Of a stretch of DNA of 64,000 bases, positions 1 through 64,000 are shown piece after piece (position 1 is the stretch's first letter; every line of letters starts with the position of its first letter). The DNA comes from Cheilinus undulatus (taxonomy: Eukaryota; Chordata; Actinopteri; Labriformes; Labridae), in assembly GCF_018320785.1 (NCBI RefSeq), contig NC_054877.1, forward strand, positions 24,286,329 through 24,350,328. Direction: 5' to 3'. Position numbers and translations under genes: made by a program. A model generated the notes under the pieces. It had not been told where the DNA came from. It ran no database searches and saw only the letters and a list, made by a program, of their open reading frames with translations.

Positions 1-1128
1 CTTTTTTGCCCAAAAAACCCTCTTTAAAGTCAAGGTGAAAACAGATTTTTACAAAGTAATGTCAATTTGATTAAAAAAAAAAAGTAATGTAAATTAAGTA
101 ACTGCATATTCACCCCCTTTATAGTGACTGACCTAATCAACAGAGGTCCAGCCAATTAGTGCTAGTAGTCTCACAGTTAGTGAAATGGGGATCACCTGAG
201 TGCAGTGAATGTGTCTCAAGGGATTGTTATATAATGACACCTATTTCTGGAAGGTCACTGGTCACTGGTTAATTAGTATTCCTGGCTGCCATTACACCAT
301 GAAGACAAAAGAACTCTTCAAGCAACTCAGACAAAAGGTTATGGAAAAGTATCAGTCAAGAGAGGGATACAAAGAACACCTGTGAATCTGCTTAGATCAG
401 TCCACCTTTACAAACTGAGTGACTGTGCAAGAGGGAGGCTAGTGAAGGAGACCACCAAGACAACTATGACTACTCTGAAGGAGTTACAAGATTCAGCAGC
501 TGAGATGGGAGAGACTCTGTATACAGAGTTTCTTTGACATTTTCTAAATGGCAGAGAGAAAGCCACTGTTGAAGAAAGCTCATTAAATCTCTACTTGAGT
601 TCCCCCAGAGGCATGTGGGAGACTCCATGGTCAAGTGGAGGAAAGATCTTTGGTCTGATGAGACCAGAATGGTACTTTTGGCCATCAGACAAGAATGTTT
701 GGCAGACACCAAACATTGCACATCACAACAAACAGACCATTCCCACTGTGAAACACGGTGGTGGCATCATCATGCTGTGGTGATGCTTCTCCGCAGCCAG
801 CCCTGGAAGGCTTGTAAAAGAAGAGGTAAAATGAATGCAACTGCAACAAAAGGCAAAATATAGGAAAATCCCGGAGGTCTGATTCAGTCTGCAAGAGAAC
901 TTTGGCTTGAAAGAAGATTTATCCACCAAGACAATGACCTGAAGCATACAGCAGAAGCTACACAGAAAGGGTTTAAAGACAAAATTGCAGTGTCCAGATG
1001 TGCAAGCCTGATTGTGACCTATCCACACTGAATGCAATAATGCCAAATTATATTGACGAGGATTGATTTATGAAATTAATAAAAGAGTAAAACATCCAAG
1101 GGGGTGAATATTTTTATAGGCTCTGTAA
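1..1128 (+). mobile_element. Tc1/mariner transposon, decayed and internally deleted, left end off window
   Basis: The ATG at 299 opens MKTKELFKQLRQKVMEKYQS, a typical fish Tc1 transposase start, soon followed by a stop. Transposase-like text ([14 protein letters not shown], then a degraded GGGIIMLW motif) continues to about 1030, with the usual NPIE-containing section deleted. The right inverted repeat (GGGGGTGAATATTTTTATAG) ends near 1128. It lies in an asic3 intron. Confidence 0.85.
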
Positions 1129-1670
1129 ATATGGATTCACGTTATTCTTGATCTGTTATGCATTACAGCAGATGATTGAGTCTAGTGCCAAAATGCTTAT
1201 TAATTAAGTTTTTGTTTTTGAACCACTCTTGAAAAAAGTCCAGCATAAAACTTAACTACATTGGAATGCTTCTATTTAATCTGACAGACATAGTTGAATA
1301 GTTTGGGAGTTGTGCCTATTCATTCTTGGTCTGAATTAATCCAAGCTTCTGCAGCAGCTCCTCTAAAGCTCAGTAATTAAAATTTTAATTTTGTTTGTTT
1401 TATGCTGACATCAAACTAAGTATAAATAATGTCAGGTTGTGGTTTTATGAGGCCTTATGTGTAGAGGTAAATGCCCAGTTGCTTGATATGCACATAAAAC
1501 ATTAAAAAACACAACTTACAGTTCTTGCACGTTGGTTCTACAGAACAAAAAATACAAAATATTATTTGTTGAATATGAAGAAGTGATTCCCCTCATTCTC
1601 CAGTCTCATTAATAAGCTAAGCTAACTAGCTGCTGGCTTTGTTTCACGTTTATTGTACAGTAATCAAATG

Positions 1671-2350
1671 GTGCATTTCCACTAAGCAGTTTACAACAGC
1701 TTGGTTCAGTACAGTCTGGCACAGTTTGACTCAGTAAACTCTGATCTTTCTTGTATTTCCACAGCTTTTGTACGTCCAGTCTTTTTGGAAGTAGTGGTAA
1801 TTCAAGCTTCTTTTAGAAGGTTGCTCTCTTCTGCAGAATGAGTGATGAATGTGTTGAACTTTGGTGGTTATTGCCACAAACCTCTGCACAGTAATTTAAA
1901 CGCAGTAAAACTAGCGAGGAGTAAAGCGTGTGGAGTAATTTGTGATCTAAAACCTGCTTTCCTTTTTAATTATTGCGATGCTTCCTGATCCTTTGGTCTG
2001 TACATGTTTAAAACGTGATTTCCAGTTGATTTATTGTCTGTTTTCACCCAAAGAAACTTGATTTTGTTGATTCTTCAATATTAAGCCCATCGATCTGGAT
2101 CTGGATGAGTGTATTAAGTCTGCAGTTCCCAACTAGTATTATTTTTGTTTTATGTAAACTTGATTTATTTAATTTAAACCATTTTTAATATTCCTTAATT
2201 CTACAGTGATTTCATGTAATAACTGTTTCAAGTCACTGCTACAACAAAAGATATTTGTACTTGGCAGGTTGTGTTAATTTATGAATTTGTCAAATGAAAA
2301 CACTTGTGTACCATATCAAACTGAACTGAACCAGACTGGTGTAAATACTG
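1671..2350. repeat. Non-autonomous DNA element with GGTGCATTTCCAC-type ends
   Basis: The left end GGTGCATTTCCACTAAG is followed by GGTTCAGTACAG; the right end, read on the - strand, has TTTACACCAGTCTGGTTCAG. The same end type recurs at 21759 and 23230. No ORF. Confidence 0.5.
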
Positions 2351-2455
2351 TTAAAGTGGTATCAACTTTATGATCTGACTCAGAAAAAAATCTATTGTTG
2401 ATCATAATGCTGCCTTCCCTCTGTGACTAATGCTTTCTAATGTTTTTGCATTTAG

Positions 2456-5400
2456 GTGTTTAAGGATAAGGTTTTGGGTTACTTCATGCGCAAGAAACGG
2501 CCACAGCGTTGTCAAAGTGACAATCTGGTAATTTAACTCTCACAATGCATCTGATTGAATGAATGGATGTGATTTGACATTCGATGAGCGCAGGAGCAAC
2601 TACGACAATAAAAAATGTCTGCTGATGCTGGCTGGAAATGCTTTTTAATAAACAGCACTAGAGAGAGAACAAAGCCTCAACACATTATGTAGGCATAAAT
2701 TTCAATTTCCAGTGCATGAACGATGCATTGTGCAGTAAAAGATAGTTATTAATTATACATAAACATTGTTTTTATTGCACATAATGAATGTTTGATTTGT
2801 GAATTTTTATTACACAGATTCAGTACGGGTTGTTTACACAGTGAATATTAAAAAGAAGCCGCACAAATCGTTCTCTATGATGACAAATATCTACAATAGT
2901 TTCAAGATAGAATGTAAATTAACATTAACAAGTGGAACTGACTTTATAGGCTTCCTTTTAACATTTGCTGTATTTCAAGTGTTTTGCCACTTGACTTCCC
3001 TTAAGCTAAAGGACATTGACATACAGCAGTAAATTGTGCACCCTACTCTTAATTAACTTTTTATCATGAATCAAAAAGTCCTTGACAGAGTTGATTTCAC
3101 CTCAGTTTTGATTATTTACACTCTATACAGAAGCTTCCTCACATCAACCTGCATTCACAGCTCACTCAGAGCAAGAGAAGCTGCCACTCTCTTGTCTTAC
3201 TGGTTAATATCTGACATGATGATCCAGTAAAACTCATAAAAGATCTGTACAAGAGAAGAGGGAAGAATAAGCAGAAAGCAGAACAAGATAAAGAGGTCTG
3301 GGGATTTTATTAACATTTCATGATCAACTCATTCTCTACCCCTTGAAGGCAATAAAACCCATTTAAAGTTCCAGATGAAAATGAGAGTAATATGAGGCAT
3401 TTCTGTTCTGCCCTACATCACTTCATTTTGTCGAGCCCAGCGGTTTAACACAGCAGGTCCAGAGGCACCTCCACTTCCCCTGCAGACGGTTATGTAAGCT
3501 TTACACTGAGCAGTTAAGGAATTATTTATAACTGAAATGTGTCTTCTTTATATCAGTAATCAGAGAATGCAGCACAGGCTGCTGAATCAAGCCTGAAGCG
3601 AAGGATGGAGAGGTCTGTTTTACAGGCTGCAGAGAGAGAAACATTACTCCTAACTTCTGTTGGAAAAAGTTCTTGTCTTCACAAGGCAAAAGGTGAACAC
3701 GTGTGTTGCAGAGCTATGACTGCAAACACAATTTTTGTTTGTGCAGAAAAAGCTTGTGAATTTCCTTTTAAAAGTGTCAAATCATAAACTGAGCACATAG
3801 AGCATTTATTTTTGACAACACAGATTTTTTCTAAAAAGTCCATATTTTCATATAACATTTTTTGATGTCCATGTTTGTTCTGTCATTAAGCTCCTATGAG
3901 AGGGTTTATGTAGTTATGAAACAAAACAAAAAAAAGGCTGCCTATGACATGATTGGTTTTTTTCTTTTTAGTCATTTTTGATGCTTGTGAACACTGCTGC
4001 AGGGTAGGCGTCAGACAAAGGGATTTCCTGCATGCTGCCAAAAAAGCGTTTTTAATTTTTTCTTCTGCCAAAGATTCTAAGTGATATAACTTTTTTTTAA
4101 AGGAAATCAGGATTTCATCAGAAAGCATGACTTGTGCATATACAGAGTAAGATCAGCAAAGAGATAGAGGGATTTGTTTTGTACACAAAGGGGCGCCAAA
4201 ACTGGCAGACACTTAAAGTTCTTCAATGGAGCTTTTTATTTTCTAAATTCACTATCTAAAGCTCTTGTGATATGTTGACACCAGGTTAGAGAACAAATTT
4301 AAATTTAAAACAAATTTAAATGAATATGAATGCCTCTATGTGACCTACAAAGGCAAACGAGGCCAACAGGGATAAGACTGATAATTTCTATTCACTGGTT
4401 GTTAATGCCTGTGACAGCTGTCAGCAGGTGGGTGTCACACAAAGAGGGTTGAAATTGCTGCAGAACCAGCCTTTAGGAGTGATATAATCTATTGGTAAAA
4501 GAAAGTCTGATTATTTTTTTCATCAAAGGACATGATCAGCAGAAAGATCTCAAAGGAGCTTTTATAAAGGGATGACCCCAAGTGTTAAAAAAAATGAAGC
4601 TAGTGTGCAAGAAACTGTTATCAGTTTATCATAGTTATCAGGTGGACCATGGTAGCTGTTTGTCTGGAGGCTTGAGGCCCACCTCAGCTTCTGCACTTTG
4701 TAGGCCAACCTAAAGTAGGGATCAGTACTAATACACACCTTAGGCCAGTTACACACTAGATGATTTTCAAATCTTAAACGATTTTAAAAATGTGGGAGAC
4801 CACTGACATAAGGACAAATTCAGTGTTTCAACTTATAATTCTCTGAGCAAATCTGGCCCAGAATCGGTCTACAAATCCTGTAGTGTGTGGCCAGCCTTAC
4901 CCCTACTTTTTGCGCATTCTTGTCCAGGGATTGGGTGTCCCAATTCTTGCTGGAAAGGAAAGATTGGGTAAACTGCTGGGGGTACATGACTTTTAAAATG
5001 GAGATATTCTGGAGGCACACTCCAAACTAAGTGTTATGGGAAATCTCCTAGAGCCTTGTGAATCATAAGTAAGATTTGAGAATACAACAAAAATCTGATT
5101 TTAATGTTATTTCAATGCATAATGGTCCATTTGTTTAGAACTAGTACAATTTCTTTGGGGAGATTTCATCACTTCACCTTGTATCTCTGTTCTCTAAGGA
5201 GAAAGGGGGCAATTAAAATCAGGGGGTAGGGGTAAAAGGTAAAATGGGACAGAGCCTACACTTGACAGCATTTCCAATATGGCATCTACCACTGATGGGC
5301 TTCCGAAGATGGTTTCAGAAACCAATGGGTGACATCTCTGAGACTACATCCATGTTTTAAACACTGTCCTTTTTATATTAAGTTAATATAACAGACATGA

Positions 5401-7708
5401 ACACGGCTTTCCTTCTAATGAAATTCAACTTTTAGATTTAAAAAGTCAAGCCTAACGGCCACTTCATCTTGTTCTTTTTAAGACTCTGGGACCACCAGTC
5501 ATGTCTCAAGTTCGAATGAAAGCTCAAAGCCACTAATCCCTCATTAAAGCTGACTGTAGGGGTAGAAACACTAACAAAGACTAAAAAATTTCTCTGTTCT
5601 GGTGCTGTTTTCATAAAAAGCATTAAGTCAGATTTTTGTAAAGGGGGATGATTCCTTTTGTCCCTGAGGACTTCGTATCTACTAGTTTGCATCCAGCTTT
5701 ATTGGCAGAATCTCAGAAATGCTCTGTTGTCTGTCACACAAGCCCAAGACTTTTTCCTCTCTAAAGTTCTCTTTGCATGCCAGATATTTTTCCTCAAATT
5801 GGTGAAAAGCCATGGGTTTGTCTCTGCATGCACACTGTGATCTTGCATGCTTGGTTGCTTCAGGTTCAGCAGTTTGTTTGATGGCTGAAGAAAATATAGA
5901 AAAGAAGAAATTTATTTTGTTTTGCAGAAGTGGAAATATGTTTAATAAGAAATGAAGCTCAGAGGGAAACTATTTTAGTTTTCAGAGGAGAATTTTTTGT
6001 GAATTTAAGCAGCAGTAGAGGAAGCATTTATTTAGTGGGATTTGATAGAGTGATGTGTTCTGTATTCTCCCCCTCTTCATGTTGTGTTCTTACAATAATC
6101 CATTCTTTTGTATTTCCTTTCTTTCATATCCAGTAACCATTTTTCAACTAGTCCATTGTCACATCTTTTCACAAACAACCTGACAGTAAAGTACAGTAAC
6201 ACACTGAGTGTTTCAGTAGATGCTATTTTAAGCCTGCAGTGTCTTTTATTGTCCTCCGTGATCATCGGCACTTCTGGATGACAGTTTTTGGCTTTCTTTT
6301 CCCCTCCGTATCAAAGACAGAAATATTTAGCAGCCATCTTCCTTTAGTATCTTAATCATATCATTATGGGAAAATGCTGTCTTGCAGTATCCCCCATAAG
6401 GTAAACTATGAGCATTTGCATTGTGTTTTATTTTCATTTCAGTCACCCTCACCCATCTTTCTTTTCATCATGTCTATTCCAGGAGTTTCCAGAGAACCCA
6501 ACCAGCCCTGGTGTCACGCCTAATCATGCCCCCAGGTAGCACACCCCACTGATAATAGATGCTCCCTCCCATGCTGTCCCTCTCTTTCATACATACCTGA
6601 ATCCATCTCATACATCATCTCCTCCGTAGCTGTAAATGATTCAGTTGGCTTTAGTCAACAAAAAAGAGGGGTGATTATCCGACTGCAGTGAGCATTTTTA
6701 TTTCTGCCTCAGTGTCAGGAAAGGTTGTGTGCTTCTCTATTTATCTGCACAGCAGAAGACATGAGTTGGTTGGATTCTCCCAGTGCATAAAGATTTGACT
6801 CTCTGCATTATGCAAAACTTGCTCTTTCCACAGAATAATAATGCTTTCTTTCCCATAGGATAAAGAGCAGTACTCCTGTGAGAACAGATAACGTATTTAT
6901 TGAATTGTTGTGCAAAAACCACAAGAGATCTATTTGTTCCTCTGCAGCAGAGAGGTCCATTTAGAGGCAACGCATTTGAGGCTGGTGCCAGATAACATCA
7001 CTAGATGCATTACTTTGTGATGTTATCGCAGGTCTGCATGCAGTGAGTTTGCACAGAACACAAAATGGTTCTTTGTCTGCTGGAATAGCCTTTTTTTGCC
7101 ATGGGAATACCAATGTGTGTTATCCACATATCAGCACTTAATCAGCAAGCATTCACTCACAAACGGGCTAATGCAGACATGTGGATGTATGGACTTCCAT
7201 ATCTTTGACAATCTAACATGCTAGTGTAAAAACAGGACTAAAAATATGCTGTTTTCTTTCTCTTCTCCCTCCTTTCATTCATCTTTTCCCCACCTTCTCC
7301 TGATTTTCTTTAAACTCTTCTCACTACCTGTGAAACATGCAATGTGGCTGATGCTGGATCCTCCAAATTTTTTGGTTTCATCACCCCATCATGGTCCACA
7401 TATGTTTCTGTCATTCACCGTCTTTTTGCCGTACATCCTATCTGTGTATGTGAGGCATTAATCACATATTTGTTTCCCATTTTTATTTTTTTCTTGTTTC
7501 TTCCACGTCCCTATGTTGTCCCCACTGTGGCTTATTTAATTGGTTCATCCCTATCATCACCTTCCCCATCCTCCCTCCCGTAACCCGTTTGAACTCGTCT
7601 CCCCTCCTCCCCCTCCCTCTGTTTTGCAGAGCACCTGTGACACCCTCCGGAGTCACTCGGACAGTCTCGGATTCACGCCGAACATGTTACCTCGTCACCC
7701 GACTCTAG
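2456..7708 (+). CDS. asic3: Acid-sensing ion channel, ASIC3-like, C-terminal exons only (partial)
   Basis: Seen: three terminal coding exons at 2456-2527, 6483-6535 and 7630-7708, with good AG acceptors and GT donors. The first starts VFKDKVLGYF, the stretch just after the second transmembrane helix of ASIC channels; from memory mammalian ASIC3 has VFRDKVLGYF. Joining all three gives a tail ending RTCYLVTRL and a TAG at 7706-7708, very close to the mammalian ASIC3 end (CYLVTQL), a C-terminal PDZ-binding motif. ASICs are proton-gated Na+ channels of the DEG/ENaC family in the plasma membrane of neurons. The ectodomain and both membrane helices lie upstream of the window. Neighbour cdk5 is convergent, as expected from human ASIC3-CDK5 linkage. 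Skipping the middle exon gives a different, ASIC1-like end at 7734. Teleost databases may call this gene asic1c or asic1-like. Confidence 0.85.
2528..6482 (+). other. asic3 intron, no other gene seen
   Basis: AT-rich intron. The small frames inside have no recognisable domain. At about 4745-4895 a short MITE-like unit has ends resembling CACACACTAGATGATTTT and its complement. Otherwise featureless to me. Confidence 0.5.
6483..6535 (+). CDS. asic3: asic3 53-nt frame-switching cassette exon
   Basis: Acceptor after a pyrimidine-rich tract ends at 6482; donor gtagca begins at 6536. The exon is entered in phase 0, encodes 17 residues starting EFPENPTSPG and leaves two bases (AG). Because 53 is not a multiple of 3, including it moves the last exon into the ASIC3-type frame, and skipping it leaves the ASIC1-type frame open. 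It corresponds in position to the proline-rich linker between KVLGYF and the PDZ-ligand tail in mammalian ASIC3. Whether it is alternative or constitutive cannot be seen without transcripts. Confidence 0.65.
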
Positions 7709-7734
7709 GCAACTTTGAGGAGTTTGCCTGTTGA
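7630..7734 (+). CDS. asic3: asic3 last exon, open in two frames
   Basis: Frame 0 (direct splice from 2527) reads 34 residues, STCDTLRSHS to GNFEEFAC, TGA at 7732-7734; it resembles the ASIC1 end (CESLRGH to GTFEDFTC). The other frame (after the 53-nt exon) reads APVTPSGVTRTVSDS then RRTCYLVTRL, TAG at 7706-7708, resembling the ASIC3 end. The overlap is about 76 bp. Both similarities are judged from memory of the human proteins. Confidence 0.7.
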   Translation, partial: STCDTLRSHSDSLGFTPNMLPRHPTLGNFEEFAC

Positions 7735-7841
7735 CAACATAAAGTTAGGGGGTTGTGGGTGGGGGCACATCTGGGGAACTTGACAGCAAACTGTGAAATA
7801 ATGTATGTATTTAACAGAAAAACTGGTTGAGTGTGTAACTC

Positions 7842-7847
7842 AATAAA
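7842..7847 (+). terminator. Candidate poly(A) signal of asic3
   Basis: AATAAA about 110 bases after the last asic3 stop codons, the first canonical hexamer downstream. It implies a short 3' UTR. Position-only inference. Confidence 0.5.
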
Positions 7848-9076
7848 AAACATATAGTAGAGTTTATCAATGCCTGAATAGAAATAGGAAACTATCATCT
7901 GAAGTAAAAGAGACCACTTCCAAAACAGAACTCAGGTTTAACTGCCATGTCAAGGCATCAGTGTTAATTTATTCATGTTTCATTTTGTCAGGTTGTTTTC
8001 TCTGAAATGGTCACTTTGGAGCAGTCAAGGAAAATATGTCCAAAAACAAGTTTCTGATCAGTGTTGATGAGTTGAATACAGTACTGTTGTGCTAGTTTTG
8101 CTGTACATCAATCCAAGGGAAAAAAAAAACAAAAAACAGAAACCATCTGGATTGGTATGTGTAGCATTGCAGCTTCCTATCAATGTTATGTCTCCAGCAT
8201 TTAACCAATGCTGCATTCAGTGACCTTATTCTTGTCACCACTTTGAACAGGAGAGCTTTTTTTTTTCTTGTAGAAGTCTGCTCCATTTACCGAGCTGATT
8301 GTGGGATAAAAGAGCTGCTCATTCTTGAATCAAAACACCAGATGAGTGTTTAATGTTGCCTTTTGCTACTATGAGGCTTAGTCTCATTTACTAGATGACT
8401 GTGCTTATTCAACTTCAAAACAGTAAAGGAACTTCATTATTTGTATATAATATGCAAGTTTTGTTCCACGTTGGCCACCAGGACAAGATGACAGACTTGG
8501 ACGTTTTTGTCACTTTTTACACTCAGAAGAAGAGAGTAAGGAGGCCTGGAAAGGCTAATGATTGTATGTTTTTATCTTTATATAGCTAATATTCCAGTTT
8601 TCATTGTTTTCCTGTTTTTTTGGGATGGCGTTGCTGTGCTATCACAAAAGAAAAATATATATATGCTAGCATGAAGCTTGCTGTAAAAGTCGGCCCCTTA
8701 TATACACAGAATAAGAGAAACAATCAGGCTTTCCTTTTTGCCTTTTTAAAATCTTGAATACTGTGTCTTACAGGTGTTCATCAGCACAATACCCCATGAT
8801 CGTTATCGATAGAGGTGAGGCGTATTGGTGACATGCTTGAAATTGAAAGAAATGTGTAAATATCTGCAGTTAAATGCCATAAAGAAATTCTACATGTGAC
8901 ACTGGTTAAATATATAGTCGTATACAGTAAATATAGTGTTTTGATCTCTCTGTAAACTCGAGGGAATTTGGACTTTTTATCTGATTGGATCGTGTCTTAG
9001 AGTTTTCAGTGATAATAAAGTGACTGACATTTAAATGGAGTTTATAAGATTGAAGAAAATTGCCTCAAAACATCTA
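7848..9076. other. Intergenic DNA downstream of asic3
   Basis: AT-rich, no exon-like reading frame or clear repeat recognised apart from homopolymer runs. Confidence 0.4.
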
Positions 9077-10642
9077 CACACATGGACAAATTTGTTTTTA
9101 CCCTTCCATTAAAGAAAGAAAAACCCACAATGGTCACTGAAATAAGTTGAAACTGACAAAAGTAATAATCAATAAAATTTCACTTAAAATTAACTAATAA
9201 AAATCACACATTACCTTTGATTTGTGGTTCGACAGAATCATTAAAAAAGCAAACTAATGAAACTGGCATGGACAAAAATGATGGTACACTTAATATTTTG
9301 TTGCACAACCTTTTGAGGTAGTCACTTCAATCAAGTGATTTCTGTAACTCTTAATGAGACTTCTGCACCTGTATTTCTGCACAGGTATTCTGGCCCACTC
9401 CTGGTGAGCAAACATCTCCAGCTGTCTCAGGTTTGAAGGGTGCCTTCTCCAGACTGCATGTTTCAGCTCCTTCCACAGATGTTCAATAGGATTTAGATCA
9501 GGGCTCATAGAGGGCCATCAGAACAGTCTAGTGTTTTTTTAACCATCCTTGGGTGCTTTTGGCTGTGTGTTTTGGGTCTTTATCCTGTTGGAGGACCCAT
9601 GACCTGCGACTGAGACCAAGCTATCTGACACTGGGCAGTACATTTCGCTCCAAAATGCCTTGATAGTCTTGGGCTTTCATTGTACCCTGCACGGATTTGA
9701 GACACCCTGGGCCAGTAGTTACAGTAGTTACAGTGTTCTTTTCTTTGTATGCTTCATTTTTGCATCTGTGTAGAGCTATGGCTTTCCAAAAAGCTCCAGT
9801 TTTGTCTCATCTGTCCAAAGAACATTCTCTTTATGGCATGTAAATATGCATTTTGGTAAGTTCCAATCTTGCTTTTTTTTATGATTTGCTTTCAACAGTG
9901 GAGTCTTCTTCTGTTGTCTTCCTTTAAGTCCACTTTGGCTCTAACAGCAATGGATGGTGCATCCTGACACTGATGTACCTTGACCTTGGAGTTCAACTCT
10001 AATCTATTTGGAAGTTGTTCTGGGCTCTTTGGTTACCATTTGTATTATCTGTCTCTTCAATTTGTCTTCTTGTGGCCACATCCAGGGTGGTTGGCTGCAG
10101 TCCAATGGACCTTAAACTCCTGAATAATATGTGTACCTGTAGTTACTGGGACATCAAGCTGTTTGGAGATGGTCTTATAGCCTTTACCTTTAACATGCTT
10201 GCATGTATGCATAATTGTATTTCTAATATCCTGGGACAACTGCCTCCATAGCTTTCTGTGCTCTATGTTCAGTGTGGTACACACCATGATGCCAAACAGC
10301 ACAGTGAATACTTTTCACCCTTTAAATAGGCAGACTGACTGATTACAAGTTTAAAGACACCTATGCTGCTGTTTAAAGGACACACCTTAGTTGAATGTGT
10401 AGCTATGGTCAAAATTATTTCACATCTTTTCTAGGGGTACCATCAATTTTGGCAAGGCTAGTTTGTTTTTCAAAATGATTCTGTTGAACTACAATTCAAA
10501 AGCAATGTCTGATTTTCATCAGCTAATTTTAATTAAATTTTTATATGTTAATAGTTTTTTAGTTTCAAGTTATTTCAGTGACTGTTGTGGGTTTTTCTTT
10601 CTTTAATGGAAAAAAGAGAACCAACAATTTTGTCCACGTGTG
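9077..10642 (-). mobile_element. Full-length but inactive Tc1-like transposon with long inverted repeats
   Basis: The ends match as inverted repeats of about 215 bp (left CACACATGGACAAATTTGT; right, read on the - strand, CACACGTGGACAAAATTGT). On the - strand the N-terminal helix-turn-helix region (10302-10057, KGYKTISKQLDVPVTT) and C-terminal catalytic region (9508-9290, MSPDLNPIEHLWKELKHAV) are open but separated by stops and frameshifts. TA target site at left, mutated at right. Confidence 0.88.
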
Positions 10643-13244
10643 AAAATCACCTCAGCAGCATTCACTTTGGTTCATTTATAAAGGAAATGCATTGTACAAT
10701 TTCACCATTGTCTTTTTATCAATATAATTATTATTCCAGAACATGTAATTGGTCACAAATAACACTTTGTGATGTATAAATGATCAAGTATAATAATAAA
10801 CTCTATATTTACCCATCTTACTCATGTACACAATTTTTCTTCTTATCTCTGTGTGAGTCGAGTTCCTGGTTGTTGTTTTTTTTAATGTGAAATCCTTGAC
10901 ACTACAGTTATAGACTTGTACATACATTATCCTCACTATAAATAAATTCAGAGATATTTCTTTTCTATGTGAAACTTTAAAGTATAATGCCAATCAAGTG
11001 CGTGGTGTTCATAACACTGTAGCTTTATTACTCTATTGTCTGTGTATTAGATGACTGTTGATGTGAAGCACAAACCCCTTGGAGATCAGCCATCACTTAA
11101 AAGCCAATGACCGGACGTCTATGGTTGTGACTACCTTTTAAGGCTGTAGTTGTTACCTAAACATACTGTTACTCATGGTGTTTAAAAAAAAAAAAAAAAA
11201 GAAAAAAGAGTAGTCTCCAAGTGGAGCAACAGAGACTGTATCCAAACAGGAATATTTATATTCAGGAAGAGGAAAAAGATGAATAATCAGTGGTGTTACT
11301 GTTTGTTGTGAGCAATAAATGCACTGAAATCAGATTTAACTGTGATCAAATAAACATAAAGAGATATATTTGGCATCCCCATCTCCAATTCATGATGAAC
11401 TCAACAGCTGGAATGGATGGAGTGAGCAGCTGCCACCTGCAACACAGATGTATGATACGAAAACTGTAAATTTACCATCATCAGCCAAATGCCAATTCAT
11501 GTTACACAATGATGCTATTCTGATGATGCTGCATTGCCATGAGGACTCTTGAGTGCGTGTGTGTCATGTTGTCTGGTTAAAAAGCATAAAATGACCTAGC
11601 ATTTACCCCAAACTGTGGCTAAGGGATTTGTGAAAATGTCCTGGGTCTCTTACCTCTCTCTCCCCACCCCCTGCCTTACTACCTGTCGAAGAACAGCAGA
11701 GTGTATGTGAACTGGCAAAAACTATAACTGAACTGTTTGTGCTCATAAAGTAGTCATCAAATGATATTTAACGCATAGTTATGGCCAAGTAGAAAACCGT
11801 AATCTATATTTCTGTCACCCAGCGCCTAGATTTGAACTATTTTAATCCTTATTTCATATCAGCCATTCCTGCATGAACATTGTGTATTCCTATTATCTCT
11901 GGTCTCTTAATGTAATCTTAGCCATGATACTCACTTTGTCAAGTCAAAACATGTATATTTGGAGCCAGATGAATCAAAATCCTGTTCCCAAATTCATGGG
12001 TTAAGTCTCTTAGTACTACAAAAATCCTCCACAAACCAGGCTTGGGATTGTGCAATATTCAAAAGGAAGATAATGCGCAGACTAGAAAACCTGCTATCTT
12101 TCTGTTAGGTTTTATGGATCACATAAATTAGGCTTGAAGTATAACAAAAATGTGCCTTCAAGTGTGGTTATGAGCGTTTACACCAAGGTTTTTATGCGCA
12201 CAAACCTCCTAGGAACTGAACTTGCTTCATCTGGCTCTATGTGCTTTATGTGCATTTTATTGTAGATATGTGATTTTAACTCTGAACTGTACATTAAATA
12301 GTTAATACAAACTGAATGATGTGGAGTGTAGTCAAATTTTCGTGACATTTAAAATCTCTTTACAGAGAAGCAGCACTGCATGCCATCTTAGAGGCTGTGA
12401 CAAAAAACACTGATCATTGGTTAGAGGGGAGCACAACTCTGTTGAAGATAAGGTGAGGTCACAGATTTCCATGCACCAGTAATTATTTCAACATTTCAAT
12501 ACAAAGGATGGGTTGTTTACTTCTGTCCTGTGGAGGAGAGTGGCCTTTACTGGTTTAACGCTTTTAAATTTTAAAACCTCATCTTGGATTGTGGCTTTTT
12601 ATCTAGTTGAGAACACAGAGAATGTTCCAATCATTACATTGCTTCAATAAGCTTAAGCAGGTAGGTCCTTTTTATAGCACCTAACATAAGTCAGCATATA
12701 ATCCGCAGAACCAAGGTGTCGTAGATGTCATCGAGCCATGTTGTAGTTTGTTTACACCCAAAAAGTAGCTTTTTATTTCTTTGTAGTTACATAAAAAAGT
12801 GTAAAAAATTCACTCTCAGATAGTGTATAAGAAATTGCTCAGAGTGTTTGTGGCCAAACATGACAACATACTCAAATAACAAAATAATATACATTTTTTT
12901 AATTATTATTTACTTTTATTGCATTATTTCTTAAAACTATTTTATGTACTTCATGCAAACTAAAATTCCTTGAAGGGTGTTGTTATACTTAGGATGCTTG
13001 TGGCCAAAAATGGATGCCACATAATATATGTTTATAATTTTTTTTAACACTGCATGAAAAAAATCCCCTTTTCCCCATTAATTTTAATTCAAGATCAGAC
13101 CTGATCAGAAATATGAAATATTGATTTCTGGGGGGAATTTAACCCTTTAATTGCTAGTTTAAGTGCAAGCCCCTAATTTTTGTAATGTAAAACAAAAATT
13201 ATTAAGATTTGTACTTCAAGTCCTGCAATAATGTCAGTGTGCAC

Positions 13245-13906
13245 TAGGGCAGGGAAATTAATCACAAATTAATAAATCACAATATGGCCTGCTGCAATTT
13301 TCAAATCGCAGAAGTTGCAATATTTCTTTAACTTGAAAGGTGTCAAAATACCAGTTCTATAAATTAATATTTGTGCAGTGGCAGAGATTTTATGCACATT
13401 ATGCAAACATTCAAGTGTCCATTTTTTTAATGGTTTACAAAATTCTCCTTTTTGTGTTTTATATATGGTTTTTTAATCAAAATGAGTGACATAAAATTAT
13501 GCCCTTAAACAAAGCAAATGACATCACATTTGCAATACAAGCAAAAATAGTAAGCTCATTCTATCTAAAACTGATGAAGCCTAGCATTACTTCACAAAAG
13601 TCATACCCCAGCTGTGATCAGCTGGTAGCCAGCCCCACCACCTCCATCCCAGCTGCCTCCTTTATAACTTAAAGCTTGTTGCAGTCCCATATTCAGATTT
13701 CTGCTACTATGGATTAATTGCTTAAAATAACTTGAAATAATTTCATTGTTTTCAATACACATGGTCTAATTTATGGAATTATTTATTGCTTGAATGTGGA
13801 GAAAAATACATGAGACTGACCCAAGAATAATCGCGTATTAAATCACAATTGCAATATTTGGGAAAAAAAAGGCAATAAGATTATTTTTGCAAATCGTTCA
13901 GCCCTA
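13245..13906. mobile_element. hAT-type MITE
   Basis: Ends TAGGGCAGGGAAATTAATC and, read inward from the right, TAGGGCTGAACGATTTGC. Flanking 8-bp duplication GTGTGCAC / ATGTGTAC (6 of 8). No coding capacity. Confidence 0.65.
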
Positions 13907-14369
13907 ATGTGTACCATGGGGTTGTTTTGTGCTACAGATCTTCTTGAGTTTGGATGTAGCCATGAGACTGCTTCTCTCAGTTCAATTTCAGTGTCCTGCT
14001 TTGATTTGAATTTTAACTTGATTGAGGCAATAGCAGAAAAAACCTGTATCACACTTGAAGGATGTTGCAAAAGGGTGTGGCCAGGGCTCTCCTGCCTTTT
14101 AGTGGGTACTTGTTTCCATTCCAATCCAAAGCGGCACATAAGGGGGGATTAAAGGGAGACACTTCCGAGGCCCAGCCAAACAGGGGGCCAAAGGAGGTCA
14201 GGAAAATCATTTTTCATTGTTAAGTTAATCTCATGTCTAGTCAGCATTCTTGCACCCCCTGCATATCTTGCAACCATACTCTCCATACACATGGACTTGT
14301 ATAAACTAGAACAAATACCAAACAAGAGCCTGTACATCTTAATTTTTCATTCTTTTTTCAGTTTTATTT

Positions 14370-14490
14370 TTTTATTCAATGTTTAGTTCCTGTACACTGA
14401 GAGCAAAGCTAACTGGAGTCAAATTCCTTGTTGTGTAAGCATACTTGGCCAACAATGCTAATTCTGATTTTTTAAAATGTCCTAGAATAA
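14370..14490 (+). repeat. Tail of a common teleost dispersed repeat
   Basis: Contains CCTGTACACTGAGAGCAAAG and GTCAAATTCCTTG then a TTGGCCAACAATGCTAATTC end, recognised as the 3' part of a widespread fish repeat that usually ends in a short ATTCTG-type tail. Confidence 0.5.
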
Positions 14491-16779
14491 TGAAAGAATA
14501 AAACTTTTGGATGTGAAAAGGCAAAATGTTAACCAAACAAGTCAAATTACCAAGCTGTCAGTCAAATTTCCTTTCCTTTCGCTGGATATTTGTTTTTTGT
14601 TTAGCTGCCACAGATTTGATGAAAAGCTTTTTTAAAAACTGAAAGAATAAAGTTCCACTCATTGAAGTCAACTTGAACAAAAGTCTTTTAATGTCAAAGT
14701 GGGCAACTCTGCAGAGTATGTTCTAGAACAGATGCTAAATGGACTGTGTTGAAACAGTTTGGCCTAGCAGGTTTTAAAGTTCAAGAATAAATTTCCACAT
14801 CTGAGAAGCAAAGTTGTATTTATGTTCACTTTACTTAAAGGTGTGTCTTATTGGCTGAAATACATAAAAAAGAAACACTGAGAACAGCTTTCCGAAAGTC
14901 TACCAACAAAAGAAAAGAAACTGTCGAAGTGCAAACTTAACTCTTCATTCAAAATCAAAGTTTAAGCTGTAAACTCTAGAGCGGTTTGTCTGAAATGTCC
15001 TGTAATCACTAGATAATGAATTACTGAGCAAATTATTTTTTTGTGTTTTTAATTATAACTTAATCCACACACACACACAACCTTCAAACATTTTAAATCC
15101 TAAAAAGAGCCTGCTTAATGCTATTGATTACGGAATCATTCAAAGAAAGAGTTCCTTTACCAAATGCAGTGATGCTACATTTAAAACAAATGCAAACAAA
15201 TGAGCAGACATTCCATCAGTAATAAATACATGCATCCATTGTCATGTCTTCCATCAGCAAAATGAAGATAAATCCTTTCTCTACCAACACTTCAAACAAC
15301 TCATTATGTAGGCTTTGATGGGATTAATAGCACTGTAACAATCAGGAGAAAATAATATAGCAAACTGTTAACCATGTTCTTAGAAGAAGTAACAAAAATG
15401 AAAACAGCTAATGGTGCAAAACAGTCATGTAAAAATACAGATTATCAGTGGATTTTCTCTAGTTCCAATTTAACTAATAAAAAAAAGCATTTCAGAAAAG
15501 CAAAAACACAGGCATAATACCAACAAAGATGATGGTACATAAAAAGTGATGGTCCACTAGTCATTAACATACGATTGTGTTGTCCCATTTATTGAGAAAA
15601 TGCTAATATCCTGGCTGTCAGTGTTTACCATATTTCAAAACAATGATATCTAAAGGAATTAACATAAAAATTTCATGATACAAAGTGTGCAAAGAAGACA
15701 AACACAAAAGGGAAAATAAAGCCTGAGGAAAATCAAAAGATCATCTTCCCATGCTATCATACAATCTCATAACAGGTAGTGGCCCAAAGCCTTGTTCTGA
15801 TGCTCTATTAAGGGTCAGTTTAACATTAATTATTAACAGTGCATTTTATCAATAGATAAAATTACTGGCCAGTCGTTGTTAATTAGAACTTTCTAAATAT
15901 AACTCTCATTAATGTTTCTCAATTTTAACAATAGTAACTTCATAATCAAGAGTGCAAATGGATCAGCTGAGAGAAACAATTTCTATTTAATATTATATGG
16001 AGAGGTGTTCCCAAGAAAGAGTGAATCATTTCTGAATATTTGATCAGGTTTATACAAAAGTTCCTACAGAGGCTCTCTAATCCTTAAAAATAATTTACAC
16101 ACAAAAAAATGCAGTACTGAAAAATTACAAACATCAGGGGAAGAACTTAAAGCATCAGTGTGGCATTTAGCTGCCCCGGAAATCTGAGGCCCCCATTACA
16201 GCCAATATAGATGTAACTGTCCTAATATTTAACACAAAACACAGTGTAGACATGTGATAAATATTTATAATACTGTAGCCATTATTTAATCTATCCTTTC
16301 ATTTCTACAGTTTTAGTAAGTAAAACGTGTGTGATTTTAATATAGGTCTAGTCATACTGGGCTTGTCTCTATGGTAGGAAAAAATCTTAGAAGTATCAAC
16401 ATTTATCAACAAATCCAGCGTTGATAAACGAGTCAAGATCTCAAGACAACAACCAAATTGACTTAAATTGAGAAAAGAGGGCATAATGAAATGGTTGGGT
16501 GCACTTCCTTTTAGGACTTCCATAGTATTGGATGTAAAAATCTTGTATCATGTTGCTACACTGATGTCATCACTACTAATAGAGATTAACTTTAAAAAAA
16601 AGCTTTACAAAAGTCATTACATTGAGAGCAGAAGCCATACTGAAAGAAAGGCAGTTTGTGTGTGATGCAGTGTGTGTGTCACTTCAAATCATAAATTATC
16701 TAATGAGACCACCACAGATTCAAAGAGCTTCTTTTTCATAATAAACACTTATTTAAAAGCAAAACTTAAAAAACTCATG

Positions 16780-16785
16780 TTTATT
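16780..16785 (-). terminator. Candidate poly(A) signal of cdk5
   Basis: AATAAA on the - strand about 330 bases after the cdk5 stop. Other AT-rich hexamers occur nearby, so the true cleavage site is uncertain. Confidence 0.3.
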
Positions 16786-17114
16786 TGAATCTTTGGGAGG
16801 GAAGTTTTGTTGAAAACCATTTCCACAGGTATAACATCTATTCAATGAAACACAAAGAGCATCCTCCCGCATTAGTGCTAATTGGCTGGGAGGCCCTATT
16901 TGTACCAAATTAAACAGACATGCCACTTAAAAGAACCTAAAACCTTGCAGAGCCACTAGGACTTTGTTCCACACTGAGGCACAGCAGAATTACAGCAGGG
17001 GGCTGTTTGAAAACCAGTGAAGGATTTACCTTGTTGAGAGTGGTCCTAATGACCCAACACAGAGAAGGATGATTGATTCTGGTGGCTGAGGCTCAGGGAG
17101 AGGCAATTTAGCAT

Positions 17115-24931
<7,817 letters not shown>

Positions 24932-25140
24932 TTTTTGGCCAGTACAGCCAGCCTTGACAAAGCCAGTAAACCAGTAGCAGAGAAAAAAGCCCCAAAATGG
25001 GGATAATAATCTACAGCTAGCTTTAGCTTATAGCTATCTGCTGTTGCTTTTACAGGTCGCTCTGCAGCCAAGCTTGGCTGGTCGGTCATCTAGAGGTGAA
25101 AAGAGGAACTGCAACGATCTGAACGCCCACAATTTCGAAG

Positions 25141-25660
25141 CATCTCACAAACATACCTTCCTGAGACCGTGCATGTACATATGGGAACATTATATTTTAG
25201 CTCTCCTACAACGGAATAATGATTTTTGCTTTGTTTTTCTTTTTTCTATAATTGCCAATTACGAAAAATTTGCTTTGAAAATTTCAGGAAAAAGTCCTGG
25301 CAATTTTCGGGAAATTTGCTTTGAAATTCTCAGTATTTTAATGGAAATTTGGAGTGTGTATTTGGATTTTTGGGGAAATTTGATTAGGAATGTAAGGAGG
25401 GGTGGAGAATATATTTTTCCATATTTGGAGATTTGATTTAAAAAATTATAGGGAAAATTTGATTTGCAATTTGGGGGATTTTCTTGTTATTTCTGAAGAA
25501 TTTACATTGGGTTTTTTTTGGGGGGGGGGGGGGGGGTGTAAATTGTTATTGGATTCATGATAGTTTCACTGAAAAGGTTTGGGAATATTTGATGAAATTT
25601 GTGGGTACCTTTAAGTTATTTCTTTAAGTTTTAAGGAATTTGTGTAGCTATTATACCGCA
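25141..25660. repeat. AT-rich repeat with AAATTTGCTTTGAAA units and a G17 run
   Basis: GAAAAATTTGCTTTGAAA and GGAAATTTGCTTTGAAA occur 46 bp apart near 25264 and 25310, followed by variants of GGGAAATTTG. A run of 17 G follows 8 T at 25520-25536. Similar wording returns near 48640-48850. No convincing gene. Confidence 0.4.
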
Positions 25661-25930
25661 CCTCAAATATACCATATACAGAACTGGTTCTTTGGACGCC
25701 CACTTCACAGCCTGTCTCTGACATCCCCTGTTATCTGGAACTTGGCCTTCAGTTTGGAGATAGTACTAGGGCTCACTCCAAACAATGCCACAACTTGGTT
25801 TTGCAGAACACCAGCTTGATGTTGCCCTATCGCACAGGCCCTATCCAGATCAGTCAAACATGGCATGCCGATTCTTCGAGCACACACCTACTGACCACTG
25901 TAGCAGGGCCCATGCTTTCCTGGGGGTACC
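25660..25930 (-). pseudogene. Transposase fragment, helix-turn-helix part (Tc1/IS630-like)
   Basis: On the - strand the peptide DLDRACAIGQHQAGVLQNQV continues as VALFGVSPSTISKLKAKF, a helix-turn-helix DNA-binding domain like that of Tc1/IS630 transposases. Only about 60 residues remain and the catalytic domain is missing. It lies between cdk5 and abcb8. Confidence 0.6.
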
Positions 25931-26192
25931 AGAAGCTCAAAACAAGAGTCAATAGCAATAGCAAAATAAGCTGTTTGGCATTGGCAGAGAAGATCTGGCA
26001 AATTTTTCATGGATACAACCCACATACTCAGCTCTGCTACTCATCCCACAAATGCATGTTCCTTACAAATATGATGCCACTTAAAAGGGAAATTAACAGT
26101 CTTTCCAATAGTATAAGATTTATGCCAAGAAGCACTGTTACAACAAATAGTCTACCAAAATCAAATTTCCTTACCGTTCATGCTAAGTTTTA

Positions 26193-26504
26193 CCCCTTAA
26201 AGCCTGTTGTATCATATTTGATACGTACTTTTATGATACCTCTATCTAATCAATATGATCATAAATTACAAAAAAAAAAAAAAAATCTGAATACAATCTG
26301 AAAAATGATGAAAACACCCTCAAGTGGATTATCTGTTACCAGAAACACCTAATGTGATATAAAAAATATATATGTTAAATTTTATGGAAATTTGGATTTT
26401 TTATTTTTTATTTTTTGGATTTCAGTATAAAGTGAAATAAACATTTCAGTTCCAAAAAAACAGATATTTTTTGGCTACAATTTGTGTTTTCAGGCTTTAA
26501 GGGG
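26193..26504. mobile_element. piggyBac-type MITE (copy 1)
   Basis: Inverted ends CCCCTTAAAGCCTG and CAGGCTTTAAGGGG, followed by TTAA at the right and a mutated TTTA at the left. AT-rich interior with GATTTTTTATTTTTTATTTT. Shares ends and interior words with 61763-62022. Confidence 0.7.
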
Positions 26505-27097
26505 TTAATAAGCAGCCCCATCACATATGCCAAAGTTACAAGCTGTTCAATAAAACAGTCATTAAAAAGTTTCTGTGTACAGAAATGATCATTTTAGGTT
26601 TACAGTGATGCCAATAAAGCAGTTCCTCCCTGGGTGACACATCTAAACAGAACATATGATTGCAGGAAGGAACTGAGGCCCAGAGTAGATATAATATTTC
26701 TGTTTTCTGTATCCCCAGGCACACTGGACAATTCAAACTGTAGGACCACTGTAACAAATGGGACAATCTTCAAAAATATCCACCTTGAAATGAGCTCAGG
26801 TGTTAAGTCTTTCAGAGCCTGGTTTTTGTGGCAAGAGCTGGGGATTTAAACCATACCAAGAAAAACAAATACAGCAACAATATTAAAATAAGATTTAATT
26901 ATTTTTATCCTGTCCAATATTTTAACATGTAATTCAACTGGTTCAGAGAAAACAATGACAGAAACCCCTCTTTAAGTTAAATACTGTACAATTGTGAAGG
27001 TTTTTCATTACAGGAGGCTGATCTAGTTGGTCCACTTATACATTTACATACCTACATTTGACATACTCTCATAAAACTAAATCTGGTTGATTTATGC
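26505..27097. other. Intergenic DNA between cdk5 and abcb8, nothing recognised
   Basis: No exon-like frame or identifiable repeat seen. Confidence 0.4.
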
Positions 27098-27103
27098 TTT
27101 ATT
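27098..27103 (-). terminator. Candidate poly(A) signal of abcb8
   Basis: AATAAA on the - strand about 105 bases after the abcb8 TGA (27210-27208). Fits a short 3' UTR. Confidence 0.5.
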
Positions 27104-27207
27104 CTTATATAATTTATCTGTTTTTTGAGTCTTGCCTATACACTTAATTTAAAAAAAAAGACATCTCATTAGTGTCTGCAGATCTAAGTAAACAAATTTT
27201 GGTGTGC

Positions 27208-30200
27208 TCATTTCTTCCCCTCTGTTCTTTGCCTGCGGATCAGATCAGAATAAAGTCCTCCTTTGCCCAGCAGTTCAAGATGAGTCCCAGCCTTAAAAGA
27301 GTAAGAGAAGATGTTAAATATATCAAAAGATTATTATACTGTTATCACATTAAAATGGATGTAACTAGTATTTAATATTTTGTCAATTTATTGTACAACT
27401 TATTGGAACTTGAAAGGAAATGAAATGCTTCCTCACTTCCACAATGCGGCCATTACTCATTACACAAATGAGATCAGCGCCCTGGATGGTGCTCAGTCGG
27501 TGGGCGATGATAAGCACAGTGCGACCCCTTGTGGCCCTGTCCAGAGCCTCCTGCACCACCCGCTCTGATTCTGCATCTAGGGCGCTGGTGGCTTCATCCA
27601 GCACCAGGATGTTAGGGTTTTTGATCAAGGCCCGGGCGATGGCAATGCGCTGCTTCTGGCCTCCTGATAAAGTCACACCTCGCTCACCTGGGGATTATAA
27701 ACCTTGATCTTAATATTAAGTTATATACTTAATTGGATCAAGTACTTGACAAAAGCCCAAATGAGTTCACATACCAACTACAGTGTTGTATCCGTCTGGG
27801 AACGCTGTTATGAAGCCATGAGCATTGGCTTGCTTAGCTGCAGAAATAACCTCAGCATCTGTGGCTTCAGGCATCCCGAAGCGAATGTTCTCCATGATGG
27901 ATGACCCGAACAAAACCGGCTCCTGTTAAGACACAGAGAGAATATTGTGAAACTGGTCAGCAAATGGCAGGTCTTTATATCCCTGTTTTTAAAACTATGA
28001 TGAATTAATGATGAGCAATCTTAACCTGATTGATGAATCCAATGACTTGCCCCCTCAGCCAGGACAGATCAAGAGTTCGGATGTCCAGTCCGTCTAACAT
28101 GATGACGCCATTTGTTGGGTCATAGAAACGCTCCAGTAAGGACGCCACGGTTGACTTTCCTATAATGTAATGGATTGTAGAATTGGAAATCCTTTCAAGC
28201 TCACCATCACGTTTTGAACATGTCACATTTTCATATAGAATAGTTTTCTATGAACTTACCGCCTCCAGATTCTCCAACAATAGCTACAGTTTTACATGGA
28301 GGCAGCGTTAAATTAAACTTGTCCAAGACCTGTTGGCCTGGTCTTGTTGGATAACTGTGAATACACAAGAAGAAACATGAATGTGGATGGTTATTTCCTC
28401 GTTTGGTTTATTTTCTACGTTGAGAAACCATGAGGTCCCAACCTGAAGGAAATATTCATAAAGTCCACTCTTCCTGTCAAAGAGTGGGAGGGAATGCGTC
28501 CTCCTCCAGAGAGCGGGATAGTTGGCTTTAGAGCGAGGTATTCAAAAACCCGAGCACCAGAGCTTATTCCTCTCACCATCTGTTACACATGTTACAATTA
28601 GTTTCTTATTTCAGAATTATATTTATGTGCAGATACTATAATACTGTGTACACATATACAAGTATATCTTACCTGCCCAAAAAGGATTGAGATACTTGCC
28701 AGTGACCTAAGCATTAAGAAAATGCAGTATTCATAACATTAAACTGGTTCATGCTTCTGCCAGTTTCAACATGAAGTAATCATGATGGAATAGGTTGTCT
28801 TATTTTACCTCTGGACAGTCTGAGAAGCAACCAAAAAGGACATAAGGTCTCCAGGAGACATTTCATTGCTTGAAATTAGAGTCCCTCCAGCAAAAATAGT
28901 TCCAAGTACAATGCCTGCAAGCATACAGCACACAGAGAAGGGTCAGGACATCCTGAGACACAGTACCTTTTATCTAAACACTGTGTATTACTTAGAATAT
29001 TAAAATACACTCACAGTTTAGTGCAATGTTTGATAGTCCTTGGAAGACTGCAATTCCAGTGCCAAGATTTTCATTCATTTCACATGATTTGTCAACTTCG
29101 TAGGCATATAACCTACAGGAAAAGGGTACAGAATTATTATTTTTACTGTTTTTTAACCTCAGATTTGTCTTTATAGTATAGATCCTTCCTCAAGGCTGCC
29201 AATTATGGAAAAGGTTAAAGGTTAAAGCTTACTGGAGCCCAGAGTCATGAAGGGGCCCATAGTGGTTAGCAAAGACATGGTCAATCCTAAATTTAAGCAA
29301 TTATGCACTTTGTATACATCTTTTTTGAGGATATAATTTTTGACTTTCTATGCCTTTATTGATAGAGGAGGGCAGTGAATAGAACTGGAAACAGGGATGA
29401 GAAAGAAACAGGAGAGAGGCGGGAAAGGAGCCACAGGTTGGATTTGAACCGCAGCCATACTGGGTGAGACATGATCACTCGGCTGTCTGCGCCCCAGAAT
29501 GTATACTTTATCTTCTTAAAATTAAATGAGCTTTTAATTTGTTATATTGACACTGTGGATGGACTTGGACAGCATTGTCAGTGTATATAGCAATACTCAG
29601 ATCTGCAAACACTTGTTTGTCCACCCCAAAGCTGACTGGAGCTAGGGTCAGGAGGTGAATGTCCACCACAGGGCCATTGCTAACACTACAGATCAACTGT
29701 ATATGCATTAAGATTATTAAACAGCATCTGGTGAGGGCCCAGTCATTTCTGTGGGCATGTCTAGTCTTACTTACTGGAGCTCCCTTTCTTCCATTGCAAA
29801 GGCTTTCACTGTCCGCACATTGCCCAGGGCCTCGTCCGCCACTCCTGTCGCTTTTGCAACCTTAGATCAAACACAGACAATTTTTTTTTTTTTAAACCAA
29901 CGCCAACAACAACAATCCTATGTCCATTGCCAGACTGTATTAGTTTAAATGGATATTTTGATATTTAAAAATGCTGAGATTATATGGTACTCCATAATTT
30001 TAACTGTGTTTGCCACAAGAGATTTCAGTCTCAGTTGCCCCTTTGTGTCTAAAGTTGTTCATGCTGCTGGTACAGACCAATAACAATGAAAACTTAATGT
30101 TTCAAACAGCAGTCAGAAGAAAACTACTCTCTTTAACCTCTGACCTACAGCTGCTTATACTGGGTGTCACTGGAAGAATATAAATGGCAATCAGAGTGAG

Positions 30201-33200
30201 AATTAATCATTTTAAACAGAAACTTTGCATTAATATTAAAAATAAAGAATTTGGAACAAAACCACTATCTTTCAGGGAGGAACTATAGTAAATCTGCCTC
30301 AAAAAATCCGACATTTTCAGTTATCCTGACATGCCAGTTACACTGTTTCACGTTTCTAATGCACGGCCATTTTAAATTTTTGGCTTCAATGATATTGTGC
30401 CCCCTAATGGCATGGCAGTGAATTTCAAAACTATAATCAAGACGTAGTATACCAGAACAATATATTGTTCAAAGATTCTGAATATCAATTCTACAATTAG
30501 TATCACCTGTTCTTGAGCCAAACGGGACAGTTTACGAAGGAATGAGCCAATGAGGGCCCCTGCTCCCACCAGACAGGGGAGGACCACGACTGTCAGACCT
30601 GTCAGTTTGGGGGAGATGACATAGAGAGAGACAAAGCATCCAACTGTCTGTGTGATACTCCGCAGACCCTAAAAGGAAGCATAAAAGAATTATTATAAGG
30701 CTCTATCTTTAATTAGCAATGTCCAAAATGACAAACGTAGCACTTTATACCTGAGAGATGACCAACTTAAAGGATGACTTGAATTCCTGAATATCAGCAG
30801 TCAAACGGTTCACCAGCTGACCAGTTTTATTGGCATCAAAGAAAGCCACATCTTGCCTAAGAGGGAGAAGAAATCTGTGATCAGTTGGCCTGAGATGTAG
30901 TACAGCAATAAGCATAACAGATGAGGTTAGCATCAAAATGAGTGGCTTTTACACTGGGAGAAAAGTACCTGAGTAAGGATGCAAAAAGTGTCTTCCTCAT
31001 GTCTGCTGCCACTCTCTCCCCCACTCTTGAAAGCAGGATGATGTAGCCACTTGTCAGCAGGCCCTGAATAAAAAAAGTGGTGAACGAAAGTTTTCCAAAA
31101 AGCAGTCTTAAAAAGTCACAATTTTCTGAGAGAAAACAAGTTTATCCAAACAATCCTAATTTCTCTTTTCATTTCATAAAAAACAACCATAGAGTATATA
31201 TTCTAAAGTCACGCTTTGATAGAGCTGAAAAAATGGATACACTTGCAATAAATATACTATCTTTTAGGTTGAAAAACATCCAGCCATATAGGTTATTGGG
31301 GAAACAGGCCCAAACAATTATGTAGAAGAAATTAAAATAAGTCCTGATTTTAATTAAAGCATACAGTACAACAAAGAAGTGGATATTTCAGAACCCTTTT
31401 AAAAATGGCACCCCTGCATTTGTTCTCAGCTTAATTACAGAGAAATAAAAGCTAAGCCCCCAGATAATCATTACTACATTGAAGCTAAATTTTGTAGGGC
31501 TCTTTCCAGTCTCTAACATTGTATGTAGTGCAACTGCTAACAACATTTTAACATGTTTATGTTTACTTACCTGGATGGCATAAAGCCCTAGTAATTTTAG
31601 TGCAGGGCCCTTTATCTCCTGGACATAACTTCTTGTTTGTTCTCTCAGGAAACGTGCCACAACATTCACCAGATCCCCAAGCATCAGTGGGATTTGAATA
31701 TTTAGGATGGCTGCACCAAAAGCCAGCTGATAAGAGAAATACATATTTCATTCATCCTCATAAATGTTGTGCCCTTTTGTCTAAATACTTATAAAACACA
31801 AGTAACCAGATGCAGGCTCACCACCACAGCTCCGATGAGAGCAAACATTTGAGGTTTGACGAATTCCCACAGGATATGCCATTTGAAGTCAGGCACTGGG
31901 TTTTTGGCGACAACTTCCACAGGGACGTTGTTATTCTCATCTGCCTCGCAGTAGGCGACATGGCAAAACAGACGTGCAGAGACAGTGAGTACTGCTGGTC
32001 CCAGGATAAACTTCAGAGACACTCCTGGGGATTTGGATGTCTGGGTGGTGGACTGGCGGACAGCTCGACTGGTGAGGCTCAAAAAACGAGTGACTGCATT
32101 TCCAGGTTGATGTGAGGAGCTGTAAGTTTTAGATCCTGGAGTTTTATACCCCCTAAAAACAGAATTATTATATAGTTACTATTGGCACGCAGTAGTTTAT
32201 ATTAACAGTGTTAAAAAGGGTAATCAAACCAAGACGTTACATCAGTGGTTCTCAAATGGTGTAGCAAGGCACACTGGTGTGCCATAGGAATTTATACTAC
32301 CATAGGTAATTACTACCACTATCCAATAACAAAAAACAGAGCAAAACAGGCATAAATGACAACAGAATGACACTGATGAAGTCAGAGGTAGAATAAAGGA
32401 GGAGCTGGGGTGGAGGAGGGTTGTAAAAAGCAGCTTGCAGAGAGAGGAGCAAAGTGTAGACGGGCTTTGGATAGGGACGTGCAGTCAGCTTATGAAGACT
32501 TTCGTTAGATCAGCTGATCTTAATTATATGGCAGTGCTTGATTCATGGCCTGCCTGAATTAACACTATATACTTAATTTACTGTCATATGTAAGAGGCTA
32601 TTTTGTAAAGATATAGTTGTGGTGTGCCTTTAAATGTTGGTTTGCTCTTTGGTGTGCCTTGAGCAAAGAAAGATTGAAAACCACTGCTTTACATCATGCC
32701 CCCATCCCCTTCTGATCCAACTTAAAGCCGCAAATAGCACCAATTATCACTGTCAGTTATTATTTTGCTAATTACACAGAAATTGCAATATGAGGGGTTT
32801 TCAAAATGGGCAGCACGACAGGTAGGAATTATTTTACTGGCATGCACACAAACGTAAAGTGGGAATGTGATGATTAAATTTTGTTAATTCTTAAAACAGA
32901 ACAGACTCGTCTACTCGGAGAATATGCATCCAGCAGATGCTTTTAACATCTGCTCGATAGACTCAAAATGATAAAATGAATTCAAAAACAAATTTTCACT
33001 ATTGTGTGATGTTGTGTACGCTTCGAATTACTGACCTGACTTTCACCTTTTGAGTTTATCATTTTTACTGTTGAACCGAAATATCCATATCACAAACACA
33101 AAATACTATTTTAATATCTCTCAAACAAAAGAAAACCAGTCTGTTGAGATAATGTACGGAAAACCTAGAAATCCAGTTCTTACAGAAGAGATTAAATATG

Positions 33201-33365
33201 ACCCGAGTAGTAAATACTTGTCGTAACTAAAAGAGGTAAACCCTCGGTCACATAACCCTACCGTGAAAATTTCCATGTTTCTGCAGTTATATTGCACCGA
33301 GTGTACAACACCAATGACCGCCCAGAAGCAGTAATGCTTGTTCTACAACAAAATAATTGAAACAT
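27208..33365 (-). CDS. abcb8: ABCB8, mitochondrial ABC half-transporter, complete, 16 coding exons
   Basis: Inner-membrane half-transporter linked to mitochondrial iron handling and the mitoKATP complex (family knowledge). Exons on the - strand: 33365-33262, 32152-31822, 31726-31571, 31063-30969, 30856-30751, 30668-30507, 29860-29775, 29112-29015, 28914-28809, 28706-28673, 28579-28443, 28354-28260, 28159-28026, 27922-27775, 27687-27437, 27291-27208. Total 2127 nt, 708 aa, in frame throughout. Exon 1 encodes a presequence [20 protein letters not shown], rich in R/S/T and poor in acids, preceded by two in-frame stops. The membrane domain includes [14 protein letters not shown] and [13 protein letters not shown]. 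The ATPase has Walker A GESGGGKST (499-507), Q-loop Q548, signature LSGGQ (604-608), Walker B ILVLDE (624-629), D-loop SALD and H-loop H660. All catalytic motifs are intact. It is head to head with atg9b. Confidence 0.96.
29335..29495 (-). mobile_element. tRNA-derived SINE copy (2), in abcb8 intron 7
   Basis: Read on the - strand: GGCGCAGACAGCCGAGTG (A-box region), GCGGTTCAAATCCAAC (B box), CT-rich body, then CTATCAATAAAGGCATAGAA. Same order as the copy at 52858. Confidence 0.7.
32243..32686. mobile_element. hAT-type MITE in abcb8 intron 1
   Basis: Ends CAGTGGTTCTCAAATGG and GATTGAAAACCACTG, with a flanking 8-bp duplication CGTTACAT / CTTTACAT (7 of 8). The internal words GGTGTGCC occur near both ends. 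No coding capacity. Confidence 0.82.
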
Positions 33366-34286
33366 GTTTTATTACTGATAAGGAGCGCATTAGGTTAAAA
33401 TACTCTTTAAGCTCTGAAGTAATCCAGACGCAACCTGCGAGCTGCCATATTGCCCATGACCCAGAGTGCATTTCTGTGTGTGAAGGGGATCCAGCTTTGA
33501 CCAAGACTATTGATTTGTAGCCACAAGACTTTGGTTTAATTCTGGGCAGGCAACAGTGTGATTGAAATTGCATTTTTTGGTTAACATCAAACTAAAATAG
33601 AGTAATAAACGAGCATAATGTGTAAAAACTCCAAAAAACTACAAAACATACTCGGAAATGACGTCTTGTTAAGCAGAAGTGACGTCAATGACGTTTTGTT
33701 GACATTTGTTTGTGAAAGACAAAAACAGACACTCGCAGGATGGTGTGTTTGTGAAGCAATGTAACGGACCTCTTGGTGGACTTAAAACCTCCGTGTCGTG
33801 ATTGAAACTTAGGTGTATTTATTAATAAAGCTCAGGTCAATATTGGACTTGAAGAAGGGAGGAGAAAGAAGATCCAGACCAGCAGATGGACGAAGGGAAC
33901 AAAACAAACCGTGTCACCCGGACTACATGAGAGGCTGAATCATTCACAGGCTAAATAACAGCCAAACAGTTGACATTAAATTCAGAGCCGTTCTACACAG
34001 GTCGGACTAAAATTCATTAGTTTACCCAGCTTTAGTTCTTTAACTTAAGTCTTAACGGCTTCCCAGTAAATAGCATGTTACCATGGTAGTGTAGGGTTTC
34101 ACGAGCGTTGTCCGTTAGACTAGCAAGCTAGCACGCTAATGTTAGCCATTGCTAACATTACCCTTGTAGCAGAAACAGGAGTAATTAGCAAGATAATGTT
34201 CTGAATTTTCAGACTCCCCTCGTTTCTTGAAGTCTTAATCGCAAGAAGGTCGCCAGTGAGAAGAAACGTTAAGAATGTGAAGCATA
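33366..34286. promoter_or_regulatory. Shared head-to-head promoter region of abcb8 and atg9b with CRE cluster
   Basis: The 921 bp between the two start codons must hold both 5' UTRs and promoters unless further non-coding exons exist. Three CRE/ATF-type cores lie within 37 bp: TGACGTC at 33659, the full palindrome TGACGTCA at 33680 and TGACGTT at 33689. A GCTAGC/TTAGC-rich stretch lies at 34120-34160, in the probable atg9b 5' UTR. No clear TATA box was found. Confidence 0.6.
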
Positions 34287-37200
34287 ATGGCGAACTTTGA
34301 GGCTTACCAGGAGTATCAGAGAATTGAGGATTTCGAAGAGGACTCGCCACCAGGGGAGGAGGATTTGCTGGTGCATGTACCCGAAGGCCTGAAAGGTAAG
34401 TCCGTCATTGTAATTTAAGTAGAAATGGTGTAATTGAACTTACTCAGCATTTATGATTTTACCTAACAAGGCTGTAAAAAAATGAAGCAACTTGGCTTAA
34501 GCGTTCACATGTTTTTGTTTATTTTGCAGACTCATGGCATCATATCAAGAACCTGGATAACTTCTTCACGAGAATATCCTTTAAATAAAATTGTAGTTTG
34601 ATAGCAGTCCCCCATAGTAAACTGTTATAGATGTCACTGGCATCTCACCATGCTGGCACATTATCTAGTTCTTGATGTCGATTACAGTTATATTTAGAAT
34701 ACGTCGAATATTATGATGTTTACTTCTTGACTGACACGTGCTATTACATTACTACCTAATGGGTCAATGAAAAAAACACATTTTTAAAGTATGTTAATTG
34801 TATCTATATGGCACTTTTCACAGACTGAGGCCACAAAGTGCTGTACATCAACAAAGCAGCACTAAAAGCAGAACATACAGAGCATAAAATATGCCATAGT
34901 AAAGACAGAAAGAAAAGGGGAGATAAAGGGGGTCACATAGACCATGTTATAAAAAAATGACCAGGTACAACTACTGGCAAAACAAAGCAAAAGTCATTTA
35001 CAGTAAGCTGACATGGCAAATAATGCTATCCACAAGCCTGTCTGAACATGTTTGTTTTTAACAGTTTTTTAAAAGACTAGACTGAGTCTGAACAACGTAT
35101 CAGCATGGGCAGAGAGTTCCAGAGTTTTGGTGCTCCAGCCTTGAAGGCCTTCTAACCATCTGTTTTAAAATCTGTCTTTGATTCTGACAGCAGGTTTAGT
35201 GAGTTGGATCTCAGTGAACAGGTTGGCAAATATGGGTGGAAAAGTTCTTTTAAGTATACAAAGGCCTGACCATGAAGTGCTGTAAAAGTGAAGGTAGTGA
35301 TTGAGACCGTGTTTTTGATCTGGTGAGTACTCGTGCAGCTGCGTTCTGAATTAACTGCAATGTAATGTTTATGGCGGACACACTAAGTGAGATGAAGAGG
35401 CTGTTACAATAGTTAATGCAAGATGAGATAGGACTAGTGTAAAGGAATGTTATTTTTCATGTTTGTACAAAAACAATGTGCTATACTGAAGATTACGTAA
35501 GCTTTTTTGAGAGAACTCTAAAAACAGTCCAATCTTGAGGCTATGCTTAATGTTCTCAGTCACACTTTCCTTAACTAGCGTGTCCACATCTATCATTTTC
35601 ATCAGAAGAATGGCTTTGCTTGTATGATGCTGACAGAGTTCTTTGAACTTGTGTAAGTATTAAAAACATCCCACTGTTAAATCGTGACATCATTAGATAC
35701 ATGCATTGTATCATTAGATGAGAGACAGTGTTGTTTTTGTATTTATAAGGTTGAACACCCAGTTCCAGTTTCAACACAATGCTTATTGTCAGTATGACTC
35801 CGTCATGCCACTGTTAATTTTTCAGTTGTTATGACAGTCAGGTGTGCCTCAGGCTTTTCCATGAACATGTTCAGCCACATTACTCAAACTCTACTTGAAT
35901 CTTGTGAAATCATCTCTTCCTGTATGAAAAGATGTTTATTTTTTAGTTTTACAACTATCCTTTTATCAGAAAAATTACTTAACCCTGCTTCATTTCTTCT
36001 GAAATAAAACTTATTTATTGCCCATAACCACAACACCTCTTGGTTGTCGGTAAAAAATAATTTACAGGCATGCAACTGTAAGGTAATTTTTTGCTGCTAA
36101 GATGGCAATATGCCATATTGATATCTTTAAAATAGACTTCCTTAACGCATCATTAACAGTGACCAGCCTGATAACATATTTTATGATGGAACTGCAACTG
36201 ATCATCCTACCACAGCTTTATACATGCATCAGTTTTAAGTATATGTTGAGGTCACTGTCTGTGGCTTGATGGTTAGAAATGATCGCAGTCTCTTCCCTGA
36301 TGCAACATACAAGTGATATGCTCTTGATTGTTATATAAGTGTATTCTGTCTCTTTGTCTTTTACCTGTCATACAGTATGATACCTCATCTTTTTCTTCTT
36401 CTTTCCCCTCATGCCAACAGCCAGTTTTTGTTTGTTGTTACATTCACAACCTTCCTTGTCAACTGCGTGGAGTACGATGTCCTTTTTGCAAATAAACCAG
36501 TCAACCACACAGAGCCGGACCACAACCCCTTTAATAGGAGCAAGGTCACAATTCCTGACGCCATCCTACCAAGTCAGCAGTGTACCCAGAGGTAATCACG
36601 TTCAACATAACTCATGATAGAGAGCTTCAGTGTGGGAAATATTTGTTCATGAGGACATAGTCAAAAAGGCCTTCCAACCACATAAAGAGATGTTCCTGTT
36701 CCCTCATTCCAGCCACCCAGATTAGAGTCATTGTTCTCCAGCAGTCAAGGTCTTTGATATTATTAGAGCTCTTTTACAGCTGGGCCTTCAGAGGGATTTA
36801 ACATGCCTTGTTTAATAAACTTGCAATCAGACTTTCAAACTTAATTTCTGTGCTACACAAGGCTTCAAAGTGCAAAATAAATTCACAGGAAAAAAAGCAT
36901 CAAACAGAAGACTGTATGACTTTACCTTGTTGGTGTCTTAATGATAGCACACAAATGTCTTAATGGTTTCTAAACATTCAAAGAGGTAATTTGTCAGAAT
37001 TACTCATTTGAGTAAGAAGTGATGCCTCTTAAAAGGAAACACACAACTTACTCTGTTTTGCTGTTTATTTCCACCTGAGACTAGAGGCCTAGAGTTGCAA
37101 CATTCCTCTAACTGATGGTTACTCTGGGGTAGGTATTTGCGTACTGTGTTTAGACCAGCTTTTGGGAACAGGGCTGTGTAATTGATAGCCTCTGTGGGGT

Positions 37201-40200
37201 AAAACTGCCCAGCCGAGATTCTGACGAGTCGGCTGGGACAGCAAGCTGACAACCACATGACACCTCTCTAACTGGCTGCAGGGGACAGATCCCCTCCCTA
37301 CCCAACTCTATACCGTCATATTTTTTCCAAGAAGTAGCTGAGCATTTGATGTTTTCTCCAGATAGTTTAATAAGCCTGCCATTAATTGTTCTTGATTGTC
37401 AGTCTGGCTCAATAACCATTTATATCAAAGTCATGATATACAAATGCCTGGAATCCTAATTGGGAAACAGCTGGGTTAACAGTTTGAATCACTGCTGTCC
37501 TCCTCCAACCCTCAGTCTAATGTCATTTTTAAGCCAGAAGCTTGTCTCAAAGCATGCTTATATTTTGTTTATAAGCCAGTGTGTTCTTTGCTCTGTAATG
37601 TAATACTCATATGATTCCTTAATTTTAGAAAGCTGCCTCAGCCACAACCAGTAAATAGGTTTCACTGTAAAATATTGCAACATAATGTGTGGGCAACAAG
37701 TGCTGATTTTCCCATGCGTCTATCTTGTTTAAAGTTTAATACAAAGTTAAGAGGTTATTCACAATCTCATAAAAGGGGAGGGGGTTAATGTAACTTTATA
37801 TATTATGAATCCTTGATTTTATAAATACTCAGTCAAGTTTTTAAGACTTTTGTTTAGGGATGCAGGATGTTGTATTTCTACAAATAGCTGAAATGCCAAT
37901 ACCAGTGTAGAAACTTTTTTTTTTATTGTAAAGACCACATACCTCCTGTTCTTACCTATTTCTCTCATTGTAACAGTCTATTTAAAAAACAGACATAAAA
38001 CGAGGCAGACAACATTTGATTATGAGAAATTTATAAATTATTTTTCTAATATATACATTCAGCAATGAAAACCCAGGGAATATATGCTCTGAATTACATA
38101 ACATAATTTACTAAAGTAAGTCTTTATCAGTAAGAGTCAAACCAAGCTTTGTGTGCCTTTTTGAGAGCTACAGTTAAACTGCAGGTTCACAGGGTTTTTG
38201 CCTGAGACAATCCTGACAAAGTGCTAGAACCCCCCCCCCCCCATTTTTCTCAAAAGCAAAAGATAAATTAGCTATAGTTCAGGGCTCAGGCTTTTTTCCT
38301 TGGAACACACTTTAAAGTTTAAGGAATGAGGATGAAAAAAGAATCAAACTTCAGCTGAGATCTGTCTGTTGGTTCTGCTTGTAACTGCACAAACGTTTAT
38401 ATACCTTCTGTTACTATGTACAGCCAAAATATCAGTAGAAATATTCATATCTGCCAGTACTGATATTATACCAATAGTATTTTGAATTCCTGCTTTTGTT
38501 TGCTGTTGGCCTGCTACTCCAAAAATATCATATCGTGGCACTTGCCATAAAGATTTCTATGTATTTTTGAAGCAGTTTTGGCTGACATTTATGCATTTGC
38601 CCGTCTGTGAATGACTCCCTAACAGACGCTATAGCCAGCCATGTGTGAAATGCTCTTTGTTCATATGCAGGATTCAACAGAACAGCTGGATTATTTTCCT
38701 TCTCATCATGGCAGCCATCTTCTGGCTCTATCGACTTATTAAAGTCATTTGCAACATTTTGAGCTATTGGGAGATCAGGCAGTTCTACATCAAAGCACTG
38801 AAGATAAGAATGGTGAGTATTTAACCTCCTCACCTTATTATAACACACAGCACAATGTCTTTTAAATCAGCCCAGTCAATCCCTTTTGAATATGAATATG
38901 AAGATAAGCGTTCCATAGATGATGAGTCATCTGTCTCTGTAGCACAAATCTGAATTTTTTTCCTTCCTCCTTGTCCTAGGATGAACTATGCAACTTCACA
39001 TGGCAGGAAGTCCAGGACCGGCTCATCAGCCTGCAACGAGAGCAGCAAATGTGCATACACAAGAAAGAGCTGACAGAGCTCGACATCTATCACCGCATCC
39101 TGCGATTCAAGAACTACATGGTGGCCATGATAAACAAATCACTGCTGCCTGTGCAGCTGCAGCTTCCCCTGCTGGGCAATGTGGTGTTCCTCACCCAGGG
39201 CCTCAAGTACAACTTTGAGCTGATCCTTTTCTGGGGCCCCGGCTCTCTGTTTCAGAATAAATGGAATTTACACCCAAAGTACAAACGGAACGGAAACCGC
39301 CTAGAGCTGGCACAGAAACTCAGTAGAGTCATCCTGCTTATGGGTTTGGCCAACCTGCTACTGTGTCCATTCATCCTAGTGTGGCAGGTGCTGTACGCTT
39401 TCTTCAGCTATACTGAAATAATCAGGAGAGAACCTGGGAGTCTGGGTGCACGACGCTGGTCGCTGTATGGTCGTTTATACCTACGACATTTCAATGAGCT
39501 GGACCACGAGCTGCATGGACGATTAGGGCGTGCCTACAAACCAACATCCAAATACATGAACTCCTTCACATCACCGCTGCTGACAGTACTCGCTAAGAAT
39601 ATTGCATTCTTCTCAGGCTCAGTGTTGGCTGTGCTCATTGCACTGACAGTCTATGATGAGGATGTTCTGACAGTACAGCACATCCTGACTGCTATCACTG
39701 TGCTAGGGGTGGTTATCACAGTCACCAGGTGAGATTTTTCAGCCAGGCTTGTTATGGAGTCACTCAAACACTGCTATCACTAGGTGTAATAAGGCAGGAA
39801 CTTCTCTGTGATGTTCAATTTTTACTCTTGCTTTAAATTAGTGGTGAACAGAAATGACCACAGAGATAGTGTCTGTGCATTTTAGATTTAACTTTTTTTT
39901 ATTTTGATTATATTAAAGCTTTTTTAAGGTGTACCACAAATTCACTTGTTAATCTCTCAGTTATGAATGCAGGAAAATTTTGCGAGTGTCCTCCCCAGAT
40001 CCCCACCTTAATTTAGATTAGATAACAAATGTACTGTGTAAGATACCCTGTTTTGTAATTAATGTCATATATTCAGGTATAGTCCTGCTGTTAAAAAAAT
40101 AACACATTTTGTACCTTCCCAATGCCAGATCCTTCATCCCAGATGAGCATATGGTGTGGTGTCCGGAGCAGCTGCTGCAGTGTATGCTGGCACACATTCA

Positions 40201-43200
40201 CTACATGCCCGACCACTGGAGGGGAAATGCTAACAAGAGCGAGACCCGGGATGAGGTGGCACAGCTGTTCCAGTACAAAGCGGTGAGGAGTGGAGAAAGG
40301 GGATTGACAGGAACTCATTTTTCATAGTCAGACCAAAGTCAGGGATGAGTTTTCATTATAGAAGGTTACATTTTAACTTAACCAGCTGTTCAAATTAAGA
40401 CTGTGTGCCTATGGAATATGAATGAATTTTGTTTTTTAAGAATGTATCACCTTTTGTTTTTTTTTTTTTGTTTTTTTTTTCAAATCAGGTGTTCATCTTG
40501 GAGGAGTTGCTCAGTCCTATTGTCACCCCCTTCATTCTGATCTTCCTGCTGAGGAACAAGTCTCTAGAGATCATTGACTTCTTCAGGAACTTCACTGTGG
40601 ATGTGGTTGGAGTCGGAGACATCTGTTCCTTTGCTCAGATGGACATCAGGCGACATGGAAACCCAACGGTAAATTTTTGTTCCTTCTGTCACATAGAACA
40701 AGTTAATTCATTAGCTTTTAACAAACTAGAAGGACTTAGAGAAAGCAAAGTTCTACATGAGTATTTAAATTGGCAAAACAATCTTATTCCCTCAATCAAC
40801 ATGTATCTTTTGATTGTTTTTGCAGTGGATGTCTGAGGGCCAGACGGAGGCCTCTGTCTACCAACAGGCTGAAAATGGCAAGACAGAGCTGTCTCTCATG
40901 CATTTCACTATTAAGAACCCACGCTGGCAGCCACCTCAGGAGAGCTCAGTGTTTATCAGCCATCTAAAGGAAAAAGTGCATCACGACGCACAGGGTGGCC
41001 CCTCCACCCAGCTTCTGCTCTCTGAGGCTCCTCTCTGCACCTCGCTGCAGTCCAATGAGTCAGGAACGGTGGTAAGAAACTCTAACAATGTTGAAGACTA
41101 CTGCTGTTAATCCATAATTTTCTATGTTTTTTCTTTTAGAAAGTCCACCAATCATTTATTTTCCCTTATGCTCTTATTTACTTAATGGCTTTGTATTGAT
41201 TGTTGTTATATTTCCAGCCTGATAATTTGTTGGCCAGTGTCTTGGCCCATCCCATTCTCACTGCATCGGGACTACAAGGGCGAGACCATCGCTTCATCCC
41301 ACCAAGCACTGCTGCTTCTGCTGCTGCCAGTGTTCTGGCCTCATTGTCTACTTCTCAGCTTGCACATACCAGCCGAGGCCGCTCACATGGCCTGCTGCCA
41401 ACATCTCTACACCCCGAGAGCACCATGTACCGTAGTGATCGCACCATCATTGACAGGTAATGTTGTAATTATGTGAGTATGATAGCTTTTAAAACACCAT
41501 ACTGTCATACAGAGGCATGCTAATTGTAAACATTTTTCTCACAGTATGACATGTAGTGACATCCGCAGTCGAAGCAACGCTCTGCAATCAGAGTTTGCCT
41601 CAGCAGAGATGAGTCTCCATGCCATCTACATGCATGAGGTAATGTTTCAACCATGTACTATGGCAGCTTCTTTATTCAGCATAAATAGATCAGTCCTTTT
41701 CTTTGTTGCCTAGAATTGAAAGAAATGTTCCCCAGTGTATCTTTTTAAGTATCAGCCATGTACACACAGGCACCCTCTTTCAAGACTATTTTTGTTCAAC
41801 ACTGAAAGATTTTGATTGGTATAAGACTGTTTGGTATCACTCAAACCTTATACTTTTGCCCTGTTGTGTTGTATATTGAAAAAATGATTTCCCCCCCTGC
41901 AGCTCCACCAGCAAAGCTCCCACACACAAAGATCTTCAGGTCAATGGCAGAACCCAGTGCCAATGAGAGATCTGCACACAAATACTGGTAAATAAATGCA
42001 CTGCTTTTGAAACGCTAGCATTGTCTGACCTGTTGGAAAAAAAAAATCAGCTCTGTGTTCTGTTCATTTTGTGAAGATTGAGTGATGACTTTAAAACTTC
42101 TAAGAAAAAATGACATGAACCAGCAAATCAGTCATTTCTGTGTGATATGAAATACAGCCTGAATCTTAATTCCACACACTTTAATTACATACTGCAGTCA
42201 GATCACTTACCACAAATTGAGAAGGACTTCTGATGAAACTGAAAGAGATTTTTAAAGCAATTATGTCTGCATTAATATTTCTCAAACTTACACTCTAGTA
42301 ATGTGCACAGAAGCCAAATTTGCCCAGACAATTTGTCACAGTTACTGCAAGTACAAGTGCACTGTATGAACTACAATTTGTAGTGCATCAGTTTGTTTTT
42401 CTGTCATAAAAAAATAGATGGTGATGACAAAGATGAAAAGCTTTTTTAAGCATGTTACACTGATATATCCATCAACAACTGTAGAGTTTATGTGCTGGAG
42501 TTTTAGTATTTAAGACATAATGTGCTAAATCACGGGCTAAATCCTTCAGCTTTATAAGAATTTTCTCAAATTGTTATGTAAAACAATATACTAACAGGTT
42601 TTACTTCACATAGTCATGGACTAAAATGTAAAATTGCAAGGTGAATGATTTAAAAATACTGGTATTCAATGTATTGCAGTACGCTAGTTATGTTAACAAG
42701 ATGTATGCCCTAAGGACACTAGGACCTAGATGAACAGAAATTTTCTTTCCCTTTTGTCATCATCTTAGTTGTTAATGCCAATTTTAGTGTTTATTCGTCT
42801 ATCAAACATAGCTTTTACTGCCAATTCTTCACATATTTTAATCATTATTTCCAACATTATGGCCATATAGAAAATACATTTAAGATGGATTTATGGCAAG
42901 AAAAAAACATAAAGATATCTTAGACATTGCTCTGCTTGTTATCCTTCCTGCAACTTGATCTCCATCTTCACTCTTTGTGCATCTTCCTCCTTTCTATTTT
43001 TGCATCTCCTTATTCCCTCTCTCTCTAAATCTCCCTTCTTTCTCATTCTGCATCTCCCTCTTAACTCTCTCAATCAGAATGTCCCTCTTCTGTCTCTTTC
43101 TTCATCTTTCTGTTCTCTTTCACTCATTCTGCATCTCCCTCTTCTCTTCCTCTGCATCTTCCTTTTTTCTCTCTCTCTCTGCATCTCTTTTCTTTCTCAT

Positions 43201-43774
43201 TATGCTTCTCCTTCCTCACTCTCTCTGCATCCCCCTCTTCTCTCTCTGCATCTCCCTCTTCTCTCTCTCTCTACATCTTCCTCCTCTTTTTCTCTCTCTC
43301 TGCATCGCCTTCCTTTCTCTAGACTTTCCCTTCTTTTAAAGCATCTGGAGATAACAGCTATGAATTGGCTCCATACAAATAAAGACCGATTTAAGATTAA
43401 TTGATAAGCATTCATTTACGAGACCTGTAATCTTAATTATGACCACATGCCACATGACTAATAATTACATAACTGACCACATGGCCATTAGTTGCCTCCA
43501 TACGTAGAAGCTCCAGGTAGTTACAAAGTTTAGAGATCATTGACTCTGTTGTGTTTGAAATTATTGATCTTTTTCATTGAGTCTGATCCACAAAGGTGAC
43601 TTCATATCACTTCTCTTATCAGGTTACCAGGCACATAGTGGCCTTGGTTCCAGTATGTCCATGCCCACTCCTGTCCACCTCGGAGGCTGGAGAGAGGAGG
43701 AGGAGGAGAATGAAGATGATCAAGAGATCAACAGTGGATCTACTCCAAAGCAGGACACAGGGAGTAGTTGTTGA
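34287..43774 (+). CDS. atg9b: Autophagy protein 9 (ATG9B-type), complete, 13 coding exons
   Basis: Multi-spanning lipid scramblase of Golgi/endosome-derived vesicles that seed autophagosomes (family knowledge). Exons: 34287-34395, 34530-34573, 35588-35652, 36421-36591, 38671-38812, 38980-39728, 40129-40282, 40489-40668, 40826-41071, 41218-41456, 41545-41638, 41903-41987, 43623-43774. Total 2430 nt, 809 aa, no frame breaks. The cytosolic N-terminus keeps the adaptor sorting signals of mammalian ATG9: YQRIE and EEDLLVHV. The core reads QFLFVVTFTTFLVNCVEYD, ELTELDIYHRILRFKNYM, KYNFELILFWGPGSLF, LAHIHYMPDHWRGNA and FFRNFTVDVVGVGDICSFAQ. The C-terminus is Ser-rich and ends in an acidic run (REEEEENEDD). 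Called atg9b rather than atg9a by synteny with abcb8 and cdk5. Intron 2 is AT-AC. Confidence 0.94.
34574..35587 (+). other. atg9b: U12-type AT-AC intron of atg9b (intron 2)
   Basis: Starts ATATCCTTT right after the exon end ACGAGA, carries a perfect minor-class branch site TTCCTTAAC at 35567-35575 and ends in AC at 35586-35587, 13 nt after the branch A. Splicing gives FFTR-IYHFHQKNGF, matching FFSRVYNLHQKNGF of mammalian ATG9A (from memory). No GT-AG alternative keeps this sequence. It contains a dispersed repeat at about 34795-35440. Confidence 0.94.
34795..35440 (+). repeat. Common teleost dispersed repeat inside the atg9b U12 intron
   Basis: Runs from TATGGCACTTTTCACAGAC and CAAAGTGCTGTACATCA through GAGTTCCAGAGTTTTGGTG and GACCATGAAGTGCTGTAAAA to CTGCGTTCTGAATTAACTGC. 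This order matches a high-copy fish repeat. A shorter relative (CTCAAAGTGCTACAAGCA) is at about 21965-22035. Confidence 0.6.
37855..38490. repeat. Decayed hAT-like repeat in an atg9b intron
   Basis: Starts near TAGGGATGCAGGATGTTG and ends near CATATCTGCCAGTACTGATA. The latter matches the right part of the element at 58423-58855 (CATATCTGCCAATACTGAGA). Contains a C13 run at 38230-38242. Confidence 0.45.
42950..43325. repeat. CT-rich minisatellite in the last atg9b intron
   Basis: Imperfect units of about 20-30 bp built on CTCTCTCTGCATCTCC and CTCTTCTCTCTC, running almost without a break. It creates open frames on both strands (for example 42955-43404) that are only the repeat translated. Confidence 0.85.
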
Positions 43775-46725
43775 AGTGCCTTATGTCATTAGGTATTTAT
43801 AAAGTTACATATATGATCTATGCTTTATGGCAATGTGTCCTGTGACAATGACATTGTTTGTTGAGTCTAACAACACTGGCGTTTTATCCTATATGGGATA
43901 CATGGCCATGACAACTTCTTCTTCCTCTTTTTTTAGAGTGTTTACATTTTACTCAACGAACATTGTGGCCTTAGACCTTCATGGAGAATTTAGCATGGAC
44001 CTTTAAACACCATTCAGCGTTTGATGTGGGAGGAGCTCGATGAATAACCACTGTCTCTGCACCTCCACGCCTCCTCCTGTCACACCAGGCAGACTATGGG
44101 ATCAGGGAAACCATAAGTCTTCCGTCCGTTTCCTCCTGATTTATTCTCATGAGCATGTATAGACAAACTGTAAGAATACAGAGAAACTATAGAGAGTGTG
44201 CATAGGATCGCTGTGTGATGGCGTGCGTGGCTTATTTTTATTGTAGAAAAAAGGCTCATGTGAAAGTTTGCACAACTCATGTGTTAGTGCATCAGAACAT
44301 TTTACAGCTGGAGTCGGAATGAATATCCTGCAGTATGGTGTCGTGCTGCAAAGACCGCACATGTAATTTAGCTGACTGAACAATTCTGATCACCTGATCA
44401 TTCAATATTACAAATTAGGCTGGTGAGTTGTAAATACACTATTTTGCTTTACTTCTCATTTTAAATGTCCACATTTGTCCTACCACATCTAATCCTTGAG
44501 AAAGATACCAAGTGTTACTATGATAAAGCGCTGACTGTACAGTAGCCGTACTGCTTTAACTCTGTGTGTACCAGGCACTAGCCGGACTGGGTTTAACTAA
44601 ATGTGTTTTTGAAACCAGACATTCACATGTTTGGATGCTGCTGTCTGTGTTTAGTAGTCCTAAATACAGACTTTGTTTAGTATTAACATATACACAGCTG
44701 ATGTATCAAGACATGACTATTTTGAAAAAAGGACTGAAATTATTAGCCCTTAATGCACTTGGCATAAAAATCAAATGCAGATTTAAGATGGATTTTTTTT
44801 TTTAATTTAAGCTAGATACAAAGTCAGCTTGATGCCTTAACATCCATATAACAATACATATATTTATATCCAAGTTTTCTTTATTACCTCTATAGTAGAC
44901 AAGAAAACTACCAATACCTCTTCAGTGTATTTACTCGTGTAAATATGTACTCAGTACATTAAGGTCTCTTTTTAGTGTGCCGGCGCATCTTGTAGCTGCA
45001 TTTGATTTTAACAGCTGGTGCAAATTGAATCAATTTTATTTGTGTCACTTTTTCTTGCCCAACAGATCCTTTACATTGAAAATTGATTTCCAAAAAAGGT
45101 TTGGGCAGGTTTTCTGAGTAAAACAGGGTGTTATTGCTTTTATGAATCTTTTTTTTTTTCAGCTTTTAATCCAAACTGAAAGATTAAACTTAATCACAAG
45201 GGCTGATGTGAGTGTGTGCAATGCTTCTGAAGTGATCAATTTGATAGTTCCTGGAGCCTTTTTAAAATTAAGTTAATTAGATGAATTAGCAGCTCTCTCA
45301 TACATATTTAATTCACATATATGGGTATTATTTATTTGATTTACCTCTTTAAAAAAGTAAACTGATATGTGAAATTATTTACCTTCACAGAAACTTGTAT
45401 TCTTTTTTATGAAAGAAGCAGCATGTGCCCTCCCCCACTAAAAGTTTAAAAAGTGTCAATACTGAAAAACTTGTTAAAAAAATATTAAAATACAAAGATA
45501 ACGTGGCCAGCAGCATGATGTTGAATGTGTTTAACAATCAGAATATTCTCTGACTAAATCTGCTTGTACATGCAGTGTGTGAAATATCCTTCAACCCATT
45601 ATTACTACATTCTTCACAGATCACATGACCACAGCTATTTTCCTCCACAACTGCAGGACAGGGACTTTCTTTGTGAGCATGTCCATAAAAAGAGTGCGTT
45701 TAGACACCTGTGTTGTTGTTCTGACATGAACATGAACTTTTGCACTGACAAAAATAACCTTTTTTAATATATGCATATGTACAGTACCTGCAACAGTTAG
45801 AAAGGGACACCAAGTCTTTGTCCACCCTGAATGACCTCCTCTCATTGTATATAAGCAAAACATCAGCATCTTTTGTGTCCTCATTATCACCAGCAGACCA
45901 CCATGTAACACTGTGGCCAATCACAGAAGGTTGTTCTCACCTCTGGTCAGAAAAAGCTCACCCTGCCTCATTGTTTAACAGGGTGCCGTGGTCTGTTTGT
46001 GCAGTGAGTCTATGTTGTAGAGACACTGGAGCTCAGCTTTGTGCACAGAGATGATTCGTCTCACTGTCTCCACAGTTAACACTTCACTGTCATTTTATTT
46101 AAAGCAGTGCCTTAGTATTAAGGATAAGTATTTGCTCTTTTTAGAAGCCATTTCATGTCAACATTGGATTTTCTTTTACATCACAGCACATATGTGTACA
46201 GTGTTTTTTTCTTCTTGTTTGAAAGTCATTGTGTACAGCATCAAGTATGTGTTGAAGTTGTGGGTGCAGCCTGAAAACCGATCTTTTGCAAGTCTGCTGC
46301 ATCTGACAGCACTTATCGTGGTGTCTAAATTTGCACTGTCCTCAATATCCCAAACAAGCATGAGTTTTTGTTTTGTTTGGTGGTGTCATCATAGCCAACG
46401 TTCTCATCATACTATGGGTTCTTCAGTGAACACCAGTCTGAGAATCACAGTGACTGGAACAAGGTGCTAAGTTTTCATCCTGAAATGTTGAACTTTCTTT
46501 GTTTTGTAGGTTTTGTCTGTTTTTTTGTTGTGTACATTAAGAAACACTAGCTGAAAAATTAAACATGCCAAAAGAACTTGTTTTCGGCACAGCTTTACGA
46601 TATGTGTGTTGTTTTCTGTGAGTGAGTAGAGAGGAAAATAAATCTTGTTTTGAGTGTATTTAATCATTTCATGTGTGGTTGATTATGTGATGTTTATTTG
46701 AAATAAAAAAATCCATTTTAATTTT
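43775..46725 (+). other. atg9b: Probable 3' UTR of atg9b with candidate poly(A) signals
   Basis: Follows the atg9b stop. The AATAAA hexamers closest to a plausible end are at 46637 and 46702, giving a long UTR of about 2.9 kb if used. Reading frames inside it (for example 46039-46470) show no recognisable domain and are taken as chance. Earlier poly(A) sites cannot be excluded. Confidence 0.45.
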
Positions 46726-47319
46726 CCTGGTTTTGTATTGGGGTGCTTTCTAGTGGTAAGCTGTTAGATAAATATATGAATTAAACATGAAAAGGCAGAC
46801 TTGCTTTCCATTTGAAATTTGAAAGGCCTTTATTATGTCACCACATACTTTTTGTTTTAGTCATCTTAAACATGTGAAAGGTCAATTTGTATTATGATTT
46901 TTCATTTCTCTCACATAAACGCCTTAAATGCATCTGTGACAGATGAAAATTGGTGTGCTGCTTGAAAGCTGTATTTATATGAAAATGTTTGACTCTGGTG
47001 ACCCCTAGTGACTGTACTGAAATTAACTCAAAGACAGGCAGCATTGCATATTTCATTTTTTAGGATATACTGTGCTTAACTGATTTGTAAACCTGACCGC
47101 AGAATTTCATCTTCAGCTTTCTAGCACCTGGAGATTTTGTGCTAAACTGATAGATATCCAACTTCTGCCATCAACCTCACTACCCCTACAACTAATTTTG
47201 GAATAACTTTGTAAAGTACCTCCTCAAAAGAAATAGTAATTTGTAATCAGATTACTTTCACTCAAATAATTGTACCTAGTTTGAAAGAATCAGCCCCTAA
47301 ACTTGACCAAATAAGCTAC
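46726..47319. other. Intergenic DNA downstream of atg9b, nothing recognised
   Basis: AT-rich without exon-like frames. Confidence 0.35.
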
Positions 47320-47960
47320 GCCACCTGACGGAATGAGGTACATCACCTGACAACTGGTGATAAATGGTTTTATTATATCTTCCTGACATTTAATTTCACA
47401 AGATGGAAAAAAAAGCTTTCCTGCTTACTAAAGAATAAGCCTTTGAACACTGACCAATCTGACAGAGTGTGAGCTGCTTCACCTGCAAGAATGAGCTACC
47501 TTTGATATAATGAGTGACTTTATCTAAAAGAATATGCTGCAGTTGTTATCAGCTCTTAAGTGCATATCTGCATTTGTTTGAAGACTTGGTATTAATTCCA
47601 GCTCCTCCAAGACAAATATGGTGTAATAAAGATTCTGATATCTAGATCTGTTTTTTTTCTTTACCCTGACATGTAGCCCATATGATTAAAAAAAAACCTT
47701 ACCTGGCAGAATGAACAACCTTTGAATTAGCTATATAAAGTGACAGAATTATTTACCTTACCTGACCTCTCTATTGCAGTGTTATTCAATTTGTCTTGGC
47801 ATAAGGTTTACTAGACAGAATGAGCTGCTTTTGAAAGAATGAGCTACTTTATATGATATAATGGGCGTCCTCACCTGACAGTGTAAGCAACTACCTTTAA
47901 AGGAATGAGGCATCTTTGACATAATGAGATACCTCACCTTGAAAGTTTAGATTAACTTCA
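47320..47960. repeat. Decayed tandem array of ACCTGACAGAATGAGCTACC-like units
   Basis: Many scattered variants of GAATGAGCTACCTTTGA, CACCTGACA and ATAATGAG occur at roughly 25-50 bp spacing. They read as a badly mutated minisatellite. A second block with the same words lies at 49175-49350. Confidence 0.55.
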
Positions 47961-48009
47961 CTGTTAGACATTTCAAAGGGTTTTTACGGTATTTGTGTTG
48001 CCAGTGAGT

Positions 48010-48120
48010 TACTGTAATTTGCATTTACAGTACTATTAACCATATTTTATTTATACAGTAACTGAATGTTACTGTAATATGTAATACAGTACCATTACTG
48101 TAAAAAACCTAGATTTACAG
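48010..48120. repeat. Palindromic TTACTGTAA-rich repeat
   Basis: TTACTGTAATTTGCATTTACAG and ATTACTGTAAAAAACC-type words in both orientations, as in short inverted-repeat elements of fish. Confidence 0.4.
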
Positions 48121-48479
48121 AACACCGCTGCAATCAGACTAAAAATGTTTTTCAAAATAGAACTATATTTATTTCTTATTTATTTAGATATTCATTCATT
48201 CATCCATGCAAACACTAACTTCTTGAGACATTTCAAGTTCTTTATTTATGCCTTTTCAAATACACAAAGAACATCGCATGAAAATATCAGGAACATTTCA
48301 TTTAAAATATTCAAGTCTTAAATGTAATCAAATTTTAAAATGTTCTCTAGAATAAATTATGCATATCAAGTAACTTGCATCAAGTCTCTTCCGTTTTAAT
48401 TTGGATGTTCAGTTCGATATAAATAGCAGGGAATGCATTTAAAATATTTTGGAATTAGCTAATGAATTTTAGGGGGAAA

Positions 48480-48665
48480 TTGTTACAATGTCACTTAGCA
48501 GATGCTTTATTAAAAGTGACGTACATCTGAGACATAGACTGGTGCTCATGGCGTTACGGACATTGCCCAAGGGTCCACACTGGATGCTCAAACTGGTATT
48601 TGTATCCCCCATCTTCTGTACTAAGGTCAGCGATGTAAATCTCTGAGCCAAATTTGCTTTGAAGT
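48480..48665. repeat. Teleost dispersed repeat (GCAGATGCTTTATTAAAAGT family)
   Basis: TTAGCAGATGCTTTATTAAA, GTGACGTACATCTGAGA and GCCCAAGGGTCCACACTGG in the order of a common fish repeat. Confidence 0.5.
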
Positions 48666-49174
48666 TTGGGGAATCGTCTTTAAAAAATCCAGGAATTCAC
48701 ATGGAATAATAGGGTAAAATTTTGTTGGAATATTACCGCTAATTATAAAGTTTTCAGAAGGGGACTTTTTAATGTACTTCTTATCGGATGCCTGTTTTCA
48801 TAGAAATGGTGGGAAATTTGGGGGAATTTGTGTTCATTTTGGAAATTTCAAAGAAATTCCTGTCAAGGTTGGTGTTTTAATTTATCAGGTCCTACTTATC
48901 CCATATAAACTACTACTACTAAAATCTAAAAATGCATTCCTGCTGAAAGTTTGGGAATCCCTAAGCCAGTTTAACTGGGAAAAAAAATTTCCATCTTTAT
49001 TACTGCTTTGGTCCTGGGTATGATTCCCCCTTTGCTCAGCCATATAAAATATGAAACAGTATTACTCTTTTACCGTATTTTCCCATGTTGTCCTGCTATG
49101 CTAACCCCAGCAAGAAACTTAGACTAACTTTAGACTAACTTTGTCCACAACTGTTGAGTTTCAACTGCCCTGAC

Positions 49175-49350
49175 ATTTAGTTACTTGACAGAATGGGCAA
49201 CTGCTGAAAAAAAGGGCTACCTCATCAAACTGAGGGATTTTAAAATTATTAGTTTTTTTTTTTTTGTTTGACAGGGCAAGCTATCCTACATGTCAGATTG
49301 AGACAACGGGACTGACAGATTGAGTTATCCTGTCTGAGAGAAAATGTATT
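49175..49350. repeat. Second block of the decayed tandem array
   Basis: CTTGACAGAATGGGCAAC, GGGCTACCTCATC, GACAGGGCAAGCTATCC and GACAGATTGAGTTATCC repeat the wording of 47320-47960. Confidence 0.45.
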
Positions 49351-50740
49351 ATATTCTGTCATTTGGACGAGGTTTGATGGTGCATTCATCTTTTACTATC
49401 AGTAAAAGTCATGTCTGCAGATTACTTGGATGCTTCTTATTTTAGTAATTAGAATAATTCAACTTCGATGCCTCTTTTTCCTTTTCTTTCTTTTATTAAT
49501 GTTACCTTTTGCCCTAGGTGTGTGTTGTTTTGCCCTGTAGAGACAGACTATCGACCAGAACAAATGGAGCTAAACACCACATCTACCTAATTTGGATGAT
49601 TGTCCATGTATACTTAGGACATTTTGGAACATTTAAAGGACGTCTGCTGTTCAGTCTCGACATCTGTCCTCGTCTCACTTGTCATCCACAGTGTGCGTGT
49701 TCTTTTCAGCTATCACCCATGTCTTTTGGCTGTGAACATGATACAACCATGACCTTATTCTTGTGCTGGCTATGAGGTCAGTTGAAAGTCAAGCATGTTA
49801 GAAATCTGAGAGTATATACTGAAACTAGATGTTCTGATTAGGATTTTTCAAACTCTTGTGTTTGAAGCAGAAGAGTAATTTATATACTGTGACTGCTTTT
49901 TGCTGGTTTCCAGGTTTCACTGAAAAACATTCATGATGAGATCTGATGTGATAGACTGACTTGGTCTCAGGAAATATAGATGGACAAAGCCAAATAAAGG
50001 AAGACAAAGATGGAGTAGAGTAATATAAATCAGTTTTATTGACATTGCATTCATAAAAGATGTAAAAGTTTAGATGACTGTTTTACAGAAATTAAAAAAA
50101 GTTTGTTGTTAATTTAATGTATTTTTCCTCGTTCTCAGTGGTCTTTCAGGAGTGAAAACACAGCAGCCAGAGTAGGATGAAGCAGGGGACAGCAGTAACA
50201 GCGGATTACCCTCTGCTAGAGTTTCGGTGTGTTTAAATCAGGGTCCAGACAGCCTGCCGCTGTCACTCACTTGCATCAGGGGGGAAAGCCCACTGCAAGA
50301 GGAAGTGCCAGTAGCCAAAGATGTCACAAGTTATTTTAGTCAAGTTTTATCTCTTATTAATTTGATTGTTCAGCTTGAATGTCCTGTTTTATTTTGTCGT
50401 GTGTGTCTTTATTGCCAGTATTCCTGAGCTTAGTCTTAAGTGCTTCTGGTTTTATTTTGTAGTATACGTCCCCTTCTATTGTGTTAAGTCTTACTTCCTG
50501 TCCTTGTTTTGTTTCCCTCCAGTTTGATTACCCTCTCCAGTTTCACTTATTTGTTACCTGTGTTTGACATAATCTCTGTTTATGTCTCAGTTAAAGGCTG
50601 AAGCCTTTGGTGTGAGCATCAACGCCAGTTACATCACAGAAGTTTCAGGCTAAGCATAAGTTAGGAAAAGAAAAGATGACAAAATAAAGGCATGGAAATA
50701 AAATAAATAGAAATCAAAGACAGAGTCGGAAGTGTTATCG
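49351..50740. other. Intergenic DNA, nothing recognised
   Basis: Small open frames without recognisable domains or exon signals. Confidence 0.35.
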
Positions 50741-51490
50741 ATCTACACTTTATGAACAAAAGCATTCAGCTGCCTGACCATTACAACAACAGAGACTGTA
50801 ATGACATTGTGTCAAACACTTTAATATGGAGTTGGTTGCACTTTTACAGCTATAACAGCTTCCACTCTTCTTGGAAGGCTTTATACACAATCTTGGAGTC
50901 TGTCTGTGGGAATTAGTTCCCATTTATTCTGTAGAGAATTTATGAGGTCAGTCACTGATGATGAAAGAGAAGGTTCCATCCCAGTTCATCCCAAAAGTCC
51001 TGGATGGGGTTGAGGTCAAGGCTCTGTGTGGGCCAGTCAAGTTCTTCCACACCAAACTTATCTAACATGTTCTTGCTTTGTGCACACACAGAGCGTTGGC
51101 AATATTTATGCGCCATGGGCATTAGCAGTCGCTGATCCTGCTCTGGGATTTTTTGTCGTCTCTGACTTCATGGTTGAGTTGCTGTTGTTTCTAAACGCTT
51201 CCACTTTCTAAACAATGTCACTTAGGTGACTATGGAATATCCAGTAGGGATTAAATTTCAAGAGGCATCTTACGGCAGAGGTGGTGTCGTTCACAGTACC
51301 ACACTTGAAGTCACTGAGATCTTCAGAACAACCCTTCAAATGTTTGTAAATGTAGACTGCATGGATAGGTGCAGGATTTTAGACAAATGTGGCAATGGGT
51401 CTGGTTGTAACACCTTAACTCAATAATTCAACTTCTTTTAAGTGATTCATGATTAGGACTGGTGGTCGTGTCTACATACATTTTGTCAAC
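50741..51490 (-). mobile_element. Internally deleted Tc1-like transposon
   Basis: The left end CTACACTTTATGAACAAAAG and the segment AGTCCTGGATGGGGTTGAGGT with GGCCAGTCAAGTTCTTCCAC match the 3' part of a fish Tc1 transposase in reverse. After about 51110 the text jumps to the 5' part (CACTTGAAGTCACTGAGATC) and ends near GTGTCTACATACATTTTGTC. The central catalytic region is missing. Confidence 0.75.
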
Positions 51491-52531
51491 ATTTGAAGAT
51501 GAACTGATTATCACTCATAATCAGGGTTTTGTACAGGAGATAATTCAAGTGCAGCTGTAGAGGTTGCTTGCAACAAGGCTGGTGCTTTGAAACAAACAAA
51601 AAATAGGACAGGGACAGCTGATGATGCAAATACAGATTCCTTTGTAGGCCAGACTGTCCCGTTTCAGATAAAGTGGGGCCATGCCACCCTTGTCACCCTT
51701 TAAGACATGTCTATGGGGCCTGAGCAGCTGGGAAAAACTGAAAACATCGTGGCCCATGGAATTCAGTTCAGTCCTTAAGTTTAGTTAACCACTTTTAAAC
51801 ACACACCATATACAGTGTAATTGAATCCAACATGACAGTGCAGTTGTATTCAAAAGCTATTGTCCACAAGAAAGGTAGGTTTTCAGAAAAAGAAATTTAG
51901 AAATAATACAAGATATAGTTCAGCAGATCATTAATTCAGTACTCCTGATAGGACTCATTGGCATATAATCCCCAAAACTGCCAAAAGAAATAAGTGATAT
52001 CGCAGACTATTTGCAGGACATGCAAGTGAATTCTTGAAATTATGTGAACTATGACAGAGTTGTCTCCTACTGAGTTGTGCTGAGATTTATATGACACCAA
52101 TAACATAGAAGATATTGTTTTTGAAGGAATTCATAAGTTGAAGGAAAAATGCACGTGTAACACTGAAACATTGTCTGGTAAGAGGACTAAGGTCAGTTTA
52201 ATCAGTGTCAAGTATTCCTTCACAAAACAAAGCAGAGTATTAGCCTAGTTTAATCGTGTAGTTTGGCTAAATTATAAGAAGACTATGGAAACAGTTAAGC
52301 CTTTGTCACAACTGGGAAAATGTGCCAAAAATGTTCAAGAGCTGTACGAGCCGTCTCAGCTGTGAGAGGTTGAGGACAAAAACTCCGGGCAAAAAATCAT
52401 AAGAATAATAATGATTGTTATTATTTAATTGTTAAAAGCAATAAAGTAATTAACATGATTTCTAGTTCATGTTGTTTTGGCTCTAATGTATGTTTTTATA
52501 GGCTTATCAATATGTCAGTATATCAGTAGGC
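51491..52531. other. Intergenic DNA, nothing recognised
   Basis: No exon-like frames. Possibly old repeat DNA that I cannot classify. Confidence 0.3.
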
Positions 52532-53305
52532 CAGGGGTGTCCAAACTTTTTCCACTAAGGGCCACATACAGAAATATAGAAGGATGGTGGGGCCATTTCA
52601 TATTCCTTGCCTTATTTAAAAACAATAAAACCAATCTAATATACTCAGATATGCCAAGTTATTGAGCATGCCTAAATGGTAAACGACTGACTAGGTAAAC
52701 AGACAAACATTTTCAGGATTTTGGGAGGCCGATCAGATTTCAGGAGGCCCTGTTTGGGTCTGGCCACCACTAGCTCCGCCCCTGAAATGTTACTGATAGT
52801 GTTTTTTGCCGCAGTAATCCATCAGGGAGTTATAAATCAAAATGTTGTTATGATTTTTTTTCTTTTTAAAAGATTTATTTTTGGGCCTTTTCATGCCTTT
52901 ATTTGATAGAGGAAGGACAGCGGATAGACTTGGACACAGGGAAGAGAGTAGGGAGAGACATGTGGTAAAGGGCCACAGGCCAGATTCGAACCCAGGCCAC
53001 CCGTGTACATGGGTAGCGCCTTAAACCACTCCACCATCTGCTGTCCCATATTGTTATGATTTTGATTGCAAGTCTGTTCACTCTGTACAGTGTTGTCCCA
53101 ATACATTTTTGTCAAAATGTTTGTTTACAGAATTGAAATGGTAGCACTGCTTTGTGCTTAAACTATGAAGTTCAATACAATCAAGCATAATCTTCATTTT
53201 CAAATGTGGGGTATGTTTCATTTTATATCAAGAATTTGCAGAGGGCCAGTCAAAAAAGGACTGTAGGCCACATTTGGCCACTGGGCCAAATTTTGGACAC
53301 CCCTG
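52532..53305. mobile_element. hAT-type element with clear 8-bp target duplication
   Basis: Ends CAGGGGTGTCCAAACTTTTT and TTTTGGACACCCCTG. Flanks CAGTAGGC / CAGTAGGT (7 of 8). It is interrupted by the SINE at 52858-53050. Confidence 0.88.
52858..53050 (-). mobile_element. tRNA-derived SINE (3), nested in the hAT element
   Basis: Read on the - strand: GGTGGAGTGGTTTAAGGCGC (A box), GGGTTCGAATC (B box), CT-rich body, CTATCAAATAAAGGCATG, then an A-rich tail. Flanked by the 13-bp duplication TTGTTATGATTTT at 52845-52857 and 53051-53063, as expected for LINE-driven insertion. Confidence 0.88.
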
Positions 53306-53884
53306 CAGTAGGTCAAAAGCAATTACATAAACCATTATAGTTTTAGACCTGCACAAACTTCAGAAATAACTGTTTGTATTTGCTTTTGTTTGATTTATTT
53401 AAAAAAATGGAAACTTGTCTAAATTATTGTTACTGTGCATATTGAGACTGTGGAGGCCCTTATACTTTGATACATGCTTGTCAAATTATGGGAATGCCAT
53501 AACTAGAGGAAAATAGTTAAAATACAAGTATAGAATAGGTGTGCCCTATGCCATTTATTGTGGAGAGGGGCTAGGGAGAGCTCTGACTCATAAAATGTAT
53601 AACAGAAAATTGAAATCAGAAAAAAACAGTACTTTTAGGCTATTGTAGTCTCGGGAAAAATATCAGAGAAAGTTTGGACTAATGACCTGAATATTTAACT
53701 AGAACACAGGCAGGGGAAAACAAGATTGGAATTAGGAAAAGGTGATTAATTGGTGTATTATTGTTGGGTTTACTAATTCCATCAAATTCGACTTATTCAT
53801 GACCTGGTTCCATGAAAGTTTCCACTGAGAAAGTGAAATAGTTTTGGTAGTAAGATTCATTTAAGTCTATTGTTTTTTAAGACT
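53306..53884. other. Intergenic DNA upstream of obscn, nothing recognised
   Basis: AT-rich with no exon-like frame seen. Confidence 0.35.
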
Positions 53885-54291
53885 GTTGTCATGTGGAGAG
53901 AGAAGGAGAGTGGAGCCCAGCAGAGGCCAGGCCAGCCTGCTCTCCTTCCCCTCCTCTCTAACAGGCCGGGGAGGCTATCTCCTATCTCCACAGTAGTTAA
54001 ATGACAGGTCTATTTTAGAAAGGAGGCTGCGCCAAAGTAGGCACGTCAGCTATTTGGCATCATGAGGTAGCCGAGAAGAAAGAAAAAATAAGTCTAGTCA
54101 ACCGCCCACCGCAGGAGACTGGGGGGATGTTCCAACACCCTGGATTTACAACCATTTCAAGGATATTTTAACTCAAAGACTACCATTTTTGTGGGATTTT
54201 TAAAATTATAATTGGAGTAGACTACCACCCGGAAATCTTCAGATGATTCATCGTCTGTTCTAACCGTTACCTGAGTGACTGAAGACTCAAG
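53885..54291 (+). promoter_or_regulatory. Possible obscn promoter and non-coding first exon
   Basis: The first obscn coding exon begins only 9 nt before the ATG, so a 5' UTR exon must lie upstream. A GC-richer stretch with purine and CT tracts at 53885-54000 is followed by a plausible donor (CTCAAG then gtgaat) at 54291/54292. A near-match to an MEF2 site (CTATTTTAGA) lies near 54010. No transcript evidence, so low confidence. Confidence 0.3.
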
Positions 54292-56584
54292 GTGAATAAG
54301 TTATCATGTTGACAAATTACTGTAGCAACAAGTTAAACTTTTTTAATTTAAACGGGAAATTTTGCTGAAATTAAAGATATTTTTTGAAGGTTACATGGGT
54401 AACTTATGACAGAATTTAACGGCTGTAACACCTAACGTTTACAAATAGGCCTACAACGTCGAAGTATCGTTAGCTAGCTTGGCGTCTGTAGACTTTAGCT
54501 GCCAGTCAGTTACACCAAGGTTCTGCTTAAGTTATTTTATTGTAATGAACTTGTGTGCTTGAAATTTACTTTTTTGAACAGAAAATTACAATTTGAATTT
54601 CTGCTTAATTTTTAAGACGTCATAGTGAGCGTTTAGACAATAAACATGGCAAGAAATGAACTAAGTTTCCGAAGTGGGAGCTTTATCAAACAGCTGATGC
54701 CCCTTTCGCTTCTACAAATGGCAATGGACAGAGACAGGGCCTGACAGCTGAGGTTATTTTTGGGACAGGCAGTTCAAGCGACAGAGGTGACGAAGCTGGT
54801 AAATGTCACTCTTTGAAAGGCACATATCTGCTTCTATTTGACCTTGTTACATGTGGAATTAGTTTGTTGTTTTGTTATTAGCCTGCCTTCCGTTGAATTA
54901 TTATAGCCGCCTTGAAATATTGATAACTTTCTTAAGGGGAAAGACAAGAGTAGCCTATGACTAATAATACTTACTGTAACTGCCAGTCATAAATACGCCC
55001 ATCTTGACTGTGGGTTTATGTCTATTTTCATAGCTGAACGTATTTATAGAGTACATTTAACAAACTGTCACCTCTCACAAAGGGTTTGATGTATTTGATT
55101 GGGTTTCTTTGTAATGTAATATGCGCTAAAGTAGAAAATACCTGACCACTTTTTTTAACATAGTAAAGTTGTAGCCTTATTTGTTTGTTCAGACGAAAAA
55201 TAAATTGTTTTATACTCTACACTCACCACATGCAAATCTTTTATTAGGATTGTTATACAAACAAAAGTTTTTTAACCCTTTCGTCAATACTTTTGACAAT
55301 ATAAATTACTCTGGAAATGTTTACAGTGCTGATGTGGGGTAACATTTTTTCAGCACAACCTCAACTTTATGAAGTTAGGCTTTTTTTTTTTTATCTTTGA
55401 CTTACTGTATTAGATATAGGGACTCCAAAAACACATAAAAAACAAAAAATACTTTTAAAGATTGTTATTTAAAAGAATATACAGTGCTTAACAAATTTAT
55501 CAGACCACCCTAACCCTAACCAAAGTAAGGTTTATGCCACAGCTGCCCTAAATTAACAACACTGGTAATTACCAAAATCATTTTTTATGTTTCTGCAATG
55601 GTTAATACACCAATATGTAGAAGCTCTTTAACTGAAATGATGTGGAGAGCGCACTGAAAATGAAGAGTCCACATTAAAGCACTTCATGATGCTGGATGGT
55701 CTTTGAGACAAATATGACAGGTGGTCTAATAAATTTGTTAAGCACTGTATATATCCAAATATGATGAAGTTTTCATTTCAAGAGTTAGAAATTTGAAAAC
55801 TTACATATAAAAGAAGTGAAATTATGTATACCAAGCTAAAAATTAACATTTGTACATAGAATACATAGGCTATGTATCCTGAGGTGTGTTTTGTCCACTA
55901 ATCAATACCCCAGTTTAAAATGATTATTGCACTGAGATAAAGAGAGAACAAAAGACATTTTCTTTGCATTCAAAGACTGTGAGGGATTCCCAAACAGTGC
56001 AAATTAAACAAAAAGAAAAGATCTGTAAGTGAACCAAAATCAAGCTAAATATAAAAACATGCAATGATATACATATGTTTTTTTTTTTCCAATTTTACCT
56101 GTCCCACTGTAAAATAGTTCATGGAAACAATTTCAATGAGATATAAATTACAGGGACCACATTTTTACAGAATTAATGATTAGCTGATAGTAAAAATATA
56201 AGGAGCTTTTTCCTTTGAAAAGGGACATAGAATGCGGAAATTATGAAAAAAATATACACCATTCCTGTACAGTATAGACCACTGTCCCCATGTGTAAAAT
56301 TATATTTTATATCAAATTCAAATATTTCCTGTTCGAGTTGATATTTTGACATGAAACCAAATCTGAAAGGAGCTTAAAAATCACACTTTGTGCACAAAGT
56401 GATTGCAATGCAACATGTGGCTTCGATTGCATGCGTTCACGTGACAAAAATTGCGCATGATGATGTCACGCTGTTGTGATAGTGGACTCCTAAGGTTTAA
56501 TGTGACAACCTTTTAATGTTGAATGATTTGCTTGAGAGCCAATCTGGAACTGTAATATAGAAGTTAACTCTTCTTTGATTGCAG
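54292..56584 (+). other. Putative first intron of obscn
   Basis: If the donor at 54292 is right, this is intron 1, ending at the AG at 56583-56584. It holds the mariner MITE at 55481-55748 and otherwise AT-rich DNA. Confidence 0.35.
55481..55748. mobile_element. Tc1/mariner MITE, 268 bp
   Basis: Inverted ends ACAGTGCTTAACAAATTTAT and, from the other side, the same 20 bases, continuing CAGACCACC / TAGACCACC; about 28 of 29 match. TA on both sides. Contains CCCTAACCCTAACC near the left end. Very well preserved. Confidence 0.88.
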
Positions 56585-56593
56585 GTGCAAACA

Positions 56594-59500
56594 ATGGATC
56601 CAAACTTATTTGGAGGAGTCCCCAGGTTTCTCTCCCGACCAAAGGCGTTCTCAGTGTGTGCAGGCAAGGATGCCACACTGAGCTGCACTATTGTGGGCAG
56701 CCCAACCCCACTGATCACCTGGGAAAAGGAGAAACTAAAGCTAACATCTGGGGGGCGCTTTAAGACTGTGGAGGATGGGAATGTTTACCGCCTAACCATC
56801 TATGACTTAACACTGGAGGACAGTGGCCAGTACATGTGCCGGGCCAAAAACAATGTTGGGGAAGCTTATGCTGCTGTAACCCTCAAAGTGGCCCTGCCAA
56901 CAGAGATGGCTCAGAGGGCTCCTGCTTTCCTTGTTAAGCCTACCTCTTCACGTGTTGGCTTAGGAGGTGATGTTGTTTTCTTCTGCAAGGTTGTAGCTCA
57001 CCCTGATGCCAACTTTGATTGGGAGAAAGATGGGCGCTACCTTGGGGAGACTAACCGCATCAAAGTTGTTTCTGACAGTGATAGCAGCACCCTGAGGATC
57101 CAAAGTGTGCGCAACCTGGACAGTGGCACCTACACCTGCAGGGTCCAGAACAGTGTTGGCCGTGCACACGCTGCAGCAGCTCTTGTTGTAGATGCTCAAG
57201 ATTCTCGTCACCTGGCTGCAGACAAGAACACCTCCCTCCTTTCTCACCTACAAAAGCGTAAAGAAGAGATGAAGAAGGACATTTCCATCTACCGCACAGA
57301 GGAAGGCAGCTCCACTGTTACTTCATCCTCCACAACAAGCGTCAGAGATGGTTTGAGTCTGGAACATGAGCTGAGGGCGTCTGCCCTGGCAAAGCTGCCC
57401 AAAGGTGTGTTTACTCGTACCTGCACAGTGACTGAAGGCAAGCATGCCAAACTCAGCTGCTTTGTGACGGGTCACCCTAAACCCCACATTATCTGGAGAA
57501 AGGATGGAATGAATATCAGCGAGGGCCGCAGACATGTCATCTATGAGGACCAAGCTGAGAACTTCATCCTTAAGATCCTGTACTGCAAGCAGAGTGATAA
57601 TGGTCTCTACACCTGCAATGCCACCAATATGGCTGGGCAGACCTACAGTGCTGTGTTGGTAACAGTCAAAGGTAAGGCTGCCATGTCTTATATTTATTAT
57701 AATGCTTTATACATCACATACATATGTGTTAAGATGCATGTTGAAAAGAACTGGCTGGAGATAAGCTGCCATTAGAGACATTTTGGACACAGATTCAGTA
57801 CCTACAGCATGCAATGACATTATGAGAGCTGCTGCACCATCTTAAAACCAATATTTACAGCTAACTCCAAATTAGGGTTAGAGAGATTGGCCAGAAAGAT
57901 GCAATTATTTTCTTAATGTAAATGAATTCCACTGGGACAAAAATATTGTGTAAGTGTAAAGAGATGGACAGAGTTAATAAAAAATTGAAGTCTTTTACTG
58001 TTAATTTGTTAGCAAAGATAACAACTTTATTTACAGTTTATCCATAAATTCCGTTCACAATAAACACAAGTTAACCTTAGTGTTTAAGCTTCCAATGTTC
58101 CTTTCCTGGGCCATAAGTACTTTTTCTCTTCACTGTCACAGTTATATGCAAAACTGCTGTGTTTAAGTGTCATGCCAAGAGTAGCCACAATGTAGACATC
58201 CATCGGACCAGCAACAAACTAACAGCGACTTTTTGTCATTTAACTTACCATTTGAAGCTCTGTTATACTCTCTTGGTTGTAATAATCCAGCAAAACTGGT
58301 CCTGCTGCATCAGAAACCTTCCCCATGATCCAAATCCAGTGACAGATTTATACAACTTTACATCTATGGAGATCCATGGATTGCTTAAAATCCTCAAATA
58401 ATAGAAACTTGGTAAATAGTACTAGGGACACACAATATTGGATTTTTGCCACTATCCAATTTGCCGATATTTACAATACAATTGAAACCAATACTGATAC
58501 TAATACTGATATTCAAATGTAGTTTAGACCTGAAACGTCTGTCCTTAAAACACACACTTTGAAGTTTGAAGGTGTACAAATTAGCACATTTAAGCCCTCA
58601 AAACAAACTTTTAGGTTTCAGGAATGATGATAAATGAAGAAGATACTTCAGCTGATGTAGGTCGGCTGGTCCAGCCTCTAACTACACCAAACCTATTAGC
58701 CAATATTTTCAGCTGATATATGCAGATATTTAAAGGCAAAATGTTGGTTGTAAATATCAGCAGAAGTTTTCATATCTGCCAATACTGAGAATTCAATTTT
58801 AAAGCTAATATTTGCCAATACTGACATCTTACCAGTAATATTGTGCATCTCCATACAGTTCCTGTGTTTGCACTAGCCTAGTGGAGCTCCTGACATATGT
58901 AACTTCTCAAATATGATCATAGTTTGTGTTGTGCATCCTTTGGAGGGAATGAATCCTTTCCTCTACCTTGTAACACTGGGAATGTACAGATTTTAAACTC
59001 TGATGCTAATGCTACCAAGCTGTAATGGTCTACATTGGGTCATTACCATTGATTGATAAAAGATGATGATGCATAATAAACTTAGATGGTTGGATTGCTG
59101 TCCATAGGCTATAAGACTAGATAAAAGATCCAACTCAATGCCTAGGTGATTTTTTCTTTGCTTCCTGGTTGAATCATCTGGTAAGAGATTACATTCTCTG
59201 TTGATGTAATGAATTACACTTAACATTGCATAAATCATTCCATGAAATCCATGACACAATGTGTCACTGTGGAGAACATAATGTCAAAGTTACATTGGAT
59301 GAAGTGCTGTCGATAGAAACAGGTTTTGGGGTTAAAGGTCTGTGATGTTTTCTGGGCTTTTCTTTTGATGCTGACTGTATCTACAGTATGTAGGTAAAGC
59401 AGCATCAAAGTGCCAGCGGCTTTTTGACACATTCAGTAATGTTTCCACAGTACAAGAGGTGGTATGTTCTTGTTTAGGAAAAGAATTTAACAAAAAAGTG

Positions 59501-62500
59501 ACATTTAACAGAAGTTAAAGGTTTCATCAGTTTTCAAATTAATGTCCACAGCAAGTTTATTATAGTTAACTAAAACCAACTAAATAACTAAAACTAAAAT
59601 TCAAAAATCATTTTAGTTAACTGAAAAAAACGAAAACTAACTAAAACTGTTTCGTGCGTGTACAAAACTACATAACTAAAATAAAATAAAAACTGAGACA
59701 AAATAAACTTAGTTTTAGTCTTTGACACAATCAGACTGACTGGGGCCTACACCAGAGTCTGGGGGAGAGTAAAATTGCCTGATCTGATTGGTTAAGACTT
59801 CACAAAGTGGTAGTTTTATGTCTGGAGTTGTATTCAAACATCATCATTACGTAAATAAAATGATAAATGAAGAGAAGCCTGTTTGAGTATGGGTTTAAAA
59901 ATGTATGACACTCATTTAGCCCCTACATCTAGCTATAAAAAAACTAACACTAACACTAAAACTAATAAAAACTAAACTAAAACGAAGCATTTTTTGGGAA
60001 ATTGAAACTACACTAAACTAACAAACCAGCAGTAAAAACTAATAAAAACTAAACTGAAATCGAACACAGAAAGTGAAAACGAAATAAAAATAAAAACTAT
60101 CGAAAAATCCAAAGCTATTATAACCTTGGTCCACAGTAAACCTAAATCAAAAAACAACTAAAGCTGATGATTAGCAATTAATCGAGTTAAGTATTTGTGC
60201 CCAGCTCTGTTATTCTATTTCTTAATTTTTAGAAGTTCTCTATAATGTCTGCAACAGCCAGTGCAGAGACCTCAAACCAGTACCCTCTGAAGACATAAAT
60301 CTTCATGGTGTATATATTTTGAAGGCTTAGTATTACTTCGCTGTAACAGCTGGCTAGACACTGAAGCTTTTTTAATAAGCACTACTCAGACTGGAAAACA
60401 GAAATTTTGCTGGACTGTTATGCATGTATCATTAATATACAGTTTGTGCTGTACTGAATATTAGAACACCAGTAAGATATGAATAGCTATGTTGTTTGAG
60501 TAACTGTCTTGAGATAAATCAGTGCCTAACTTTAAAGGAACATGTCATCGCTCATAGGAAAAAGATGGTAACACACTCTTAATCTTGCTGGCTGCATTTC
60601 TGCAAGTGTTATCCAAATCACTTAACCAAAGCCTCATTTAACACTATCAAAATGCATGCGGCTGTTCACAACAAGGTTGAATTTGGCTCACCCTCTGCTG
60701 GAGGGTGTTGTGTTGCATCTATTTTCTGCTGGTGATGAGAAGTTCACAGTTGCTAAGATGGTGCCTCACCTACTGGAGCACATTTGCACTTTGGCTACTG
60801 TGACTTCTCTTGGGAGGAAACTGAAGCATTCATGATTTATTTTTGTTGTTACACTTCATTTGGTCCTATAATGAGGGCTGAACTATGGAGGTACCAGGTT
60901 TTGCTTGAAAACTGGTGCTGCCAGAGTTGCTGTTGGGTGGTAGTTTGGTTGACCTTTTACTGTTGTGTAACTAAGTGTCAGTTTTACAGTGATTAAACAG
61001 ACTACGGAATAGAGGAGATTGTGATAACATCCACTGAAGCACACAGTCACAGCAGCTCTGATGTACTTGTACAGCAACAAATATCAGAAAAACTGTTAAG
61101 GTCTTAGTTTAAACTAACCTCAACTAACCTTCTTAGTTCGCTTATAATCTAAGGGTTATTACACGGCACTCAGAGATGAAAAGTGGTGTTTTGGCAGAAA
61201 GGGCAGCAAGGTACATTCTAGACATGTAACTTATCAAAGCCTAGGACTAAATTAGAAGCCAAGGTTCACTTTAGGAGCCAAACTATATCAAGTAAGCAAG
61301 TAACCTAGTAAATATATTTGACTGCCAATCTGTAAACAGACCTCTGGTCCTGTGGGAAATATAATGAAGTTAATGCTAAAGATGTTGTAAAGGAAATTTG
61401 AAACTTTATGTTCTTTCAGTGAGTTTCTCAACCAGGTGGTGTTACCCATAACTCATAATGGAATTCTACATCTTTCAGCACTTGTAGATTTTATAGGCTG
61501 TGACTTTGCAGCAGAGCATGCACTTCATTCCTAAAGTTAAAACTGTTGGCTCAGATTCAAAGTATGGATACAGATACAGGATGAGACTATAACTGTCACT
61601 TATGCAGAGAAGCAGTTTGCTGTCTGCAGTCTCCATTGAAACAATTGGTGTAGTAAACACATTGTGACTTCAATTTTATATTAAAATCATGAAGACATCA
61701 ACAATTTTCAGCAGCATGGTTTGAGCCCATTGTATTTAGTATATTTTAGCTCATTAACTTAACCCCTTAAAGCCTGATAACTCAAATAATCGCCAGAAAA
61801 TTCTATTTTTTTTGGAACTGAGATGTTTATTTAACCCACTGAAATCCAAAAAAAAAAAAAAAGAAAGACTTACATGAAATTTCACACATTTTTTTTGTGT
61901 CATATTTGATGCATTAGGCATTTCTGGCAATTGATAATCCACTGGAGGGCATGTTATAATTTATCTGATTGTATTCAAAAGGTTACAAGCTTTACCTCTA
62001 AAGCATATCAAAAGTTTATGGGTTAATTTTTGTTTATTCGTAATACATGACATCATTAACAAATTTCTCTGTGGACATTAAAGGTCTTGTATTTCCCTTG
62101 GTTAATAGTGGACATCAGTGATAATTTTTGCAGCTATTTATAATTTTAGTCTCAGTCTTAGACTTTAGATGAAATGTCTTTTAGTTTTAGTCACATTTTA
62201 GTCATTCCTACCCTTTTTATTTTTAGTCTAGTTTTAGTCGAAGAAAACCCAAAAACATTTTAGTGTAGTTTTAGTCCATAAAAAGTCCTCATATTTTAGT
62301 CTTTACTTTTAATCCAACCTTTTTTTCAATTGTCTTAAACTGGTACCAAATCATGGTAGAGTATTCTATGCACTCTGCCAAACCTGGGGTCCCTTCTTTC
62401 TACAGCTGAGAGGCAAAATAGCTATAGATGCATTGTTTTTTGACAGATTTACCCACAGTTGAGAAATATCATGGATTTCGAATGTCTGATGAAAACAACA

Positions 62501-64000
62501 TTACATTTTAGTCTAGTTTTAGTCGTCTTGACAAAAACGAAACTTACTTTTTTGTCAGTATTAGTCATTACAGATCTATTTTTGTTTTTGTCATGGAAAA
62601 AAGGCTGTTGACGAACATTTTTAGTCATAGTTGTAGTTGACAAAAATTAACAGTGGTGGATATTTGATTCAAAGAATGTGTAGTCACTTTGTAAAAAGAA
62701 TAATGCCATATTTGAGCAACAGACTGACAGTTGCAATAGCCCAGCTTTACATTTCTTTGAAGTTACCTCAGTGTACTAACAGAAAGGCTGCTGTATTTGA
62801 ATGAACTCAGAACACTGGGTAATTGATGATGCAATTTTGAAATTAATGCTTGATGGTAAACAAAGTAAGTACTGCAATTTGTAGTTGATAGACTGACTAC
62901 TATATGGGAAATCTCTCACAATATTTTATTATCTTAATATTTTGCCCTTTTCCATTATGTCAGAGCCCAAGGTTCCATTCAGGAGGAAGCTACAAGATGT
63001 GGAAGTACAAGAGAAAGCTTCAGCTACAATGATGTGTGAAGTGCCTTTAAGTTCCACCCAGGCCAACTGGTTCATGGAGGAAACGAGGTTGGAGCAGAGC
63101 ATGAAATATAACATGGAGCAGGAAGGCACTCTGCGTCGTCTCACCATACACAACGTCACTACAAATGATGACGGTGTTTATATCTGTGAGATGAAGGAGG
63201 GCAGTCGCACTGTGGCTGAGCTCACTGTTTTGGGTATGACCAACATGTTGTTCCTGCAAGCATTACTTGGCTTGTGTTGCAATATCATATTTAAGAGTAT
63301 TTGTTTAGATTTTTTTATTTAAAGTACACTTGTTCTCATTATGCCAGGTAATATCACTAAGAAGCTTCCACGAAGAACAGTGGTTCCCGTCAGTGACACT
63401 GTCATCTTCTGTGTTGAACTTGAGCATCCCTGCAAAGATGCCTACTGGACCCGGAATGGCGAGAAGCTAAGGGAGGATTCCCGTATTTCCATTGCCTGCG
63501 TGCTCAGACAGTACACTCTCACAATAAGAGATTGCCAGGCAGATGACTCCGGAGAAGTGGCCTTTGTGGCTGGAGACTGCAAGACTTCCACTCGATTCTC
63601 TGTCACTGGTGAGGATGAAATTCAAATTAAGTGATTGTTGGGGTGGCTGAGAATTTGGTGATAATAGCGGGTGGTTAAAGGGATTTAAAACTGTAAAAAT
63701 TTTGACTGAAATTTGTAGACTTATTCTTTTCTTGTTTAAAAAGCTGCATATGTGAAATTAAAGTTAGCTAAAGAAAATGGGATGGATTGACAAAATACCA
63801 AATAGAACAGACCTTACTCTGAAATAACCCATAGAGGACTAGTTTTATTTGTATTTGACAAAAGCAGTTTTTTTCAAAGTTAAGAAAAATCAGAAAAAGG
63901 TACTTGAATGTCAAAACAACGATGACAGTTGTAGCTGACATTTGTGATGAATGGTCTTTACAAGACAAAAATTTCCTTTAATTGTTTAGAAAACAAGTGG
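56594..64000 (+). CDS. obscn: Obscurin, N-terminal exons (partial, runs off right edge)
   Basis: Giant sarcomeric scaffold at the M-band/Z-disc. Seen coding exons: 56594-57671 (acceptor at 56584, 9 nt of 5' UTR first), 62964-63233, 63348-63608; more follow beyond the window. The start MDPNLFGGVPRFLSRPKAF closely matches human OBSCN (MDQPQFSGAPRFLTRPKAF, from memory) and not OBSL1. Approximate domains: Ig1 residues 9-98, Ig2 108-203, an S/T-rich linker 204-262, Ig3 263-358, Ig4 360-449, Ig5 450-536. Each has the paired cysteines, core Trp or equivalent, and DSGxYxC-type signature, except Ig5, where it is DDSGEVAFVAGDC. Visible exon junctions after the first are phase 1, the usual modular Ig pattern. 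From family knowledge Ig1 binds titin M10 and Ig3 binds myomesin. Fish may carry two copies (a/b); which this is cannot be told. Confidence 0.9.
58423..58855. repeat. hAT-like non-autonomous element
   Basis: Ends TAGGGACACACAATATTGG and AATATTGTGCATCTCCATA are inverted copies. Interior has GCTGATATATGCAGATATTT and several GCCAATA words. Relative of 37855-38490. Confidence 0.6.
59560..60130. repeat. ACTAAAACT-rich teleost repeat
   Basis: Dense AACTAAAACTAA and ATAAAAACT words from TTATTATAGTTAACTAAAAC to AAGCTATTATAACCTTGG, whose ends are short inverted repeats (TTATAG / CTATTATAA). Confidence 0.5.
61763..62022. mobile_element. piggyBac-type MITE (copy 2)
   Basis: TTAA at 61759-61762 then CCCCTTAAAGCCTG; the right end is degraded (TATGGG) but followed by TTAA at 62023-62026. 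The interior shares GAACTGAGATGTTTATTT-like and AAATCCAAAAA words with the copy at 26193 in opposite orientation. Confidence 0.65.
62130..62660. repeat. TTTTAGTC-rich teleost repeat
   Basis: Repeated AGTTTTAGTC, TAGTCTAGTTTTAGTCG and CATTTTAGTC words, ending near GTTGACAAAAATTAACAG. No coding capacity. Confidence 0.5.
63609..64000 (+). other. obscn intron at right edge
   Basis: Follows the Ig5 exon donor at 63608/63609. AT-rich, no further exon seen before the window ends. Confidence 0.5.

Follow-up and report, generated by a model that had tools for sequence, protein, structure and literature searches.

The 3′ end of an asic3-like gene of Cheilinus undulatus raises the question of whether one terminal exon can encode two different family tails, one of the ASIC1 type and one of the ASIC3 type, and whether the gene makes both. 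The gene lies on the + strand of contig C13, and coordinates given without a contig are positions in the window, i.e., the whole stretch of 64,000 nt that was analyzed. Directly upstream of the window, at C13:24277508-24286205, matches to the DEG/ENaC family PF00858 were found on the strand of the tail exons, the last profile position being 455 of 455. The membership in the ASIC family follows from these channel-body exons, which run on into the tail exons on the shared strand. The 3′ end comprises the following features:

2456..2527, + strand: exon e1, 72 nt, phase 0 at its end, encoding VFKDKVLGYFMRKKRPQRCQSDNL
6483..6535, + strand: cassette exon e2, 53 nt (2 mod 3), encoding EFPENPTSPGVTPNHAPR, with the final residue completed by the next exon
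7628..7631, + strand: tandem acceptor AGAG, judged by translation of the alternative joins only
7630..7734, + strand: last exon in frame A, 105 nt or 35 codons including the stop, encoding STCDTLRSHSDSLGFTPNMLPRHPTLGNFEEFAC and then the stop, an ASIC1-type tail
7631..7708, + strand: last exon in frame B, 25 codons followed by TAG, encoding APVTPSGVTRTVSDSRRTCYLVTRL and then the stop, an ASIC3-type tail
7708..7734, + strand: stretch read in frame A only, GNFEEFAC and stop, which would be 3′UTR if frame B alone were used
7842..7847, + strand: AATAAA, by its sequence motif a likely poly(A) signal

The product of e1 is the cytoplasmic start of the C-terminus, following the second transmembrane segment. 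The exons are bounded by the acceptors TTTAG/GTG (e1), TTCCAG/GAG (e2) and TTTGCAG/AGC (last exon) and by the donors CTG/GTAATT (e1) and CAG/GTAGCA (e2), the slash marking the exon border. As e2 is 2 mod 3, its inclusion or skipping sets the frame of the last exon: with e2 skipped, e1 joined to the last exon reads ...CQSDNL-STCDTLRSHSDSLGFTPNMLPRHPTLGNFEEFAC up to the frame-A stop, and with e2 included the product reads ...EFPENPTSPGVTPNHAPRAPVTPSGVTRTVSDSRRTCYLVTRL up to the frame-B stop. The third frame of the exon is interrupted by stops. That the last exon is open in two frames had been noticed in an earlier note on this DNA, and translation confirms it together with the exon bounds given there. 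The arrangement is that of dual coding, a 53-nt exon that is not a multiple of three preceding a terminal exon in which both frames are open to a stop. The AATAAA at 7842 makes 7630 the likely start of the terminal exon, and since both stops lie in the exon carrying this motif, neither isoform would be expected to trigger nonsense-mediated decay.

Frame A is the ordinary tail of the family. In a search against the 177,635 distinct sequences of solved structures, e1 joined to frame A had four matches at E<=10, all of them ASIC1 (E 3.2e-4 to 8.6e-4) and all aligned through the final residue of frame A. A search of the own genome with the frame-A tail returned three places, namely this gene, asic1 on C3 and asic2 on C21, the agreement with the own asic2 tail being 6 of 26 residues. 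The end GNFEEFAC with its stop is ASIC1-like at 6 of 9 positions, and none of 300,000 random 27-mers of 3′-flank composition scored as high.

Frame B, entered via e2, reads ...VTRTVSDSRRTCYLVTRL up to the stop and is a tail of the ASIC3 type. For mammalian ASIC3 the last eight residues are given as TCYLVTQL in the accessible parts of two sources (PMC8555555, PMC9576141). The fish frame B ends in TCYLVTRL, identical to the published end at seven of eight residues and with the stop at the identical position, and this end is like a class I PDZ ligand. A comparison of 25 C-terminal residues with human ASIC3, a reference of which the last eight are confirmed from print and the remaining letters provisional, gives 15 identities (16 of 26 counting the stop). 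The match of 14 of 21 positions put forward in the earlier note agrees with this comparison over the last 21 residues of the provisional human sequence. Frame B alone had no match among solved structures in a set of chains of at least 20 residues.

Two overlapping frames are not independent, and each may force something on the other. The protein of one frame was therefore held fixed while synonymous codons were drawn 100,000 times, either uniformly or weighted by codon usage as counted in these genes (1,414 codons), and the other frame was scored. With A fixed, 52-67% of recodings left frame B open for 25 codons, and with B fixed, 34-40% left frame A open. Double openness as evidence in itself was rejected on these figures, being common by chance, so that the case rests on the likeness of each frame to its family. 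With A fixed, frame B equalled the match to the published TCYLVTQL plus stop in 9 of 100,000 recodings and came as near to the 26 partly provisional human ASIC3 positions in 2 (uniform) and 8 (codon usage) of 100,000; the 17 upstream residues of frame B taken alone were reached in 0.3-2.3% of draws. With B fixed, frame A was as near to ASIC1 in 62, 95 and 90 of 100,000 draws and as near to the own asic2 in 275 of 100,000, and by the weaker measure of plain identity it was reached in 2.2-3.1%. The claim that both matches are too good for chance holds for the family likeness of each frame, which exceeds the recoding expectation. Neither frame appears to be a mere shadow of the other, each being closer to its family than the other frame forces, with conservation judged in one fish genome against its paralogues and mammalian references.

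PF00858 matches mark five ASIC genes in the genome, on C13 (this gene), C3, C21, C15 and C11, with labels assigned by their likeness to human proteins, some of these being provisional sequences. For three of the four other genes the last exon was located, and all three are open in frame A:

C3:42144280-42144369: last exon of asic1, frame A ending in ...NMLPHHPGQGNFEDFTC and stop (...FEDFTC)
C21: last exon of asic2, frame A ending in ...TTLGTLEEIAC and stop
C15: last exon of asic4, located by a motif script, frame A reading ...NTILPNHHH...FEDFAC and stop

For the asic1-like gene on C11, no last exon was found on the minus strand of 34796001-34906000, which covers the 100 kb or so that follow its e1-like exon, and the tail comparisons leave this gene out. 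Read in frame B, the asic1 last exon gives ...ATCYLITQARATLK..., which contains ATCYLITQ and has no stop inside the coding part; a shift by one base turns NMLP.HP into TCYL.TQ. In asic2 and asic4 nothing like TCYL.TQ was found in any frame, with best scores of 4 and 5 as against 32 for asic1 and 45 for this gene. The ASIC3 tail thus looks like the ancestral tail shifted by one base, an origin already proposed in the earlier note and now backed by the asic1 frame B and by the frame-A tails of asic1, asic2 and asic4. From these comparisons we infer that, with a non-triplet exon at hand, overprinting of the ancestral tail exon may have given rise to the ASIC3 tail. The asic1 frame B is nearer to TCYLVTQL than the asic1 protein demands (21 of 20,000 recodings) and has no known product, so that nucleotide constraint or inheritance may account for some of the signal in frame B. 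General nucleotide similarity is no explanation, as in the channel body the wobble bases of this gene and asic1 agree in 103 of 220 same-residue codons. The likeness would then reflect either constraint at the nucleotide level, or a dual reading older than the gene split, or luck.

Between the cassette exon (6483-6535, SPGVTPNHAPR) and frame A of the last exon (7641-7687, SLGFTPNMLPR) there is a weak resemblance, of a degree reached in 0.3-0.7% of protein shuffles and 1.8% of nucleotide shuffles, and e2 may have originated as an incomplete duplicate of the tail exon. Among the best nine matches of a tblastn search (E<=200), nothing convincing as an e2-like exon was found in the other fetched ASIC loci.

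The label asic3 fits the 3′ end, and the channel body, which groups weakly with asic1, speaks against it. Exon e1 matches provisional human ASIC3 at 56% (E 0.006) and has no match to provisional human ASIC1 at E<=1, and one of three upstream first exons is nearer to ASIC3 (47% vs 37%). Over 164 columns, identity of the body is 82.3% with human ASIC1 and 61.6% with human ASIC3, both references being provisional. In a tree of seven sequences, built on the columns present in each of them (109 of 273 dropped) and with one copy of a duplicated exon (the second omitted), it falls with asic1 at weak support, human ASIC3 forming a long branch. Some 31 kb further downstream there is an ATG9 gene, which we take to fit human ASIC3 (ATG9B) and human ASIC4 (ATG9A) alike. 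The orthology to ASIC3 would be based on the 3′ end, together with a single first exon and the ATG9 neighbour, and "asic3-like" is the safest label. In zebrafish, zASIC1.3 is described, in the accessible part of the source, as a paralogue of zASIC1.1 (PMC8388743).

The remainder of the locus has features of its own. One downstream exon set is preceded, upstream of the window, by a choice of three first exons (C13 near 24128488, 24246478 and 24272008); one is closest to ASIC1a, one to ASIC3 and the third, with a tentative start codon, is of an ASIC2b-like type, and they share a common end point before GT. Also upstream, a channel-body exon is present in two tandem copies (C13:24280175-24280302 and 24282699-24282826), both of 128 nt with AG/GT at the ends and with identity at 34 of 43 residues. 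Their length is 2 mod 3, so that inclusion of both or neither breaks the frame and the copies look mutually exclusive. Each of the other four ASIC genes has a single copy of this exon among the best candidates listed in a family search. The locus may be combinatorial, given its three first exons, its two body-exon copies and its two tails. The intron before e1 carries at about 60-1130 a possible Tc1/mariner-like transposon relic, as judged by eye, and two long open frames at 24978-25433 (152 aa) and 25648-26298 (217 aa) have no Pfam match. The ATG9 autophagy gene, mostly of large exons, occupies 38980-40833 with a weak piece below the cut-off at 36317-36592, and a second ATG9 gene lies on C18. 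At 56579-63634, large exons encode repeated immunoglobulin I-set domains, possibly of a muscle Ig-repeat protein such as SPEG, which we place in the human ASIC4 neighbourhood. The ATG9 gene and the I-set gene were considered as a synteny proof of ASIC3 and dropped, as both also fit the human ASIC4 neighbourhood.

The sequence comparisons point to an asic3-like 3′ end with a dual-coding terminal exon from which both tails are probably made by skipping or inclusion of e2. With e2 skipped, the last exon would follow e1 in the ancestral frame A, giving the ASIC1-type tail ending in FEEFAC; with e2 included, it would be shifted to frame B, giving the ASIC3-type tail ending in VTRL. The earlier proposal that the gene keeps both tails stands as far as the retention of both readings is concerned, at the level of sequence comparison by the recoding tests; the making of both mRNAs is presumed on top of it. 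Scored by textbook frequencies, the e2 donor CAG/GTAGCA reaches 0.38 and the e1 donor 2.56, while three other donors of the gene lie lower (-0.25 to -1.69), and the low e2 score suits an optional exon and proves nothing.

A gene that uses frame A alone would be an asic1-like channel with an ordinary tail, the ASIC3 tail being derived from the same sequence and e2 being a decoy or a rare exon. The weak grouping of the body with asic1, the ATCYLITQ in an asic1 frame B without known product and the low score of the e2 donor as compared with e1 would suit such a gene, which we nevertheless regard as unlikely, since the frame-B stop lies at the ASIC3 position, the match to TCYLVTQL plus stop goes beyond frame-A forcing (9 of 100,000), e2 is open in the right phase and other donors of the gene score below its donor. 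Exclusive use of frame B, with e2 constitutive as in the main mammalian ASIC3, agrees with frame B being the main known mammalian ASIC3 form and with the usable splice signals of e2. Frame A would then be a relic, and this we judge very unlikely: a relic should have decayed beyond the frame-B stop, but frame A runs uninterrupted to a stop where the family has it, and the nine codons that follow the frame-B stop are ASIC1-like (0 of 300,000 random 27-mers).

Both tails could also be made from a constitutive e2 if the tandem acceptor AGAG picked the frame, with joining at 7630 giving frame B and joining at 7632, after e2, giving frame A. The translation of e1 and e2 joined at 7632 indeed restores frame A and is open to its stop, yet this route is given very little weight. 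The first codon AGC (Ser) aligns place for place with the AGT serine of asic2, so that the second AG is explained by coding; the exons of the asic1 gene allow direct joining of e1 to the last exon; and e1 alone joined at 7632 yields HL and a stop only. No more credible is an element at the RNA level, e.g., a splicing enhancer or a protein-binding site, under which the NMLPRHP stretch of both asic1 and this gene would be constrained, with the frame-B conservation as a by-product. The unexpected ASIC3-likeness of the asic1 frame B (21 of 20,000) speaks for it, but the in-place frame-B stop, the open e2 and the similarity to provisional human ASIC3 in the upstream part of frame B (0.3-2.3%) are left unexplained, and the body wobble agreement as well as an Rfam scan of the window (0 matches) argue against it. 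A tRNA scan of the window also gave 0 matches. A rather doubtful extension of the e2-dependent switch is that the two-frame tail exon predates the ASIC1/ASIC3 split: a vertebrate ancestor would already have switched between PICK1-type and class I PDZ tails, of which asic1 kept frame A only and mammalian ASIC3 mainly frame B, this fish gene having kept the whole switch.

What the e2-dependent choice of tail would mean for the channel depends on the partners of the tails. According to the accessible part of one source, the C-terminal end of ASIC3 is a docking site that affects surface expression and current size (PMC8555555). There, PICK1 is described to bind the distal C-termini of mammalian ASIC1 and ASIC2, not that of ASIC3, CIPP to bind ASIC3, not ASIC1a or 2a, and PSD-95 to bind ASIC3 and 2a, not ASIC1 (PMC8555555). 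Further partners of the ASIC3 end are Lin-7b and NHERF, the former also raising the ASIC1a current by a mechanism that was not studied, and stomatin requires TCYLVTQL (PMC8555555). By analogy, we infer that the fish tails may bind the partners of the mammalian tails, i.e., PICK1 in frame A and PSD-95, Lin-7b, NHERF, CIPP and stomatin in frame B. The suggestion of a PDZ ligand switched on and off gives the wrong picture, as by its end frame A belongs with ASIC1 and ASIC2, whose mammalian forms are PICK1 binders, and the switch would be a swap of partners instead of a loss of ligand. With both mRNAs made, PICK1-type binding would be exchanged for binding of the PSD-95/Lin-7b/NHERF/CIPP/stomatin type and the pore would be unchanged. 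If this is true, the scaffold partners of the fish channel change by splicing at a constant pore, the ASIC3 ligand was born by reading an ASIC1/2/4-type tail exon one base over and not by substitution, and a living gene holds both states, a datable and testable case of vertebrate overprinting inside an ion channel.

Alternative C-termini are known from human ASIC3. Human, not rat, ASIC3 is reported to have three C-terminal splice variants (PMC7801124, PMC9612379), with hASIC3a as main form and c also clearly detected (PMC9612379), hASIC3a and b differing in the last 30 residues (PMC5893604), and, as far as the accessible text of a further source goes, little being known about hASIC3b and c (PMC8484650). 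As in this human system, different C-termini would come from one ASIC3 gene by splicing; unlike there, both tails of the fish gene keep a family-like end. The variant hASIC3c presumably arises by skipping of an exon homologous to e2, and if the fish switch is real, an ancient switch may have left its remnants in the human variants ASIC3b and c. Isoform choice inside one ASIC gene also underlies ASIC1a/1b and ASIC2a/2b, which differ in the N-terminal part of the channel, whereas the fish switch would alter the cytoplasmic tail only, by frame. With the PICK1-binding tails of ASIC1 and ASIC2 the fish gene shares frame A, which aligns to the last residue of ASIC1 and with the own asic2; in contrast to these, such a tail is one of two alternatives in the fish gene and its PICK1 binding is putative. 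Among the matches listed in a literature search, with most subscription papers outside its range, there was no ASIC exon read in two frames. Dual-coding isoforms by non-triplet alternative splicing were surveyed in C. elegans and human, and the words "ASIC" and "PDZ" are absent from the main text of that survey as far as it is accessible (PMC13247117). As in the cases given there, a non-triplet exon decides which downstream frame is read, and, unlike in them, the two readings in the fish gene are those of the tails of two different paralogues, with an older frame that is distinguishable from the newer one. Dual coding by non-triplet splicing is thus known already, and an ASIC exon that appears to carry the tails of two paralogues is what would be new.
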